From Phycisphaerae bacterium (GTDB lineage Bacteria; Planctomycetota; Phycisphaerae; Sedimentisphaerales; Anaerobacaceae), in contig JAAYBV010000067.1 in assembly GCA_012744475.1 (NCBI GenBank), positions 124,001 through 188,000 on the forward strand: 64,000 bases of DNA. The letters are read 5' to 3'. Below, in pieces: positions 1-64,000 of the stretch. Both the position numbers and the translations under genes were made by a program. Below the pieces are notes generated by a model. It was given only the letters and a program-made list of their open reading frames with translations, did not search any database and was not told the origin of the DNA. The first letter of the stretch is position 1, and each line of letters starts with the position of its first letter.

Positions 1-877
1 GCGGCAGATCACCCGGGTCGAGACATTCGACGACCAGAGGCCCGCCTTCGAATCCGCCGGCGTTCAGCAGGGCAAAGACGACACGGAAATCGACCTGCCC
101 CGTGCCCGGCGTCACCAAGACGTCCTTCGGGTGACGATAGTCTTTCACGCACATGCCGCTGACAAGGCCGTTCACCGACGGCGCGTCCACTACCGGGCTC
201 AGCTCGCCGTTGGAGTAATAGTAGATATTGCCCGGATCGTACCAGATGCGGAAGTTCTTGTGGCCGATCGACTCGATGGTCCCGCGACACTGCGGGCCCG
301 TGGCATTGAGCCCACCGTGCGGCTTGATGCTGATACCGATGCCCCGCTCGGCCGCATAGTCGCAACATTCGGCGATAGCCTTGTAGTAGGCGTCGTAGAG
401 CTTTCGATCGCCGGTGCCGCCCATGAGCAGGTTCGTCGAACCGCAGGCGGCGCAGTTGTCGATCAGCTTCCGGAGTCCCTCGATGCCCGCCTCCAGCGAC
501 CGGGCCACCGGGATATCCCCTCCGTAAACCGAGACCACCTTCAGACCGCGACGCCGGACCTCGTCCCCGACGTGCAACGCCTCTTCGATCGGCGTGGCCA
601 CCGAGATCACCAGGTGCGTCTCGGACTTCGTCGTCATCAGCCCGACGTACTCGTACCCCGCCTCGGCAATCGCGTCCAATGCCACGCGGTAGTCGTACTG
701 GTCCCACGGGCGTGTGTAGCAGCCGATCTGCCAGCGGGGCTTGTTCGTCTGTGCGTGCAGGACCTCGACGTTGGCCAGCGTCCAGCCTGCGGCGCCGATC
801 TGGACCGCCTGAGTCAGGAACCCACGACGCGAAAGTGTGTCCATCGACGGATTCTCATTCTGTCTGCGTGTCTTCAT
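1..877 (-). CDS. Exported TIM-barrel sugar-phosphate isomerase/epimerase family protein (3' end off window)
   Basis: This gene is open at the left edge, so the ORF track lists only shadow frames (for example 9..707). Translating the minus strand from ATG 875-877 gives an unbroken frame to base 1 (about 292 codons). The N-terminus has a twin-arginine motif (LSRRGFLTQA) before a hydrophobic stretch, suggesting Tat export. The body looks like the xylose-isomerase-like TIM-barrel (AP_endonuc_2) family: WQIGCYTRPWDQYDY near the start, a YVGLM strand, GISIKPHGG, IWYDPGNIYYY and VKDYRHPKD. Upstream is a purine-rich GGAGAG about 9 nt before the ATG; an in-frame alternative ATG lies at 844. It sits 23 nt downstream of the Gfo/Idh/MocA gene on the same strand, so the two probably form an operon for oxidation/isomerisation of an unusual sugar. 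The substrate cannot be read from the sequence. The C-terminus is outside the window. Confidence 0.85.
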   Translation of the reverse strand, partial: MKTRRQNENPSMDTLSRRGFLTQAVQIGAAGWTLANVEVLHAQTNKPRWQIGCYTRPWDQYDYRVALDAIAEAGYEYVGLMTTKSETHLVISVATPIEEALHVGDEVRRRGLKVVSVYGGDIPVARSLEAGIEGLRKLIDNCAACGSTNLLMGGTGDRKLYDAYYKAIAECCDYAAERGIGISIKPHGGLNATGPQCRGTIESIGHKNFRIWYDPGNIYYYSNGELSPVVDAPSVNGLVSGMCVKDYRHPKDVLVTPGTGQVDFRVVFALLNAGGFEGGPLVVECLDPGDLP

Positions 878-900
878 AGTCTCATACTCTCCAGAGAAGA

Positions 901-2151
901 TCACCCTTCGCGGATTTCACGCTTCTGCGCGTCGTAAATCATGCGTTTGCCGGTGTCGAAGGCGCGAACAGCCATCAGGCAGGCGACCGCATGTTGATAT
1001 CCGGCATCGATCGATGCGTTCGGCGTCTGCCGCGACCGCAGGCACTGGAGCCAGTTGAGGAAGTGCTCCGGCTGTGGCACGTCCTCGACGGGATTGCGGC
1101 CCCGGATCTCGCCCATGCGTTTGCCGCCGCCTTCGGCGCTCAGGACGGGCGCAGTCCAGGTCACCATGTCCAGCACGCCCTGGTCCCCGAAGATCTTGAA
1201 GCTGTTGCCGCTGCCGTTGCCGAAGTTGGTCGAGTAGCTGACCATGAAGCCCTCGGGATAGATCCAGAGCGCCTGAACGTGGTCGGGACAGGTGAACTTG
1301 TGCTCGTCCTTCCAGACGAAGGTTCCGCCCAGGCTGACGCAGCTCGTGGGGAAGGTGGCGCCGGTGATGTAGTGGACCAGGTCGATGAAATGGCTACCGA
1401 GCCCACAGACAGGACCGTCGGAGAAATCGCGATAGCCATACCAGCCGGAGTAGAGCACCGGATCGAAAGGCCGCGAAGGCCGGTCCAGCAGGAACTCCTT
1501 CCAGTCCACGTCCTGCTCCTTCACGTCCTTGACGTAAGAATACCAGTAGGGTCGTTCGGCGTTGCGGCATTGCTCGATCCGCCCCACGGCGCCGAGAACG
1601 CCCGAGCGGTACACTTTCCGGCAGCCGGCAAAGCTCGGCAGGCTGCGCAACTGAGTGCCGACCTGGGCGATGATCTTGGCCTTCTTGACGGCGTCGTACG
1701 CATCGCACAGCCGGTCCATGCGCATCGCCAGCGGCTTTTCGCAGTAGACATCCTTGCCGGCTTCGGCAACCGCCTTGAGGTGGGTAGTATGCTGATGGTC
1801 GCAGGAGGCGATCATCACGGCGTCGACGTCGTCGAGTGCGACCAGATCGCGGTACGAAACGAATTGCCGGGCCGGCCGGCCGTACCACTCGGCAGCCTGG
1901 GCCGACGCGACCTCGCGGCGGACGCGCCAGGGATCGCAAACCGCGGTGATCTCGATATTCTGCTCCTTGGCGTAGGCGTGAACCCCCTTCATGTGCGCGT
2001 TGACGCCACGGTCGCCGCAACCGATGATCCCGATGGAGATGCGGTCGTTGGCGCCGACGATGCGGGAGTAGCTCGCGGCGGGGAAGGCCAGGGCGGCGCC
2101 TCCAACCACGCTGCTTTTCAGGAATGTGCGACGAGAGAGGGACTGCTTCAT
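901..2151 (-). CDS. Tat-exported Gfo/Idh/MocA family oxidoreductase
   Basis: Predicted NAD(P)-dependent sugar or inositol dehydrogenase-like protein of about 416 residues. The N-terminus MKQSLSRRTFLKSSVVGG is a clear twin-arginine signal. A Rossmann fold follows with SIGIIGCGDRG as nucleotide-binding loop, then the family signature CEKPLAMRMDRLC (EKP lysine) near residue 145 and a C-terminal GFO_IDH_MocA_C-like domain containing GLGSHFIDLVHYITGA. The ORF track starts at 2229; the ATG at 2151 is preferred because GAAGGAGG lies 7-8 nt upstream and the Tat signal begins there. A strong promoter-like pair is at 2245-2273. The next gene on the strand (1-877) starts 23 nt after the stop. Exported Gfo/Idh/MocA proteins paired with TIM-barrel isomerases are common in Planctomycetota and usually act on modified sugars; the actual substrate is unknown. 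Confidence 0.93.
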   Translation of the reverse strand: MKQSLSRRTFLKSSVVGGAALAFPAASYSRIVGANDRISIGIIGCGDRGVNAHMKGVHAYAKEQNIEITAVCDPWRVRREVASAQAAEWYGRPARQFVSYRDLVALDDVDAVMIASCDHQHTTHLKAVAEAGKDVYCEKPLAMRMDRLCDAYDAVKKAKIIAQVGTQLRSLPSFAGCRKVYRSGVLGAVGRIEQCRNAERPYWYSYVKDVKEQDVDWKEFLLDRPSRPFDPVLYSGWYGYRDFSDGPVCGLGSHFIDLVHYITGATFPTSCVSLGGTFVWKDEHKFTCPDHVQALWIYPEGFMVSYSTNFGNGSGNSFKIFGDQGVLDMVTWTAPVLSAEGGGKRMGEIRGRNPVEDVPQPEHFLNWLQCLRSRQTPNASIDAGYQHAVACLMAVRAFDTGKRMIYDAQKREIREG

Positions 2152-2244
2152 GTTCGTGCCTCCTTCAGGGCCGGGCAGGCCGCAACGGCGGTCCCGCCTG
2201 TCACATGGACACTGTTTTGAGCACTGCACATACGAACCGCTGCG

Positions 2245-2273
2245 ATTATACCCGGTCCCGCCGGCGGCGACAA
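2245..2273 (-). promoter_or_regulatory. Sigma70-type promoter for the Gfo/Idh operon
   Basis: On the minus strand TTGTCG (2268-2273) and a perfect TATAAT (2245-2250) are 17 bases apart. The expected start is near 2238, giving a leader of about 85 bases before the ATG at 2151. It is back to back with the plus-strand promoter at 2301-2329. Confidence 0.6.
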
Positions 2274-2300
2274 TCTCCGATGATTCCGGGCCCGAGCATG

Positions 2301-2329
2301 TTGATCCGGGCGGACCGAGTTGTTAGAAT
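2301..2329 (+). promoter_or_regulatory. Sigma70-type promoter for the CotH/lamin-tail gene
   Basis: TTGATC (2301-2306) and TAGAAT (2324-2329) are separated by 17 bases, about 90 bases before the chosen ATG at 2419. It diverges from the 2245-2273 promoter. Confidence 0.55.
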
Positions 2330-2384
2330 AGGGTTTGTGAGGTGTTCCGGCCTGCGTGCAGCGTGCGAGAAGGCGGAAAGGCGG

Positions 2385-2399
2385 ATGGTCAGTGACCAT
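2385..2399. promoter_or_regulatory. Perfect 7-bp inverted repeat, possible operator
   Basis: ATGGTCA-G-TGACCAT is a perfect dyad with a one-base centre. It lies in the leader between the promoter at 2301-2329 and the start codon at 2419. It could bind a dimeric regulator or form a small hairpin. No second copy was noticed elsewhere in the window. Confidence 0.3.
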
Positions 2400-2418
2400 T
2401 TCAATGAGGATCAAGACA

Positions 2419-5400
2419 ATGCGCTCTCCTTTGCGAATTGCCCTTGCTGCGATGGCGGCAGTCCTATCTCTTGGTGGCCTGGGCGCGGCGGGCGCCTCCG
2501 TGCGGATCAACGAGATCATGGCGGCCAATAGCAGCACCATCAAGGACCCCCAGAACCAGTTTGACGACTGGATCGAGATCCACAACTATGGGGATGCTCC
2601 CTTCAACTTGGCAGGCATGTATCTGAGCGATGACGCCGATGAACCGGCCAAGTGGCGGATTCCCGCGGACGCTCCGGCCGCGACGACAATCGAGGCCGGC
2701 GGGTTCCTGATCGTATGGGCCGACGCAGACACGGCCGATCCCGGGCTTCACGCCGGCTTCAAGCTGAGCGCCAACAAGGGAGAGGTGCTCCTCATCGAAG
2801 GCGACGGGACGACTCTGATCGATCGTATCGAATATCCCGAGCAGACTCCCGACATCTCATACGGCCGGTCGCCCGACACCGTGGAGGACTGGCGGTTCAT
2901 GGGCACACCGACCCCCGGCACTGCCAACAGCGAGGCCTATCTGGGCGTCGTGGCCGACACGAAGTTCAGCCGTGATCGCGGCTTCTACGAGGAACCGTTC
3001 GAAGTGACGCTGTCGTGCAAGACGCCGGACGCGGTCATTTACTACTCTCTCGACGGCAGCGAGCCGATCATCCAGAGAGGACGCGCCACCTTCGGCCTGA
3101 TCTACAGAGAGCCGATCCGGATCACCGCAACGACGTGCCTGCGCGCCCAAGCGACCAAGGCCGGCTGGCAGTCGAGCAACATCGACACCCAGAGCTACAT
3201 CTTCCTCGACAACGTCGTCACGCAGCCGATGTACATCGCCGGCTTTCCCGCGATGTGGGGTTCAACCGGGGCCGACTATCAGATGGACCCCCGCGTGGTC
3301 AACAACCCGCTCTATCGCGATGAGCTGATCGACGATCTCAAGGCGATCGACTCGCTGTCGATCGTGATGAGCGTGGACGATCTCTTCGGTCAAAACGGAA
3401 TCTACTCGAATCCTAGCGCCCAGGGAGATCGCTCAGAGCGTCCAGCGTCCGTGGAACTCATCCGGCCCGACAGCAGCGACGGATTCCACGTCAACTGCGC
3501 CGCCCGCATCTATGGAGACGTGGGCCGTCGCGAGGACAAGAAATCGTTCCGGCTCCTCTTCAAAGGGATCTATGGCGCCGCCAAGCTGAAGTATCCGCTG
3601 TTCGGCCCTGAGGCCACGGACGAATTCGATTCGCTCATCCTGCGGGCCGAGTTCAATGATGGATGGCAATGGAGCGGCGCCCCGGGCCAGCCTCAGTACG
3701 CCCGCGACGAGTTCATGCGTCGCACGCAACTGGCCCTGGGCGCGATGGGCTCACACGGGACCCACGTCCATCTTTACCTCAACGGCGTGTACTGGGGCCT
3801 GTACAACCTCGTGGAACGGCCGGACGCCGGCTTCGGGGCCGCCTACTTCGACTCCGACAGCGACGAATGGGACGGTCTGAACTCCGGCGCGCCCACGAAT
3901 GCCGGCAGCGATACCGCCCGCAGCACGCGTGCAACAAACGCCTGGTACACAATGACGGCGCTGGCCCAGGATGTGGCGAGTGCGTCTACCGAAGAAGAAC
4001 GAACGGCAGCGTACTACGCCCTTCAGGGCAAGTACGCGGACGGAACCGACGATCCCGAGACGGCCTCGTACGTGGACATCGACCACTATATCGGCTACAT
4101 GATCGCCAACCTCTACGGGGGCAACAGCGACTGGCCGCACAAGAACTACTACGTCGGACGAGAGAACACGCCCGACAGCACGGGTTTCAAGTTCTTCACG
4201 TGGGACGCCGAATGGACGCTCAATCTGGGTTGCAGCATCTACACGAATCAGATCGGCAACGGCAGCGGCGTCGCGGCCCCGTTCCAGTATCTGAGGGCCA
4301 GCGAAGAATTCCGCCTGCGATTTGCCGACCACGTCCACAGGGCCTTCTTCAACCAGGGACCTCTGTACGTCGATCCGGGCAATCCCGCCTGGGATCCGGC
4401 TCACCCCGAGCGGAACGCGCCGGCCGCGACGTACATGGGGATCATCGACGTGATCGAAGGCCCGATCGCCGCCGAATCCGCGCGGTGGGGAGACCAGCAC
4501 CGCTCCAGTCCCTACACACGAGAAGTCGAGTGGCGCAATGAGTTGAACAGCCTTCTGACCGGCTGGTTCCCGCAGCGCTCGCGCATCGCACTGGATCAGT
4601 TCCGCAGCGCCGGCTTGTATCCGAACGTGGCGGCTCCGGTTTTCTATATCAATGGCGCCTATCAGCACGGTGGACGAGCCGCGACCGGTGACATGCTGAC
4701 CATCAGCAGCGCCACAGGTACGGCCTGGTACACCGTGGACGGCAGTGATCCACGAAACCCCAACCAAGGCGTACCCCAGGGCGGCACAGGCGTTCTCGTG
4801 GCGGAAGAGGCACCCAAGCACGTGCTCGTGCCGACCGGACCGATCGACGAGGCCTGGCGCAGCGACGTCGGCTTTGACGATTCGGACTGGACCGGCGGGG
4901 CCGGAGGCGTCGGTTTCGAGCGGAGCACCGGCTACGAGGCGTTCTTCGACATCGACGTGCAGGACGCGATGTACGCCGCCAACGCCAGTTGCTGCATCCG
5001 CATTCCCTTCGTCGTCGACCGCGATTTGTCTTCCTCCTCAGGCCTCCTGCTTCGCGTCCGCTACGACGACGGCTTTGTCGCCTACCTCAATGGCGTCGAG
5101 ATCGCCCGAAGGAACTGCGAGGGCGAGCCAACCTGGAACTCCTCTGCGGCAGCGTTCAACTCAGACATCGTGGCGATCGAGCTTGAGAACATCGCCCTCG
5201 CGGATGCAGCGGACCTGCTCCGCCCGGGCGAGAATCTCCTGGCCATCCACGGACTCAACGAAGGGCCGACAAGCTCCGACTTCCTGATTTCGGCCATGCT
5301 CGTCGTCGGCCAGGGCGTTCCCGGGGGCGGTGGCGACATCTGCGCAACGGCGACCGCCTACGCCGCTCCGGTCCCACTGACGCACAGCGTTCACGTCAAG

Positions 5401-5985
5401 GCCCGCGTCTTTTCCGGAGGCGCGTGGAGCGCCCTGAATGAGGCAACCTACTCCGTGGGCCCGGTGGCCGAGAGCCTGCGGATCAGCGAGATCATGTATC
5501 ACCCGACCGATCCCAACACCGAATACATCGAGCTGACCAATGTCGGCCCCGAGACCATCAATCTCAACCTGGTCCGGTTCGTCGACGGCATCGAGTTTGC
5601 GTTTCCGTCCATCGATCTGTCGCCAGGGAGCTACGTCCTCATAGTCCAGGACCTGGCTGCTTTTGAGAGCCGCTATGGGCGAGGCCTCCCCATCGCCGGG
5701 CAGTACACGGGCAACCTGAGCAACGCAGGCGAGCGCATCGTCTTTCAGGACGCGATAGGCACAACCATCCATGATTTCGAGTTCGACGACAGGTGGTATG
5801 ATGTCACCGACGGGCGGGGCTTCTCGCTCACCGTCAGAGACCCGGCGACGTCCGCCTCGGATTCCCTGGGCCAGGAGGGCGCATGGCGCCCCAGCGCCGA
5901 CACAGGCGGCTCCCCCGGTTTCGACGACACGGGCGAAGGCGCTGCCTCTTCAAAGCACCTGCTGCGCGGGGCGGAATTGCGTTGA
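2419..5985 (+). CDS. Secreted CotH-kinase-like / lamin-tail domain protein
   Basis: Large secreted protein of about 1188 residues. The start at 2419 (MRSPLRIALAAMAAVLS) has a Sec-type signal peptide and TGAGGATC 8 nt upstream; the track start at 2356 adds an implausible arginine-rich leader. Modules in order, by eye: lamin-tail domain about 27-145 (INEIMAANSS, WIEIHN), chitobiase C-terminal-like beta domain about 180-250 (VIYYSLDGSEP), CotH-like region about 305-690 (ARIYGDVGRREDKKSFRL, LYLNGVYWGLYNLVERPD), another chitobiase-like segment (AWYTVDGSDPR), a galactose-binding-like block about 800-960 (RVRYDDGFVAYLNGVEIAR) and a second lamin-tail domain about 1030-1140 (ISEIMYHPTDPN). CotH proteins are atypical kinases in Bacillus spores; the role here is unknown and probably extracellular. 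It shares its domain blocks with the 20715-26315 gene. Confidence 0.9.
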   Translation: MRSPLRIALAAMAAVLSLGGLGAAGASVRINEIMAANSSTIKDPQNQFDDWIEIHNYGDAPFNLAGMYLSDDADEPAKWRIPADAPAATTIEAGGFLIVWADADTADPGLHAGFKLSANKGEVLLIEGDGTTLIDRIEYPEQTPDISYGRSPDTVEDWRFMGTPTPGTANSEAYLGVVADTKFSRDRGFYEEPFEVTLSCKTPDAVIYYSLDGSEPIIQRGRATFGLIYREPIRITATTCLRAQATKAGWQSSNIDTQSYIFLDNVVTQPMYIAGFPAMWGSTGADYQMDPRVVNNPLYRDELIDDLKAIDSLSIVMSVDDLFGQNGIYSNPSAQGDRSERPASVELIRPDSSDGFHVNCAARIYGDVGRREDKKSFRLLFKGIYGAAKLKYPLFGPEATDEFDSLILRAEFNDGWQWSGAPGQPQYARDEFMRRTQLALGAMGSHGTHVHLYLNGVYWGLYNLVERPDAGFGAAYFDSDSDEWDGLNSGAPTNAGSDTARSTRATNAWYTMTALAQDVASASTEEERTAAYYALQGKYADGTDDPETASYVDIDHYIGYMIANLYGGNSDWPHKNYYVGRENTPDSTGFKFFTWDAEWTLNLGCSIYTNQIGNGSGVAAPFQYLRASEEFRLRFADHVHRAFFNQGPLYVDPGNPAWDPAHPERNAPAATYMGIIDVIEGPIAAESARWGDQHRSSPYTREVEWRNELNSLLTGWFPQRSRIALDQFRSAGLYPNVAAPVFYINGAYQHGGRAATGDMLTISSATGTAWYTVDGSDPRNPNQGVPQGGTGVLVAEEAPKHVLVPTGPIDEAWRSDVGFDDSDWTGGAGGVGFERSTGYEAFFDIDVQDAMYAANASCCIRIPFVVDRDLSSSSGLLLRVRYDDGFVAYLNGVEIARRNCEGEPTWNSSAAAFNSDIVAIELENIALADAADLLRPGENLLAIHGLNEGPTSSDFLISAMLVVGQGVPGGGGDICATATAYAAPVPLTHSVHVKARVFSGGAWSALNEATYSVGPVAESLRISEIMYHPTDPNTEYIELTNVGPETINLNLVRFVDGIEFAFPSIDLSPGSYVLIVQDLAAFESRYGRGLPIAGQYTGNLSNAGERIVFQDAIGTTIHDFEFDDRWYDVTDGRGFSLTVRDPATSASDSLGQEGAWRPSADTGGSPGFDDTGEGAASSKHLLRGAELR

Positions 5986-6018
5986 CAAGGCAGGGAGATC
6001 CGGGTATCTCTAACGTTA
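5982..6018 (+). promoter_or_regulatory. Promoter and LacI-type palindrome before the LacI-family gene
   Basis: A consensus TTGACA (5982-5987), overlapping the 3' end of the CotH gene, is 17 bases before TATCTC (6005-6010). Immediately downstream is the perfect palindrome TAACGTTA (6011-6018). The central AACGTT matches the CG-centred core typical of LacI-family operators and would overlap the transcription start, suggesting autoregulation. The operator call is inference. Confidence 0.4.
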
Positions 6019-6063
6019 TATCACACGTTCGATCAAGCCTTTTCCACGAGAAGCGACGGGCCT

Positions 6064-7077
6064 ATGGCAGCACGACAGGTAACGGTCAAGGACATTGCCA
6101 GGAAACTCCGTCTGCACTACACGACGGTTTCGAAGGCGCTGCGCGACCATCCGGATATCAGTCCGGCGACGAAACGCCGCGTCCTGTCACTGGCGAGAGA
6201 ACTGGATTATCATCCCAACTCCATCGCCAAGAGTCTGAAGAATCAGGCCTCCAGCACACTGGGCGTCATCGTACCGTCCATCAAGAACGACTTCTTCTCC
6301 GCCGTCATCAGCGGCGTGGAGGAGATCGCATACGGCCGGGAGTTCAACACGGTCGTTTGCCAATCCAACGAGAGCTCCGAGCGGGAAGCCATCCACCTGC
6401 GCACCCTGATCTCCAATCGTGTCGGCGGCGTCCTTGTTTCGGTAGCCCAGACAACCACGTCCGGGGCGGGCTTCCAGGCGCTCCGGCGGCAAGGCATCCC
6501 CCTGGTCTTCTTCGACCGCGTGTGTGAGGACGTCGAAGCCGGCCGGGTGGTCGTGGACGACTACGGCGGCGCGATGAGACTGGTCGAGCACCTGATCCAG
6601 CGCGGCTACCGGAACATCGCCCATGTCGCTGGCCCGGAGAACACCTCTATCGGACGCGATCGTTGCCGAGGATACCTCGACGCATTGAAGAAGCACGGCC
6701 TCAATGGGACCGGCGCATCCATCATCCGTGGCGGCTTCGAGGAAGAAGACGGCGTGGCCGCCCTTCGACGGATTCACGCGCGAGGACGGATGCCCGACGC
6801 GATCTTCGCCGTCAACGACCCGGTGGCTCGCGGCGTCCACGCCGAGATCAGGCAGATCGGCCTGGAGATCCCTCGCGACGTCGCGGTGGCGGGTTTTGGC
6901 GACAACCGGCTGTCGTCATACCTCGATCCGCCTCTGACAACGGTCTCGCAGTCGCCCTACGAGATCGGCAAGATCGCCGCCGCGATGCTGCTGCGGCGGA
7001 TCGACCATCCTTCGCATGAGCCGGTCTGCGAGACCGAAGTCATCCAGACCCATCTGATCGTGCGAAGGTCAACTTAG
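6064..7077 (+). CDS. LacI-family transcriptional regulator
   Basis: A 337-residue protein, the usual length for the family. Residues 1-55 carry the LacI helix-turn-helix and hinge helix (VTVKDIARKLRLHYTTVSKA, HPNSIAKSLK). The rest is a periplasmic-binding-protein-like ligand domain (TLGVIVPSIKNDFF, GVLVS, VFFDRV, HVAGPENTS, AIFAVNDPVARG, VAGFGDNRLSSYLDPPLTTV). The final TTVSQSPYEIGK region is typical of the family. It follows the CotH gene by 78 bases and converges on the heparinase gene 33 bases downstream. The likely effector is a sugar or sugar phosphate, and likely targets are the surrounding carbohydrate genes; neither can be identified from the sequence. A palindrome at 6011-6018 suggests autoregulation. 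Confidence 0.95.
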   Translation: MAARQVTVKDIARKLRLHYTTVSKALRDHPDISPATKRRVLSLARELDYHPNSIAKSLKNQASSTLGVIVPSIKNDFFSAVISGVEEIAYGREFNTVVCQSNESSEREAIHLRTLISNRVGGVLVSVAQTTTSGAGFQALRRQGIPLVFFDRVCEDVEAGRVVVDDYGGAMRLVEHLIQRGYRNIAHVAGPENTSIGRDRCRGYLDALKKHGLNGTGASIIRGGFEEEDGVAALRRIHARGRMPDAIFAVNDPVARGVHAEIRQIGLEIPRDVAVAGFGDNRLSSYLDPPLTTVSQSPYEIGKIAAAMLLRRIDHPSHEPVCETEVIQTHLIVRRST

Positions 7078-7110
7078 CGTGACCGGCCGCCATTTCCTCA
7101 TGGGTCGTCT

Positions 7111-9273
7111 TCAGCGTGACAGACGAACGGTCAGCCCTGTGTCCAAGTCGATGCGGATCCGGTCTTGGGACGAACCCTGCTCAACGATGACGTCGAGGCG
7201 ACCGTCTTCCTCACCGAGTCGGACTCCCGTGACGGTTGGTCTGCCGCTGGCAGGGACCGGTTCGAGAACGGCGGCGTAGTTTGTATCGCGTCCTTCGCGC
7301 CCGATCATGACCATGGGCACGCGATCCGTCACCGAGCCTCCGACACCGTCCCCGACCGCCACGATGGTTCCCTGCTGCGCGGCCAACGTCAGATACGTGG
7401 GCACGGCCGCATCCTCGAAAACAACGCGGATCATCGCATCCGTCGTGCCCTGCTTGATGTTCTGAATGTATTCGCTGCCGGGGCAGTCATCTCGACGATC
7501 AGCGTTCTCCACAGCAGCGCCACAAACCGCTCGGGCGCCCCTGCTGTGATACAGCCAGTCGAAATGCTGGTCCCGATCGGCGTACAGTCTGTCGAGCACC
7601 AGGAGATAGGTTTCCGTCATCACCAGCAATCGTTCGTGTTTCACGCCGGGATACGCGGCTTCGCAGGCGGCGCCGGCGGCCACGTAGCCGTCCGCCCGTT
7701 CGAACAAAGCCAATTTGCCCGTGGCCGGCGCCTGACTGCGGCCGTTGACGAGGACCGCGTTGTGTCCGATGGTCGCCTTGTACCAGTGGCTATGAATGGG
7801 CAGGCGATAGGCCTGGCTCCTGGCCCGGCCCGGGTCGACGCCGAGTTCCTTGCCATACCCATAGAGGACGAAGCTCAGCTTATCGAAGTGTCCGTGAAAG
7901 CCGCCATAGGGACCGAATGTCATGGCGGCCGTCAGTCCCGCCGGACCGCCGGCCCGCAGGATCGCATGCCCCGCGTCCTCGAAGACCTTGCTTTGCAGAA
8001 CCGGCCCATCGGCGACGTTCCCCGCCTGACGGCCCAGCAGCAGGCCGTCAAAACCCGGCTCACCGGGCAACATCGCCAGTATGCGCGGGTCCCGGTAGGC
8101 ATGATACGCCGGCTCGTACAGGACGCTCACACTTTTGACCGACGAATTCACGTCGTCGCCGAACCGGGGCAGCATCCCGTCCGCCATCGTATACTCGATC
8201 GGCAGCGTGAACATCCTCTTCAACCGCTCATCGCCCCAGAGATCGATCCCCAACCGACGGGCCGTCTCCGCCGTGATCACCAGGGCCCGCAGCGTGTAGA
8301 AGTGATAGCCCCAACTGTTCTCATACCACATCCCTTCCCGCGAAACGGAAACGTCCATCTGATGGTAGAATCCGTTTTCCGGGTCCACGATAGCCTTGCG
8401 AATCCAGGCCGGGTCGCGAACCAGCGCGCCGCCCCACATCATGGCGGCGTTGTGCCACGTCTGCCAGTTGCTCTTGCCCGCCTTGTTCCGATCGATCGTC
8501 TTGAGCATGGGCAACAGCAGTCCCTCCGCGATCTTGTGGTGATCCTCTGCCGAGAGGACACCCGAATCGTAGATGAGATCGTACGCCGGCCCGATGGACG
8601 TCGCCAGCGCCGAGGCCTCGGTGAGCGTCTGCTCGTAGAGGTGCCCCCCCGCCTTCTTCCCCCAGGAGTCGTCGGTCTTCAAAGACGCGCTGTGATAGGG
8701 ATAGGTGCGATACCGGTCCGCGTAGCCCAGCAGAACCCTGGCGGCGTATTTGGCGAATTCCTCCCGGCCACAGATCGCATACGCCCAAGCCGCCGTCTCC
8801 ATCCGCTGGAGGTTGCGCCCGTGCTGCCGGCTGAAGATCACGTCGTCGTAGGGATGCCCTGAATACACCTTCTTGCACTTGGGGCACTGGTGATGGGTCT
8901 CGTCAATGGTCTGGAGGGCCGTCTCGCACTGGTCGCACTGATACCACTGGTTGTGCTGTCCGCCGCGAGGCGGAAAGCGGATCGGCTCGCCGATGAATCC
9001 CTCCGCTTCTTTGATTCCGATCTCGATCCCAACGGATGTCGGGACTGAAACCACGCCGTCGCGTATGACTTCGGGGCCGCGACGGGCCTGGCGCAGCCGG
9101 TCCAGCTCTTCGGCGGTACAGGCCAGATACGGATGCTTCACATCGGGGAGGATAACTTGCAGATCGCTTCCCCGGCCGGCTGCGGCGGCACCGGCCACGA
9201 GAGCCGTCAGAACCAGACTGAAAGCCAAGCACGGACGCCGCAGGAAACGGACACAGGTATGTTGTTCACTCAT
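7111..9273 (-). CDS. Secreted heparinase II/III-family polysaccharide lyase-like protein
   Basis: A 720-residue protein with an N-terminal hydrophobic signal (LAFSLVLTALVAGAAAAG). Residues 100-400 look like the alpha/alpha toroid of heparinase II/III and alginate lyases (RMETAAWAYAICG, WQTWHNAAMMWGGAL, ENSWGYHFYTLRALV). The C-terminal beta-sandwich starts with the family signature GGFHGHFDKLSFVLYG, whose histidines are usual catalytic/metal candidates. Such enzymes cleave uronic-acid-containing glycans by beta-elimination; the exact glycan is unknown. Unusually, residues about 112-134 carry two CxxC pairs (YQCDQCET and HQCPKCKK), resembling a zinc ribbon. The start has GGAGGAC just upstream. 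A TTGACA promoter at 9323-9352 diverges from that of dinB. The gene converges with the LacI gene with no obvious terminator in the 33-base gap. Confidence 0.9.
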   Translation of the reverse strand: MSEQHTCVRFLRRPCLAFSLVLTALVAGAAAAGRGSDLQVILPDVKHPYLACTAEELDRLRQARRGPEVIRDGVVSVPTSVGIEIGIKEAEGFIGEPIRFPPRGGQHNQWYQCDQCETALQTIDETHHQCPKCKKVYSGHPYDDVIFSRQHGRNLQRMETAAWAYAICGREEFAKYAARVLLGYADRYRTYPYHSASLKTDDSWGKKAGGHLYEQTLTEASALATSIGPAYDLIYDSGVLSAEDHHKIAEGLLLPMLKTIDRNKAGKSNWQTWHNAAMMWGGALVRDPAWIRKAIVDPENGFYHQMDVSVSREGMWYENSWGYHFYTLRALVITAETARRLGIDLWGDERLKRMFTLPIEYTMADGMLPRFGDDVNSSVKSVSVLYEPAYHAYRDPRILAMLPGEPGFDGLLLGRQAGNVADGPVLQSKVFEDAGHAILRAGGPAGLTAAMTFGPYGGFHGHFDKLSFVLYGYGKELGVDPGRARSQAYRLPIHSHWYKATIGHNAVLVNGRSQAPATGKLALFERADGYVAAGAACEAAYPGVKHERLLVMTETYLLVLDRLYADRDQHFDWLYHSRGARAVCGAAVENADRRDDCPGSEYIQNIKQGTTDAMIRVVFEDAAVPTYLTLAAQQGTIVAVGDGVGGSVTDRVPMVMIGREGRDTNYAAVLEPVPASGRPTVTGVRLGEEDGRLDVIVEQGSSQDRIRIDLDTGLTVRLSR

Positions 9274-9322
9274 GCAGTCCTCCTTACCACCAAACCACGC
9301 ATGCTGCGCTCATCGAGGGCCG

Positions 9323-9352
9323 AGCATATCATGCATACCCTGCTTCTGTCAA
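9323..9352 (-). promoter_or_regulatory. Promoter for the heparinase-family gene
   Basis: Minus strand: TTGACA (9347-9352) and TATGCT (9323-9328), 18-base spacer. It lies about 50 bases before the ATG and faces away from the dinB promoter, so the two share a short divergent control region. Confidence 0.5.
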
Positions 9353-9357
9353 AGGCG

Positions 9358-9385
9358 TTGCTCCCGGTCGTTGGACTGATAGAAT
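9358..9385 (+). promoter_or_regulatory. Promoter for dinB
   Basis: TTGCTC (9358-9363) and TAGAAT (9380-9385) with a 16-base spacer. The predicted transcription start is only a few bases before the ATG at 9398 and no Shine-Dalgarno is visible, so dinB may be translated from a leaderless or nearly leaderless mRNA. No LexA-type box was recognised. Confidence 0.5.
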
Positions 9386-9397
9386 AGCCTTCAGCAC

Positions 9398-10576
9398 ATG
9401 GATACCCAGAGAGTCCGTCAGATCATTCACGTGGACATGGACGCCTTCTACGCGTCCGTGGAGCAGCGCGATCGACCCGAGCTGCGAGGCAAAGCCGTCA
9501 TCGTCGCAGGCGACCCCAAGGCGCGGGGCGTGGTCAGCGCCGCCTCGTACGAGGCCCGCAAGTTCGGAGTCCACAGCGCCATGCCGACGGCACAGGCGCT
9601 GCGGCGTTGTCCCCATGCCGTTCTTCTGCCCGTCCGCATGGAGCGATACGCGGAGGTCTCACACGCGATTCAGTCGATCTTCGAGCGGTACACGCCGCTG
9701 GTCGAGCCGATCTCGCTCGATGAGGCGTTTCTGGACGTGACCGCCTGCACGAACCTGTTCGGGTCGGCCGAGCGGATCGGACGCGCTGTCAAGGGGCAAA
9801 TTGCTTCTCAGACGCAACTGACCGCCTCCGTCGGCGTGGCGCCGAACAAGTTCCTCGCCAAGCTCGCCTCCGACCTGAAGAAACCCGACGGCTTCGTCGT
9901 CATCACCGAGCAGAACAAACAGGAGATCCTCGATCCGCTCGGCGTGGGGCGCATCTGGGGCGTAGGCAAGGTGACGGAGACGGCGCTGCATTCGCGAGGA
10001 ATTCGCACTATCGCCGACCTTCGCGCGACACCTGAGGTCGAGCTGCGGGACCTCGTGGGCAACGGCGCAACGGAACTGCTGAGGCTGGCCCGGGGAGAAG
10101 ATGACAGTGAAGTCGAAGCGGCCCGACAGGCCAAGAGCCTTTCGAGCGAACAGACCTTCGCCACGGACGTCAGCGATCCGGTCATCCTGCTCGCAGTCCT
10201 CCTCGAACAGGTGGAGGAGGTTGCGCAGCGGCTGCGTCGCCGCCGGCTGAAGGCCCGTACCGTGACGCTCAAGTTGCGATACGGAGATTTCCGTACGGTG
10301 ACGCGAAGCGAGACGCTCGGCGAGGCCACGAATCTGACGCAGGTGCTGTGGGAGACTGCCGAGCGCGTGTTTCGGCAATGGCAACAGAGCGCATCGGGCG
10401 CGCTTCGCCTTCTCGGATTTGGCGCCACGGGCCTCGAATCGCAAGAGGCCGGTCAGGCCACGTTGTTTCCCGACCCGCAGGCGGAGAAACTCGAAAGGCT
10501 CGACCGGGCCATGGACGCGATTCGCGACCGTTACGGCCGACGCGCCGTCCATCGCGGCAACCGACCGGCTGAATGA
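9398..10576 (+). CDS. dinB: DNA polymerase IV (Y-family translesion polymerase)
   Basis: A 392-residue Y-family polymerase that copies damaged templates with low fidelity. Palm catalytic acidic residues are visible in HVDMDAFYASVEQRD near the N-terminus and in SLDEAFLDVT near residue 108. The fingers region GVVSAASYEARKFGVHSAMP, the thumb helix-hairpin-helix (LGVGRIWGVGKVTE) and the little-finger domain (RTVTLKLRYGDFRTVTRS) follow in the expected order. The C-terminal LFPDPQAEKLERLDRAMD segment may be a beta-clamp-binding region (inference). Length and domain order are normal. It converges on the 10587 gene with only 10 bases between stops. Confidence 0.97.
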   Translation: MDTQRVRQIIHVDMDAFYASVEQRDRPELRGKAVIVAGDPKARGVVSAASYEARKFGVHSAMPTAQALRRCPHAVLLPVRMERYAEVSHAIQSIFERYTPLVEPISLDEAFLDVTACTNLFGSAERIGRAVKGQIASQTQLTASVGVAPNKFLAKLASDLKKPDGFVVITEQNKQEILDPLGVGRIWGVGKVTETALHSRGIRTIADLRATPEVELRDLVGNGATELLRLARGEDDSEVEAARQAKSLSSEQTFATDVSDPVILLAVLLEQVEEVAQRLRRRRLKARTVTLKLRYGDFRTVTRSETLGEATNLTQVLWETAERVFRQWQQSASGALRLLGFGATGLESQEAGQATLFPDPQAEKLERLDRAMDAIRDRYGRRAVHRGNRPAE

Positions 10577-10586
10577 TGTCACCAGA

Positions 10587-11528
10587 TCAAGCGAACGACA
10601 ACCCCAGCTCTCGCGCGACCGACCGAATGTGCGCGGCCGCCTGCTCGTATTCCTCGGCACTCGGAAGGTGTTCGAGCATCAGAGGCACGCCGGGCAGCTT
10701 GTTCAGCTCTCGCAGGAACGTCGCGTAGTCGAGCCCGCCCTGGCCGGGACGCACCTCGTCGAGATGGGTCGTCAGCTTCGGATGCAGAACGATGTCCTTG
10801 GCATGACAGCTCTTGATGTAAGGCCCGAGCTTCTCGAAGCACTCGACGACGAGCTTGCCGTTTCCATAGTATCGCTGCGGACTGCACACGAGATTCACCG
10901 GGTCCAGATGCGCCGCGAAACGTTCGCGATCGATCGCCTTGATCAGACGAACGTAGGAATCTGCCGAATCCGGATAGGCCCAGGGCATCGTCTCCAGGGC
11001 GAACCACGTCCGCGTGGGCTTGACGTCGTCGATGATCCCGCGCGTCGTCTCGACGATCATGTCGAACGTCTCTTCCGTGAGATTCTCGGCCGCCGGGCCG
11101 TCCCACTGCGTCCCGCGTGAGCCGGTGATGTTCACGCAGCACCGGGCTCCGATTCGGTCTGCCAGAGCCAGTTGCTGACGGCATTTCTCCAACGCGGCCT
11201 TGCGCTTCTCCTCATCGGGACTGATCGGGTTGCTCCAGGCCCCCACTTCCGCAATGATGATGTCTGCCTTCTGAGCCGCCCGTTCATAGGCCTTCACCAC
11301 CTCGTCGGCGGCCTCGACGCCCACAGGGCAGTATGCGGCGCTGTACCCCAGCTTTCTGACCGCCCGGACCCACCCCTCGGGGTCCTGATACTTCTCGAAC
11401 ACCGGCCCACCGAGCCTCAGACCCCCGCGAGCCGCACCCGACGCCCGCGAGCCCAGATACAGCGAGGCCATCCCCGCCAGAGACATCCCCAGCAAATCCC
11501 GCCGTGATACTGCGTCGCCGCCGTCCAT
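10587..11528 (-). CDS. Exported TIM-barrel sugar-phosphate isomerase/epimerase family protein
   Basis: A 313-residue protein of the xylose-isomerase-like TIM-barrel family. The N-terminus has SRRDLLGMSLAG, a probable Tat signal. The barrel shows strand/metal-site motifs: WFALETMPWAYPDS (glutamate), AAHLDPVNLV (aspartate), SCHAKDIVL (histidine and aspartate) and PLMLEHL (glutamate), consistent with a divalent-metal-dependent isomerase or epimerase. The track begins at a GTG at 11546; the ATG at 11528 is preferred because GAAGGAGG is 8 nt upstream of it. It appears to be a single-gene unit convergent with dinB. It is only distantly similar to the isomerase at the left edge. Substrate unknown. 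Confidence 0.9.
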   Translation of the reverse strand: MDGGDAVSRRDLLGMSLAGMASLYLGSRASGAARGGLRLGGPVFEKYQDPEGWVRAVRKLGYSAAYCPVGVEAADEVVKAYERAAQKADIIIAEVGAWSNPISPDEEKRKAALEKCRQQLALADRIGARCCVNITGSRGTQWDGPAAENLTEETFDMIVETTRGIIDDVKPTRTWFALETMPWAYPDSADSYVRLIKAIDRERFAAHLDPVNLVCSPQRYYGNGKLVVECFEKLGPYIKSCHAKDIVLHPKLTTHLDEVRPGQGGLDYATFLRELNKLPGVPLMLEHLPSAEEYEQAAAHIRSVARELGLSFA

Positions 11529-11661
11529 CGCTTCTGCCTCCTTCACACGGGTGCATTTCTACTGCCCGAACCGAGGTGGTCCCGGCGAAAGTCGCTTCAG
11601 TGTAACCTAATCGCGATCCTGCGACAAGCCTGACTCGCAGGTGCGACGGCCGCGATAGGGG

Positions 11662-11691
11662 TTGACCTGCCGCCCACGGACGTGGTATCAT
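11662..11691 (+). promoter_or_regulatory. Promoter for the tandem surface-protein genes
   Basis: TTGACC (11662-11667) and TATCAT (11686-11691) with an 18-base spacer. Predicted start is near 11698, leaving an unusually long leader of about 280 bases before the ATG at 11978. Confidence 0.5.
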
Positions 11692-11697
11692 GTCTGC

Positions 11698-11977
11698 TGT
11701 GAAGGGTTGGGACTTGTGTGGGCGCCAAGTGCCTGGAGTAGGGCTCGTCATACTGCATCCCAGCCGTGGGAAGGTAGCATGTCTGGATTTTTCGGAGAAG
11801 GAAGCTCTCAGTGACGAGTAGTCTGCTCGATTTCCATCGCTGCACAATCCGGGCTTGGCGCAACGGCCGGCAGAGCCGAGTCCGCGCGCTAGTTGAAACT
11901 TGCGATATTCCGTCCCGAGATCCGTCGGGACGTGGAGTCCGAATCGACCGTGGTCTTGTGAAAAGGAGGGCTACAGC
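11698..11977 (+). other. Long untranslated leader, possibly structured
   Basis: The 11547-11977 stretch has no credible gene. From the predicted start near 11698 to the coding sequence are about 280 bases with potential stems, including GTCCCG paired with CGGGAC around 11913-11934. AAAAGGAGGG precedes the ATG. No known riboswitch class was recognised. It may simply stabilise the mRNA of an abundant surface protein. Confidence 0.3.
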
Positions 11978-14233
11978 ATGCTCAGGCAACTGACTTTTTC
12001 AACGGCAGTCGTGGCGCTGCTGGTCGCATCGCAGGCCGTCCAGGCCGTCCATTTTGAGTTGCTGCCGACCTACGACACGTACGTCAGCAACGACGGCACG
12101 GAGGGCCCTACCACCAGCCACCAGACCGGCTCAGGGATGCACGTTCGTGATATCGCGGGCCGACGCCGCGTCGGGTATCTGACGTACGACCTCTCCGACG
12201 CCAAGGCGCAGGGCGCCTTCTTCTCCAACGTCAGCTTCAGCAACTACGGCCACGACACCGGAGAAATCAACGTCTACGGGATCATCGAAAGCCAGGAGGC
12301 GCTCGTCACCGGAGCGTTGACGTGGAGCGCTGCGCCAGGGGTCATGAACGACCCGATGCCGGCAGTCGATGCTGCAGTGGAGCTCGATCCGGCGGACCTG
12401 ACCGGCGTGCTGCTGACCTTTCCGGCCCCCGCCCGGGCGACCAGGGTGGCCACCGAAACCAGCGAGGCCCTTGCGGAGTTCCTCAACGGCGACACCAACG
12501 GATTCGTCGCCTTTCTGTTCGCCCCGGCCGCGGGCGGCAATGCGATCGTCCGCACCGTCGAGATGGGGGCCGAGGGCGGCACGCTGCTGGTATTCGACAT
12601 CGGCGGCCGCGCCTCGGCGGCCCGAAGCCCGTTTCCCGAAGATGGAGCCGCCGACGTCTATCGCGAGGCCGACCTGAGCTGGACGCCGGGAGGGTTCGCG
12701 GGCGCACACGACGTCTACCTCGGGACGGTCTTCGATGACGTCAACGACGCCAGCCGCACCGACCCGAGAGGCGTGCTCGTCAGTCAGGGGCAAGACGCCA
12801 ACACGTACGAGCCGGGCCGGCTCGAACTCGGCGGGACGTACTACTGGCGCATCGACGAAGTCAACGCAACACCCGACGCCACGGTCTTCAAAGGCCAGGT
12901 CTGGAGCTTCTCCGTCGAACCTCTGGCCTATGCGATTGAGAACATCATCGTCACCACCAACGGCACATCGGACGCGGGGTTCGGACCGGAGAACACGATC
13001 AACGGCTCGGGGCTCAACGACAGCGATCAGCATTCGATTCAGGAAACCGACATGTGGCTGGTCCCGCCCGGCGGCGATGACCTCATATGGATTCAGTACG
13101 AGTTCGACCGGGTCTATCAGTTGCACGAATTGTGGGTCTGGAACTACAACGTTCTGTTCGAGACGGTGCTCGGGTACGGCCTCAAGCTCGTCACGATAGA
13201 CTACTCCGCCGACGGAACGAATTGGACGACCTTCGGCGATGTCGAATTCGCCAAGGCCACCGCCAAGCCGGACTACGCCCACAACACCACCCTCGACATG
13301 GACGGGGCGGCCGCCCAATTCGTCCGCCTGACCATCAACAGCGGCTGGGGCGTCCTCGGATACTACGGCCTCAGCGAAGTGCGATTCCTTCACATCCCAG
13401 CCTTCGCGCGGCAGCCACAGCCGGCCAACGGCCAGATCGAGGTGGCGCCGGACGTCACCCTGCGATGGCGCGCGGGCCGTACCGCCGGCGTCCACGATGT
13501 CTATCTCGGCACCGATCCGCAGACCTTGTCCCTGATCGACACGGTGGCTCAGGACAGCATCGCGCCACAGGGCCTCGAATTTGGGACCACGTATTACTGG
13601 AGTGTCGACGAGGTGAACGAGGCCCAGACCGTGACTTCATGGCAAGGCGATCTCTGGAGCTTCTTGACGAAGGAGTTCGAGACGGTCGACGGCTTTGAGA
13701 GCTACACGGACGACATTGACGCCGGCACGACGATTTTCGACACCTGGCTCGATGGCTGGGTCAACAACACCGGCTCGACCGTGGGCTATCTCAATGCACC
13801 GTTTGCCGAGAGGACCATCGTCCATAGCGGTTCCCAGTCGATGCCTCTGGCCTACGACAACAGCGAATCGCCCTGGTACTCTGAGGCCCAGCGATCCTTC
13901 GACGCGTCCCAGGACTGGACGGCCTATGGCGCCGAGACCCTGCGACTGTACTTCCAGGGGGACGCGACGAATACGCCGCAGAACCTCTACGTCACGCTCG
14001 AGGACAGCGCCGGCCATACCGCGACCGTTAGCCATGTCGACCCTGACGCGATCCTGGCGACCGACTGGGTCGCGTGGGAGATCCCGCTGACCGAGTTCGC
14101 CGGTGTCAATCCGAGCCGAGTCGAGACAATCACTCTCGGCGTTGGCAGTCGCACCAGCCCGACGGCGGGTGGCACTGGAATCGTCTATATCGACGACATC
14201 GGCTTCGGAAGACCGGCGACCGCCGAGCCATAG
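11978..14233 (+). CDS. Secreted multidomain discoidin/Fn3-like surface protein, paralogue 1
   Basis: A 751-residue secreted protein beginning MLRQLTFSTAVVALLVASQA (signal peptide), with AAAAGGAGGG upstream; the track start at 11900 is too far 5'. Modules by eye: an N-terminal beta domain (DTYVSNDGTEG, VGYLTYDLSDA) resembling DNRLRE-type domains; an Fn3-like module (HDVYLGTVFDDV to YYWRIDEVN); a discoidin-like block about 320-490 (FGPENTINGSGL, IWIQYEFDRVYQLHELWVWN, FVRLTINSGW); a second Fn3-like module (DVYLGTDPQTLS to YYWSVDEVNEA); and a C-terminal domain (VDGFESYTDD to IVYIDDIGFG). It probably binds carbohydrate or the cell surface; no catalytic site was recognised. The next gene is a paralogue starting 62 bases downstream. 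Confidence 0.85.
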   Translation: MLRQLTFSTAVVALLVASQAVQAVHFELLPTYDTYVSNDGTEGPTTSHQTGSGMHVRDIAGRRRVGYLTYDLSDAKAQGAFFSNVSFSNYGHDTGEINVYGIIESQEALVTGALTWSAAPGVMNDPMPAVDAAVELDPADLTGVLLTFPAPARATRVATETSEALAEFLNGDTNGFVAFLFAPAAGGNAIVRTVEMGAEGGTLLVFDIGGRASAARSPFPEDGAADVYREADLSWTPGGFAGAHDVYLGTVFDDVNDASRTDPRGVLVSQGQDANTYEPGRLELGGTYYWRIDEVNATPDATVFKGQVWSFSVEPLAYAIENIIVTTNGTSDAGFGPENTINGSGLNDSDQHSIQETDMWLVPPGGDDLIWIQYEFDRVYQLHELWVWNYNVLFETVLGYGLKLVTIDYSADGTNWTTFGDVEFAKATAKPDYAHNTTLDMDGAAAQFVRLTINSGWGVLGYYGLSEVRFLHIPAFARQPQPANGQIEVAPDVTLRWRAGRTAGVHDVYLGTDPQTLSLIDTVAQDSIAPQGLEFGTTYYWSVDEVNEAQTVTSWQGDLWSFLTKEFETVDGFESYTDDIDAGTTIFDTWLDGWVNNTGSTVGYLNAPFAERTIVHSGSQSMPLAYDNSESPWYSEAQRSFDASQDWTAYGAETLRLYFQGDATNTPQNLYVTLEDSAGHTATVSHVDPDAILATDWVAWEIPLTEFAGVNPSRVETITLGVGSRTSPTAGGTGIVYIDDIGFGRPATAEP

Positions 14234-14295
14234 GCTGCGCGCGACGTCCATGTCATCGCGTAAGGACCTTTGATCCTTGGTGAAGGAGGACATTG

Positions 14296-17115
14296 ATGAG
14301 TAGGGCACTGGTTCACGTGGGCCTGGTGGCCTTGGCACTGGGATTTGTCTGCCGTCAAGCGGCTGCGGTGCCGCTTCAGCAGGACGGCGGAATCAACGGA
14401 ATCGTGTCGGTGGAAGCCGAGCATTTCGACGACAACGTCATGCAGAGCAGCGCCCAATGGAAGCAAGTCGGACCGACCGGCGGCTTCACCGGCGTCGCCG
14501 GCATGCAGGTCACCGGACTGGCCCAGATCAACGAGGGCTATTCCGCCACAAGCCCCCGACTGGACTATCAGATCAGCTTCGTCAAGACGGGCACGCACTA
14601 CGTCTGGCTCCGCGGCTGGGGCAACGGCGGAGGCGACGACTCCTGCCACACCGGCCTGGACGGCGAGGAGATCGACACGTGCGACCGCATGCAGGGCTGG
14701 AACCTCAACTACACGTGGTCCAACAGCTCGATGGACGGTCCGCGATCCACCTTCGAAGTCACGAGCGTCGGCATCCATACGTTCAACCTCTGGATGCGAG
14801 AGGATGGGCTGATCATCGACAAGATCGTCCTGACAACCAACCCGGACTATGTCCCGACCGATGACGGCCCTGCTGAGAACCCGCGCGGCATTCCGGCGTT
14901 TGCCACTGCCCCCAGCCCGGCGGACGGCGCCGTCGATGTCCCACGAGATGTTGGCTTGGCGTGGAATCCCGGACCGTCCATCGCGGCGCATGATGTGTAC
15001 TTTGGAGCGGTGTTCGACGACGTGAACTCCGCTACCCGAGCCAACCCCCTCGGGGTGCTGGTCAGCCAGGGCCAGACGGCTACGACCTATGCGTTGGCTG
15101 CCGCCGCGCCGGGACTCGATCTGGAGACAACCTACTACTGGCGAATCGATGAAGTCAGCGCGGCCCCGGAGAGCACCATCGTCAAAGGCGGCGTCTGGAG
15201 ATTCACCACTGAGCCGTTCGTGTACCCGATCCAGAATATCATGGTGTCAGCTTCCGGCTTTCAAGCCGATTACAGGCCCGAAAACACCATCAACGGCTCT
15301 GGACTGGACGCCGACGACCTGCACTCGGCGGACCAGGAGGACATGTGGCTCGTCGATTCGCAACAGGCCGGACCCGTCTGGATCCAGTATGAGTTCGACC
15401 GAGTCTACAAACTCCAGGAGCTATGGGTCTGGAACTACAACGTGATCTTCGAGGCCGTCATCGGCTATGGGTTCAAGGATGTCACGATCGAGTACTCCAC
15501 CGACGGCGCGGAATGGACGGCGCTGGCCGACGTTCCGTTTGCCAGGGCGCCGGCCAGCGCCGGCTATGCCCACAACACGACCGTGGACCTGGCGGGCATC
15601 GCTGCGAAGTACGTCCGTCTGACGCCCGGTAGCAACTGGGGCGGCCTGGTTGCGCAGTACGGCCTCAGCGAGGTCCGCTTCTACTACATTCCCGCCCACC
15701 CGCGCCAGCCGCAACCGGCTGACGGCCTGACCGAGGTGGACCCCGACGTCGTCCTCACCTGGCGGGCGGGCCGGGAGGCAGCCTTTCACGAAGTCCACTT
15801 CGGTAGCGATATGGACGGGGTCGCCGACGGGACGGCCCTGATCGATACGATCGAGGTCGCCAGATGCGACCCCGGCGCGCTCGACTTCGGGACCACGTAC
15901 TACTGGAAGGTCGTGGAGGTCAACGAAGCGGGCAGTCCATCCGCATGGGAAGGCGATCTCTGGAGTTTCTCCACGAGGCGGTACGCCGCCGTGGACGACT
16001 TCGAAAGCTACACCGACGACGTCGACGCCGGCACGACAATCTTCGACACCTGGATCGACGGCTGGGTCAACGACACCGGCTCGACGGTCGGCTACTTCGA
16101 TGCTCCGTTCGCAGAGAAGACCATCGTCCATGGCGGCAAGCAGTCGATGCCCCTGGCCTATGATAATGCCGGTTCGCCCTGGTACTCTGAGACAGAGCGC
16201 GTCTTTGACGCACCCCAGGACTGGACCGTCCACGGCGCCAACACTCTGGTCGTCCACTTCCAGGGACGTCCGAGCGCCTTCGTGGAGTTGGCCTCGGGTC
16301 ACATCATTATGGGTGCGGCCGGCGTGGACATCTGGGAGGCGGCCGATGAGTTCCGCTTCGCTTACAAACGGCTCAACGGAAACGGCTCGATCGTCGCGCG
16401 TGTCGAGAGCGTGGTCGACACCGACCCCTGGGTCAAGACCGGCGTGATGATTCGCGCAAGCCTGGCTCCGGGCGCTCCGTTCGCCGCTGTCTATATGACA
16501 GGCAGCAACGGCGTCCGCTACCAGGGGAGGCTGGCTATCAATGAGGCCGCCACAAGTGACACATCGGTGGCCACCCCGGAACAGATCGCCCTGCGCGAGC
16601 CTGTTTGGATCAAACTCGAGCGCAGCGGCAGTGTCTTCAACGGCTACTACTCGACCGACGGCCAGAGCTGGACGGCGATGTCATGGAACCCGCAGACGAT
16701 CACCATGGCTGCCGACGTCTATGTCGGCCTGGCGGCATGCAGCCACAGCGCGGGCGTTCTGACAACGGTCGAATTCTCCGGCGTACAGACAACCGGCAAC
16801 GTCGCCGGCGGGTGGACAGTCGAGACGATCGGTCCCGAGCAGCCGGAAGGCAATTCCCCCGATAGACTCTACGTAACCGTCAAGGACGCCGCCGGCAAGA
16901 CGAAGACGGTATATCATCCATCCGGCGAGATGACGACCCTTCTGGCCGGCTGGAACCAGTGGCAGATTTCGTTCGACGACCTGACGGGCATCGACCTCGG
17001 CAGGGTCTCCGCGATGGACATCGGCATCGGCAACCGTGACAATCCGGCCGCAGGCGGCGCGGGCCTGATCTACATCGACGACATCGCCTTCGGCAAAGCC
17101 GCCTCGGCGGAATAG
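14296..17115 (+). CDS. Secreted multidomain surface protein, paralogue 2 with inserted domain
   Basis: A 939-residue paralogue of the preceding gene. The ATG at 14296 follows GAAGGAGGA by 5 nt; the track begins at an adjacent TTG. After a signal peptide (VGLVALALGFVCRQAAA) comes a CBM6/malectin-like module (IVSVEAEHFDDN to LWMREDGLIIDKIVL), then the same Fn3-like, discoidin-like and Fn3-like order as paralogue 1. The C-terminal FESYTDDVDAGT domain is split: after LVVHFQGR about 190 residues of a concanavalin-like, DUF1349-type domain are inserted (IIMGAAGVDIWEAADEF, VKTGVMIRASL, GYYSTDGQSW), and the host domain resumes at DRLYVTVKDAAGK. The two genes probably share the promoter at 11662 and end at the terminator at 17150-17190. 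Likely function: binding of extracellular polysaccharide. Confidence 0.85.
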   Translation: MSRALVHVGLVALALGFVCRQAAAVPLQQDGGINGIVSVEAEHFDDNVMQSSAQWKQVGPTGGFTGVAGMQVTGLAQINEGYSATSPRLDYQISFVKTGTHYVWLRGWGNGGGDDSCHTGLDGEEIDTCDRMQGWNLNYTWSNSSMDGPRSTFEVTSVGIHTFNLWMREDGLIIDKIVLTTNPDYVPTDDGPAENPRGIPAFATAPSPADGAVDVPRDVGLAWNPGPSIAAHDVYFGAVFDDVNSATRANPLGVLVSQGQTATTYALAAAAPGLDLETTYYWRIDEVSAAPESTIVKGGVWRFTTEPFVYPIQNIMVSASGFQADYRPENTINGSGLDADDLHSADQEDMWLVDSQQAGPVWIQYEFDRVYKLQELWVWNYNVIFEAVIGYGFKDVTIEYSTDGAEWTALADVPFARAPASAGYAHNTTVDLAGIAAKYVRLTPGSNWGGLVAQYGLSEVRFYYIPAHPRQPQPADGLTEVDPDVVLTWRAGREAAFHEVHFGSDMDGVADGTALIDTIEVARCDPGALDFGTTYYWKVVEVNEAGSPSAWEGDLWSFSTRRYAAVDDFESYTDDVDAGTTIFDTWIDGWVNDTGSTVGYFDAPFAEKTIVHGGKQSMPLAYDNAGSPWYSETERVFDAPQDWTVHGANTLVVHFQGRPSAFVELASGHIIMGAAGVDIWEAADEFRFAYKRLNGNGSIVARVESVVDTDPWVKTGVMIRASLAPGAPFAAVYMTGSNGVRYQGRLAINEAATSDTSVATPEQIALREPVWIKLERSGSVFNGYYSTDGQSWTAMSWNPQTITMAADVYVGLAACSHSAGVLTTVEFSGVQTTGNVAGGWTVETIGPEQPEGNSPDRLYVTVKDAAGKTKTVYHPSGEMTTLLAGWNQWQISFDDLTGIDLGRVSAMDIGIGNRDNPAAGGAGLIYIDDIAFGKAASAE

Positions 17116-17149
17116 TCGGACGACCGGAGCAGGCAACCGACATATGTTC

Positions 17150-17190
17150 AAGGGGCTGCAATCCACGGATTGCAGCCCCTTTCCCTTTTT
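17150..17190 (+). terminator. Rho-independent terminator of the tandem surface-protein genes
   Basis: A perfect 14-bp stem (AAGGGGCTGCAATC / GATTGCAGCCCCTT) with a 4-base loop is followed by TCCCTTTTT on the plus strand, 35 bases after the stop at 17115. Confidence 0.85.
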
Positions 17191-17233
17191 CTGCACGCCG
17201 GTCAATGCCGACTTCGGCTAGGATCGCAAGACC

Positions 17234-18469
17234 TCACTCATGGACGTAGAAGGCGATTCCCTCATAGATGTAGACGCCGCGATGGTCTTTGAGAAACTTG
17301 TCTCTCTCCGACTCACTGATCGTGTAGAAATGGGCCGTCTTGACATCGCTCCAGAACCGATAGACGGGCCTGGCCCCGTAGGGCTGGCGTCCCTCCTGGT
17401 ACGCGTAGAAACCGATGCCCTCATAGGTCCATATCTTCTTGTACTCGCGGAGCAGCTTGTTCTTCTCGGTCTCGCTGATGGTGTAGAAGTGGCTCTGTGT
17501 CACATCGGACCAGAAGCGATACACCGGCGACAGCGACGAGGTAAACGGCGTCTTCGCCGCTTTGAAGGCGGTCCCTTCAAACCGCCAGACATCGGAATAG
17601 CTCTTGATCAGCTTGTCCCTCTCCGCCTTGCTGATGGTGTAGAAGTGCGACTGCGTGACAGGCGACCAGAATCGGTAGACCTCGCTGAGCCGTGGCGTCG
17701 CCAGACTGCCCGTGACCACCATGAAGTTGTCGAAATAGGCCTGGCCGGAGCCGATGGGCGTGAGGTTCGAGCCCCCTTCCAGGGCGACGGTCACGCGGCC
17801 GGCGGCCCACACGCCCCGGACGAAGCGACGGACCGTCGTCCAGGCGTTGGCGGCTCCGTATCCCTTGTCGCTGAAGTACAGCTCATCGAGACCGGCATTG
17901 TACGAAAGGTACAGTATCCCGTTGCTCTGGCTCCTGCTGGTGAACTGGCTTCGCGTCACCGCCTCGTCCATCGCCTCGTACCAGAAGTAGGAGAATCCCT
18001 TGTCGCTTCCGACGCCAAACGTGATGCGCTGTACGTCGCGATCGGCGACATCGGGAACCAACACGAGCGCAAGCCAGGTGGCGTCGTCGGAGGCGACCGC
18101 GTGGCGGAAATCCACCTGCAGGGAGAAATCGCGTCCGGTGTCAAGCCCCCAGTCATCGGCTACGTAGCGGGCCGACGCCCATTGGCTTTTCGATGTGCTT
18201 CGCAGTTCGAGCCGTTGGCGCGTCTCGGCCAGCCAGCAGTTGGCCAGATCGTCCGCACCGAGCCACCACAAGGACCCGATCTGATTGTCGCTGAAGAAGT
18301 CCGAAGGCAGGCACAGATCGCCCTCGCCCGTGCCGCCACACAGATAGTCCCCCACCGGCAGAAGTTCTTCGCTTGCGAATACGAGACCGTCGGCCTGCAC
18401 CGGTGCGCCAAGGCAGACTATCGCCCACGCCACCGTCGCCCACACCCCACAGATTCTCCGCCATTCCAT
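17234..18469 (-). CDS. Secreted protein with three C-terminal DUF5648-type repeats
   Basis: A 411-residue secreted protein; signal peptide VWATVAWAIVCLGAPVQADG and AAGGAGG upstream of the ATG. Residues about 45-250 form an uncharacterised beta-rich region resembling a concanavalin-like fold (SLWWLGADDLANCW, DFSLQVDFRHAV, GQAYFDNFMVV). Residues about 262-411 contain three copies of a 45-50-residue repeat, each with VYRFWS, (S/A)HFYTIS(E/K) and a final (F/Y)EG(I/T)(A/G)F, the hallmark of DUF5648 repeats found in secreted hydrolases and cell-wall-associated proteins. The repeats are probably a substrate- or wall-binding module. It converges on the terminator of the tandem surface genes. No catalytic motif was recognised. 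Confidence 0.82.
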   Translation of the reverse strand: MEWRRICGVWATVAWAIVCLGAPVQADGLVFASEELLPVGDYLCGGTGEGDLCLPSDFFSDNQIGSLWWLGADDLANCWLAETRQRLELRSTSKSQWASARYVADDWGLDTGRDFSLQVDFRHAVASDDATWLALVLVPDVADRDVQRITFGVGSDKGFSYFWYEAMDEAVTRSQFTSRSQSNGILYLSYNAGLDELYFSDKGYGAANAWTTVRRFVRGVWAAGRVTVALEGGSNLTPIGSGQAYFDNFMVVTGSLATPRLSEVYRFWSPVTQSHFYTISKAERDKLIKSYSDVWRFEGTAFKAAKTPFTSSLSPVYRFWSDVTQSHFYTISETEKNKLLREYKKIWTYEGIGFYAYQEGRQPYGARPVYRFWSDVKTAHFYTISESERDKFLKDHRGVYIYEGIAFYVHE

Positions 18470-18734
18470 TGTTCGTCCTCCTTGCTCCGTACTCCAACCC
18501 TTCCGTGGTTTCTCAACCTGGCGCGTTTCCTGGGACGCCGAGCCCGTTGCCGGTCACAGACCGTGCAACCGGACAGCGGGAACAGGTTGAACAATGCATC
18601 GCAATATGCAGCCGGATGTGTCCCCCGAACTTGGCCACCGTGTCCATCTCACTCGACACTCTGCATTGCCCATACTCTACCGCAGCAAGGGCCCGGAACG
18701 CAAGCTTTTTCTGCCTGCGAATCCGCGCCCGTGT

Positions 18735-18763
18735 TTGACGCTCGGAAGGTTCCGTGCTAACAT
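18735..18763 (+). promoter_or_regulatory. Promoter for the AAA ATPase gene
   Basis: TTGACG (18735-18740) and TAACAT (18758-18763) with a 17-base spacer, about 68 bases before the chosen ATG at 18832. Apart from this promoter nothing was recognised in the gap 18470-18831. Confidence 0.55.
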
Positions 18764-18831
18764 GCCGGTCGAGCAGTTCGGCATTCAACGGATTGAACTC
18801 GCGGCTCCAGGTCGCAGGAGGTAAGACACCG

Positions 18832-20865
18832 ATGAAACTGCAACGCCTTCAGGTGAAGAACTTCCGTTGCATCGAGGACTCGACGGAATTCACGATCTGC
18901 CCGGTAACCTGCCTGGTCGGCAAGAACGGCGCAGGCAAGACTTCGCTCCTCGAAGCCCTTTACAAGCTCAACCCTGACGTCCGCGAACTGGCCGCGTTCG
19001 ACGTCCTCATGGAGTATCCGCGGGCGCGCCGCCGGCAGTATCAGAGACAGTCCGGGGCGGAACCCGACGATGCGTTGATCGCCACGTGGGAACTGGAGGA
19101 TGCGGACGTCGCCCGGCTGGAGGAGGTCCTCGGCGCCGGAGCGGTCCAGTCCAAAGCCGTCGGGATACGCAAGGGCTACTATCCCGAGCGCCATTGGACC
19201 GGTGCGATCACGCCGACGATCGACACGCAGGACGGTCAAATGGGAGAAACAGGGCCTGCGGAACCCCTATCCTCTGCACCCTCCGACGCACAACCGCAGG
19301 AGGCCAACGACGCCTTCTACGAACAGCACGTGGCGAAGCTGCTGCCCAAGCTGCTGTACTTCTCCGAATGGCACATGATGCAGGGCCGCATCGCAATCGA
19401 CGCCCTTCTGCACCGCAAACAGAAAGGAGAGCTGAGCGGGCCGGACCGGGTCTTCCTGGCCCTGCTGGAGCTGGGCGGAACCAGCGTCGAGGCCATCAGC
19501 CGCATTGAGCGGTCGGAGGAGCTGATTGCCGACCTCGAAGACGCCGCCCGGCCGGTGACCGATGAGATCGGACGCTTCTGGACCCAGGAACGCGACCTGA
19601 GGGTCAGCTTTCACCTGTATCCGGGCCGGCCGCAGGACCCCTCTCCTTTCGATCGCGGCCTGATCTTCGAAACCCGTATCGTCAACACCCGCACGAACCT
19701 GTCGCTGAACTTCGAGGAGCGCAGCACCGGCTTCGTCTGGTTCTTCTCCTTCCTGGTCTGGTACGCCGACGTGCGAAAGCGGTACGGCGACAACCTGCTG
19801 ATCCTGCTGGACGACCCGGGCCTCGGCCTGCACGCCAAGGCCCAGTGGGACCTGATGCGGTATGTCAACGAGCGGCTGGCCCCCCATTACCAGATCCTCT
19901 ACACCACGCACTCGCCGTTCATGATCGACCCGGACCGGATGGCCTGGGTGCGGACCGTGGAGGACATCACGGACCAGACGCCACACGGCGAGCCGAAGCC
20001 CCTTGGCACGAAGGTCGGAGACAAGGTCCTCAGCACGAATCACGACACCCTCCTGCCCCTCCAGGCTTCGCTGGGCTACCGGATCATGCAGGACATGGCC
20101 GGCGGCAAGCGATTGCTGCTGGTGGAAAAGCCCGCCGACGTGATTTATCTGAACTGGTTCTCCGCAAGGCTAAAGCAGAGCGGACGGCGGGGGCTCGACC
20201 CGGCCTGGACTCTCGTCCCCTGTGGCGACCTGGTCCGTCTGGCCACGCTGGTCGGTCTGCTGGCCAACGATGCGCGGGACTTCGCGGTGCTGTTGAGCCT
20301 CTCCGAGCAGGACCCTGACGTGGTCAACCAGCGGGAACTGTCGCGGATGCTGGAGGCCTGCCGAACGTTTCCGCTGCGGCGATACGCCCGGCCGGTCGCC
20401 AGCACGATCGAGGACCTGATCGGAGCGCCCGCGTACCCGGCCCTGATCGATCTGTGCTACCGGCTGCCTCGCAAACAGAGGCTGGCGGGCACGCAGCTGA
20501 ACGCCGATGAAACGCCTATTCTCAAGACGATAGCCCTTCGCATGGACCAGCTCCGGTCGACGACGAGGTCTTTCGATCCGATGTTTCCGGCCGAGTACCT
20601 GCTCGGCATCGGCAACAGAAAGGCACGCAAGCTGCCCGGAATCCAGGAGGCTCTGTCCCGATTCGAAAACCTCTTTGCCGACCTCGATGCCCCCGTCCGC
20701 CCGCGAAGGCAGGATCAGTCCGCCACACCCGGAGAAGGCACACCCGCCCGCCAGTTGGCCGGATCGTTGCCGTGGGCCATCGAATCGATTCGGCGCAGCG
20801 ATGCGCCGCGCCCATCGGCCTCGGCGGGCCAGGGATCGATTCCACCGGCGAAGTCGTCGGGGTGA
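18832..20865 (+). CDS. OLD-like AAA family ATPase with a degenerate TOPRIM-like C-terminal region
   Basis: A 677-residue RecF/OLD-type ATPase. The ATG at 18832 is preferred over the track start because GCAGGAGGT lies 9 nt upstream and MKLQRLQVKNFRCIE is the canonical start. Walker A is CLVGKNGAGKTSLLEA (about residue 33); the Walker B-like strand is LLILLDDPGLGLH (about 322), with aspartate where many relatives have DEP; the H-loop is LYTTHSPFMID. After residue 425 a TOPRIM-like segment starts LLLVEKPADVIYLNWF, retaining the glutamate, but the usual DxD strand reads FAVLLSLSEQD and lacks it. OLD relatives are nucleases, some antiphage, so loss of the DxD suggests altered or lost cleavage. The last 50 codons overlap the conserved 3' end of the opposing gene by 151 bp. 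No partner gene adjoins it. Confidence 0.85.
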   Translation: MKLQRLQVKNFRCIEDSTEFTICPVTCLVGKNGAGKTSLLEALYKLNPDVRELAAFDVLMEYPRARRRQYQRQSGAEPDDALIATWELEDADVARLEEVLGAGAVQSKAVGIRKGYYPERHWTGAITPTIDTQDGQMGETGPAEPLSSAPSDAQPQEANDAFYEQHVAKLLPKLLYFSEWHMMQGRIAIDALLHRKQKGELSGPDRVFLALLELGGTSVEAISRIERSEELIADLEDAARPVTDEIGRFWTQERDLRVSFHLYPGRPQDPSPFDRGLIFETRIVNTRTNLSLNFEERSTGFVWFFSFLVWYADVRKRYGDNLLILLDDPGLGLHAKAQWDLMRYVNERLAPHYQILYTTHSPFMIDPDRMAWVRTVEDITDQTPHGEPKPLGTKVGDKVLSTNHDTLLPLQASLGYRIMQDMAGGKRLLLVEKPADVIYLNWFSARLKQSGRRGLDPAWTLVPCGDLVRLATLVGLLANDARDFAVLLSLSEQDPDVVNQRELSRMLEACRTFPLRRYARPVASTIEDLIGAPAYPALIDLCYRLPRKQRLAGTQLNADETPILKTIALRMDQLRSTTRSFDPMFPAEYLLGIGNRKARKLPGIQEALSRFENLFADLDAPVRPRRQDQSATPGEGTPARQLAGSLPWAIESIRRSDAPRPSASAGQGSIPPAKSSG

Positions 20866-23800
20866 TCGCCGTCGCTGTATGCCACGCGGTCCACGCGAAT
20901 CCAGACCGATCCCGTCTGGCCCTGACCTGCGGTTGAGGCGGCGGGTTTGGCGATCTGAATAGTCTCACTGCCGTTGGCCAGCCTGCCGCCGCCCCACTGG
21001 AGGATGCGCACACCCGCGGGAGGCGCGTACGTCGCGTTGAATGCCGCGACGTCCTTGACGAGAAGCAGACACTGGCCCGCCTGCAACGTCACCGGCGGAT
21101 CGACCGGCAGCAGCAGCTCGATTCCAGGGTCTTCGGGATCGTCGGTGAACCGCCAGGGAGCATCCTGCGTCGCATCGTACAGCGTCACAGCGATGTCGCT
21201 GACGTTGAGCAGCTCGACATACTCCGCATCCGCCGAGCCGGAGGGATTGTACATAATCTCGTTGATCACAACCGGGCCGACCTTCGGTTCGGCGTTCGCC
21301 TGTCCCGGCGTCGCCGCGACCAACGCCACGAAATCGCCGGCTCCCATGCTGTCGAGGCATCGGCCCAGCGACACGCCCTGCTCCGATGGGTCGAACGCTT
21401 GCTGTTCGCTGTAGCCGGCCTTTGCGCCGTCTGACGTGGAGTGCAGATACAGCGTCTCGCCCGTGCGGCTCAAGCCGAACGGCGTCTGGCAGCCCGGATC
21501 AGCTTCGTTGCCGAAGTGCAGGTCCTCATAGAACACGACAAAGCCGCCGGACCCGATGGTCGTTCCGCTGGCGATCCGGTATCGAGTCAGATCGTTCTCG
21601 CTGTCGCTGAGGAACCAGCCGCCGATGTCGATGGTCTGATTCGTCGTGTTGTGCAATTCGATCCAGTCGGGCTGCCCTGGCTCGGGGTTGGCCATCACCT
21701 CGTTGATCACCACCGAGCCGGACGCGATCGTCTCGGCGCCGTCGTCGAAGCCCGGTGAGCCGCCGGGATGCACGCTCGGCCGCCAGGCCCTCTTTTCGCC
21801 CAGTCTGTTCGGATCGACGGTCGCCGGATCGGTCACCGTCAGGGAGAACCCCTGGCCATCGGTCTGATCGTACCAGCGGTCCCCGTACCGGAAGCCATGG
21901 ACGATCTGCCCGGCTGCATCCTGTAGCTCGACGTATTCGCCTCCGTTGGCGAGGTTGCCGCTATACTCGCCGGCGATGGGGAAGCCCTGCCCATATCTGG
22001 CCTCGAAGAGACCGGCATTCTCCACTACCAGCACGTACTCTCCGGGCGCCAGCTCGATGCTGGGGAACGTGAAGTCCACGCCCGCCGTGAGCCGGACGAG
22101 ATTCAGATCGATCGTCTCGGTGCCGACGTTGGTCAGCTCGATGAACTCGGTGTTCGGATCGGCCGGGTGGTACATCAGCTCGCTGATCCGCAGATTCTCG
22201 GCCACCGGCCCAACGGCAAGAACCGCCTCGGCCAGCCCGCTCCAGGGACTGTATTGATTGCTCGCCACCAGCACGCGGGCCTTGATCTGCGTGCTGGCGG
22301 TGACCGTGATCGGTCCGTTGTACGTGTAGACCTCGCCACTGACCTCGGCGCCCTCCGGCGTGGCGACATGGCCGGCCAGAAGCTCGACCGAGATCAGGAA
22401 ATCGGAACTGCTCGCGGAAGAATTCATGCCGTGAATCGCCAGCACGTTGGCTCCCGCCCGCAGCAGCCCCGCCGGCAGCGAGACCTCGAAATCCTCAAAG
22501 AGCAGGGCCGCCAGATCGTCGTGGTTTCCTTCGGCGCTGGAGTTCCACGCCGGCGTGCCCGAGAACATGGTCCGCTGGACCTCGACGCCGTTGAGATAGG
22601 CGATGAAGCCGTCGTCGTACCGCGCCCTCAGAACCATGTAGTTCAGTTCACCGGGATCGCCCGAGATGACGAACGGGATGCGGATGTAGCAGCTTGGATT
22701 GCGCCCGTACATCGGCTCGCGCACGTCAATGCTGAAGAATTTCTCGTAGCCGGTGCTGGTCTCGAACCCGACGCCGCCGCTGCCGCTGATCCAGGCGGAG
22801 TCGTCGAACGCGCTGCCGCCCCGCCAGGCGTCGTTGACCGGCCCGGTCGGCACGAGCACGCGTTTCGATGCGCCCACCGGAACGAGCGTGACCGTCTCGA
22901 TTGCCGCCGGCGCCGCCTGGGGCGGACGCGGGTCCGAGCCGTCGAGCGTGTAGTAGATCACGCCGCTGCCGGCCGTGTTGATCAGGCTCACCTGGCTGCC
23001 GGGCTCGACATGGCCTGCCTCCGGCACGATCTGCGGCGGCGTCACGAACCGGCTGTCGACCCACGTGCAGCGCCGCAACAGCCACTGCTTGAGCTGATCG
23101 ATCTCGCCCTGGAAACCACCGTAACGGGGACCCTGGCCGGACCACTTCTGATAGTTGCGCCCCTGGGCCTCCCAAATCTCATCGGCCATCGCGTCGATCG
23201 TCGCGTTCAGACTCTCGGTGCTGAACGCGCCCCGGCGAAGCGCGAACCAGCGGTCGATGTACTTCTGCCAGAAATTGGCGTCCTCGAAGAGGCGGTCCCA
23301 CCAGACGTAGCCGAGATAGTCCGTGCCGTCGCCGGTGCCGCGCCATCGCTCGGGGTTGTCGTCCCGGCCGTCGGTCGAATTCAGCGCCCGGTCGAAATCC
23401 CACAGCGGCCCCATCTCCAGCCTTCCGTTGCGATTCTTGTGCAGGTGCGTGCTCAGCCGAAGCGCGTCCACGTTCATCGCCAGCATGTTCAGCAGATTGT
23501 GATCGATGAACGAATCCACGTCGATGTACCTGGCGTACCCGCTGGCCGGATCGGCAAAGTTGGGCCCGTAGAGCGCATCTTCGAACGCATTGAGGTACCC
23601 GCGAATCCACGCCGACTGGGCCGTGGTGATTTCCGCCTCCTTGGGGTCCACGTAGCACAGCGTTCCATCTCCGTAGGTGGGATTGCCTCTGGCGGTGCGG
23701 AAGCCGCGGTCGCCATCGTCGGGCCGGTCGATCTTCAGCATGTATCCGCCGCTGATGGCGGGTTCGGCGTCGTGCCAGGGTTCGAGCTTTTCGATGTCAA

Positions 23801-26315
23801 CCCGGTCCGGGCCCCTCTTGATCTTCTCCATGAAGATGTAGAGCCCGACGTAGTCGCTTGCCGAAATCGTCTCATCGTTTGAGTTGAGGTACATCTCGAC
23901 GAATCGGGTCCGCACCGAGTACCGGCCGATCTGGTTGCTCAGTTCGTGCATCAGCGCGTTGTTGATCAGCGCGCGATCGAAACTGAACGGTGCGTACAGA
24001 ATCCAGTCCGATTCGGCGGGCATGCCGAAGATCGAGACGTCCCTGTCCAGGTTGTTCTCATCCCAGGTCTCAAACCCGTAGGAGCCCTTGGCCGCCCCGA
24101 GGGTGCTGCGGCCGCGCCGCTTCAAGCCGCCGCGACCGACGTAATCGGCCCGGTCGAGCATCCGCGCCCGGCCATCGTCGCCCCTGTCGATGAACGCCGA
24201 ACGGACCGCCCGGAACGTGGTGCTGATGTTCTGGCGGCTGGTGTCGACGATCACGATCGGCAGGTCGGAGCTGAAATCGGCCACATCGTTCGCCAGCGCG
24301 ATGTACGTCTGACTGACCGCCGCACTGGGCGCCTTGTCCGGCTCGTACGCCCGCGCCACCACCTCCCGCGTGCCCATGATCGCAACCGCATCCGTGTACC
24401 GTCTCGACGAGAGATTGGGCGCCTGGCCGTCGGTCGTGAGTCGAATCTCCGCATTCGGATTGGGCGAGCTCAATTCGAGCAGGATATAGCCCGTGAACGT
24501 CCCGCCCGGATGCGAGAAGATCGGCGGCTCGGAAACTCCCACGTACCCCGGGCCGTTGGCGCTGCCCGGCGTCGGCTGCGTGAAGTACTGCTTCTCGCTG
24601 CCATAGACCCCGTACGACAGGTCGGCCTGCTGAGGGGGATAGCCCCGCGCCCCGCCGGCGCCGTCGGGCGAGCCGTACGCGTGCGCCACCTGCAAGTCGG
24701 GCCGGACCAGAGCCAGGTACTCGCCCTCGCCGGAAAGCGAGAAGTTGGCGTGATAGTAACCCGCATCGTCCCGATAGGGCCAGTTGCCCGGGTGGTCCTC
24801 CTCCTGCACGCCTGAAGCGAAGACCACCAGAGACTGCCCCGCCGCCAGCCAGATCGCAGGCAGCGGCCACATCGTCAGGTTATCCGGATCGTCCGTCAGG
24901 TACCAGCCGGCCAGATCGATCGACCCCGTGCCGCCGTTGCGGATCTCGATCCAGTCCGGATACACGGTCCGCCCGGCCACCTTCGTCGAAAGCGTGGTTT
25001 CGTTGATCGCCATCAGCTCGGTAATCAACAGGTCCGAATCCGGAAGCTGGCTGTATGTGCCGGTCAGCTCGGTGGTCTGGCCCCGAGCGATCTGAATGGT
25101 CCTGGCCGACGGGCGTCCCCAGATGCCGGCGGAGCCGAAGTCCACCGTGTACGTCCCCGGAACCAGGTCGGTCACCACCGCGCCGCTGGCCAGCCAGTCG
25201 CCGCCGTCGAGCCGCCATCGCGCCCCGGCCGCCACCGCCTCGGGCGGCGCCAGCGTCACGCGAAGAGCGCCCGTCCAGTCCTCAAACCACTCCTCCGCCA
25301 GCCGGGCGAAATCGGCCAGCGTCACACCGTCGCTGCCGATCAGGTCCGCGCAGCCGAGCGGATCGCCTGCGCAACCGGGCCCATCCAGCCACTGCTCGGC
25401 CAGGAGCGTCACATCGGCAAAGTCAACCCGACAGTCGCCCGACAAATCCCCCAGCGGACACGGAGGCTCCACAACCGAGATGACCACCGTGTCACGACCT
25501 TCCTGGTCGCGCTCGTCCCAGACCTGAAGCTGCAAGGTGTAGACGCCCGGCACGGCAAATGAGACCGTCGCATCGGCCTCGGTCTCGGTGCCCAGGAAAT
25601 CGGGGACCGGCTGGCCCACCGACGACCAGAGAATCCTCAGGTAGTCCGGATCGACCAGACCCACGCCGCATGGATCGTCGTCCACGATGGTCGGATGCAT
25701 CTGAATAACCGTATGGCCCGCCCCTCGCCAGGTGACCGTCCGGTCGGCCCCGGCGTCGACCTCGGGCGGCAGGCCCCCCGCCGGAGCGCCGAGGAACTCG
25801 ACCTCGGCAATCTGCATGCTGTTGGCCCACGCCGCGTTGCGAACCGATGTGAACAGAAGCTGATAATGCGCGTACGCCGTCTTGTTGGCGAACGTGATCG
25901 GCGTCTCGTTCTTCGTGAATCGGGGCCAGGGCGACGGCTGGCTGAAGTCCACGATGTCCCCACGGGCGATCAGCGTGTACGGCCCATCGATGCTCGCGTT
26001 GGAGCCGCTCAGCTCGAAGGCGGTCGGATCGCGCTCCACCGCATCGTTGGCGGTCGTCAGAGTCAGGCCCGTGACGATGGTCGCCCCCGCCGAAGGCGTC
26101 ACCTGGAACCCCGTCGGCTGCGTTTCCCCCTTGAAGTGCAGGTATTTCGTATTGACGTCGTCGTCGATCGCCAGCGGAGGCGTCTCAACGCCGGGCCAGT
26201 CCCCATCGTTGGGCACGCCCCGGACGAAATCGCCCGGGCCCGTCACGTCGGCCCAAGTGCCCGCTGAGGCCAGCAACAGTACGACAGTGAATACGAAGAA
26301 ATGCATCCGAGCCAT
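20715..26315 (-). CDS. Giant secreted dockerin/PEGA/CotH/lamin-tail protein
   Basis: Largest gene in the window, about 1866 residues. The start at 26315 (MARMHFFVFTVVLLLASAG) has a signal peptide and GAGGGTG upstream; the track start adds a doubtful leader. Modules by approximate residue: discoidin-like 25-180 (NTKYLHFKG); PKD-like 190-280; dockerin-like EF-hand pair 283-348 (DLSGDCRVDFADVTLLAEQW, SDGVTLADFARLAEEW); PEGA 350-420 (ARWRLDGGDW); lamin-tail 427-560; chitobiase-like 597-680; CotH region 685-1088; chitobiase-like 1117 and galactose-binding-like 1155-1300; then lamin-tail domains starting near 1373, 1532 and 1680. The final GASLRRIDSMAHGNDPANW is typical of lamin-tail protein ends, supporting the stop at 20715. 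It is likely a cell-surface or extracellular scaffold. It shares the CotH to lamin-tail block with the 2419-5985 gene. Its 3' end overlaps the ATPase gene. Confidence 0.9.
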   Translation of the reverse strand: MARMHFFVFTVVLLLASAGTWADVTGPGDFVRGVPNDGDWPGVETPPLAIDDDVNTKYLHFKGETQPTGFQVTPSAGATIVTGLTLTTANDAVERDPTAFELSGSNASIDGPYTLIARGDIVDFSQPSPWPRFTKNETPITFANKTAYAHYQLLFTSVRNAAWANSMQIAEVEFLGAPAGGLPPEVDAGADRTVTWRGAGHTVIQMHPTIVDDDPCGVGLVDPDYLRILWSSVGQPVPDFLGTETEADATVSFAVPGVYTLQLQVWDERDQEGRDTVVISVVEPPCPLGDLSGDCRVDFADVTLLAEQWLDGPGCAGDPLGCADLIGSDGVTLADFARLAEEWFEDWTGALRVTLAPPEAVAAGARWRLDGGDWLASGAVVTDLVPGTYTVDFGSAGIWGRPSARTIQIARGQTTELTGTYSQLPDSDLLITELMAINETTLSTKVAGRTVYPDWIEIRNGGTGSIDLAGWYLTDDPDNLTMWPLPAIWLAAGQSLVVFASGVQEEDHPGNWPYRDDAGYYHANFSLSGEGEYLALVRPDLQVAHAYGSPDGAGGARGYPPQQADLSYGVYGSEKQYFTQPTPGSANGPGYVGVSEPPIFSHPGGTFTGYILLELSSPNPNAEIRLTTDGQAPNLSSRRYTDAVAIMGTREVVARAYEPDKAPSAAVSQTYIALANDVADFSSDLPIVIVDTSRQNISTTFRAVRSAFIDRGDDGRARMLDRADYVGRGGLKRRGRSTLGAAKGSYGFETWDENNLDRDVSIFGMPAESDWILYAPFSFDRALINNALMHELSNQIGRYSVRTRFVEMYLNSNDETISASDYVGLYIFMEKIKRGPDRVDIEKLEPWHDAEPAISGGYMLKIDRPDDGDRGFRTARGNPTYGDGTLCYVDPKEAEITTAQSAWIRGYLNAFEDALYGPNFADPASGYARYIDVDSFIDHNLLNMLAMNVDALRLSTHLHKNRNGRLEMGPLWDFDRALNSTDGRDDNPERWRGTGDGTDYLGYVWWDRLFEDANFWQKYIDRWFALRRGAFSTESLNATIDAMADEIWEAQGRNYQKWSGQGPRYGGFQGEIDQLKQWLLRRCTWVDSRFVTPPQIVPEAGHVEPGSQVSLINTAGSGVIYYTLDGSDPRPPQAAPAAIETVTLVPVGASKRVLVPTGPVNDAWRGGSAFDDSAWISGSGGVGFETSTGYEKFFSIDVREPMYGRNPSCYIRIPFVISGDPGELNYMVLRARYDDGFIAYLNGVEVQRTMFSGTPAWNSSAEGNHDDLAALLFEDFEVSLPAGLLRAGANVLAIHGMNSSASSSDFLISVELLAGHVATPEGAEVSGEVYTYNGPITVTASTQIKARVLVASNQYSPWSGLAEAVLAVGPVAENLRISELMYHPADPNTEFIELTNVGTETIDLNLVRLTAGVDFTFPSIELAPGEYVLVVENAGLFEARYGQGFPIAGEYSGNLANGGEYVELQDAAGQIVHGFRYGDRWYDQTDGQGFSLTVTDPATVDPNRLGEKRAWRPSVHPGGSPGFDDGAETIASGSVVINEVMANPEPGQPDWIELHNTTNQTIDIGGWFLSDSENDLTRYRIASGTTIGSGGFVVFYEDLHFGNEADPGCQTPFGLSRTGETLYLHSTSDGAKAGYSEQQAFDPSEQGVSLGRCLDSMGAGDFVALVAATPGQANAEPKVGPVVINEIMYNPSGSADAEYVELLNVSDIAVTLYDATQDAPWRFTDDPEDPGIELLLPVDPPVTLQAGQCLLLVKDVAAFNATYAPPAGVRILQWGGGRLANGSETIQIAKPAASTAGQGQTGSVWIRVDRVAYSDGDHPDDFAGGIDPWPAEADGRGASLRRIDSMAHGNDPANWRAGVPSPGVAD

Positions 26316-26574
26316 AATCACCCTCAGAAGGGAACCGCTATTGCCGCCAAATCGCCCGGCCGCCGGGCGCACACCAACTCCCCCATGCCCGTCGGAATTC
26401 AGCCATGGTGCTTTCGCCGCTCCGCCGATTGTGGCTTGTCACCATAAACACACCACCATTGTAGTGATTCGCCCCCCCAAAGTCAACGCCGCCCGCCGGT
26501 TCGTCGTGGCGTCGTCAGACGCTATTCCTCGCCATGGACACATGGCCCGTTCTGCGCTGCTCGCTTGGGCACGC

Positions 26575-26765
26575 CGCAGAAGCACGAATATCGAAGTCCG
26601 AATTCCGAAACAAGCCCGAATGACCCAGAATCCAAGCTCGAAACACGGAGGCCATCGCGTGCAACTGGGCCCTGCCCATGCAAAGCGAGGCGAATTTGGA
26701 GCATTTGGACTTCGTGCTTTGAATTTGTTTCGAGTTTCTTGCTTCGGATTTCGAGTTTGTCCTCG
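26575..26765. repeat. Foldback element E1 (period-7 inverted-repeat element)
   Basis: The left arm has units GAATATC, GAAGTCC, GAATTCC, GAAACAA. The right arm, near 26718-26760, is the reverse complement of the same type of sequence (units GAAATCC, GAAGCAA, GAAACTC, GAAACAA). The element could fold into an imperfect cruciform of about 190 bases. Copies with matching arms are at 26955-27110 and 42985-43155. ORFs across it are spurious. The rest of 26316-27055 holds the terminator, a structured segment and E2. Confidence 0.65.
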
Positions 26766-26806
26766 CGGGGCAAAAAATGGGCGAAAGATGCGGTTGCGGC
26801 CGATAT

Positions 26807-26838
26807 AAAAAAAGGGAGGGCTGCTGTGCAGCCCTCCC
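26807..26838 (-). terminator. Strong rho-independent terminator, minus strand
   Basis: A perfect 11-bp stem GGGAGGGCTGC / GCAGCCCTCCC with a 3-base loop is followed on the minus strand by seven T residues. It probably ends minus-strand transcription coming from the glycosyltransferase side (27056 upward). Confidence 0.8.
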
Positions 26839-26840
26839 AA

Positions 26841-26914
26841 ACCGGCTTCGCTGAGGATCAGGCAACCTTCGGCAGAACCTCGCAGGAACAACCGAGCCGC
26901 CCGGCGAAGCCGGT
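26841..26914. other. Structured intergenic segment, possible small RNA
   Basis: ACCGGCTTCGC (26841-26851) pairs perfectly with GCGAAGCCGGT (26904-26914) across 52 bases that contain further small stems. On the plus strand it is followed by CCTTTTTC; on the minus strand it runs into the strong terminator at 26807-26838. This could encode a short non-coding RNA of about 110 bases on the minus strand, or be a complex terminator. No known RNA family was recognised. Confidence 0.3.
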
Positions 26915-26954
26915 CCTTTTTCTATCGGGACGCCCCCGGCAGGTCACGGAGGCG

Positions 26955-27110
26955 AAAGTTCGAAGTACGAAAATCGAAACCCGAAACAAACCCCAATCAC
27001 CGAAACTCGAATGCCCCAAAGCCCCCCGCCCAAGCCCGTTTCCGAATTTGGGGTTTCAGGCTTTCGAGCTTGTTTCGGATTTCGACATTCGAATTTCGGA
27101 TTTGAGGCCC
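26955..27110. repeat. Foldback element E2 (period-7), abutting the glycosyltransferase 3' end
   Basis: The left arm carries units GAAGTAC, GAAAATC, GAAACCC, GAAACAA; the right arm, read on the minus strand, has GAAATTC, GAATGTC, GAAATCC, GAAACAA. The right arm overlaps the last codons of the ORF 27056-27673, so the protein's tail (SEIRMSKSETSSKA) and stop codon come from the repeat, not from the glycosyltransferase family. Confidence 0.65.
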
Positions 27111-27673
27111 CGGCCGTTGCCGTTGCCGGCCGCTTCGAGAATCCCGATGATCCGCGAGACACTGCGCTCGCGTCCGAAATGCTGCTCGTAGTAGATGCGG
27201 GCGTTGCGGCCCATGCCGTGCTGTAGCGCGGGATTCGTCGCCAGCCGCCGCAGCACATCGGCCGCCTCCTCGACGTCGCCCGGCTCGATCACAAAGCCCG
27301 AGCCGCTCTCCCGCACGATGCGTCCCACCTCGCACTCGACAGGCCCAATGAACAGCGACGGCCGCCCCGCCGCCAGCGTGCTGTAGATCTTGCTCGGCAC
27401 CAGCAGGCCCTCGGTGCCCGGCTGCTGGCAGATCAGGTGAATGTCACCCCGCGCCAGCAGAGCCGACAGCTCCTCCAGCGGCACGGGCGGCCGAATCTCC
27501 GCATCCGCCAGCCGCAGCTCGGCAACCAGAGCGCGAACCGCCGCCAGACCCTTGCCGTCGCCGGCGATAAGCACCTTGAGGGCGGCCTGGCCGTTCAGCC
27601 GCGCCACAGCCCGCAGGGCCGTGCCGACGTCCTGCCCGAGGCCCACATTACCTGAATAGAGGAGGGTGGCCAC
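27056..27673 (-). CDS. C-terminal (donor-binding) half of a GT4 glycosyltransferase, split gene
   Basis: The 205-codon ORF begins at a GTG (VATLLYSGNVGLGQDVGT) that is really the interdomain region of a WbuB-like GT-B glycosyltransferase. The segment shows the nucleotide-sugar-binding half: LKVLIAGDGKGLAAVRAL, a LLVPSKIYSTLAAGRPSLFIG motif equivalent to the family's PxK-glutamate/lysine donor site, and ESGSGFVIEPGDVEEAADVL. There is no N-terminal acceptor half in this ORF. Reading upstream in the same frame crosses a period-7 repeat array and then a TAG at 27722-27724, beyond which lies the end of the N-terminal half (27722-27958). The C-terminal 14 or so residues are encoded by foldback element E2. 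Likely a decayed or split enzyme of the EPS locus; function as an isolated domain is doubtful. Confidence 0.7.
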   Translation of the reverse strand: MATLLYSGNVGLGQDVGTALRAVARLNGQAALKVLIAGDGKGLAAVRALVAELRLADAEIRPPVPLEELSALLARGDIHLICQQPGTEGLLVPSKIYSTLAAGRPSLFIGPVECEVGRIVRESGSGFVIEPGDVEEAADVLRRLATNPALQHGMGRNARIYYEQHFGRERSVSRIIGILEAAGNGNGRGLKSEIRMSKSETSSKA

Positions 27674-27915
27674 CAGGGAGTGATGACTGATAATTGATGA
27701 TTGATGATTGATGATGGGCCGCTACGAGCCAAGAGCCACCGGCTCCGGGCGCTTCGCCGGCGGCCGATCATGGACCGTGACACCCTCCCCGGGCGTCCAG
27801 TTGTGCACCGTGTGCAGCCGGCCGGCCTCGACCCCGGCCGCCGCCAGCCGCTGCGTCATCACCTCCCCCAGCGAGATCACCGCCTCGACATCTCGATACA
27901 GCCTCCGATTGAACC
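27618..27915. repeat. Direct repeat, copy A (glycosyltransferase interdomain segment)
   Basis: About 295 bases, nearly identical to 28942-29233, including GCCTGAATAGAGGAGGGTGG-like sequence, the period-7 array and the codons for ISLGEVMTQRLAAAGVEA to VALGS. The two copies flank the SGNH hydrolase gene. Differences are scattered point changes plus array length. Confidence 0.8.
27681..27718. repeat. Period-7 array A1 inside the glycosyltransferase gene
   Basis: Tandem heptamers of the ATTGATG type (three near-perfect units plus flanks) lie between the two GT-B halves. The array keeps the reading frame from the upstream TAG to the GTG at 27673 (51 bases, 17 codons). Confidence 0.75.
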
Positions 27916-27958
27916 GCCGCAGCAGGCGGCACCTGTGCTGTTCAAACTGTGCTGGCAT
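27722..27958 (-). pseudogene. Truncated middle part of the GT4 glycosyltransferase (copy A)
   Basis: A 78-codon ORF encoding RRLYRDVEAVISLGEVMTQR to RPEPVALGS and ending at a TAG. It equals the last third of the N-terminal domain ORF at 29038-29697. Its first 15 or so residues (MPAQFEQHRCRLLRRFN) are new junction sequence where the gene is cut by the SGNH cassette, whose stop is 3 bases upstream. In frame with the C-terminal half at 27056-27673 apart from the TAG. Confidence 0.75.
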
Positions 27959-27961
27959 TGA

Positions 27962-28915
27962 CTATAGCCTCTGGAGAGATTCACAGATTGCTTCAATCAG
28001 CTGGTCCGCGATGATTCTCTGTCCGAGAGCATTGGGATGTATGACATCCCTATACGGATTGTCGCCGCGTTTCAATGCGTCCGCAAAAGCTGGGCCCAGT
28101 TGCACGCTGGCGAGGTCAAGCTCATGCCACAATTCCCCAAAGACTGCGTGCCCCTGCTGCGGGCCATTTTTCACTTCTTCCATTGCAAGATGCTGGACAG
28201 GAATGACCCGTGCCTTGGCACTGAGGGCCATTTGCACCAATTCACGCGTTGCATCCATCGCAACTGCGATGGATTTCTCATCAACGGTATCTTCTGGAGC
28301 GTTCTCACGTGGTGCACCTCGCGGCAGATACATTGGGAGATAACGAGTGACGGCTTCATACAGCGCGCATGGCGGTCTTCTGGCTGGATAGATCGCCGAG
28401 GTGCCTGCCAGTGGCAGGTACGCAGGGTTGTCAGCATAGTCATGACTTGACACGACAAGGACCACAACATCGGCTCCAAACAAACCAAACTTCTTGGCAT
28501 ATTCGAGGCAGTTCTTCGGGCCCCAACTTCCGGCGGAGATATTGCCGACCGCAACAGGTCTTTGGAGACGCGTTTCGAGATCGCCTTTGATGATCTCTGT
28601 CGCAAGACATGCTTGATCCGTCATATGACCACCGTTGAGCACACTATCTCCGAAAAAAAGGATGCGTAGCTCGTCAGGGTCGGTCCTTGAGGCGGACATA
28701 GTTTCACTGCGCATCGAGTACTCATTGTAGAGATACTGATTGCCTAACTGCCGGCCCCGTTGATTGGGTTGAAACATGTATTCTATCGTCGGCTCGTCCA
28801 TCCACAGCATCGGATCGCCGAGACCAAGATAAAACCGCGCAAACAGCTCTCCCCCAACGACCAGCAGCACACAGCCAAGCACTACACCCAACACGATCTT
28901 GTGTGTCTTTCGCAT
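27962..28915 (-). CDS. SGNH/GDSL-family hydrolase-like membrane-anchored protein
   Basis: A 317-residue protein with an N-terminal membrane anchor or signal (IVLGVVLGCVLLVVGGELFA). SGNH motifs are visible: block I LRILFFGDSVLNGGH (GDS serine near residue 91), a glycine/asparagine block VGNISAGSWGPKN, and the C-terminal DVIHPNALGQR giving the catalytic Asp-x-x-His. VVVLVVSSHDYADN occupies the block III position. Such proteins often acylate or deacylate exported polysaccharides. AGGAG is 6 nt before the ATG. The gene is clearly more AT-rich than the flanking glycosyltransferase pieces and lies exactly between two direct repeats (27618-27915 and 28942-29233), so it looks like an inserted cassette within the EPS locus. 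Confidence 0.85.
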   Translation of the reverse strand: MRKTHKIVLGVVLGCVLLVVGGELFARFYLGLGDPMLWMDEPTIEYMFQPNQRGRQLGNQYLYNEYSMRSETMSASRTDPDELRILFFGDSVLNGGHMTDQACLATEIIKGDLETRLQRPVAVGNISAGSWGPKNCLEYAKKFGLFGADVVVLVVSSHDYADNPAYLPLAGTSAIYPARRPPCALYEAVTRYLPMYLPRGAPRENAPEDTVDEKSIAVAMDATRELVQMALSAKARVIPVQHLAMEEVKNGPQQGHAVFGELWHELDLASVQLGPAFADALKRGDNPYRDVIHPNALGQRIIADQLIEAICESLQRL

Positions 28916-28941
28916 GTCTTGCTCCTACGGCGGCTACACAG

Positions 28942-29233
28942 TTGTGCGGATGTCCTGCCCGATGCCGATGTTGCCTGAATAGAGGAGGGTGGCCACTTGG
29001 GATTGATGATTGATGATTGAGAATTGATGATGGGCCGCTACGAGCCGAGCGCCACCGGCTCCGGGCGCTTCGCCGCCGGCCGATCATGGACCGTGACACC
29101 CTCCCAGGGCGTCCAGTTGTGCACCGTGTGCAGCCGCTCGGCCTCGACTCCGGCCGCCGCCAGCCGCTGCGTCATCACCTCCCCCAGCGAGATCACCGCC
29201 TCCGCATCCCGATACAGCCTTCGACTGATCCGG
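28942..29233. repeat. Direct repeat, copy B (glycosyltransferase interdomain segment)
   Basis: Matches copy A at 27618-27915. In copy B the segment downstream of the array encodes only the start of the C-terminal half (LLYSGNIGIGQDI) before running into a TAG next to the SGNH gene start, and it is in a different frame relative to the N-terminal half. Confidence 0.8.
29001..29034. repeat. Period-7 array A2
   Basis: Tandem GATTGAT-type heptamers (GATTGAT, GATTGAT, GATTGAG, AATTGAT) in direct repeat copy B, at the same position as array A1 in copy A but with different unit order. Confidence 0.75.
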
Positions 29234-29697
29234 CCCAGCGCGCGGCACAACCGGCCCCGCCCGGCCAGCACGCCGTACGCGGCCGCAATCTCCGGATACA
29301 CGTCCATCACCCACAGCACGTTCCGCGTGCCCCGCATCTTGCTCAGCATCCACCCGATCAGCGCGATGAACGGCGGCGTCGTCAGCGAAAGACACACATC
29401 GGGCCTTGCCAGCCGCAGCGCCCGCCACGCCGCGCTGAAGTAGAACGAGACGTAGTCCGCCGCCCGGCCCGCCAGCCGCCTTCGCCCGAACCCCGTCGTC
29501 AGCACGCGATGGACGTGTACACCGTCGAGCACCTCGTCCGCCGCCGGCGTCAGCGACCCGCCCCCGTACCGGCGGCGACTACAGATCACGTGCACCTCGT
29601 GACCCCGCGCGACAAGCGCCTCGCCCACGTCCGCCAGCAACTGACCCGTCGCCGCCACGTCCGGCCGATAGAACTGATTCAGCAGCAAGATTCGCAT
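29038..29697 (-). CDS. N-terminal (acceptor) half of a GT4 glycosyltransferase, split gene
   Basis: A 219-residue ORF starting MRILLLNQFYRPDVAATGQL, the classic start of WbuB-like GT4 enzymes, followed by VGEALVARGHEVHVICSRRR, LSLTTPPFIALIGW and VMDVYPEIAAAYGVL. It ends VALGS at a TAG (29038-29040) directly before a period-7 array. The normal family length is about 400 residues, so only the acceptor-side Rossmann domain is present. The donor half exists 1.3 kb downstream (27056-27673), separated by a duplicated segment and the SGNH cassette. It is GC-rich, unlike the neighbouring EPS genes. Probably inactive unless complemented by the separate C-terminal half. Confidence 0.75.
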   Translation of the reverse strand: MRILLLNQFYRPDVAATGQLLADVGEALVARGHEVHVICSRRRYGGGSLTPAADEVLDGVHVHRVLTTGFGRRRLAGRAADYVSFYFSAAWRALRLARPDVCLSLTTPPFIALIGWMLSKMRGTRNVLWVMDVYPEIAAAYGVLAGRGRLCRALGRISRRLYRDAEAVISLGEVMTQRLAAAGVEAERLHTVHNWTPWEGVTVHDRPAAKRPEPVALGS

Positions 29698-29699
29698 AG

Positions 29700-29990
29700 A
29701 AGAACAGCTTTCAGCAGACAGTCTTCAGTTCACAGTTCTCGGCCGTCGGCCGCAGACGTATCTCGTATCTGGTATCTCGTATCTCGCATGCTCGTAGAAG
29801 GGTAGATGCGTAGAAGCGTAGATGGGTCATACTTCAAACTGGAAACTGACAACTGGCAACCGTCAACTCTCGTATCTCGTGAAGCGTGAAGCGTCAAACG
29901 TCAAACTGAAAACTGGCAACTGCCAACTCGGCCGCAGGCCGTAGCCATTCATCAATCGTCAATCATCAATAGTAAATCCCTGCGCCCTTC
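29700..29990. repeat. Large degenerate heptamer array A3
   Basis: The gap 29698-30079 has no intact gene. The array shows successive runs with a 7-base period whose unit drifts: TATCTCG-type, then TTCAAAC/TGGAAAC/TGACAAC/TGGCAAC, then TGAAGCG/TCAAACG/GGCAACT, then ATCAATC/GTCAATC. A short run has period 8 (TAGAAGGG, TAGATGCG, TAGAAGCG). It includes the palindrome CGGCCGCAGGCCG near 29931. Confidence 0.8.
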
Positions 29991-29991
29991 C

Positions 29992-30041
29992 CCCGCCGCC
30001 ACGTCCGCCCGATAGAACTGATTCAACAACAAAATACGCAT
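29992..30041 (-). pseudogene. 50-bp stub of the GT4 glycosyltransferase 5' end
   Basis: On the minus strand from ATG 30039-30041 the sequence reads MRILLLNQFYRADVAA, matching the first 16 codons of the 29038-29697 ORF with one change, then diverges into repeat array A3. It is a remnant of a third copy of the gene's 5' end, at the boundary between the array and the EPS island. Confidence 0.75.
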
Positions 30042-30079
30042 GGTAGAATAGGTCTCAGGTTTCAGTTCACCGTTCACAA

Positions 30080-31060
30080 CTACGCGATGAGGCGCTGCTC
30101 GCGCAGCCAACGGATCGTTTCTCTTACACCACTCTCCAGCGTGTAAGGCAAAGGGCCACAGAGCTTGTTTGTTGCAGCCATGGATACCCCGATAGTTGTA
30201 TCGGCCCTCATGTTTCCCAGCCGAAAGGACGTCATCGGTAGATTTCTGCAGCCGAGCTTCCGTAGACAGTCTCCGCCCCAGGCGGCGACTCTCATGATAC
30301 TATCGGGAATCGTTCGGGCAGGTCTGCCATGAAGCTGTACGGCAATCGAGTTCGCCCAGTCCCTTATCGTGCATGGTTCATAATCGGAGAGATAGAAGGG
30401 CTTCCCATGCACAGCCTCGCGCGGGGCTTCGAGCAGTCTCATGATCTGGAAGACTGTGTTGCCGACGTAGCCGTAGCTCTTCGGAGGATTCGCCCTGCCC
30501 GGATGGAAGTAGCGACCCTTCGCAACTGTCAAAAAGAAGGGCTTATACGGAATGCCGAACCACGGACCCCAAATGGACGTGGCCCGGCCGATGAGCCATT
30601 CGCATTTGAGTTTCCTGCTGCTTCGAATGATCTTCTCGCCATCCGCCTTGCTTTGACCGTACACGGTGTCGGGATTGTAGTCTTCCCAGGAACGAGGCTG
30701 GTAGCCCGTCCGGCAGACAAGCTTGGAGGACATGAACAGACAGCGTTCTACCGACTCGCATCCGGTAAGCCCGTCGATCAGGCACTGGACTCCAAGGAAA
30801 TTCACGTCATAGTCATTGAGAGAGGTTCCGTTGAAATCGGTCTTCGCCGCAAGATGGACAACATGTGTTGGAGCGAACTCCTTGAAGACTCGCGCCAGTG
30901 CCTTGGCCTCGCGCACATCAACAGACTCAAACACCGATGAATGCGCGGTGTTCTGCGGCTCCTTTATATCGATGCTCAGGACCACCATACCTTTGCCGAG
31001 CAAATGGCCGACAAGATTGGTGCCGATGAAGCCGGAGCCGCCGGTGACTAAGATTCGCAC
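30080..31060 (-). CDS. NAD-dependent epimerase/dehydratase (extended SDR)
   Basis: A 326-residue nucleotide-sugar epimerase/dehydratase-type enzyme. The N-terminal RILVTGGSGFIGTNLVGHLL is the GxxGxxG NAD-binding loop, HVVHLAAKTDFNG follows, and the catalytic YxxxK is YGQSKADGEK near residue 140. It probably makes or modifies a nucleotide sugar for the EPS repeat unit. The start is a GTG at 31060, with AGGAG 8 nt upstream, and overlaps the 3' end of the upstream glycosyltransferase by 13 bases, so translation is probably coupled. It is the last gene of the AT-richer EPS set; array A3 and the GT stub follow. Confidence 0.88.
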   Translation of the reverse strand: MRILVTGGSGFIGTNLVGHLLGKGMVVLSIDIKEPQNTAHSSVFESVDVREAKALARVFKEFAPTHVVHLAAKTDFNGTSLNDYDVNFLGVQCLIDGLTGCESVERCLFMSSKLVCRTGYQPRSWEDYNPDTVYGQSKADGEKIIRSSRKLKCEWLIGRATSIWGPWFGIPYKPFFLTVAKGRYFHPGRANPPKSYGYVGNTVFQIMRLLEAPREAVHGKPFYLSDYEPCTIRDWANSIAVQLHGRPARTIPDSIMRVAAWGGDCLRKLGCRNLPMTSFRLGNMRADTTIGVSMAATNKLCGPLPYTLESGVRETIRWLREQRLIA

Positions 31061-32196
31061 AAGAGATTCTCCTGCATATCACTTGGACGAACTCGGATCA
31101 TACTCTCAAATATCTCCCTGTAAGACTGCGCCATGATTTCGGGCCCCAGCCTCTCTCTCACGATCTCAGTCGCGATACGTGACTCACAGGGGTCGGCTGC
31201 TAGCCCCCGTTCTAATGCCCGCGCCAGACCCACCGCATCCTGTGTAGGGAACAGCACGACACCTGGGACCAATGAAGCAAGTTCCCTGTGTGCGCCTATG
31301 TCGCTCACAACACAAGGCAACCCACATGCCAAAGCCTCAATGACAGACAACGGGAGGCCCTCAAGCCACGATGCAGATACGTAGATATCTGCGGCTCGCA
31401 AGTACTTCTCCGCTTGCTTCGAGAACCCCACGAAGGTTATCCGTGGCGCGTTACCAGCGAGTTCCTCGCAGTAGCGCTTCGCAGGACCATCGCCGACTAT
31501 TACGAGGAACGCCTTGTCATGAAATCGACTCCGAAGAAAGCCCGCAATCACGGTAGCGACGTCCTTGCATTTGTCGACTCGCCCCATGAAGACAATGATG
31601 CTGCAATGCGCTGGGAGGCCCAGCTCCGCACGTAGGATTCGCTTCTCCTCTGGATCAGCCGGGCGGTACACGCCATAGTCTACGCAATTCCTGATTACGG
31701 CGATCTTCTCTTGGAGACGCTTGGGAGCAGACTGCTTCACAGTCTCCGAGCACACCACTATGTAATCCATGCGGCTCAGCGCGCGGCAGTGCAAGTACTC
31801 CATGATCCTGCCAAGCACGGGGCCGTGCCACGCGACATGCAAGCTATGGAACAACTCGTGGCGCGTGCACACTCGCATGATGCGGCAGGCGACCATCGAA
31901 GAGAGAACATCAGCCCTAAAGCCAGACGAGTGAATTACGTCGTATTGCGTGGCGTCCAAGTAGCTACGGAGGCGTGATGCCGCGAAGAAAAGCCCTTTGC
32001 CGCGGTTCATCGCAAGCGAATGGCACGCAACTCCTTGTTCGACGAACTCATTCCACAGGGACTCGGGGGGCTCAGGCGATAAAGTTAAGATCTCTGGTTC
32101 AAACGCTGTCCGATCCAGCCGTCCCAACAGAGTGCGAAGATGAATCGTAGGGCCTTCATTCGCAAGCGTTGAACACACATAGAGAATCCGTCGCAT
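31048..32196 (-). CDS. GT4 glycosyltransferase
   Basis: A 382-residue GT-B glycosyltransferase. The N-terminal domain starts MRRILYVCSTLANEGPTIHL and includes YDVIHSSGFRADVLSSM. The donor domain shows IIVFMGRVDKCKDVATVIAGF, FLVIVGDGPAKRYCEEL, VGFSKQAEKYLRAADIYVSA and the family EX7E motif ASWLEGLPLSVIEALACGLP, with both glutamates present. The track's GTG at 32205 is rejected in favour of the ATG at 32196, which has GAGGAG 8 nt upstream, leaving 5 bases after the previous stop. It presumably adds one sugar to the lipid-linked EPS repeat unit; donor and linkage are unknown. Confidence 0.92.
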   Translation of the reverse strand: MRRILYVCSTLANEGPTIHLRTLLGRLDRTAFEPEILTLSPEPPESLWNEFVEQGVACHSLAMNRGKGLFFAASRLRSYLDATQYDVIHSSGFRADVLSSMVACRIMRVCTRHELFHSLHVAWHGPVLGRIMEYLHCRALSRMDYIVVCSETVKQSAPKRLQEKIAVIRNCVDYGVYRPADPEEKRILRAELGLPAHCSIIVFMGRVDKCKDVATVIAGFLRSRFHDKAFLVIVGDGPAKRYCEELAGNAPRITFVGFSKQAEKYLRAADIYVSASWLEGLPLSVIEALACGLPCVVSDIGAHRELASLVPGVVLFPTQDAVGLARALERGLAADPCESRIATEIVRERLGPEIMAQSYREIFESMIRVRPSDMQENLLCES

Positions 32197-32201
32197 AGGC
32201 G

Positions 32202-33323
32202 TCACTCCTCGTGTGCCAGCGCAACGGCTTCAATAAATGGCAATGCGTTGTTAGTCATTATGTTGTACCAGGAGTGGTCAGATACAGAGGATAGTATCTT
32301 TCCCGAATCGTACAGCCGTAACCTTTGCGCCAGCACACGCAATCCACTGCAGAATGCGTCTGGAGTGTCATCGATCAACACACCATTGTCATCACTGACT
32401 ATCACCGCGTTCTGCTTGGTCGCCGTGGCAATAACAGGCATACCCGCAAAGAAGTATTCATAGGTCTTCGTTGGCGGCTGACAATCATAGTATGGAGTCA
32501 TGGGTACATACGAGACGCCAACATTGCAGCATTCATAGTAGCTTGTGAGTCGTTCTCGCGGTACGTAACCAGGCAGTGCGATCCTATCGGTTAGGCCGAG
32601 TTCATGTACAAGCATTTGCAGTCGATGTCTTTCACCGTCTTCTGAATCTCCGACGAGGGTGAAATGCGCATCGGTCGAGGCCCCCTCTTCGCGGCAATAG
32701 ATAGCGAATCCCTTTATGGCTTCGGACAACCGACGATTCAGAAATGTTCCCACATACAGCAAACGCAGGCATGACATATCCCGAGTGAGGATGGGAATCG
32801 GATTAGCTCCTAGGGGACAGATATGTGTTCTCTCTCGGGGCAGACGGAGATAACGACGCATAGCGTCGCAGAGGACGCTGATTCTCCCAAACGCCCTTGC
32901 CTCAGCAGAAATCAGGAGATTGCGCACACCACGTCTCATCCAACTGCCTGAAACTGCGCCCGATCGAATGTCCAGAATGAAGCGTCTCCGTGCGTTTACA
33001 CACCGCAGGAGAGAACACATGGGGAAATAGTACAGGTAGACTATGTCATAGTCCTCCCGACAGGCACGAGCACACGCGTCAAGCCACTTCCAGATTCGAC
33101 ACAGGACGTGCGAGGAGCGATCGACCACGCTATGCCTCACTGCATGAGGCACGGTGTCACTCGCCCCGTCCATCGGGCCACGACCAAGTGAGATAACCGT
33201 CACGGCGTGCCTGCACCCTACGTGTTTGACCAGTTCAACTGCATCTGTTATGAAGCCAAATGGGCTGCAGCAGACAACTAGAATGTTGAGTGGCTGCTGT
33301 GTGTATGAATCGTGTGGATGCAT
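32202..33323 (-). CDS. GT4-like glycosyltransferase
   Basis: A 373-residue GT-B-fold protein. The N-terminal half begins LNILVVCCSPFGFITDAVELVKHVG; the donor half contains LRLLYVGTFLNRRLSEAIKGF, HFTLVGDSEDGERHRLQML, LPGYVPRERLTSYYECCNVGVSY and TKTYEYFFAGMPVIAT, where the usual glutamate pair is reduced to one (KTYEYFF). This pattern matches more divergent GT4 members. It starts 2 bases after the stop of the Wzy-like gene and is AT-richer than the window flanks. Probable role: a sugar transfer in EPS repeat-unit assembly. Confidence 0.85.
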   Translation of the reverse strand: MHPHDSYTQQPLNILVVCCSPFGFITDAVELVKHVGCRHAVTVISLGRGPMDGASDTVPHAVRHSVVDRSSHVLCRIWKWLDACARACREDYDIVYLYYFPMCSLLRCVNARRRFILDIRSGAVSGSWMRRGVRNLLISAEARAFGRISVLCDAMRRYLRLPRERTHICPLGANPIPILTRDMSCLRLLYVGTFLNRRLSEAIKGFAIYCREEGASTDAHFTLVGDSEDGERHRLQMLVHELGLTDRIALPGYVPRERLTSYYECCNVGVSYVPMTPYYDCQPPTKTYEYFFAGMPVIATATKQNAVIVSDDNGVLIDDTPDAFCSGLRVLAQRLRLYDSGKILSSVSDHSWYNIMTNNALPFIEAVALAHEE

Positions 33324-33325
33324 TG

Positions 33326-34825
33326 TTAAGATCCGCCTGCCAACGTAATCATCTGCCTCCGTCTATAGTGCCAATGTTGCCGCACCGGCACAGACATAGG
33401 CTCTCGACGAGATACTGACCCGGTTAACAGCCCGGCATAAGCCAGCAATGTAAGCGTTACCGGGTTGGCAGTCACGACTATGCCACTGTAGAAGAAGTAC
33501 ATATAGAACGTAAGAATGAACCCCAAGAGCACCCCAAAGTGGATTGCCCTCCATCGGCATGGCAGTGTCTCTATGCTCACCGCGCGCATCATATCCCGCA
33601 CCACGGCTCCGTAAGCGGCCAGGAACAGAACCATGCCGGGGACGCCTATGGAGACTACGTCCATAGACCATCCAGTAATCCCATACGCAATATGCAACGT
33701 AGAAAAGCCATATCCACCCCCCTCCTGCTCCCCTCTACTCTCACTAAACGCATTCGGCCCAAAGCCGAAGAGAATGCGCCAGATATCTGCCGATGATAAA
33801 AAACGCAATATCTTAATGCTTGTACTGGTGCGGCCCATTGTCCGCCCGTCGGACAACTCACCCCGTTCATACTCACTCGCAAATCGAAGGGCGTCCGTGA
33901 ATCTCTCAACCACTGAGGCGTGCGGATTCCCGGACGACAACCCATAGCTGCGATCCATTCCGTACAACCACAGTGGCAACGCGATAAGGGCACATATGGC
34001 CGCGTGCCTCAAGATGCGCCTGAGAGTATTGGCGCGCAGGTGCTCACTGCGCAGAAGATATATCAGCACACAGAGCAGGACGTGGCACGGAACAAGGAAG
34101 TAGATGGCACGTTTCCCGCTTGCATAACCCACAATGGTGAATGACAGGGCGATGAGCATGACCCACAGAGACTGCCGGATATAGAAATAGTAGCCCAACG
34201 CACCCCCAATGGCAAATAACGGAAACAATGTCGCCAACTCCCCACCGGAGACAGTCATTGTCCCTACGCGCCATTCGACCCTTCCAAATAAGGCGGCATG
34301 AAGCACAGACGCGCCGATCTGCATTAGAAATAGGGACACGACAAAGCCATTTATCATCTTCAGTTCACGTCCCTGCCACCCGGGTATCCGAAACACATGG
34401 TACAGTGCAAACCCATAGAACGTATAACGCGCATATTTGAATCCATCGATAGGGCTGCTCTCTGGAGAGCACATGCCTGCGAATAGGGACCAGAAAACAT
34501 AAGCCAGGGCCATACAAAATGCAACGGGAGGTCTATGCCGCCGCCACAGTCCAGCTATCACAAGTACTATCACAGCCTCGACAGCGAACCGCACAAGCAT
34601 AGACTCGTGCTCACCACTGCTGGCGGGACTACTGCCAAACACGTGTTCGGATACGCTTCCTCGCAAGAACAGCGTAAGAAAAAGGAGAACCAGAAGCGGC
34701 ACTCGCAGAGAATATTCTATCTTGCGCAAACGACTGGTAGGTCCTGTACCGCCGACGAAGCGTGGAGATCCGAATCTCCGCGCCCGTCCGTAGGAGTTCC
34801 CCTCTGTACGAGAATAGCTGATCAC
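33326..34825 (-). CDS. Wzy-like O-antigen/EPS polymerase (multi-pass membrane protein)
   Basis: A 499-residue integral membrane protein with about 10-12 hydrophobic segments (for example LRVPLLVLLFLTLFL, VEAVIVLVIAGLW, LWVMLIALSFTIVGYASG) and a large periplasmic-type loop around residues 290-380. SGKRAIYFLV and the ILFGFGPNAFSESRG segment resemble the O-antigen ligase/polymerase superfamily (Wzy_C). It probably polymerises flipped repeat units in the periplasm. The start is a GTG at 34825 with AAGGGG about 7 nt upstream; the preceding gene ends 14 bases before it. The N-terminal 35 residues are cytoplasmic and basic. Sequence similarity in this family is low, so polymerase versus ligase is inferred from context. 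Confidence 0.8.
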   Translation of the reverse strand: MISYSRTEGNSYGRARRFGSPRFVGGTGPTSRLRKIEYSLRVPLLVLLFLTLFLRGSVSEHVFGSSPASSGEHESMLVRFAVEAVIVLVIAGLWRRHRPPVAFCMALAYVFWSLFAGMCSPESSPIDGFKYARYTFYGFALYHVFRIPGWQGRELKMINGFVVSLFLMQIGASVLHAALFGRVEWRVGTMTVSGGELATLFPLFAIGGALGYYFYIRQSLWVMLIALSFTIVGYASGKRAIYFLVPCHVLLCVLIYLLRSEHLRANTLRRILRHAAICALIALPLWLYGMDRSYGLSSGNPHASVVERFTDALRFASEYERGELSDGRTMGRTSTSIKILRFLSSADIWRILFGFGPNAFSESRGEQEGGGYGFSTLHIAYGITGWSMDVVSIGVPGMVLFLAAYGAVVRDMMRAVSIETLPCRWRAIHFGVLLGFILTFYMYFFYSGIVVTANPVTLTLLAYAGLLTGSVSRREPMSVPVRQHWHYRRRQMITLAGGS

Positions 34826-34839
34826 TGCGATGCCCCTTG

Positions 34840-35952
34840 CTACAGTGATAATGCCGCACTCCGGAACAACTCTGTCATCGCAGAAAGGTTAGCTAACGAG
34901 TGGTTCTCAAAAGCATACTTGCGTGCGGCCTCACCCATGGCATCCCGCAGCTGGGGGTCCTGAATTAGACGCCGTGTATCCATGCACAATCTGTCAAATG
35001 TGTGTGAGTGATATCCTAGGCCATACCGCGCGATGACGTCGTCGGGATCTACGTTCAGGCTAACCACGGGTACCCCACGCATCCAGGCTTGAATGAAGGT
35101 ATTTGAGAAACCCTCGTATTGGCTCGTACTGACAAGGATGTGGCTCTTCGCAAGGAGTGCGTTGACATCCGCCATACGCAATTCACCGCGATAATCAATC
35201 TGCGACGCGCGCGCAAGCATCTTTTCAACCGAGCGTTGGTAAATGCGGCCGCCAGCACGCCCGGCCATAATGAACGAGGCTTCCACGTGTTGGCACAATC
35301 TCGCTGCCAGTCGAATGAACACCTTGGGTTGCTTAGACGGCTTAATATTCGCAATCCAGAGCACCTTCACAGGCGAGCGCGCTCTTTGGATGTGCTCAGG
35401 TGGATAGGGATGCCAATTTGGAACAATGGCATCGCAGGATCGCTTGAAGTTCTGGCCCAGAAGCTTGTCCTGATAGTGAGCCTGTCCAACAATCACGGAA
35501 CTGTGGCAAATACCATAATGGAGCCATCGTCGTTCAACCAGGGTCTGAGGACTCCGCCACCATCGTATGATGCAAACCTTTTCGACATCGGGACTGCTAG
35601 CGATATGCCACACCATCTTGCACTTGTGTGACCTGCAGTATTCGGCCGCTATGCCCGTCCAAGCACATCCGTGTGTTTGGTATACGATATCGGGGCAAAT
35701 ACCATCTAAAGCCTTGATAACGCGTTGCCTGTACATGAGGGTATTTGTGCCTAGCCGCTCTGGCCATCTCATCCTCGCAATGGGAACCAAGTGTATTTCA
35801 GAGTCAGATTCAAAGGGGGCATGATTATCTATGAATATGTAATGTACGTCATGGCCAGATTCCTGCAGGTGTTTGGCAAGGAGATACGCACGATACTCCG
35901 CCCCGCCTACACGCTGCTCATAGTAGTTTGGTATCAAGAACGCGACTCTCAT
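34840..35952 (-). CDS. GT4 glycosyltransferase
   Basis: A 370-residue GT-B glycosyltransferase. The true start is ATG 35950-35952 (MRVAFLIPNYYEQRVGGAEY), overlapping the ATP-grasp gene stop by ATGA; the track start at 36018 lies inside that gene. N-terminal GGAEYRAYLLAKHLQESGHDVHYIF and VYQTHGCAWTG belong to the acceptor side. The donor side includes VKVLWIANIKPSKQPKVFIRLA, FIMAGRAGGRIY and the EX7E-type motif STSQYEGFSNTFIQAWMRGVP, in which the second glutamate is replaced by glutamine (QAW). It is in the translationally coupled EPS operon; donor and linkage unknown. Confidence 0.9.
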   Translation of the reverse strand: MRVAFLIPNYYEQRVGGAEYRAYLLAKHLQESGHDVHYIFIDNHAPFESDSEIHLVPIARMRWPERLGTNTLMYRQRVIKALDGICPDIVYQTHGCAWTGIAAEYCRSHKCKMVWHIASSPDVEKVCIIRWWRSPQTLVERRWLHYGICHSSVIVGQAHYQDKLLGQNFKRSCDAIVPNWHPYPPEHIQRARSPVKVLWIANIKPSKQPKVFIRLAARLCQHVEASFIMAGRAGGRIYQRSVEKMLARASQIDYRGELRMADVNALLAKSHILVSTSQYEGFSNTFIQAWMRGVPVVSLNVDPDDVIARYGLGYHSHTFDRLCMDTRRLIQDPQLRDAMGEAARKYAFENHSLANLSAMTELFRSAALSL

Positions 35953-37049
35953 ATGCCCTCCGCTGAACGCACTGCAATCTGTGCAAGCATGTCTTCCAGT
36001 ATCGCGTCCTGCGGCCACATCTTACCATCGTGCCACTTGAGATTTCCGTCCCAATGGCCGGGGCACTTCGCGACTTGTCCGTTGGCGGGAAATGCATAAC
36101 TCATTTCGATCAGGTGGGGCCCTCGCGACTCGTCTCTGATGAAGTCGTATGCGGTGCTCTGGAGGTTCAGACGGCGGCTAACTTCATAAGCGAGCCTGAT
36201 GAACTCAGTGTCAATCTTCTTGCGGTCGAGTATTGTAGAGCCGCTGCCTGAGGCTCGAAAATCATTCCTTCGCACCTCCCGCTGAAAGGCGAAGGCACGA
36301 TTACCGATTACGACAACTCGCGTGTCGTGCTTGTTGCCGGGGATAAAATCCTGAAAATACACATAACCTCTTTCTCGGCCCATGCGCCTCTCGATGTCTC
36401 CTGGAATCACACATCGGAACAAGGCCCCTATCAAACCCCTCGCAGTGTGGTGGGTGCGACAGTGATGGAACGCAGAAATGCTATCTCGGAGCGAAGCGCG
36501 CCGGTTGATAGGACTGAACCCGGCACCGAATGCTTTCCGGATCAGGCGGGCTGCCTCAGATCGTGTCCTTACTAATAACACGTTGCTGGAGCCCGCCCCT
36601 CCCCGCAATTTGAAGACTTTCGGGTAATCGGTTGCTCCTGCCCACTCCATTGCCTCCTCTTCATCATAGAAGACGTAAGATGGCACTAGCGGAGCGCCAA
36701 TTGCCTCTAGGAGATACTTCTGTCCAACCTTGTCGTCAAAGTGCCAACAAGTGCGGCTGTTTGGGAATACGAGCTTACCAGCAGCCTCCAATGAGTAGGT
36801 CAGCTGTCTGGCAAACAGTCTCGCCCGACAGTCGTAATGATTCCAATGCCAGAGGAACGCAGCGCATGACCTGAGATGCTGGATAATATCGCTGTCGTAG
36901 CAATTCACCAGATCATACCGGATGCTATTCTCAGTGCAGTACTCAATCCATCGGTCGGAAAAGCTGCCGGGCCGGTGGTGAATGGCGAGTGTTGTGCATT
37001 TTGACCTCTTCATGTGTGCCACACGCAGAACTCTTTCGGGATATGTCAT
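35949..37049 (-). CDS. ATP-grasp (RimK-like) protein of the EPS locus
   Basis: A 366-residue protein of the ATP-grasp superfamily. The family features are FPNSRTCWHFDDKVGQKYLLEA, YPKVFKLRGGAGSSNVLLV (ATP-binding lysine and glycine-rich loop), YVYFQDFIPGNKHDTRVVVI, FAFQREVRRNDFRASGSGS and LIEMSYAFPANG, where the late metal-ligand region would be. RimK-like ligases join a carboxylate to an amine; in polysaccharide clusters they are suspected to attach amino acids or similar groups, but no substrate can be read here. Start choice is uncertain: 37049 is the full ORF, but the in-frame ATG at 37013 (MKRSKCTTLAIHH) may be the real start; neither has a good Shine-Dalgarno. Confidence 0.85.
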   Translation of the reverse strand: MTYPERVLRVAHMKRSKCTTLAIHHRPGSFSDRWIEYCTENSIRYDLVNCYDSDIIQHLRSCAAFLWHWNHYDCRARLFARQLTYSLEAAGKLVFPNSRTCWHFDDKVGQKYLLEAIGAPLVPSYVFYDEEEAMEWAGATDYPKVFKLRGGAGSSNVLLVRTRSEAARLIRKAFGAGFSPINRRASLRDSISAFHHCRTHHTARGLIGALFRCVIPGDIERRMGRERGYVYFQDFIPGNKHDTRVVVIGNRAFAFQREVRRNDFRASGSGSTILDRKKIDTEFIRLAYEVSRRLNLQSTAYDFIRDESRGPHLIEMSYAFPANGQVAKCPGHWDGNLKWHDGKMWPQDAILEDMLAQIAVRSAEGI

Positions 37050-37120
37050 ATGGGAGTGATTAATGGGGTGATGGAGCCCATCATATCTCTACGATTACAC
37101 TCAATGAAGGCGCCAGCGAG

Positions 37121-38584
37121 TCACCTTTGCCGGATGCCGCTTGCCTCAACAGGTTTCCTTTGCTGCAAGAGCAAACTACCAATCCATAGGATGAGGGCAC
37201 TGTTTAGAAGGAAACCTAGAGCGGAAAACACGGCAACCGTTGACAGCGCCGACCAATAGAGTCCACCAACAAGTAGTATGATCGTACGCGAGAACAGTAC
37301 GATACATTCATAGAGAAACAAATTTCTTTGCTGCCGGAGTATCCTGGCGAACAGGTTAGCTGGCACATTGCAGAATCCGGCATACATCCACAGTGTCAGC
37401 CACCGCGCAAACATCCCAGCCTCCCACCAGTCTTCTCCAAAACCCCACGAGAAGAGCTCCGGGGCCCAGATGAATACAACAATACTGGGCAACAAAGCCA
37501 CCGCCATTAGGCCACCAGTCGTCTTGATGAACAATTGAAGTAGACCGCCTCCCTGGTTATGTGTCTCGCTGGCTTTCTGAAAAAGCACCTGCCGGAGGGC
37601 AGTCAGAATGAAGTCCATTGGCACATGTATGAGCTTCATGCCAAAGGCATAAGCTCCGGCAACGGCAATGCCATGGAAGTGAGCCAGCATCAGCACTGGT
37701 AGTCCCTGCGAGACAGCGTTCATTGTATTCTGCGTTGCGCTATAGACAGGGAAGTCACGGTACACTCTCGCCTGGCTGGCTATCCGTCTCCAGTTCAAGG
37801 ATTCCTTCAGCAGGGCTTTGTCCGCACATAGGACCCTGCGAGCCAGGCTCATACTGGCGATCCCATTGGCAGCAACGGAACTGACGATCAGCCCGGGACT
37901 GCCTTGATTCAGAATGCCAAACACAATTTTCAGCATGTTGGAGGAGCCAGCTCCAAGGATTTGTGAAGATGCAGTCGTCGTGAATGCCTTTCTCCTGACA
38001 CACCAAGCCTGGAACGACCGATTGATCCCCGCCACAAAGATGCCCAGCGGAAGGAACCAAAGCAGCCATGCCGACTGGGGCGCTTTCAACAGCCCGAGTA
38101 GCCAATCCGAGCGCAGATACGCCACCAGCAAAGCTACCAAGGTGACAATACAAACAGATAGAAGGGAGGCCCCAAATACGTTCGCGGCATCTTCCTCGTT
38201 TCGAGGCAGCATGAGGGCTTGCGAGTACTGCAGCGTCGCGAATGCGGCCACAACCAACAGGATGGAATTGAAGGAACCCAACACGCCGAAATCGGAGGGG
38301 GTGAACAGACGGCTGATCACTGGCGCGATGGCAACGCCAACTGCCTGGGCGACAACCGTGCCCCCCAGAACGACAGACATGTTCCGGAAGAACTGGCTGC
38401 GGCCAAAATACCGGATGAGTGCCGAACCCCGCAGTCTTGGCCAAAGCCCGCATTCGGAGGTTTCGGGGAGGTCCACTGCCTCAAGTGAACTCACTTGTTC
38501 CGCGTCAGCGGTCAGGAGGGCAGCCTCGTCTGGAATGCTGTGAGCGAACCGCGCTTTCGTCTTCTCAGGTCGGGTCCCGAACAT
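37121..38584 (-). CDS. Wzx-like polysaccharide flippase (lipopolysaccharide biosynthesis/MVF family)
   Basis: A 487-residue multi-pass membrane protein with about 12-14 predicted helices. After a roughly 65-residue hydrophilic N-terminus, helices begin with FFRNMSVVLGGTVVAQAVG, and the TPSDFGVLGSFNSIL region is typical of the Polysacc_synt family (helix 1-2 signature). It likely flips undecaprenyl-linked repeat units to the periplasm for the Wzy-like polymerase encoded downstream. The N-terminal extension is unusual and no Shine-Dalgarno precedes the 38584 ATG, so the true start could be the methionine at residue 69. It is the first gene of the AT-richer EPS block; array A4 lies about 100 bases upstream. 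Confidence 0.88.
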   Translation of the reverse strand: MFGTRPEKTKARFAHSIPDEAALLTADAEQVSSLEAVDLPETSECGLWPRLRGSALIRYFGRSQFFRNMSVVLGGTVVAQAVGVAIAPVISRLFTPSDFGVLGSFNSILLVVAAFATLQYSQALMLPRNEEDAANVFGASLLSVCIVTLVALLVAYLRSDWLLGLLKAPQSAWLLWFLPLGIFVAGINRSFQAWCVRRKAFTTTASSQILGAGSSNMLKIVFGILNQGSPGLIVSSVAANGIASMSLARRVLCADKALLKESLNWRRIASQARVYRDFPVYSATQNTMNAVSQGLPVLMLAHFHGIAVAGAYAFGMKLIHVPMDFILTALRQVLFQKASETHNQGGGLLQLFIKTTGGLMAVALLPSIVVFIWAPELFSWGFGEDWWEAGMFARWLTLWMYAGFCNVPANLFARILRQQRNLFLYECIVLFSRTIILLVGGLYWSALSTVAVFSALGFLLNSALILWIGSLLLQQRKPVEASGIRQR

Positions 38585-38679
38585 GAAAGGAATTTCTTCA
38601 ACCTTGCACTGCTTTTTCCTTACCGGGTTTGGGTTATCGGGCAGTCCGAAAGTGGAGCTTTCGAGTGCGAAGGGCAGAA

Positions 38680-39045
38680 TGATTGATTATTGACGATTGA
38701 TGAATGGAAGTTCGCGGTTGGCAGTTATCGGTTCTCAGTTCGCGGTTGGCAGTTATCGGCTGTCAGTTGGCGGCAGTAGCTTTTGCGGCCTGCGGCCGGG
38801 CGAATTGACTATTGATGAATGGAAGTTCGCGGTTCTCAGTTCTCAGTTTCAAGTTCGACGCTTCACGCTTCACGGGCGACGGGCGACGGCGTTAAAGAGG
38901 CCCGGCGGGCCGGCTCTGACGGGGCCGGCCCGGGGGCGACTGGTTACTGACAACCGTCAACTGTTCCCTGTGATCTGACCGCTGTCAACTGTTCCCTGAC
39001 AAGTGCTCCCTTCGCACTTTTAGCTTCCCACTTGTCAGTTCTCAC
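38680..39045. repeat. Large degenerate heptamer array A4
   Basis: The gap 38585-39052 is almost all repeat. Units in register include TTGACGA, TTGATGA, TTCGCGG, TTGGCAG, TTATCGG, TTCTCAG, then CTTCACG, CTTCACG, GGCGACG, GGCGACG. The palindrome CGGCCTGCGGCCG is at about 38788, and the array continues to the stop codon of the Fn3 gene at 39053. Confidence 0.8.
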
Positions 39046-39052
39046 TGCGTTC

Positions 39053-39661
39053 TTACAGCACGACGACCACCGTATTGCTCGGCTCTCCTTCGCCAGCCTT
39101 GTTGACGCTGATGACGCGGTACTCGAACTCCTTGCCGCGAGGCTGGTCGATCAGCGTGACGGTGGTCTCGACGGCGGTGGCGACGTCGAGCCAGGGCCCG
39201 GCGGGCCGTTCGCGCCGCATGATGCGATAGGCGCTGGGCTTGCCGCCGTCGACCGGGGCCTTCCAGGCCAGCTCGACCGTCGCTTCCTCCTGCCGCACGG
39301 CTGCCAGCAGTCGGGCCTGGCCCGGCGGGGCCAGCGGCGTGGGCGCTTTGCGCGGCGACCAGCCGATGAGCTGCAACTGCTCGCTGTCGGCGCCGACCGT
39401 CGTCTCGGCGTAGCGGATGTTCTTCTTCATGAGCCCGACGAGCTGGCCGAGGATCATGTCCTTGGTCGACGTCGCCTCCTGGGCCGCCGTCTGCTTGGTC
39501 AGAAGGCTGGCCCGGGCCTGGGCATAGGCGTCGCGCACGTTCGTGACGTACTCGACTGTCACCGGCGGCGCGGGGAAGACGTCCTCGTGCTCGGTCAGTC
39601 CGGTGATCATCTCATCGGCCAGTGTGGCCACATCCGATTCCGTGGTGGGGAATCTTGCCAT
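39053..39661 (-). CDS. Fibronectin type III domain protein
   Basis: A 202-residue protein without a signal peptide. Residues 1-100 are mainly helical and uncharacterised (TESDVATLADEMITGLTEHED, ARASLLTKQTAAQEAT). Residues about 110-200 form one Fn3 domain (TVELAWKAPVDGGKPSAYRI to EFEYRVISVNKAGEGEPSNT). AAGGAGA lies about 7 nt before the ATG. It is GC-rich like the chromosome and sits between two repeat arrays (A4 immediately after its stop codon, A5 upstream). Proteins with this layout occur in planctomycetes, but no function is known to me. Not obviously part of EPS assembly. Confidence 0.75.
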   Translation of the reverse strand: MARFPTTESDVATLADEMITGLTEHEDVFPAPPVTVEYVTNVRDAYAQARASLLTKQTAAQEATSTKDMILGQLVGLMKKNIRYAETTVGADSEQLQLIGWSPRKAPTPLAPPGQARLLAAVRQEEATVELAWKAPVDGGKPSAYRIMRRERPAGPWLDVATAVETTVTLIDQPRGKEFEYRVISVNKAGEGEPSNTVVVVL

Positions 39662-39861
39662 ATACAGTCTCCTTGCTCAGGCCGCCGGCGAAGGGCCGAC
39701 GGCGGTTGCCTGCGCAACGCGGCACATCCATGCCTGGCGCTGCGCGCATTGGACCATGGGCAAGCGCTCGCTCAAACTGGGCCCGCACGTCTCATGGCGC
39801 CATCTATCGGCCGGGCAAGGGGGAGACTTCAGCAGAAAGGGAAAAAATGTCACGGGGCGAT

Positions 39862-40240
39862 TCGCTATTGATTGTTGATGAATGGCGGTTGGCAGTTTTC
39901 AGTTGGCAGTTGGCAGTTGTCAGTTACCCGTTGGCAGTTGTCAGTTGACGGCTTCACGCGTCACGGCCTCCAGCCTCCAGCCAAGTTTCAAGCGATGAGT
40001 CTGAAGTTTCACGCTTCTACGCATCCACGCTTCTACGTGTGCGGCCTGCGGCCGGGTGTTAAGTGACAAGTTCTGAGTTTCAAGTCTGAAGTGACAAGTT
40101 TGAAGTTCTACGCTTCACGTTTCACGAGATACGAGATACGAGATACGAGCAAAGCCTGTCCCTTCGGCGAGGCTCAGGGCAAGCTCCGAGCGAAGTCGAG
40201 GGAAGCGACGAGACGCGAGCGACGAGACACGAGTCACGAA
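39862..40240. repeat. Large degenerate heptamer array A5
   Basis: Nearly all of this stretch has a 7-base period with a drifting unit: TTGGCAG, TTGTCAG; then AAGTGAC, AAGTTCT, GAGTTTC, AAGTCTG, AAGTGAC, AAGTTTG; then ACGCTTC, ACGTTTC, three ACGAGAT units; then GCGACGA, GACGCGA, GACACGA. A period-8 run (ACGCTTCT, ACGCATCC) lies near 40010. CGGCCTGCGGCCG occurs at about 40041. The rest of the gap, 39662-39861, is the upstream region of the Fn3 gene with nothing further recognised. Confidence 0.82.
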
Positions 40241-40603
40241 TCACGGTCTAAATCGCGTTTTCGGGGCTGAGAACACGGTTCGGGGCTGTTCGGGTATCGC
40301 ATTCGAAGCTTCATCCTTCGTGTTTGAAGCTTCATCCATCAAATTGGACGCTTCATCTGTCATGGTTGCAGCTTCGTCTGTGGCATTCGAAGCCTCAACT
40401 CTCGCATTCGAAGCGTCATCTGTCTTGTTTGAAGCCTCATCCATTCCATTCGAAGCGTCAACCTTCGCATTCGAAGCTTTGTTCCAGACATTCGAAGCTT
40501 GGTTTCGGGCATTCGAGACTTGATCCAAGGCCGATGGAGCTTCGAGTATCGTATGCCGCGCGTGCCCGGCGGCGTTCGGAACCGGCTCCGGGGTATCGGG
40601 CAC
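40241..40603 (-). CDS. Heptapeptide-repeat (ASNxxDE) small protein
   Basis: A 120-residue ORF. After a 30-residue unique N-terminus (MPDTPEPVPNAAGHARHTIL) it has about ten tandem 7-residue repeats of the form ASNxxDE or close variants. The DNA repeat is 21 bases. Differences between units are mainly synonymous in this frame (GAT/GAC, GAA/GAG, GCT/GCG, TCG/TCC/TCA, AAT/AAC), which is good evidence that this frame is translated and under selection. The start is a GTG 35 bases after the MNT gene stop, so it may be the last gene of a WecA-HEPN-MNT-repeat unit. There is no signal peptide. The repeat is hydrophilic and alanine/asparagine-rich. No family was recognised. Confidence 0.55.
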   Translation of the reverse strand: MPDTPEPVPNAAGHARHTILEAPSALDQVSNARNQASNVWNKASNAKVDASNGMDEASNKTDDASNARVEASNATDEAATMTDEASNLMDEASNTKDEASNAIPEQPRTVFSAPKTRFRP

Positions 40604-40638
40604 TCAGATGCCGACGGTCGCTCCAGCACCTGTTGCGG

Positions 40639-40953
40639 CTATACCAGCCGAACGCCGCTGCGCGCGATTTCACTGGCGAGCGGATCGTTCGGACCGAAGC
40701 GACTTGGTGTGAACGGCTGAGGTTCGATGCGGTCATCGATCGCGACGGCCCACTTCATCAATGCGAGGCGCTCGGCAAAAAGGTCCTCGGAGAAATCCGG
40801 GGATACTACGGCCACGTCGATGTCGCTCCAGGGACGGGCCGCCCCCGTCGTCTGCGAGCCGTATACATACGCCGCATCGACGCGCAGTTTCTGACGCACA
40901 ACGGCCAGAAAACGCTCGACGCTGGCTAAGATATCCGGTGCGATTTGAGCCAT
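40639..40953 (-). CDS. MNT-type minimal nucleotidyltransferase
   Basis: A 104-residue protein starting MAQIAPDILASVERFLAVV; the track start at 41007 is inside the HEPN gene. The nucleotidyltransferase motif is AAYVYGSQTTGAARPWSDIDVAVVS, giving GS-x10-DxD with both aspartates. MNT proteins paired with HEPN proteins form type VII toxin-antitoxin or nucleotidylation modules; in characterised MntA/HepT pairs the MNT partner AMPylates the HEPN toxin. The start overlaps the HEPN 3' end by 28 bases, indicating coupled translation. Whether this pair is a toxin-antitoxin system cannot be shown from sequence alone. Confidence 0.82.
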   Translation of the reverse strand: MAQIAPDILASVERFLAVVRQKLRVDAAYVYGSQTTGAARPWSDIDVAVVSPDFSEDLFAERLALMKWAVAIDDRIEPQPFTPSRFGPNDPLASEIARSGVRLV

Positions 40954-41333
40954 TCGAGTATCTCCCGGACAAGCGACATCTGCTCGGCCGCGTATTCCGC
41001 CGTGCACTGTCGCCGAAACTCACGCTTCAGGTCAGGGTACCGCGCCTCAATGTTGAACGCCGTGATCCGAAGGAGCGCTTCGGTCTGTCGCTCGTCGAGT
41101 TCGATTCCCACAGCGTTGGCAAGCCTCACCAGGTTGTGAATGGGTGGAGCGTGCCGGCCCTGACGGATCGCATGCAAACCCTTCAGCTCCTTCTCTATCG
41201 CCAGATGGGCGAAGAACAGGGCATACGAGTAGTCCGCCTTCTCCATCAGGTGACCGGCTACGGTCAGGGCTTCAGTCGCCTCGGCGAACCAGTACCGAGC
41301 AACGGCTTCGGCCTCGAATTGCTCCTTATCCAT
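40926..41333 (-). CDS. HEPN domain protein (partner of the MNT protein)
   Basis: A 135-residue all-helical HEPN protein. The features are ARYWFAEATEALTVAGHLME at the N-terminus, YALFFAHLAIEKELKGLHAI, then PPIHNLVRLANAVGI and FNIEARYPDLKREF, all typical of the PF05168-type HEPN family. A clear RX4HXY RNase/AMPylation motif of the HepT type was not seen; RQGRHAPPIH is a possible R-x-H candidate. The ATG at 41333 (MDKEQFEAEAV) is preferred over the track's TTG at 41372. The upstream WecA-like gene stops at 41369. Together with the overlapping MNT gene it forms a HEPN/MNT pair of the kind found in toxin-antitoxin and antiviral contexts. Confidence 0.82.
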   Translation of the reverse strand: MDKEQFEAEAVARYWFAEATEALTVAGHLMEKADYSYALFFAHLAIEKELKGLHAIRQGRHAPPIHNLVRLANAVGIELDERQTEALLRITAFNIEARYPDLKREFRRQCTAEYAAEQMSLVREILEWLKSHRIS

Positions 41334-41368
41334 CCCGGGGGACGCTCCGACTTCCATCCAACAAACCG

Positions 41369-42925
41369 TCAAATCGGCGGGGTCAGGGCCTTCGCCGACT
41401 TTGTATCTTCCTTCGGACCTGCGGTGTCATGATACCGGCCTGGGGACCGATCCGTCAACCGCTGAACCGGCGTCGAATGGCCGCCGGGCGGCTGGGGGCT
41501 GTGTTCGTCGATGAGGCGGCCGAAGAGGGTGGCGCGGCGGTTGGCGGCTTCGAGTGAGCCGTCGGCCCAGATGGCGATCTCGAACCGTCGCGGCGGATCG
41601 CCGTTGCTGGCCGCCAGCGGGATCGTCACCGTCACCAGGCGGGACATGCCCGGCTTCGGCTCCGAGGCCCGCCAGATCTCCTCCTCGATCCGCCCATCCG
41701 GGTATGTCGTCTTGAGCGAGACCCAGGCGAAGTCCATGCGGCCGGCCGCCTCGCAGACCGCGTCCCACCATTGACTCGCATCACGCACCCGGTCGAAACG
41801 CAACTCCAGGTACTCGAACGTCGCCCGCTCCTGCCGGCAGCACTGGTTCAGCACGTGCTTTTCCTTCAGGCCCGCCAGCGTCTGGCGCAGGCGCACCGCG
41901 CCGACCACGCGAAAGACCAGCACCACCAGCAGCAGGATGCATACAAAGACGATCAGTGCGCTGATGTCCCGGCAGACCATCATGAACAGGCCCAGGCCGG
42001 TGAACAGGACCGTCAGAAGGTAGATCGCCAGCACCGCGTGACGCTGGCGAAGGCCCATGTCGAGCAGCCGATGGTGGAAATGGCTGCGATCCGGGGCAAA
42101 CAGGCTGCGTCGTTCGAGGAACCGCCGCAGCATGCTGAACAGCGTGTCGAAGATCGGGATTCCCAGCGCCAGCGCCGGCAGCGCCAGGCCCACGATCGCC
42201 GAGGACTTGGTCATGCACATCACGCTGGAGGCCGCGATGGTGTAGCCCAGGAACAGGCTGCCGCAGTCGCCCATGAAGACCTTGGCGGGATTGAAGTTGA
42301 AAACGAGGAAGCCCGAGAGGCTGCCAACCAGGGCCAGCGCGAGGATCGCCATGATTGTGTTGCCGCCGTGGATGGCCAGGACCGCGATCACGCCGCAGGC
42401 GATCGCCGAGATGCCCGCCGCCAGGCCGTCCAGACCATCGCTGAGATTGACCGCGTTGGTCAGGCCTACCACCCACAGCACGGTCAGCACACAGCCGGCG
42501 TGACCAAGGTGCAGCGGCAGATCGCTGGTCAGACCGATGGCCTCGATCCGAATGCCAGCGGCGCACAGGCCGACCGCCGCCAGCACCTCGGCGGCGAACT
42601 TGATGCGGGCGGGCAACCCTCGCAGGTCGTCCACCAGCCCCACCAGGAAGATGAAGCTCGCCGTACCCAGCAGCATCGTCATTTGCAGCCACCGGGCGCG
42701 GAAGGCCTCGCCGATGACGTTGTCGATGCACAGGACCGCGACGATCAGGCTCATGGCCGCGACGAAGATCGCGACGCCGCCGATGCGTGGGATCGGACGC
42801 TCGTGGATCGTGCGCACACCCGGCCGGTCCACCGCGCCGATCCGGGGAGCGATCCAGATCACAATCGGCGTGGCGATCAGCGCCACGAGGACCGAACCGA
42901 AATAGACAGCGACATAGGTGGTCAT
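41369..42925 (-). CDS. WecA/MraY-like undecaprenyl-phosphate sugar-1-phosphate transferase with C-terminal extension
   Basis: A 518-residue membrane enzyme of the PNPT family that transfers a sugar-1-phosphate to undecaprenyl phosphate, the priming step of EPS/O-antigen synthesis. Motifs: IPRIGGVAIF, VGLVDDLRGLPARIKF (DD pair), LTNAVNLSDGLDGLAAG, VFMGDCGSLFLGY and SHFHHRLLDMGL (HxHH). About 10-11 helices occupy residues 1-345. Family members are usually about 330-380 residues; the last 170 (FEYLELRFDRVRDASQWW to the end) form an extra soluble domain. The start has no Shine-Dalgarno, and period-7 array A6 abuts the start codon. The HEPN gene follows downstream. Confidence 0.92.
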   Translation of the reverse strand: MTTYVAVYFGSVLVALIATPIVIWIAPRIGAVDRPGVRTIHERPIPRIGGVAIFVAAMSLIVAVLCIDNVIGEAFRARWLQMTMLLGTASFIFLVGLVDDLRGLPARIKFAAEVLAAVGLCAAGIRIEAIGLTSDLPLHLGHAGCVLTVLWVVGLTNAVNLSDGLDGLAAGISAIACGVIAVLAIHGGNTIMAILALALVGSLSGFLVFNFNPAKVFMGDCGSLFLGYTIAASSVMCMTKSSAIVGLALPALALGIPIFDTLFSMLRRFLERRSLFAPDRSHFHHRLLDMGLRQRHAVLAIYLLTVLFTGLGLFMMVCRDISALIVFVCILLLVVLVFRVVGAVRLRQTLAGLKEKHVLNQCCRQERATFEYLELRFDRVRDASQWWDAVCEAAGRMDFAWVSLKTTYPDGRIEEEIWRASEPKPGMSRLVTVTIPLAASNGDPPRRFEIAIWADGSLEAANRRATLFGRLIDEHSPQPPGGHSTPVQRLTDRSPGRYHDTAGPKEDTKSAKALTPPI

Positions 42926-42985
42926 GGGAAGTTGACAGTTGACAGTTGGCAGTTACCAGTTACCAGTTACCAGTTGACGGTTGAC
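42926..42985. repeat. Period-7 array A6 abutting the WecA-like start codon
   Basis: GTTGACA, GTTGACA, GTTGGCA, GTTACCA, GTTACCA, GTTACCA, GTTGACG, GTTGACG in perfect 7-base register, ending within about 10 bases of the start codon of the WecA-like gene. Part of the gap 42926-43244. Confidence 0.82.
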
Positions 42986-43155
42986 GGCGCTGCAAATCCG
43001 AAATTCGAATGTCGAAGCACGAAACAAACACGAAAGCTTAGAGCCCCAAACTCGAATCCCGGCGCGCCGGGACGGCCGGCAGTTTGAGACATTTGGATTT
43101 GTGTCATTGGAATTTGTTTCGTATTTCGGATTTCGTGCTTCGTGTTTCAAGTCCT
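42985..43155. repeat. Foldback element E3 (period-7 inverted repeat)
   Basis: The left arm has units GAAATTC, GAATGTC, GAAGCAC, GAAACAA; the right arm (from about 43105) is the inverse (TTTGTTTCG, TTTCGGATTTCGTGCTTCG). The left arm matches the right arm of E2 almost exactly in inverted orientation. The centre holds a GC-rich GGCGCGCC-containing segment. The remaining part of the gap to 43244 has nothing recognised. Confidence 0.7.
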
Positions 43156-43244
43156 ATGCGCAGGCGGTTGACTTCGCCCGGATAGACTCCGTCCCTGTCG
43201 GGTGACCGACGAGGGTCCTGCCATGTCGCTCTCGCCGCCGGACG

Positions 43245-45791
43245 CTATTGTCCCGAGGCCACCGGCTCGACCGGCCGCGTCGAGAGTTCCTCGATCAATC
43301 GCTTCGCGGGCGCGTAGTTCGGCCGCAGCCGCAGGCAGATTCTTGCCTCGTGCATCGCTTCTTCGACGCGCCCCATGCGGGCCAGCAGACTGGCCAGCTC
43401 GTAATGCCAGCCGACCTGGTTGTAGCTCTTCCTCAAGGCCAGACGATAACGGTCGATCGCCGAATCGACATCGCCCCGCTCGACATCAGAGCGGGCCAGC
43501 GAAACGTGCGTGGAGGCGGGCGCATCGGCTTGTGTCGATCGCGCGGCGAGCAGGCCGATAGCGCCGGCCCTGGCCTGTTGGGCCAGTTCGGTGTGGCGGT
43601 CCGATGCGGCCAGCAGGTCGGCCACCTGGCTGAGCCGTCCGGCGTTGTCGCCGGCCAGCACAAGCGCCAGGTCCGGCCGGGCCAGACCGTCGATGCACAG
43701 CGAGGCGGCCTGGGCGAAGTACCGGCCGTCGAGCAGCGCTGCGCGAGAGAGTTTCTCGAACGCCTGTTCGACCCTGGCCTCTTCGGCGTCGACCCTCGCG
43801 GCGGCGAAACAGACGGCCGCGTTGCACGGGGCCAGCCGGTAGCCCATGCGAATGTGCGGTGCGCCGTTCGGATCGGCCAGCGCGAACCGCTCGATCTGGC
43901 CGGCCAGGCTGATGAGCACTCCGAAGGTCGGGCACAGGGGCCGCGCGCGGTGCAGGTCTTCGACGATGCGGCGGGCCCATGGGAAAGCCTGCGGATCGAG
44001 CGCATCGGTGTTGGGGTCGGCGAACGGCATCAGCGAAGACCACATGTAGACGCCGAGCCGATGGCGATAGTGGATGTTGTCCGGCTGGGCTTGGACAGCG
44101 GCGACGGCGTGGCGGAACAGGTACTCGGCGGCCGCCTCGCTGGAGCGCCATTGGACCGGCTCCATCTGCCGGACGGCGAGCTGCGTCTTGTTCCAGTGCC
44201 CTTCGGCCACGCGGGCGGCGTTGGCTCCGAGCAGGGCCCAGCCAAAGCCCCCTGCCGCAACCAGCAGCAGGACCGCCGGGGCAAAGGCATGAACCATCCG
44301 TCGACCGGACCAATCTGCGGGCGCGGCGACATTCGAGCGAGAATGCGCCAGTGCGACCAGCAGCGCACAGCAGACCGCCGTGAGCATGGTGTTGGCGGGC
44401 AGGTGCTGGCCGAAGTCACTGAGACTGTGAACCAGAACCGCGATCAGACCAAAGCCCAGACCGTAAGCGGCCGAGCGAATGGGAACCGAGCCGGCCCGAA
44501 CGCTCGCGGCATAGCAGGCCCAGACCACCAGACCGAACATCGCCAGGGCCAGGACCCCGACCGCGCCCGTCTCGGCCAGGGCCTGGACGTATTCGTTCTC
44601 GGCGTGTGTCGCGAGCGACATCGTGTCGCCCCGGTCGAACATGGGATACACCACCTCGTATGTCCCCAGACCGGCGCCGAAGGCGGGGAATTTCTTCCAC
44701 GCCTCGATGCTCTGCTCGATCATCTGCCAGCGGCCCTGGTATGCGGTCAGGTCGTCGAGCGTGGCCATCCGGTCGTAGACCTGATCGAAGCCGATCCAGA
44801 GCACGCAGACGAAGGCGGCCAGGGCGATCAGCACGATGATCCAGCCGCGTCCCCGGAGCGACTGGCGAGAGCTGAGCACGATGGTCGTGACCGTCGCGGC
44901 GATCAGCATGCTCACCATCCCGCCGCGAGTCAGTGAGACGAACACCGCGGCCGCGCCGACGACGATGACGACTGCCAGCAGCTTGACGAGGTTCGCTTCG
45001 GAAGAGCGGACGTATTCGAGCACGTCGGACGGCGTGGCCCGGCGATGCGGGAACGCCTCGTACACCAGGACCAGCAGCAGGGCCAAGGCCGCTCCAATCG
45101 AGAGGTTCATGAACTGGCCGAAGTGACTGTGGTTGATGAACGTGCCCGAGCGAGCGCGGTCGTACGCCGGCACGATCCAGTAGATCTTGCCGTTGCCGAC
45201 GAGGTCCTGGGCTAGGGCCAGCAGGCCGACGGCCCCGGCGATGATCGCGACCGACAGCAGAAGCCGCTTGATGCGCGACGGGTCGCGATAGACGTTGACC
45301 ACGACGAAGAAAACCGATGTGACGGCCAGGAGCAGACGCAAGTCATGCTTGGTCGCATGGGCGTAGAACGTCAAGCGCACGTGCCGCAGCGCTTCATCGG
45401 CGCCGGGCAGATCGCCCAGCAACTGTGTCTTGAGGATAGCCGTCTCGGGCGAGATCGCACGGATCACAGAAGCGGGCAGAGGCATCAACTGGAGAATGGC
45501 GAGGAGGACGAAGGCAGTCATGGGGACGTATGCCCACGTCCAGACGAGAGGCTGCGGCGCGATGAAAGCCCTCTGAACGAGGAAGACCAGAACCAGCGCG
45601 GCCGCCAGGCCGACGACGATCTGCTCGCTCCAGGCGCCGACGACGCCAAACGCCAGCGGACCGAAGGCCAGCAGCGCCGTCAGCAACAGCTCGATCGCCC
45701 GGTCGAATCGCCGGGCCCAGGGACGGCGGACATCGACCTCCGCGTGCATCTGTGCGTCACTATGGGTAATCAGCCGGTCGCAGGGCTCCAT
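43245..45791 (-). CDS. O-antigen ligase-like membrane protein with C-terminal TPR-like domain
   Basis: An 848-residue protein. The track start at 46151 lies in the kinase gene; ATG 45789-45791 (MEPCDRLITHSD) is the first after that gene's stop at 45824. Residues about 30-520 have about 12 transmembrane helices with Wzy_C/O-antigen ligase features: SGTFINHSHFGQFMNLSIG, VFVSLTRGGMVSML and LATHAENEYVQALAETGAVG. Residues about 580-848 are soluble and helical with TPR-like repeats (ALRKSYNQVGWHYELASLLA, GRVEEAMHEARICLRLRPNY), probably periplasmic. The protein may ligate or polymerise the EPS. It is downstream of the Wza/Wzc pair, 32 bases after the kinase stop. Confidence 0.87.
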   Translation of the reverse strand: MEPCDRLITHSDAQMHAEVDVRRPWARRFDRAIELLLTALLAFGPLAFGVVGAWSEQIVVGLAAALVLVFLVQRAFIAPQPLVWTWAYVPMTAFVLLAILQLMPLPASVIRAISPETAILKTQLLGDLPGADEALRHVRLTFYAHATKHDLRLLLAVTSVFFVVVNVYRDPSRIKRLLLSVAIIAGAVGLLALAQDLVGNGKIYWIVPAYDRARSGTFINHSHFGQFMNLSIGAALALLLVLVYEAFPHRRATPSDVLEYVRSSEANLVKLLAVVIVVGAAAVFVSLTRGGMVSMLIAATVTTIVLSSRQSLRGRGWIIVLIALAAFVCVLWIGFDQVYDRMATLDDLTAYQGRWQMIEQSIEAWKKFPAFGAGLGTYEVVYPMFDRGDTMSLATHAENEYVQALAETGAVGVLALAMFGLVVWACYAASVRAGSVPIRSAAYGLGFGLIAVLVHSLSDFGQHLPANTMLTAVCCALLVALAHSRSNVAAPADWSGRRMVHAFAPAVLLLVAAGGFGWALLGANAARVAEGHWNKTQLAVRQMEPVQWRSSEAAAEYLFRHAVAAVQAQPDNIHYRHRLGVYMWSSLMPFADPNTDALDPQAFPWARRIVEDLHRARPLCPTFGVLISLAGQIERFALADPNGAPHIRMGYRLAPCNAAVCFAAARVDAEEARVEQAFEKLSRAALLDGRYFAQAASLCIDGLARPDLALVLAGDNAGRLSQVADLLAASDRHTELAQQARAGAIGLLAARSTQADAPASTHVSLARSDVERGDVDSAIDRYRLALRKSYNQVGWHYELASLLARMGRVEEAMHEARICLRLRPNYAPAKRLIEELSTRPVEPVASGQ

Positions 45792-45823
45792 CCCTGATGG
45801 TCCTATCCATTTCTTTGTGTCGG

Positions 45824-48112
45824 TCAATCGTGGGGCGAGTCGGCCGGCACTGCATCCGGCATCAGGCCGGCGCGGAGCCGCTCCAACTGCCCTTTGGTCT
45901 TTCTCTCGCTTCGACCGCCGATCTCCACGATCGGAGTCTTCTTTCTCGTGTGGCCGTCGCCGCCGCTGCGGTAGTTGTAGTCGTGGTATCCGTACCCACT
46001 GGAATAGCCGTACCGGTCGCTCCTGCGCGGCACATCGTTGACGACGACCCCGAGGATGCGCCCGCCCACGCCCGCCAGGCTGTCGCACGCCTGCATGCTG
46101 ACGCGACGCGTCGACTGCTGCGCCCGCAGCACGAGAATGGTGACATCGCACAGCGCTGCGAGAATCTGGGCATCGGCCACCGCAATCACCGGAGGCGAGT
46201 CGATCAGCACGCGGTCATACTGCTGGGCCAGGGTCTTGACAACTTCCGCAAAGCGATTGCTGTTGAGCAATTCGGCCGGGTTGGGGACATCCGGCCCGCA
46301 CGTGAGCACGTCGAGATTCGCCATGCCGAGGTGCTCGATGGCCTCGTCCAGGCCCATCCGGCCGGCCAGGACACTGCTCAATCCCTTGGCCTGCCGATAC
46401 AGATCGAAGATCCTGTGCAGCGTCGGCCGGCGGAAGTCCGTATCGATGATCAGCGTGCGCTGGCCGGCCTGAGCGATGGCGATGCCCAGATTGGCGACCA
46501 TCATCGTTTTGCCCTCGCCCGGCGCCGGCGACGTCATCAGAATGGTCCGGGCCTCGTCTTTGGGCCGTCCGAAGAACAGGGCCGTGCGCACGGTGCGGAA
46601 GGCCTCGGCCTCGCGGGAGTCGGGACTGATGCGAACCTTCTGGCCGCGAATCGCCAGCGTCTGCTTCGGTGCCGTCATCGAGGGAACAACTCCGAGAACC
46701 GGCAGCCCGAGCAGAGCGGAGATCTCCTGAGTCGAGCGCAGCCGCTGGTCCTTCCATTCCCGCAGCAAACCCAGGCCGACGCCCGCGAAGAGACCCAGGC
46801 ACAGAGCCAGTCCCATGGTTCGGGCCTTCTGCGGCTCGGACGGCTCGGTCGCCGGCTCGGCGGTCTCGACGATCTGAACCGTGAGGGCCCCCACCTCCGG
46901 GTCCACGTTGAGCTTGCGAATCTTGTCGTCGAGGATCTCGCAGAACCGCAGGGTTTGCTCGTAGTCCGATTGGAGGAGCGTGAACTGCGACAGTTGCCGG
47001 TTCAGCGCAATCGCGGCGGCGCGCTGCTCGTCCAGGTCTTTGGCCAGTTCCTCCTGCCTCTGCACCGCGGCCTGGTACTGCTCTTCGGCGACCGCCAACT
47101 GCCGGGCGGCGAAGTCGGCGTCCACCTCGGCGATCTGCGCTTCGATCCGGCCGATCTCCGCATCCAGGGCCAGAATCGCAGGCGCATCGGCCTTGAGCCG
47201 AAGGAGGCAGTCGCCCCGGTCGCGTTCGAGCTGCTGCAACTGGGCCCGCAGCGATGCGGCCTCGTTCGCCCCGGCAATGTAGATCCCCTTGGCACGCTGG
47301 GCCTCGACAAACTGTCGCAGCCCGACCGGATCATCCGCCATCTTTCTGGCGGTCTCGTAAAACGCCTTGCACTCGATCGTCGCCAGTTGGGCCTCATCGA
47401 GCGCCTGCTGGAACCGTTCGAGTCGGCGCATGATGATGTTGCTCTCCTGGCTGGCGCCGTAGGCCAGACCCTCGTTAGCCTGGCTGAACTCGACCATCTT
47501 CTCCAGCTTCTCCTTGAGCTCCGCATCGCGACTGGTCTTCTCTTCCCGGAGGATCTTGACGACCTCGGCCGACGTGTTGCGTCGACGCTCGTTGTGCTTG
47601 GTGATGTAGGCGTCGACGACGGAGTTGACCAGATGGGCGGCTTCATCCGGGTAGGGACACGTGAACGAAACATTGATGATCTCGTCCTTCTTGCCTACCA
47701 TGACCTCCAGCTCGCGGCGCAACTTCGTCACCGGGTTGTCGACGTCCGCGAAGGTCTTGAGGCCGGCCATGCCCGGCAGGGCCAGGGCCGCCGAGAGCGT
47801 ATCGGTCTGCTTGAGCAGCTCCGCCTGAGTGTAGAGATAGTTGGTCCATCGGGTCACGACGCCGGAGGCGTCTTTCTCCCATACCTCCGGCCCCGCCTGT
47901 TCGACGTAGATTCGCGACGTGCTGGTGAAGCGAGGGGTGGCTCGCTCCAGATACACGATTCCCGCAATCATCGCCACAACCGCCGTCAGCAAGACGGTCC
48001 AGCGACGCCGCCAGAGGATCTCGAACAGGCTCTCCGAGAACCCTTCAACCATCTCGGTGACCGGCATCGTCTCCGACGGCTCGGGCAAGCTGGCTTCCAT
48101 TCGGCTGTTCAT
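45824..48112 (-). CDS. Wzc-like polysaccharide co-polymerase / BY-type tyrosine autokinase
   Basis: A 762-residue fusion of an N-terminal Wzz-type chain-length domain and a C-terminal bacterial tyrosine kinase. The start at 48112 (MNSRMEASLPEPSE) has AGAGAGGAAACG upstream. Helix 1 is VLLTAVVAMIAGIVYL, followed by a long periplasmic coiled coil about 190-430, and helix 2 (LALCLGLFAGVGLGLL). The kinase has Walker A SPAPGEGKTMMVANLG, Walker A' LIIDTDFRRPT and Walker B VLIDSPPVIAVADAQIL. A tyrosine cluster (YGYSSGYGYHDYNY) lies near residue 710, with about 45 further residues behind it. It couples export and chain length to autophosphorylation, together with the Wza-like protein encoded immediately upstream (30 bases). 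Confidence 0.93.
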   Translation of the reverse strand: MNSRMEASLPEPSETMPVTEMVEGFSESLFEILWRRRWTVLLTAVVAMIAGIVYLERATPRFTSTSRIYVEQAGPEVWEKDASGVVTRWTNYLYTQAELLKQTDTLSAALALPGMAGLKTFADVDNPVTKLRRELEVMVGKKDEIINVSFTCPYPDEAAHLVNSVVDAYITKHNERRRNTSAEVVKILREEKTSRDAELKEKLEKMVEFSQANEGLAYGASQESNIIMRRLERFQQALDEAQLATIECKAFYETARKMADDPVGLRQFVEAQRAKGIYIAGANEAASLRAQLQQLERDRGDCLLRLKADAPAILALDAEIGRIEAQIAEVDADFAARQLAVAEEQYQAAVQRQEELAKDLDEQRAAAIALNRQLSQFTLLQSDYEQTLRFCEILDDKIRKLNVDPEVGALTVQIVETAEPATEPSEPQKARTMGLALCLGLFAGVGLGLLREWKDQRLRSTQEISALLGLPVLGVVPSMTAPKQTLAIRGQKVRISPDSREAEAFRTVRTALFFGRPKDEARTILMTSPAPGEGKTMMVANLGIAIAQAGQRTLIIDTDFRRPTLHRIFDLYRQAKGLSSVLAGRMGLDEAIEHLGMANLDVLTCGPDVPNPAELLNSNRFAEVVKTLAQQYDRVLIDSPPVIAVADAQILAALCDVTILVLRAQQSTRRVSMQACDSLAGVGGRILGVVVNDVPRRSDRYGYSSGYGYHDYNYRSGGDGHTRKKTPIVEIGGRSERKTKGQLERLRAGLMPDAVPADSPHD

Positions 48113-48142
48113 CGTTTCCTCTCTGCCTGGCACATCGACGGT

Positions 48143-49261
48143 CTAATCCCACAGGTCTCGGCCCTGAATGTAGATGCCGGTGTTGATCCGCACCAGGTTG
48201 TGGATCATCGCGTTGGCTCGGGTCCTCGGGGTGTGCTCGATGGCCACAACGTCGCCCGGACGGATCGGCGTGACCAACGCCTCGGTGAATTCCCCCTTCT
48301 GGATCAACTGGAACGGCACGCGCGCGACCGAACCATCCTCCGTCAGGCGGTAGATGGTCGCGTAGCGTGGTTCGGCCACTGGATCGAAGCCGCCGGCGTA
48401 GGCGATGGCCTGGGTCAGGTTGTACTCGGCGTTGGGCGGATACGGGAAGTTGCCCGGCTTGTTGACCAGCCCCAGAACGCTGAACAGAGGCATCTGGGTC
48501 TGCTCCACAAGCACGGTGTCTCCTTCCTCCAGAGCCATATCCTGAAAGGGAATGTTCGTGTTCACGACCGGCAGCAGGATGGGCTCGCTGTCGGCGGTCA
48601 GACTCTCCGGCCCGGTCTGGTCCGAGCGCACAATGCGCACCAGCGCTGCGCCCGCCTCGGCGATCCCGCCCGCCTCGGTCAGCAGACAGCTCAGCGTCAT
48701 CTGGTCGGCCTGGAGCGTATAGACGCCCGGCTCTTCGACAGCGCCGGTAATGTATACCTTCGAGGTCTTGAACTCGCTGACGCGGACGAACACCGATGGC
48801 TCAAGGACGACGTAGCCGGCGTACGCTTTGGTGACCGCCTGCTCAATCTGCGAAAGAGACAGGCCCGCCACGTCCATCGAGCCGATCGCCGGCAGGACAA
48901 TCTCGCCGCTGTCTCGCACACGGCACAAGTACGGATAGTCGGCCTCGCTTCGCGTCTGTGCCGCCTGCACCTCCTTTGCCGTAACCGCCTGGAGCAGGGC
49001 CGGCATGGTGAACTCGAGAACGTCGCCTGCGACAACTCGATAGGGACCGGTCTTGAGCTTGGCCTTCTGGATGCGGTCCATGTCAACCGTCGGCACGGTG
49101 GAACGGGCCTGCTCGAAGGCCTCCAGTTCATCCGCCGTGGGCATCCGAACCTGGTCGGAGCAGCCAGACAATGGGAGTGCGGCGAGGACCATGAGTACAG
49201 TCCCCAAGACTCTGCGCCCGGCGTGCACGTGCCGGCGCTGCGTACTGTCTGCGAGGTTCAC
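48143..49261 (-). CDS. Wza-like polysaccharide export lipoprotein (SLBB domains)
   Basis: A 372-residue outer-membrane-type export protein. The N-terminus has a lipobox (LMVLAALPLSGCSDQ), so it is probably a lipoprotein. The Poly_export domain begins YRVVAGDVLEFTMPAL and VRDSGEIVLPAIGSMDVAGL, followed by two SLBB regions (VYITGAVEEPGVYTLQ, FSVLGLVNKPGNFPYP) and VALVTPIRPGDVVAIE-type ending. The start is a GTG with GGGGAG 7 nt upstream. It forms the outer channel for EPS export together with the Wzc-like kinase downstream. The PPYW-repeat gene lies 144 bases upstream on the same strand. Confidence 0.93.
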   Translation of the reverse strand: MNLADSTQRRHVHAGRRVLGTVLMVLAALPLSGCSDQVRMPTADELEAFEQARSTVPTVDMDRIQKAKLKTGPYRVVAGDVLEFTMPALLQAVTAKEVQAAQTRSEADYPYLCRVRDSGEIVLPAIGSMDVAGLSLSQIEQAVTKAYAGYVVLEPSVFVRVSEFKTSKVYITGAVEEPGVYTLQADQMTLSCLLTEAGGIAEAGAALVRIVRSDQTGPESLTADSEPILLPVVNTNIPFQDMALEEGDTVLVEQTQMPLFSVLGLVNKPGNFPYPPNAEYNLTQAIAYAGGFDPVAEPRYATIYRLTEDGSVARVPFQLIQKGEFTEALVTPIRPGDVVAIEHTPRTRANAMIHNLVRINTGIYIQGRDLWD

Positions 49262-49405
49262 TTGTTGACTCCCCTACGAGTGTCCGCCCGTGATCCTCTC
49301 GCGGACGGACTCCAATATGATGACAGTTCAGCCCCCTGCGGGCGGGCTGTCGGGAGACAGAATCCGCCCCTCGGACGTCACCCTACTTCGACCAGAATCT
49401 CGCGG

Positions 49406-49777
49406 CTACTGCCACCACCAGCCCGACCAGATCGGCGGTCGAGGTACCCAGTATGGCGGTCCCGGCACCCAATACGGCGGCCGAGGCAGCCAGTACGGCG
49501 GGCCCGGTGTCCAATATGGCGGCCACGGCGGCTTGCACGGGCTGCGCGGCCACCACCAGTCCGGGCAGTGGACCTTGCCATAGCCACCGCCGCCCAGCGC
49601 AACCATGTTTGTCGCCAAGGCCTGCTGAAGCCCGATCGTCGTCGTGGGGCTTGCGACATACGATCCCGGAGCCGCGTCACCCGGGGTCACCAGCAAGACG
49701 AACAACAACAGCACCGCCCCAAACGTCAGCAACCTGGCAAACGCGGTTCTTCGCCTTGTCGTTCCTTTCGCGTCCAT
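49406..49777 (-). CDS. Small secreted PPYW-heptapeptide-repeat protein
   Basis: A 123-residue protein with an N-terminal signal or anchor (FARLLTFGAVLLLFVLLVTPG). The mature part is rich in Pro, Trp, Tyr and Gly and ends with five 7-residue repeats of type PPYWxPG or PPYWxPR, closing with PPIWSGWWWQ. The 21-base units differ mostly synonymously (CCG/CCA, TAC/TAT, GTG/GTA), so the frame is real. The start ATG 49775-49777 has AAAGGATACC upstream; the track start is 18 bases further 5'. It is the first gene before the Wza/Wzc genes, about 115 bases after a palindromic site, so it may be co-regulated and act in the EPS matrix or the cell surface. No known family recognised. Confidence 0.72.
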   Translation of the reverse strand: MDAKGTTRRRTAFARLLTFGAVLLLFVLLVTPGDAAPGSYVASPTTTIGLQQALATNMVALGGGGYGKVHCPDWWWPRSPCKPPWPPYWTPGPPYWLPRPPYWVPGPPYWVPRPPIWSGWWWQ

Positions 49778-49881
49778 GGGTATCCTTTCCCACAAGGCAT
49801 CTCTGCCGCTACAGGACCGATCTCTCCTCCCCCTTCCTTGAAAACGAATGGACTGAATCTACGGACAGTTGCAGGGCCTGT

Positions 49882-49911
49882 CTATTAGGGAAAATACGTA
49901 TTTGACAATAG
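49882..49911. promoter_or_regulatory. Perfect AAATACGTATTT dyad upstream of the EPS export genes
   Basis: AAATACGTATTT (49892-49903) is a perfect 12-bp palindrome, flanked at near-symmetric distance by CTATT (49882-49886) and AATAG (49907-49911). It lies 115 bases before the PPYW gene ATG in an AT-rich stretch. A weak minus-strand promoter (TTGTCA, 15 bases, TAATAG) overlaps it. It is a good operator candidate for a dimeric repressor of the export operon. Confidence 0.45.
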
Positions 49912-49993
49912 GCAATCAGGACAAGATGCGAAACCTCATTGTCGAACCACGCGTCACCGAACGCTCTGTGTCCACTGTGTCCGCTGCGTCGCG

Positions 49994-51871
49994 CTATCGA
50001 TCGCTCCTGTGCGGCAGCGTTTTGAGCTTTTGCCCTACTGCCAGGGCCTCGTCGTGACGGCCGGTGTGTTGATAGGCCTGCTCCAGGCACAGCAGCACCT
50101 GCTCGTTGTCCTCGTGCCCTTCTCTGGCCTTCTCCAGATATGGGATCGCCTCTGCGAATTTGCCCTGATTGACCAGCAGATGTCCCATCCAGCGCAGCGC
50201 GAAGAAGGTTTCTTGGATTTCCAGCGAGCGCGCCAGTAGCGCAGGGACCTCATCCGTCCGCTTGAGGCGCAGCAGGTTCTTCGCCGCATCGTTAAGGAAG
50301 ATCGTGCTCCAGGGAACCGTGTGGCAGAGGGCGCGATACTCGTGATAGGCCTCCAGGTAGCGGCCTTCCCTCTCGTGCCGTTGCGCCAAATCGTCGTGAG
50401 CAAGGATGATGCTGTAAGCGTCGTCGGTCAGAACACGCAGGGCCAGGGTATCCACCTCGCCCTGCGGCCCAAACGACTGAAGGCTCCGGTTCGGTCCGGC
50501 CTGGGGCTGAAAGGGCCAGCCTCCCTTGAGATACCGAATGCTGAGATCCGCACAGGCAAGGTCGAGATCGGTCATGCCCCAATTCTGTCTGTAGTGTTCG
50601 ATCGGCTTGACGGCAGCGCGGTCCCACGGCAGATCGATCGCCTTCGCGTCCCGGATCGTATCGAAGAAGGCTGCGGCCATAAGAAAGCAGCCGTCAACAT
50701 TCGGATGGAGATGATCCACCATGAGATGGTCCCCGATGATGCCCTCGGGCGAGGCGGCCTCGAAGCGGGATTTCATCGGAACGACCGCCCCACCATACCG
50801 CCGGGCGGTCTCGTGAAGGATCTCGTTGAATTCCTCCGAGGCCCGAAATCGCAACGCATCGAGGTCCTTGGCCTTGGTGTAGAGGCGATGCGCCTGCTCG
50901 TGGTCCCCCTCCCGGTCCAGGGCCTGCGCATCACGAAACACCAGATCGGCCGCCGGCGCCGAACCCGTCGCCACGGAGACAAAGGGTCGCTGGTCTCGCA
51001 CGTTGCTCACCAGCTCGCTGACCACGATGGGAACCCCGGCGACACGAGCCTTCTGATAGATGCGGTCGAGATTCTCAGCGAATTGCCGTGTCCCCTGCCG
51101 GTAGAGCCGACTATCGAGAGGGATGGCCTTTGCGCCCACCATTCGCTCCATGAGGGTGGCGCTCGGATCGTAGTCGGCGCCTTGTTTCCGCATGCCTCTT
51201 ACCAGGCCAACAGCATCTTGCGCCAGCACGAACAGCTTCAGTCGACGCAGCTTCAGGTAGGCTCTGGCCACCGCGCGGCTTTGGCCCAGAGACTCGCGGG
51301 ATGCGACACCCAGCGCGCCGTAGTATTCATTGTGTCCCGAGTAGATCAGAATCGCGTCCGGCTTCTGCGCGAGGATTTCATCCAGGAAATCGAGCTGCGT
51401 GTAGGTGTTCGTAGCGGACATGGCGGTGTTGACGATCTCGATCTTCCGGTCGGGAAACGCCTCCTGTAGCCGGACGTTCAGGATGCGAGAGAACATCAGG
51501 TTATTGCCATACGGGAAACCGGCAGCCGTCGAGCCACCCAGAACGAACATGCGAACCCCGTTCGAGGGCTTGTCTTTGAGGAACGCATCCCACGACGGTT
51601 TCGGCACCTTCACCAGGTAAGGAAAGTACTGCCGTCCAATCTCGCGGTTGCAGGTCAGGAAACGCCCCCCTTCGACCGAGGCGGCGACGAAGAGCCGAGG
51701 ATCGCCGCCGTAACGGAACAGACGCAGACACCCCTCCACCAGTAGGAGCAATGCACCGGAAAGGACCAAGGCGATGAAGGCAAATGCGATCCTCTTCTTC
51801 CGGCTCAGCACAACGCGAGGAGTCGACCGCTTGCCCTTGCTTCTCTTCGCCTTCCTGGACTGCATAGCCAT
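49994..51871 (-). CDS. Membrane-anchored SGNH-hydrolase-like protein with TPR tail
   Basis: A 625-residue protein. Basic N-terminus, then one helix (IAFAFIALVLSGALLLLVEG). The SGNH-like domain has MFVLGGSTAAGFPYG (block I with GGS), a YSGHNEYYG block III (GxxN) and DHLHPNVDG as the catalytic Asp-x-x-His. Residues about 470-625 hold TPR-like repeats (AKNLLRLKRTDEVPALLARS, WMGHLLVNQGKFAEAIPYLE, LEQAYQHTGRHDEALAVGQK). This architecture suggests an acyl-transferring or esterase enzyme acting on exported polysaccharide, with the TPRs as a docking part. ATG 51871 is chosen because CAAGGGG precedes it; two earlier starts exist (51895 ATG, 51916 GTG). It is read from a promoter at 51973-52002. Downstream on the same strand are the EPS export genes. 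Confidence 0.8.
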   Translation of the reverse strand: MAMQSRKAKRSKGKRSTPRVVLSRKKRIAFAFIALVLSGALLLLVEGCLRLFRYGGDPRLFVAASVEGGRFLTCNREIGRQYFPYLVKVPKPSWDAFLKDKPSNGVRMFVLGGSTAAGFPYGNNLMFSRILNVRLQEAFPDRKIEIVNTAMSATNTYTQLDFLDEILAQKPDAILIYSGHNEYYGALGVASRESLGQSRAVARAYLKLRRLKLFVLAQDAVGLVRGMRKQGADYDPSATLMERMVGAKAIPLDSRLYRQGTRQFAENLDRIYQKARVAGVPIVVSELVSNVRDQRPFVSVATGSAPAADLVFRDAQALDREGDHEQAHRLYTKAKDLDALRFRASEEFNEILHETARRYGGAVVPMKSRFEAASPEGIIGDHLMVDHLHPNVDGCFLMAAAFFDTIRDAKAIDLPWDRAAVKPIEHYRQNWGMTDLDLACADLSIRYLKGGWPFQPQAGPNRSLQSFGPQGEVDTLALRVLTDDAYSIILAHDDLAQRHEREGRYLEAYHEYRALCHTVPWSTIFLNDAAKNLLRLKRTDEVPALLARSLEIQETFFALRWMGHLLVNQGKFAEAIPYLEKAREGHEDNEQVLLCLEQAYQHTGRHDEALAVGQKLKTLPHRSDR

Positions 51872-51972
51872 CGGTTCCCCTTGACAGCCATTCATGTCCT
51901 CCGGATACGGCCGCACATGAACGCGATTCCTCCTTCGCCTTCATGCGGGCCTTCCGTGCATCACGCCTTTTA

Positions 51973-52002
51973 TGATACCACGGCAGGCGCACCGGCCTCA
52001 AC
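51973..52002 (-). promoter_or_regulatory. Promoter for the SGNH/TPR gene
   Basis: Minus strand TTGAGG (51997-52002) and TATCAT (51973-51978), 18-base spacer, about 100 bases before the chosen ATG. The leader contains GAAGGAGG followed 9 nt later by an 8-codon ORF (MCGRIRRT) that ends in an ATGA overlap with an in-frame start of the gene. Confidence 0.45.
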
Positions 52003-52050
52003 CGTCCGCCCTCTTTCCAGAGCATCGAAGGCCGCTGGCCGGATTGCGTA

Positions 52051-52079
52051 TTGACAGACACTGCCGGTCCACATAGGCT
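52051..52079 (+). promoter_or_regulatory. Promoter for the 52241 gene
   Basis: A consensus TTGACA (52051-52056) and TAGGCT (52074-52079) with a 17-base spacer, about 160 bases before the ATG at 52241. It diverges from the 51973-52002 promoter. The gap 51872-52240 holds only these signals. Confidence 0.45.
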
Positions 52080-52240
52080 TGTGCCATGCAGACAAACGCG
52101 CGGACAATGACTTTCGGGTGTGCCCATCCTGCCCGCCGGCAACAGGCCGGCCGAGAACGCGCGTTCTTTCCATAGGGCGACCGGCGTCGCGTGTTCGCAG
52201 TTCCCCGGCCCGGCGGGCAAATGCGGCAAGGAGGTGCGTC

Positions 52241-53509
52241 ATGGTAGTGCGGCAAAGGCATTTCTACGTTGGGCTTCTGTGTGTGGCATCGTTGATGGCT
52301 TGTCCAGGCGCGTGGGGTGCACAGCCTCCGGCCGTTCCCGACCCCAGCATCATGCTGCCCCTGGTCCCCGCCGCCGCCCAGGCGGGCGCCCCACCCTGTA
52401 TCAAGCCGGGCACACGACTGACCTACTTCGGAATGACCGCCAGCATCCCGGGCGAATACGGCAAGCTCGTGCAGGACGACGAGGGCAACTGGATCGACAA
52501 GAACACCGGCACGCGCTACCGCCAGGAGAAGATCGGTGCCAGTGGCAGTGCAGCCTTCAACGTCGTGTCCGTCGGCCACGTCGGTGGCGGCGTTGCGGAG
52601 TTGTCCACGAAGCTCTACTCGCTCGACACCGCGACCAAGAAGTGCGGGTTTGCCGTCGGGGGAGGAATGGTCGGTCACGCCGGCTGCGCCGCCGACTACT
52701 GGATTCATCCCGAGGTGCTCGCGCAGGTGGCCGAGGTCAATGCGCAAGGCGTCCGCATCCTGCGGATGCCCTACACCCTGGAAGGAAGAACGTATCGGGC
52801 GATCCGCTTTCAGACCGATGACATTTCCGGCTACCAGGCGCATGTGTACGACCTGGACACCGGGCTGATGATCTTCCACGCCTCGCGGAGACAGGGACAG
52901 TCGGTGCTCACGGCGCCGATCGGGGGCGAGGGCATGGCAGGGATGGGAGAAGGAAGCGCCCAATTGGTCACCCTGTGGCTCGTGGAGCGCAAGGACATCG
53001 ACGTGCCGTGGAAGGACGCGCCGCCGCCGCAGTGGATCGAGCGATTCGGGCAGTTGTCGTACCGGGGTGTGCAGACGTCGGTGGTCTCGGTCGCCGGGTC
53101 GAAGCTGGACCGCGCAATGACCGCGACGCTCACGCCGAAGGCCTGCGGGCCCGGCTGGGTGCGCTTCACCAACCGATATCTCTTCGAGTCGCTGCCGGGC
53201 ATGCCGCCCAACGAGGCGACGCAGGACGGCGCCTCGGGGGCCGCGACCATCGGCGGCCTGTGGATCTCGCCGCAGGCCCTGGGCAATGTGCGGCCGGGCC
53301 AACTGATCGAGACCAACGAGAAGGTGGGTACAACCGTCACCGTCAGCGATGTGCGGCCGGGCGCCGTGACGATCAGCGAGGTCGGACCGCTGCATCGCAC
53401 CGACTGCACCTACGACATGAGAACAGGCGTATTGTCGGCGATGACAATCGTCCAGCAGATCGGACTGGCCAGCATCACGCACAGAATCCAATTGGTCAGC
53501 CCGCCGTAG
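52241..53509 (+). CDS. Secreted protein of unknown function
   Basis: A 422-residue protein with a signal peptide (FYVGLLCVASLMACPGAWGAQ). The start ATG 52241 has AAGGAGGTGCGTC before it; the track start at 52079 is wrong. The mature part has no family I recognise: an N-terminal segment (PCIKPGTRLTYFGMTASIPG, RYRQEKIGASGSAAFNVVSV), a GGGMVGHAGCAADYWIHPEVL stretch with paired cysteines, a DISGYQAHVYDLDTGLMIFH segment and a C-terminal repeat-like part (QLSYRGVQTSVVSVAGSKLD; TVTVSDVRPGAVTISEVGPL). It reads as beta-rich and lipoprotein-free. It is monocistronic between divergent promoters and tRNA-Arg, with no visible terminator after it. Function unknown. Confidence 0.75.
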   Translation: MVVRQRHFYVGLLCVASLMACPGAWGAQPPAVPDPSIMLPLVPAAAQAGAPPCIKPGTRLTYFGMTASIPGEYGKLVQDDEGNWIDKNTGTRYRQEKIGASGSAAFNVVSVGHVGGGVAELSTKLYSLDTATKKCGFAVGGGMVGHAGCAADYWIHPEVLAQVAEVNAQGVRILRMPYTLEGRTYRAIRFQTDDISGYQAHVYDLDTGLMIFHASRRQGQSVLTAPIGGEGMAGMGEGSAQLVTLWLVERKDIDVPWKDAPPPQWIERFGQLSYRGVQTSVVSVAGSKLDRAMTATLTPKACGPGWVRFTNRYLFESLPGMPPNEATQDGASGAATIGGLWISPQALGNVRPGQLIETNEKVGTTVTVSDVRPGAVTISEVGPLHRTDCTYDMRTGVLSAMTIVQQIGLASITHRIQLVSPP

Positions 53510-53591
53510 CCGGGCCAGGAGTCGTAAGGCCGGCGGCCAGGACACCTGCGTTGCGCATCCGGGCGGCACGAACCACAAACGCCGTCCTCAA

Positions 53592-53665
53592 CGCGCCCGG
53601 CAGGACTTGAACCTGCAACCTTCGGATTCGAAGTCCGCGACTCTATCCAATTGAGCTACGGGCGC
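53592..53665 (-). tRNA. tRNA-Arg (anticodon TCG)
   Basis: The minus strand folds as a cloverleaf: acceptor GCGCCCG / CGGGCGC, D-arm GCTC...GAGT, anticodon loop CTTCGAA (TCG), and T-arm GGTTCAAGTCC with the stem GCAGG/CCTGC. 74 bases, discriminator G, CCA not encoded. It has its own promoter at 53684-53712. Confidence 0.93.
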
Positions 53666-53683
53666 AGCAATCGAAGTGGAGGT

Positions 53684-53712
53684 ACTATAGGGCCCGGCCG
53701 GAGCGTCGTCAA
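53684..53712 (-). promoter_or_regulatory. Promoter for tRNA-Arg
   Basis: Minus strand TTGACG (53707-53712) and TATAGT (53684-53689), exactly 17 bases apart, ending 19 bases before the tRNA 5' end. Confidence 0.65.
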
Positions 53713-53797
53713 CCTTTTTCAAATGCCCGGCCCGTCTCACATCCGACCCCAGGGCACGTCACCGCAATGTGATCGTCCGCTGCGATTTCGACGGGCG

Positions 53798-53826
53798 TTG
53801 ACGACATCCGCTTGGCGGCATACCAT
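53798..53826 (+). promoter_or_regulatory. Promoter for the GH43-like gene
   Basis: TTGACG (53798-53803) and TACCAT (53821-53826), 17-base spacer, 41 bases before the ATG at 53868. It diverges from the tRNA promoter. Confidence 0.5.
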
Positions 53827-53867
53827 CTGGCCAGCAGTCCATGGAATAGTCGCAGGAGAACTGCACA

Positions 53868-54905
53868 ATGAGACCGAATGCGCATCTGTTCGCGTCCGCC
53901 CTTCTATCGCTGGCGATGGCCCACCCGTGCCTCGCAATCCGGAGCCGGCCGGTCCCCGCTCCCGATGGTCCGCTCGGTAACGTTGCGGCGGAGTTCCACG
54001 AATATGAGGTAATCGTCGAGCCAGAGCGGAACGAAGCCGAATGGTGGGCGGGGGCACCGTCGGTCGTGCGGGACCAGAGCGGCACGTTCTGGCTGGCCTG
54101 CCGGATGCGCACCGCCGAGGCGCCGCGCGGCCTGCGGGGCTACGAGATTCGAATCCTGCGCAGCGCCGACGGCATCCACTTCGAGAAGGTGCACAGCATC
54201 CGAAGAGAGGACGTCCCGATCCCCGGTTTCGAGCGCCCCGCCCTGCTGATCGATCCGAAGACCGGTCTCTTCAGGCTCTACGCGTGCGGCCCGTGGCAGG
54301 ATGGCCCCTGGTCGATCATCAAGTTCGCGGACGCCGTCGATCCGACCGCCTTCGATCCGCGATCAGCAAAGGTCGTCATCGCCCCCCTGCCGAAATCCGA
54401 CGACCGCGACGTCATCCCAAACGAATACAAGGACCCCGTCATCATCTGTGCACAAGGGGTCTGCCACTGCTATGTCATCGGGGTCATGCGTCGGACCGAA
54501 CGCATCTATCACTTCCGCAGCAGCGACGGCGAGACCTGGGAGCCGGTGGGCAGTCCCTATCAGTCGATCATGGACCTGACCGGCTGGCACGACTTCTACG
54601 TCCGCCCGGCGAGCGTGGTCCCGGTCGGTCTGGGATACCTGTTCATCTACGAGGGTTCGGCCTGCGACTGGCACGACCCGGTCTACAACATCGCCACCGG
54701 CGTCGGCTTCACGTTCGACCTCCATCACGTCACCGACCTGACGCCGGAGAACCCCCTGCTGGCCAGCACGACACCGAGCGCGCGTTTCGCGACATGGCGC
54801 TATTCGCATTGGATGTGGGTCGATGACGAGCTTTGGGTCTACGCGGAAGTCGCTCGGCCGAATGAGTCCCATGAAATCCGTCTCTTCCGCCTGCCGTGGA
54901 ATTGA
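53868..54905 (+). CDS. Secreted GH43/GH130-like five-bladed beta-propeller protein
   Basis: A 345-residue protein with a signal peptide (LFASALLSLAMAHPCLAI). The mature part shows the repeating blade pattern of glycosidase-type propellers (GH43/32/117/130 clan): WWAGAPSVVRDQSGTFWLAC, RSADGIHFEKVHSI, ALLIDPKTGLFRLYACG, NEYKDPVIICAQGVCHCYVIG, HFRSSDGETWEPVG and YSHWMWVDDELWVYAEVA. Candidate catalytic acids cannot be assigned with confidence; the KDPVI segment and the early E/D residues are candidates. AGGAG precedes the ATG by 9 nt. It probably acts on an exported glycan; alternatively it is a non-catalytic sugar-binding propeller. Confidence 0.75.
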   Translation: MRPNAHLFASALLSLAMAHPCLAIRSRPVPAPDGPLGNVAAEFHEYEVIVEPERNEAEWWAGAPSVVRDQSGTFWLACRMRTAEAPRGLRGYEIRILRSADGIHFEKVHSIRREDVPIPGFERPALLIDPKTGLFRLYACGPWQDGPWSIIKFADAVDPTAFDPRSAKVVIAPLPKSDDRDVIPNEYKDPVIICAQGVCHCYVIGVMRRTERIYHFRSSDGETWEPVGSPYQSIMDLTGWHDFYVRPASVVPVGLGYLFIYEGSACDWHDPVYNIATGVGFTFDLHHVTDLTPENPLLASTTPSARFATWRYSHWMWVDDELWVYAEVARPNESHEIRLFRLPWN

Positions 54906-54988
54906 CAATTCCCCGTCCGTCCGCGATCTGCTATATTCGGCCACGCGGAAACTCGACACGAGCGTCAACCTCCTGACAGAGAGCCAAC

Positions 54989-56335
54989 ATGACCGAGCAA
55001 GGCGAGAGAAACAGCAGACATCGAATTCGGTCCTGGCACGTCGCCGTGTTCGTCCTTGGCGCATTGGTCATCGCCTTCGCGGTGTTTCGCATCGTGGTTC
55101 GGACGAAGGTGAACCGCCGTCTCGATGCCGTGCGTGCCGCCGGGTATCCGGCCACTTGTGAAGAACTCGATGCCAGCTATACGATACCTGCGTTTGCCGA
55201 GAACGCGGCCGACTACATCACCACGGCCCTGAGCCATCTGATATCCCCTTCGACCGAAGACGCCAATGGAGTCCCCCTGTTCAGCAACGCGCCCCTGCCG
55301 CGCAGAAGGCAGGCGCTCGACAACCCGACGAAGCACGTAACGGCTTCGATGCTCGCCGGGAACCAGAAGACGCTCGAACTGCTGCGTCAAGGACTGGCGA
55401 TCCCGGATTGCCGTTACCCCGTCGACTTCACGCAGGGCAACGATGCAGAGTTGATCGATCTCGCCGCGATTCGACGCACCACGCGTCTGCTGGTCATGGG
55501 GGCCGTTCTGCACGCCGAACAGGACGATCCCAACACAGCGACCCGGATGCTTCTGAGCAGTTATGGCTTGGCCCGCACCCTGGTCAAGTTGCCCACGATC
55601 ATCTCCCAAGTTGTCGCCCAAGCTGATCTGGAATTGACCGCCGAGGGGCTGGAGCAGGTGGTCAACCGGACGACGTTGACTGACGCCCATCTCGTGCAGA
55701 TCGACGCCGCCCTGTACGAAGGCGATGATCCCGATTCGATGGTGCGGGCGCTGGCCGCAGAGCGGTGCTTCGGACTGCATATGGCCGATGAGCCGTCGAA
55801 CTACGGCCCAGGCAACCTCTCCGTAGCGGTGGCCGGGATTCTCCGCGAACTGGGCGTTGTCGACTTGAGTCTGATCCGCCACCTGGATCGGATGGCCGAA
55901 GCGATCGAGATCGCTCAGATGGAGCCGTGGAAACGCAAGCAGGCCATCGAGACAGCCGAGGCCCGGTACAACACATCGGGCATCTCTTCCATTCTGGACT
56001 GGCTGACTCCTCCATGCGCCCGTCTGATCGGCGTGAATGTGCAGGGGATGGCTCGGATGCAGGTGGCGCGAACGGCAGTGGCCGTCGAGCGTTATCGACT
56101 CGCGACGGCGCAACTGCCTCAGGATACCACCGATCTCGTGCCAGGCTATCTCGAGACGACGCCGATCGACCCATTCGACGGCCGACCGCTGCGATACAAG
56201 AAGCGTGACGGGGGATATGTCGTCTACAGCATCGGCCCGGACGGGACCGACGACGGCGGCACCGAGCGTCAGCCCAAGCGCCAAGGCGGGAAAGAAGACC
56301 TCCCATACGACATTACGTTCATCGTCGAGCGATAG
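54989..56335 (+). CDS. Membrane-anchored planctomycete-type hypothetical protein
   Basis: A 448-residue protein with one N-terminal helix (VAVFVLGALVIAFAVFRIVV) and a long extracytoplasmic domain. The middle part is helical (LELLRQGLAIPDCRYPVDF, TRLLVMGAVLHAEQDDPNTA), with no recognised family. The C-terminal end (TTPIDPFDGRPLRYKKRDGG followed by VVYSIGPDGTDDGG) resembles the type II secretion pseudopilin/GspG-like ending common in planctomycete envelope proteins. AGAGAG lies about 6 nt before the ATG. It begins 83 bases after the GH43-like gene and may be co-transcribed with it. Function unknown; an envelope role is the best guess. Confidence 0.75.
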   Translation: MTEQGERNSRHRIRSWHVAVFVLGALVIAFAVFRIVVRTKVNRRLDAVRAAGYPATCEELDASYTIPAFAENAADYITTALSHLISPSTEDANGVPLFSNAPLPRRRQALDNPTKHVTASMLAGNQKTLELLRQGLAIPDCRYPVDFTQGNDAELIDLAAIRRTTRLLVMGAVLHAEQDDPNTATRMLLSSYGLARTLVKLPTIISQVVAQADLELTAEGLEQVVNRTTLTDAHLVQIDAALYEGDDPDSMVRALAAERCFGLHMADEPSNYGPGNLSVAVAGILRELGVVDLSLIRHLDRMAEAIEIAQMEPWKRKQAIETAEARYNTSGISSILDWLTPPCARLIGVNVQGMARMQVARTAVAVERYRLATAQLPQDTTDLVPGYLETTPIDPFDGRPLRYKKRDGGYVVYSIGPDGTDDGGTERQPKRQGGKEDLPYDITFIVER

Positions 56336-56506
56336 ACCAGCCACAGACGACAATTCCGTAGACATGGGCTCGGCCTGATACATTCTTGTCGCTTCCGCCT
56401 GGAGCCGTGCGGGGTGACCACTCCATATTCCATTGCTGTGGCGAGGGCCGCGGGGAGAACGCCCGCGATTCTACCGAGGTGGCACCGGAATTGCCCCACA
56501 AGTCAT

Positions 56507-56535
56507 TTGCCTGCGCCGCACACGGACGCTATAAG
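56507..56535 (+). promoter_or_regulatory. Promoter for ptsP
   Basis: TTGCCT (56507-56512) and TATAAG (56530-56535) with a 17-base spacer, about 140 bases before the ATG at 56676. Nothing else was recognised in the gap 56336-56675. Confidence 0.5.
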
Positions 56536-56675
56536 TACTCCCTCGTGCGCGGCGGGAACCGTTGCGGGAGATCCGGAACCCGGGACGAACCGGTCGCAAT
56601 CGCCGTCGGTAGACTGATGGCGGCGTACATGGCATCGGAAAGGCCGGACGACAACAGGAGAGCCGAGGTCGCAGC

Positions 56676-58940
56676 ATGGACAGTGAACAACTGCTGTATG
56701 AGGTCAACGACCTGAACCATCTCTTCCGAGAGAGCGCCAGCGTCGAGACGCTGTTGAACAAAGCGGTCGAGATGGTGGCGGACCGGACACATTCGGCCGT
56801 CTGCTCCGTCTATCTGTACGACCCGGCCGAACGCATGCTGACGCTGCGCGCGACTCGCGGCCTGAACCCCGAGTCCGTGGGAAAGGTGCGGCTGAGGCTG
56901 GGCCAGGGACTGACGGGCCTGGCACTCCAGGAGATGAAGACCGTCTGCGAGAAGGACGCCAGCCGCAATCCCAACTACAAGTTCTTCCCGGGCCTCTTCG
57001 AGGAGCGGTTCGACGCGTTCCTGGCGCTGCCCATCGCGCGCGGCATCTCCAAGATGGGCGTGCTGGTTCTCCAGCGCAGCACCGGCGAGTCCTTCACCGA
57101 CGCCGACATCAAGGCCCTGGAGACCGTGGCGTCGCAACTGGCCCACATCATCGAGAACGCCCAGTTCCTCATGGGAATGCACGAGCCGCGATCAGAACAT
57201 CCCGAGGTCCAGACGACCGCTCCGGCCCAACTGAAATTCGTCAGAGGCAGGGTCGCCTCCGAGGGATTCGCCTACGCGCCGGCGATGGTGATCGACAAGC
57301 AGAAGAGCCTGTCGTTCCTGTTGCACCGCGAATTCGAGGGCCGCTACAGTATCGAGCAGTTCCGCGAGGCGGTCACCCGCACAACCGATCAGCTCGAAGA
57401 GCTTCAGGAGCGCGTCGAGAACAAGCTGTCGGACGCGGCGTCTCTGATCTTCGCCGCTCACCTGATGATCCTCAAAGACAAGGCCTTCCTCGACAAGATC
57501 GTCCGGCGCATCGAGACCGGTGTCAACCCGCCCGTCGCCGTAGCCGAGGTCAGCGGCGAATTCATCCAGACGTTCCTCGCCAGCGACAACGCGTACATGC
57601 GGGAGAAGGTCAACGACATCGAAGACCTGGCCATTCGCCTGGTGAACAACCTGATCAGCGCCGGCGAGGACACCCAGGTCTATCGGGGTCACGTCGTCGT
57701 CACGCGCGATCTGTTCCCCTCCGACCTGCTGAAGCTATCGAGCGAGGAGGCCAGCGCCGTGGTTCTCGTCGGCGGCGGAGTCACCTCGCACATCGCGATC
57801 CTGGCCCGCTCGCTGGCCATGCCGATGGTCATCGCGGACAGCTTCGATCTGCTCGGACTGCCGGACGGGACTCCGATCCTCGTCGACGCGCAGATCGGCA
57901 ACGTGTTCGTCGATCCCGACGACAACGTGCTCGAGAAATTCCACTCGCAGCAGAAGGTCCGGCTGAGCCTCGAAGAGCAGAAGAAGCTCATCCAGCCGCA
58001 GACCCGTACTTCCGACGGCGTGCCGGTGCAACTGCTGGCCAATATCAATCTGCTGACCGACGCCGTCCTCGCGGCCGAGCTGCAATGCAACGGAGTCGGC
58101 CTGTACCGCACCGAGTTCCCGTTCATCGTGCGGACGACGTTTCCATCCGAGGCCGAGCAGTTCGTCATCTACAGCAGGCTCGTCCAGTCCATGCCGGGCA
58201 AGCCCGTGACGTTCCGCACGCTCGATGCCGGCGGCGACAAGATTCTCTCCTACTACCACGACGTCCAGGAGCAGAACCCGGCCATGGGCATGCGCTCGAT
58301 CCGGTTCTCCCTCCAGAACCGCCCGATCTTCCGCGAACAGGTGCGGGCCATCCTCCGCGCTGGAGCGGACGCCGACCTGCGGATCATGTTCCCGATGATC
58401 TCCTCGATCGACGAGTTCTGCCAGGCCCGCGAGGTCGTGCTGGAGTCGATCGATGGACTCTCGCGGCAAGGCATCGCCCACAACGGCAAACCCAAGCTCG
58501 GAATGATGGTCGAGCTGCCCTCGGTGGTCGAGCTGATCGAAGACTTCGCCGCAGAGGCGGAGTTCTTCTCCATCGGCACCAACGACTTCATCCAGTTCAT
58601 GCTGGGGGTGGACCGCACCAACGACAGCGTGGCCGACTTCTACCTGCCACACCATCCGTCCGTGCTGCGGGCCCTGAGCCGGATCGTTCGCGCCGCCAAC
58701 GGCAGCAAGCGGGAGGTGTCCGTCTGTGGCGACATGGCCCACGAGCCGCAGTATGTTCCGTTCCTGCTGGGCATCGGCGTCCGCACGCTCAGTGTGGACC
58801 CCGCCTATCTGTTGCGGACCCAGCAGACGATCGCAGGCATGTCCATTCGGCAGGCGGAAGCGATGGCGCAGGCGATGCTGGCGCAGAGCCGAACGCGCGA
58901 GATCGAGACAATTCTCGGCGAACCAGGCACAATGGTCTGA
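56676..58940 (+). CDS. ptsP: Phosphoenolpyruvate-protein phosphotransferase with GAF domain (PtsP-type enzyme I)
   Basis: A 754-residue enzyme I of the PTS-Ntr type. Residues 1-165 are a GAF domain (SASVETLLNKAVEMVADRTH, LGQGLTGLALQEMKTVCEKD, FLALPIARGISKMGVLVLQR). The PEP-utiliser N domain follows (about 185-330), then the phosphohistidine domain GGGVTSHIAILARSLAMPMV with the active histidine near residue 371, and the PEP-binding TIM barrel (GVGLYRTEFPF, FRTLDAGGDKILSYY, FSIGTNDFIQFMLGVDR, VSVCGDMAHEP). In proteobacteria it phosphorylates the NPr protein from PEP and acts in nitrogen/carbon signalling. No HPr/NPr gene is in the window. An MtfA-like gene, in E. coli linked to PTS control through Mlc, is nearby. 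Confidence 0.95.
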   Translation: MDSEQLLYEVNDLNHLFRESASVETLLNKAVEMVADRTHSAVCSVYLYDPAERMLTLRATRGLNPESVGKVRLRLGQGLTGLALQEMKTVCEKDASRNPNYKFFPGLFEERFDAFLALPIARGISKMGVLVLQRSTGESFTDADIKALETVASQLAHIIENAQFLMGMHEPRSEHPEVQTTAPAQLKFVRGRVASEGFAYAPAMVIDKQKSLSFLLHREFEGRYSIEQFREAVTRTTDQLEELQERVENKLSDAASLIFAAHLMILKDKAFLDKIVRRIETGVNPPVAVAEVSGEFIQTFLASDNAYMREKVNDIEDLAIRLVNNLISAGEDTQVYRGHVVVTRDLFPSDLLKLSSEEASAVVLVGGGVTSHIAILARSLAMPMVIADSFDLLGLPDGTPILVDAQIGNVFVDPDDNVLEKFHSQQKVRLSLEEQKKLIQPQTRTSDGVPVQLLANINLLTDAVLAAELQCNGVGLYRTEFPFIVRTTFPSEAEQFVIYSRLVQSMPGKPVTFRTLDAGGDKILSYYHDVQEQNPAMGMRSIRFSLQNRPIFREQVRAILRAGADADLRIMFPMISSIDEFCQAREVVLESIDGLSRQGIAHNGKPKLGMMVELPSVVELIEDFAAEAEFFSIGTNDFIQFMLGVDRTNDSVADFYLPHHPSVLRALSRIVRAANGSKREVSVCGDMAHEPQYVPFLLGIGVRTLSVDPAYLLRTQQTIAGMSIRQAEAMAQAMLAQSRTREIETILGEPGTMV

Positions 58941-58985
58941 GGCCGGCGATCTGGGAACCTGACGAGGAAACTCGTGAGGAAACGC

Positions 58986-59117
58986 CTAACCGCGTTTGGC
59001 TTTGACTCGGGCGCGGCGCCGACTGGAGAGTATCTTGCGGCCGTGATGGGTCCGCGACCGTGCCCGGAACCCACTGACGCGTTTCTTCTTGATGTGACTC
59101 TTACGATGGTTTTCCAT
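58986..59117 (-). CDS. rpmH: Large ribosomal subunit protein bL34
   Basis: A 43-residue ORF missed by the track for size. The minus strand reads MENHRKSHIKKKRVSGFRAR, followed by SRTHHGRKILSSRRRARVKA and KRG. The GFRARxRTxxGRKxLxxRRRxxRxK pattern is the bL34 signature. It has a good promoter (59229-59256). In most bacteria rpmH is directly followed by rnpA and yidC; here the next gene downstream is the convergent ptsP, 45 bases away, so the usual cluster is broken. The first 10 residues differ from the common MKRTYQPS start, with charged H/K residues instead. A small hairpin ACGAG/CTCGT lies after the stop. Confidence 0.93.
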   Translation of the reverse strand: MENHRKSHIKKKRVSGFRARSRTHHGRKILSSRRRARVKAKRG

Positions 59118-59228
59118 TGTCCTGTTCCAACCCAAGACCCACTGAACCTTACAGCCGAAACGCAGGAGTTTCGTGCCCTCGACTGTGATGCCTCGCGGAT
59201 CTACGGCGTCGGAATCACAGTGCCCCAG

Positions 59229-59256
59229 AGTATACCACAGGTTGCCCAGACTGCAA
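59229..59256 (-). promoter_or_regulatory. Promoter for rpmH
   Basis: Minus strand TTGCAG (59251-59256) and TATACT (59229-59234), 16-base spacer. The leader to the ATG at 59117 is about 105 bases. Confidence 0.6.
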
Positions 59257-59286
59257 GAGTCTTGCCGGCCGGATCGCCCATTTTGT

Positions 59287-60078
59287 TCACGGTGGTCCGC
59301 CGGGAGCCGGCGCCAGCGGCCAGGAGGCCGGGTCCTGCTGGTAGAAGTCCTTCAACGCCTCATATAGCTCGGGATGGACGTCCCGCAGCTCCCCGGCCTT
59401 CTCGAAGAAGCACTCGGTCGCCACGGCGAAAAACTCGGCCTCGTCGGTGGCCCCGTACTCGTCGAGCACCTGCTCATCGTCCCGTCCGACGCTGTGCCGG
59501 AACTCCTCGAAATCCTCGCCGAGGGTCTGGGCCCACGCGGCGAAGCTGAACCTGTCCCGCAGCACCGGGGTGTTGTCGCCCTTGCCATAGGCGCTGTCGA
59601 GCTGGTGGCCAAACTCGTGGAAGACGACGTTCTGGCCGTCGCGCGGGTTGGCGGCCCCCCGCCGCACGCTGTTCCAGGCCAACACGACCGACCCGCGATG
59701 CCAGGACTCGCCCAGACGCACATCCTCGCCTTCGAGGACCATGTCGCCGACGATGCGGTGGGCCCGCTCGGCCACGTACGTCCGAGGGTACACCAGGATG
59801 GACGTCAGGCCCGGATAGTAGTCGGTCTGGCGGTGGAGCAGCAGGATGCACGCCTGGGCCGCGATGGTGACGCGAATCTCGTCGGTGATCTCCAGCCCGC
59901 CGCAACCCTCGAACCGCTTCTCCGCGAGGAAGACGAGAATGTGCCGGCGCAGCTCCTGCCGGTCCGCCTCCGGCAGACGCCGGCAGATCGGGACGTTCTT
60001 CTCGATAATCGCCAGCCATTCCGCCGGAAAGGGCCGCCCTGCGATCCTCGCTCGTCGACGCTTCTTGAATCCCAGCAT
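59287..60078 (-). CDS. mtfA: MtfA-like zinc metallopeptidase (M90 family)
   Basis: A 263-residue protein starting MLGFKKRRRARIAGRPFPAE; the track start at 60153 is upstream of the likely site. GAGAAGG precedes the ATG closely. The zinc site is NVVFHEFGHQLDSAYG (HExxH, about residue 152-156), with a downstream EFFAVATECFFE glutamate as third ligand, as in MtfA/M90 peptidases. The N-terminal RLPEADRQELRRHILVFLAE and VTIAAQACILLLHRQ are family features. E. coli MtfA is a peptidase that also binds the glucose repressor Mlc; a repressor partner is unproven here. It is divergent from truD. Confidence 0.88.
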   Translation of the reverse strand: MLGFKKRRRARIAGRPFPAEWLAIIEKNVPICRRLPEADRQELRRHILVFLAEKRFEGCGGLEITDEIRVTIAAQACILLLHRQTDYYPGLTSILVYPRTYVAERAHRIVGDMVLEGEDVRLGESWHRGSVVLAWNSVRRGAANPRDGQNVVFHEFGHQLDSAYGKGDNTPVLRDRFSFAAWAQTLGEDFEEFRHSVGRDDEQVLDEYGATDEAEFFAVATECFFEKAGELRDVHPELYEALKDFYQQDPASWPLAPAPGGPP

Positions 60079-60254
60079 GTCCTTCTCTTGTATTCTGTTG
60101 CGTTTGCGGGTACTTATACCATCCAAGACCGGCGAAAGAAAGCTCCCGGTCAAACCGAACGCGGGTGGCAGTCCCGCGTGGCGGCCTCAAGCGCAGCTTG
60201 GGGATGGTTGCCATGGACAGGACATCTCGACAGAAGGAAGATCGCGGCGAAGCC

Positions 60255-61532
60255 ATGAACGATACACCCATCCTCCTGACGGCAGCCATCTCCGGCACCG
60301 GGGGCGTCATCAAGACGCGGCCGGAAGACTTCTTCGTCGAAGAGCTGTCTCTCTATCCGGCGGCCGGCGAGGGCGACCACACGTACATCCTCATCGAGAA
60401 GCGCGGCCTCGGCACGCGCGACGCCATCGACCGGCTCGCGCGGGCGCTGAACGTGGCGCGTCGTGACATCGGCTCGGCGGGACTGAAGGACACGCACGCC
60501 GTCACCCGGCAGTGGCTCTCCGTCGAGCACGTCGACCCCGAGCGAGTGCGAGGGATCGACGTCGCAGACATCCGCGTCCGGCAGGTCACCCGCCACACCA
60601 ACAAGCTGAGACTCGGCCACCTGGCCGGCAACCGCTTCGTCATCAAGCTTCGCGAGCTGACGATGCCGCTCGACCAGGCGGCGCGCACCGCCGAGCAGGT
60701 GCTGTCGATCCTGACGCAGAAAGGCGTGCCCAACTACTATGGCCCGCAGCGCTTCGGCAACCGCGTCGACAACCACCTCATCGGCAAGGCGATCATCGAC
60801 AACGACGCCAATCGCGCCATCGACCTGTTCATCGGCGTGCCCGATCCGCGGCTCGACAGCGAGGTGATGCTCCAGGCCCGCCAGCTCTACCTCGACGGGC
60901 GGTACCAGGAGGCCCTGGACGCCTGGCCGCGTCAGATCGTCGAACGCCGGCGCATCCTCAAGGCCCTCATCGCCAATCGGGGCAACAAGAAGCGAACCTT
61001 CAAGGTGATGGACAGGCACCTCAAGGGCTTTTTCGTCTCGGCATACCAGTCGGCCGTGTTCAACCGCGTGCTCACCGCCCGCATGCCCGACATCGACAAG
61101 CTCCTGCCGGGCGACATGGCCTACAAGCACGAGAACGGCGCCTGCTTCCGCGTGGAAGACGCGGCGGCCGAGCAACCCCGCTGCGACCGCTTCGAGATCA
61201 GCCCGACCGGTCCGCTGCTGGGCCAGCGCACCACCCGCCTGGAAGGGCCTTCCGGCGAGATCGAGGAACCCATCCTCGAAGCCGAAGGGCTGGGCGAAGA
61301 GCAGTTCCGCCAGATGAAGAAGCTCGGCGCCCGGGGCGGCCGCCGGCCGCTGCGGTTCCAGCCGCGAGGAGTTGCCGTCACGACGGGAACGGACGACCTG
61401 GGCCCCTACCTGGAGCTGCGCTTCGAGCTCGACTCCGGCTGCTACGCCACCACCCTGATCGCCGAGATCACCAAGAACCCCGTCGTAGACGAGCCAACCG
61501 AGCCGGCCCCCGAAGAGGCCGGCACCGACTGA
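60255..61532 (+). CDS. truD: tRNA pseudouridine(13) synthase
   Basis: A 425-residue TruD-family pseudouridine synthase. The catalytic motif is IGSAGLKDTHAVTRQWLSVE, with the aspartate in GLKDTHA, near residue 78. N-terminal LTAAISGTGGVIKTRPEDFF, NYYGPQRFGNRVDNHLIGKA, SAYQSAVFNRVLTARM and a TRUD-domain insert follow. It isomerises U13 of tRNA-Glu and is single-domain and cytosolic. The track start at 60165 is extended; ATG 60255 (MNDTPILLTAAISG) aligns with the family N-terminus, although its upstream region is only weakly purine-rich. It is divergent from mtfA. A glutamate/proline-rich tail (EPTEPAPEEAG) is unusual but harmless. Confidence 0.93.
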   Translation: MNDTPILLTAAISGTGGVIKTRPEDFFVEELSLYPAAGEGDHTYILIEKRGLGTRDAIDRLARALNVARRDIGSAGLKDTHAVTRQWLSVEHVDPERVRGIDVADIRVRQVTRHTNKLRLGHLAGNRFVIKLRELTMPLDQAARTAEQVLSILTQKGVPNYYGPQRFGNRVDNHLIGKAIIDNDANRAIDLFIGVPDPRLDSEVMLQARQLYLDGRYQEALDAWPRQIVERRRILKALIANRGNKKRTFKVMDRHLKGFFVSAYQSAVFNRVLTARMPDIDKLLPGDMAYKHENGACFRVEDAAAEQPRCDRFEISPTGPLLGQRTTRLEGPSGEIEEPILEAEGLGEEQFRQMKKLGARGGRRPLRFQPRGVAVTTGTDDLGPYLELRFELDSGCYATTLIAEITKNPVVDEPTEPAPEEAGTD

Positions 61533-61539
61533 TCCCCCG

Positions 61540-61900
61540 GCCCGCCAAATTGGCTTTGTTTCGCACGTTCTCCTCGCGCTCCGCCCGCATCTGTGTTCTT
61601 GCGCGTCTACGCTCCAACCGGCGGCCGTTCGCGGCCGCAGAATTGGCTTTGTCTGGCCGCTGGACCCTCATTTCCAGACCAACAACGCGGGAATTGGCTT
61701 TGTTTGGCGCAGTTGCCTCGCGTCCGTCCGACCCACTCCACCGGACAATTGCCGCGCCACGAATCACCAATCCGAAATCCGCAATCCGCAATTGCCCCCA
61801 CCCTTGCCCACCCGAGGCGGAGAATACTGGAATGGTGGAATGATGGAATGGTGGAACGCCGGCCCCACTGGCAACCGACAACCGTCAACTGGTCTTCCGC
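61540..61900. repeat. Intergenic repeat zone with period-7 array A7 and three AATTGGCTTTGT motifs
   Basis: The gap 61533-62382 has no credible gene. Three copies of AATTGGCTTTGTTT or close variants occur at about 61548, 61642 and 61692. From about 61760 to 61890 there are ATCACCA, ATCCGAA, ATCCGCA, ATCCGCA heptamers, a period-8 TGGAATGG run and TGGCAAC, CGACAAC, CGTCAAC heptamers. The rest (61901-62382) has nothing recognised. Confidence 0.6.
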
Positions 61901-62382
61901 GATTCGCCATTTGTTATTCACTTTATCGAAAGAGCTTTGTTGTGTTGATACTACACCATCTCATGGTCGCTGTAAAGCAGAATCCAGCAGGAATCCTCAA
62001 ATTCTCCGCACGCCCATCGAGAAGCCTTCGCCGCCCTGTCCGCGCCGACGCCATCCTCACCACGGCACACAACCGCCCCGCCGTCGACGCTCAAACGCCA
62101 CCAGAGCCGGAAGAACGCAGTCCCCGAACAAGACCGGTCGCCTTTTTCTTTCCTTTTCCTTATCTCGATCCCTTCTGAGGCCGATAGCAGGATACAGGAT
62201 GGAAGCCAGAGCGAGGGATGGCACAATCGTAGTACGATCACGCTTTCGGATTGAAATGATAGCCGATCTGCAAGGCCGTGATCGTAGCGTCGAGTGAGAC
62301 GGTGCGATGGCGGCTCAATGAGGTCTTCTGGGAAGGGACCGGAGCGGTGGGTCAGTGAGAATGCCTGGTAAGGGGATGCGAG

Positions 62383-63978
62383 ATGAGAACAATCTACGGA
62401 ATTCAGTTCGAAGTGAGACCACGGTCGAAGCAGACACCAACTGAGTGTGTCGGAGCCCTGAAACAACTCAGTGCGGCCTGGGTCACGCAGAAGTATCGAA
62501 GAGTCTGGAACACAGACGTCGTACCCCTCTTTGATGGCAACAGGCTGACCCCATTGAGGGGCCACTGGGTCCTTTCAAACCATGAATGCTATGATGACTG
62601 TGAATTACTCTCGCTGGAGTGGGGGCATCCCGACGACAGGGATGATTCCGTTGCTTGGGTTACTACGTGCCTGTTCGCTCGGGACGCAGGGAGCATTTAC
62701 GTAGCCGTTTCGGTCGGATTGACGTCAGCGAAGTTCGTCATTCGCCCGACTCGTTACATACTCGGCCGCCCGGGAATCGTGTGGGAGACTCTGACTCACT
62801 GCAAGTGCATCGTTGGCGGGCAGGACATCCCCGTCGCCCACCAAGTCGTCACCAAAACAGGATTGGATGACTTTGTACGGAACGTTCTGTTGGCGAAGGG
62901 CCGGGCACTGCCTGTCATTGTTGTTTCGCCAGACGTCTGGACAGAGAAACCCGTAGTTCAGGCGGACGTCCTGCAAAAGGCTGTTGCTGGTTTCGCCCAG
63001 GTAGCACTCCTATCAGACAAATGGACCGCATTCCGCTTGACTGATACCGTAGGCAGAGAGTTGTCCTGTTTTGACGGTGCAGTCCGCGTCTACTGGCCTG
63101 ATTTCACTCTGCAAGACCAGCCCTTTATGCACCCGCTGTACTTGGGCCGTTCCATCAGATTCCACCGGCTTCATGGACGTGAGCTGAAGACCCATCTATT
63201 CCGCGTTCTCGCCGGAATGTCGGGCTTCCGCGCAGGAGAACTCGGTCCCATCTCAGGGATTCGGCGTAAAGCAAAGGCTCACCAGGATGCGCTGCTAACA
63301 AGGCTGCGTAGTGAAGTCGTGGCCGGGACCGCCGAGAATGGCGAGTTGCTTGCTGAACTGGAAAAGGCTATCTGCAGAATCGAGACCCTGACCAAAGAGA
63401 GAGATGATCTTGCCAAGCGAAACGAGCTGCTCCACGATGAACTGAAAACACAGAAGGCAAACTGGGCTACCTACGAGCAGTTCAGGGATCAAGCGGACGC
63501 CGAGCAGGATATCGCCCCTGACAGTGCGACAGGGATTCGTGAGTTCGCAAATGCTCATGAAGCGTATCAGCGAGCAAAGGCCGACTTCAGCGGGCCGCTC
63601 TTGTTCCTTGAGTCGGCGGAGGAATCAGTCAAGAACTCACCATTCAAGAACACTCGGCGGCTTTATGAGACATTGGAAGCTCTCTGGCTGGTTGCCACGC
63701 AATGGAAAGAGAGCGAGGGGAGATTGGGGAAGAGTTTCAAGGACGCCCTGAAAGAAGAGGGTGTCGACGTTCATCCGGTATCACAGACAAGCAAGGGGAA
63801 GTGGGAGGATGACTACAGATTCGTATATAAGGGCCGGCGGCTGTTCTTCGAAGAGCATACCACCATCGGCGCAGGACAACCAGACAAGTGCCTTTCGATT
63901 CACTGGTATCGCGACGAGTCTGACTTCGTACTGGTTATAGGCCATTGTGGGAGACACCTCGCCAACACCAAAGCCTGA
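62383..63978 (+). CDS. Unrecognised protein with coiled-coil centre and conserved-looking C-terminal domain
   Basis: A 531-residue protein with no signal peptide. The N-terminal 280 residues are mixed alpha/beta with no recognised motif (WVTTCLFARDAGSIYVAVSV, PVIVVSPDVWTEKPVV). Residues about 285-370 are a coiled coil (RSEVVAGTAENGELLAELEK, RIETLTKERDDLAKRNELLH). The C-terminal 90 residues end DYRFVYKGRRLFFEEHTTIG, then GAGQPDKCLSIHWYRDESD and IGHCGRHLANTKA. This is reminiscent of small RelE-like or nuclease-type C-terminal domains in defence-associated proteins, but that is a hunch. AAGGGG lies 8-9 nt before the ATG. The gene is visibly AT-richer than ptsP/truD, suggesting acquisition. Context to the right is cut off. 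Confidence 0.7.
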   Translation: MRTIYGIQFEVRPRSKQTPTECVGALKQLSAAWVTQKYRRVWNTDVVPLFDGNRLTPLRGHWVLSNHECYDDCELLSLEWGHPDDRDDSVAWVTTCLFARDAGSIYVAVSVGLTSAKFVIRPTRYILGRPGIVWETLTHCKCIVGGQDIPVAHQVVTKTGLDDFVRNVLLAKGRALPVIVVSPDVWTEKPVVQADVLQKAVAGFAQVALLSDKWTAFRLTDTVGRELSCFDGAVRVYWPDFTLQDQPFMHPLYLGRSIRFHRLHGRELKTHLFRVLAGMSGFRAGELGPISGIRRKAKAHQDALLTRLRSEVVAGTAENGELLAELEKAICRIETLTKERDDLAKRNELLHDELKTQKANWATYEQFRDQADAEQDIAPDSATGIREFANAHEAYQRAKADFSGPLLFLESAEESVKNSPFKNTRRLYETLEALWLVATQWKESEGRLGKSFKDALKEEGVDVHPVSQTSKGKWEDDYRFVYKGRRLFFEEHTTIGAGQPDKCLSIHWYRDESDFVLVIGHCGRHLANTKA

Positions 63979-64000
63979 TGGACGGCATACTCAGTTTGCC

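Follow-up and report, generated by a model that had tools for sequence, protein, structure and literature searches.

Short tandem heptamers of the STRR type, known from cyanobacteria, are built from fixed units; compared by description rather than by sequence, they share tandem 7-nt units with the arrays presented here. PMC4692102 cites a 2007 report that heptamers are over-represented in bacteria, gives an earlier hypothesis that ties seven to the DNA segment held by the polymerase, and mentions three heptanucleotides for Calothrix PCC 7601. TAACTGA direct repeats have been described in Beggiatoaceae, cyanobacteria and Bacteroidetes, with 7-nt indels between strains (MacGregor 2015, PMC4679880).

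Our arrays lie in a window of 64,000 nt (G000:C46:124001-188000), taken from the draft genome of a planctomycete, 5.75 Mb in 118 contigs, one of which (G000:C107, 2.7 kb) is all N. Like the TAACTGA repeats, they are tandem 7-nt units, mostly intergenic, with an AACTG core and 7-nt indels; in both cases, at least in some genomes, they are mixed with other heptamers and some, here those of one permease gene family, stand just upstream of start codons (PMC4679880). In Maribeggiatoa, however, TAACTGA is a fixed unit whose single-base variants seldom occur as repeats (PMC4679880), whereas here words vary within arrays, AACTG being trailed by many different dinucleotides, and many families run together in one register. 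With bacterial heptameric SSRs they share an intergenic heptamer excess and length variation between relatives; the Xanthomonas GGGAATC and Nostoc GGGGAYT repeats are G-rich and of one unit type (PMC4692102), while the planctomycete arrays are degenerate, compound and not G-rich. The host also has dispersed intergenic palindromes, like the REP/GTAG-tagged repeats reported from Planctomycetes too, which have short stems and no 7-nt period (PMC3733652). The REP-like palindromes of the host are separate families, among them the frequent CGTAGGGGCGAATnATnATTCGCCCCTACG (e.g., C46:59375, C118:154120 and C12:5021); further families are GTGGCAGCCTCAAGC..CTTGGGGATGG..CCATCCCCAAG..GAGGCTGCCAC and GTTTGTAGTGTGCCCGTAAGGGCAT.

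A seven-nucleotide period in intergenic DNA

We counted matches per lag across the window in 42-nt windows, with a threshold of at least 30 of 42. Lag 7 passed it at 27669-27717, 29738-29789, 29831-29932, 38824-38875, 39868-39954, 40095-40158 and 42917-42994, the longest unbroken stretch being 106 nt (29825-29930); lag 14 added 38704-38778 at the same threshold, and no other lag from 2 to 13 reached it. A looser threshold adds 28990-29036, 40208-40250, 43113-43153 and 61753-61797, again at lag 7. The arrays singled out by the sequence-only reading are thus found in their places, with the words quoted for them, and so is the switch to period 8 that it had noticed, as a plus-strand run read from the sequence at 61828-61856 (TGGAATGG); its statement that arrays fill the intergenic space goes too far, only part of the spacers being occupied.

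A census of 1.04 Mb of the host genome (28-nt windows, at least 20 matches, with an order-2 Markov shuffle as control) gave 55 arrays at lag 7 (56 with one contig of N) against 2-3 in shuffled sequence. Multiples of seven followed, with 31 arrays at lag 14, 33 at lag 21 and 16 at lag 28; lag 8 rose weakly (8 arrays against 1 shuffled), lags divisible by three were raised through coding DNA, and lags 5, 10, 11, 13 and the like stayed at background. One has to keep in mind that part of this sample was chosen by AACTG hits, and the array density is therefore biased upwards; in the unselected contig C46, lag 7 likewise stands out against the other lags. With the gene calls made in this analysis, intergenic identity at lag 7 is 0.278 against 0.263 in shuffles (z 11.5; z 6.7 at lag 14 and 9.8 at lag 21), a clear excess on the autocorrelation check that had been proposed for these arrays. 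Coding DNA has no lag-7 excess, its identity (0.249) lying slightly under its own background.

Words, their order and length change in whole units

Three of the arrays in the window are long and compound. A3 (29736-29985, minus strand) runs, on that strand, through ATTGATG, a GGCC-rich module, AGTTGGC, AGTTTGA/CGTTTGA, CGCTTCA and CGAGATA before a second series begins; A4 (38680-38890, plus strand), which holds a 28-nt (four-unit) duplication, through ATTGATG, AGTTnnc, a GGCC-rich module, AGTTTCA, CGCTTCA and CGGGCGA; and A5 (39868-40158, plus strand), whose orthologue in congener G004 is shorter, through TTGGCAG, GCCTCCA, AAGTTTC, ACGCTTC and ACGAGAT. A dispersed element inside A5, CCTGTCCCTTCGGCGAGGCTCAGGGCAAGCTCCGAGCGAAGTCGAGGGA (40159-40205), has copies on contigs C118 (95%) and C20 (85% identity), and an ACGAGAC-type array follows on the plus strand (40204-40250, looser threshold). 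The simpler arrays are A6, eight AGTTGAC/AGTTACC units (42917-42994, plus strand) with an orthologue in G004; a CAATCCG/AAATCCG array (61753-61797, plus strand, looser threshold); and an ATTGATG-type array in two copies, one at 27669-27717 within a duplicated block (27641-27780), the other, at the looser threshold, at 28990-29036 within the second copy of that block (28961-29095). Two other tandem repeats were seen in the window: a 21-nt repeat beside A5 (40297-40516), whose minus-strand product (40241-40603) is a heptapeptide repeat of type DEASNxx, and a 42-nt repeat at 49433-49524, with 82% matches, which is probably coding.

The vocabulary is limited and has fixed cores: AACTGnn, aCGAGnn and CGAAnnn. 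Eight arrays have two identical ACGAGAT units side by side, and words of the AACTG type come back in many. In the compound arrays the 7-nt register is kept across changes of word, and the words follow a polar order, from GGCC-rich units to AGTTnnc or AAGTTTn, then ACGCTTC, then ACGAGnn, which is common to A3 (on the reverse strand), A4, A5 and arrays of the congeners G004 and G005. A search for exact copies of the 19-base transition motif AGTTnnAAGTTnnACGCTTCACG gave a single further genome record, that of a Planctomycetota MAG, and nothing among viral contigs, so that this specific word order is local to the host's group. A strand-specific skeleton YGnnRnY for all words is plausible by eye.

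How fast do the units drift? Over 14 clusters, identity between units at distances of one to eight is 0.566, 0.483, 0.427, 0.375, 0.324, 0.293, 0.284 and 0.276, while other lags stay at the background of about 0.25; units thus reach background by about eight units (about 60 nt). Adjacent units are therefore the closest kin, as expected under local copying and mutation. Together with the lag scan, this decay bears out the idea of a constant period along which the unit changes, but not its corollary that the period is conserved rather than the sequence: there are word families with fixed cores, their order is common to paralogous and orthologous arrays, and one stretch of more than 100 nt is identical between two species. 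The seven positions may not vary equally: in the 42 AACTG-type arrays, mismatch to each array's own consensus is 0.10, 0.11, 0.07, 0.26, 0.10, 0.45 and 0.32 from first to last position. This unevenness speaks against pure slippage, which predicts equal variation, but the number of distinct states per column over all arrays shows no unevenness among the seven positions, and the matter is unsettled.

In three homologous pairs with alignable flanks, the length difference inside the array is exactly 7, 14 and 28 nt, respectively. The second copy of the duplicated block is one 7-nt unit shorter than the first, inside the array; between conserved flanks, A6 has two units (14 nt) more in the window than in G004; and A4 carries twice a 28-nt, four-unit block whose extra copy is absent from its relative in G212 (L128), the stretch after this indel being the one that is identical over more than 100 nt. 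The comparison between relatives that the sequence-only reading had called for thus revealed whole-unit indels. As in heptanucleotide SSRs/VNTRs, adjacent 7-nt copies occur beyond chance (55 against 2-3) and copy number changes by whole units; a single fixed unit per array is not what we found, as words change along the arrays.

Of 118 genomes sampled from the whole phylum, 14 contain AACTGnn three times in tandem. Distribution within the genus is patchy, with no array in 120 kb of the congeners G002 and G003 and five in 60 kb of G006. Viral contigs hold at least 120 stretches of four AACTGnn at spacing 7, against 23 for AACTG at spacing 8 and 27 for the control word CATAG at spacing 7; these are the usable controls, since the reverse-word and scrambled controls GTCAA and ATCAG include genuine array words in rotated or complementary form. 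A step of seven is therefore not peculiar to the host organism.

Competing explanations for the arrays

Starting from the observed period, intergenic location, distance decay, 7-nt indels, common order and clumping, we read the arrays, with a probability of roughly two in three, as old and partly decayed compound heptanucleotide arrays shaped by local duplication and loss of 7-nt units and by mutation, then dispersed and inherited. Arrays would grow or shrink as whole 7-nt units, and blocks of them, are duplicated locally or lost through replication slippage or unequal exchange; point mutations would alter the words while the 7-nt register survives; whole arrays would be copied to other sites, presumably by recombination, and inherited through speciation; and, being nearly neutral as we infer, they would remain in the gaps between coding sequences and accumulate at variable loci like the EPS cluster, where genes are gained and lost. 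On this reading, neighbouring units are alike and distant ones are not because of local unit duplication and point mutation, and vocabulary and word order are common because arrays were copied and inherited. Local duplication and loss with mutation, followed by dispersal and inheritance, accounts for the period, the drift, the decay, the block duplication, the common order and the indels; the size of the step, seven, lies outside it. The unknown copying process once suggested for these arrays is not required, since a smooth identity decay and indels of 7, 14 and 28 nt fit ordinary local duplication.

The strongest competitor, to which we give a clearly smaller but real chance, is that the arrays are functional: either a repeating protein would bind core and spacer, or inverted pairs would form RNA or DNA hairpins acting between cistrons or upstream of start codons, selection keeping core and spacing in place. 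Indeed, the AACTG, CGAG and CGAA cores are constant while other positions vary, and of 115 arrays, 26 have a complementary stretch within 160 nt, where the shared vocabulary, gauged with arrays of other loci, would give about 9.5; such inverted partners, found for about a quarter of the arrays, are not predicted by slippage. Facing arrays are best seen in the spacers of operons encoding permeases that we take, from the protein sequence, to be MacB-like. On contigs C3, C8 and C15 and in G004, these spacers read stop codon, AGTT array, loop, AACTG array and GGAGTCATG, the two arrays facing each other; in the corresponding spacer of the host's copy L024, and in that of G001 (L115), a pair of inverted 8-mers (TGGAATGA) takes their place. 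Inverted arrays of heptamers or octamers precede the start codon in the spacers of tandem MacB-like permease gene families at L027, L023 and L043 (contigs C8, C3 and C15, respectively), L116 and L115. The arrays on C3, C8 and C15 stand just upstream of start codons, a point against the local-duplication reading, and those of the window elsewhere. Permease spacers fold with z from -1.1 to -5.8 against shuffles, mostly below -2, and A4 (z -4.3) and e43 (z -3.0, DNA fold; an imperfect palindrome described below) also fold better than shuffles. A3 (z -0.9) and A5 (z +0.9) do not, and inverted repeats of at least 12 nt are absent from A3; hairpins as a general explanation are rejected on the folds of these two arrays. 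Nor are there the compensatory changes in conserved helices that mark a structured RNA: a two-sided change is seen in 0 of 16 pairs of the permease spacer alignment, compensatory changes in e43 concern 4 of 35 pairs, all weak and in one sequence each, and an Rfam search at the arrays gave no match. Genes flanking the window arrays have no common function, which also argues against the functional reading in general; inverted pairs upstream of permease genes may still have a selected role.

A more speculative proposal, which we consider rather improbable, concerns the step itself. Seven nucleotides would be dictated by some widespread feature of replication, such as how long a product a slipping polymerase holds; the arrays would be its record across bacteria and phages, and their common words would make them junctions for the exchange of EPS cassettes.

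Slightly less probable still is an origin of the arrays, as arms or debris, from miniature mobile elements like e43 that spread by being copied into intergenic DNA, with the heptamers as subterminal binding sites for a transposase. e43, which adjoins A6 at 42993-43153, is an imperfect palindrome about 155 nt long, one arm of which repeats CGAA, and the other TTCG, in 7-nt steps, and its CGAA cores are almost invariant among eight copies; nhmmer finds a second copy in the window at 26952-27109 (minus strand, E 7.2e-44) and a third at 26580-26761 (E 4.5e-24). This well-defined palindrome has many copies per genome (about 15 in 1.04 Mb of the host) and is present in 43 of 294 sampled planctomycete genomes, other classes included; one viral contig was confirmed to carry it at full length, and plasmids gave no match. 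Moreover, a single cluster of linked dispersed repeats takes in 103 of the 458 intergenic regions sampled. Against a mobile origin, neither an element boundary nor a target duplication nor an encoded transposase was found, a full family search yields just one Y1_Tnp-type protein in the host genome, many arrays (A5 and the CGAGATA arrays) have no palindrome, and the e43 beside A6 sits at the orthologous place in G004.

We give very little credit to a templated enzymatic addition of heptamers, by a telomerase-like reverse transcriptase or a primase, that would set the period. The recurrence of a step of 7 in many bacteria and viral contigs (the AACTG counts given above) would suit it, but units change gradually, four-unit blocks are duplicated as blocks, losses occur too, and no candidate enzyme was identified or correlated. 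Finally, the data refute chance or assembly artefact in general: misassembly of tandem repeats does happen and some arrays lie near contig ends, but lag-7 counts far exceed shuffles, independent assemblies carry the same arrays at homologous sites and single-contig genomes have arrays too; an artefact is unlikely because arrays occur in relatives and in unrelated assemblies, the exact unit numbers still depending on reads.

Arrays at the EPS locus and borders of gene blocks

The label of EPS locus given to this region by the sequence-only reading is right: among its products are glycosyltransferases, an epimerase, a flippase (Polysacc_synt_3), a transferase (PF00953) and a Wzy_C protein. Of the 12 arrays on contig C46, 10 fall inside 16 kb, in this locus, which none of 20,000 random placements weighted by intergenic length equalled; once neighbours are merged, 6 of the 8 clusters of C46 are in the EPS locus (P = 4e-4).

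Genes left of A4 are unrelated at the DNA level to those of G212, protein matches being limited to other glycosyltransferases at 23-31% identity, and the DNA match between G004 and the window is essentially limited to A4 and its right side; A4 is therefore the border between a variable and a conserved block. A second border, at C118:130.7 kb, has an array in the host genome, different arrays in G005 and no array in G001 or G004. With these two cases to draw on, the thought that arrays promote gene exchange is an idea only. Part of the 5' end of a glycosyltransferase gene recurs across array A3 (29647-29700 and 29990-30046), as if a replaced gene had left a remnant there.

Heptamer excess, the polymerase-footprint hypothesis, TAACTGA arrays and 7-nt indels are already published; the open-access papers searched contain neither the compound ordered form in Planctomycetota nor its link to e43, nor the operon pairs. 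What is apparently new is this compound, register-keeping, ordered form, along with the inverted permease-operon pairs, the e43 palindrome and the clumping at the EPS locus. The bacterial excess of 7-nt repeats has been known for years without an accepted reason, and drifting words at a fixed step of seven, with orthologues at several distances, make both the step size and the mutation process directly measurable. If the arrays mark the borders of exchangeable blocks of surface-polysaccharide genes, they would be markers of that exchange, or substrates for it.
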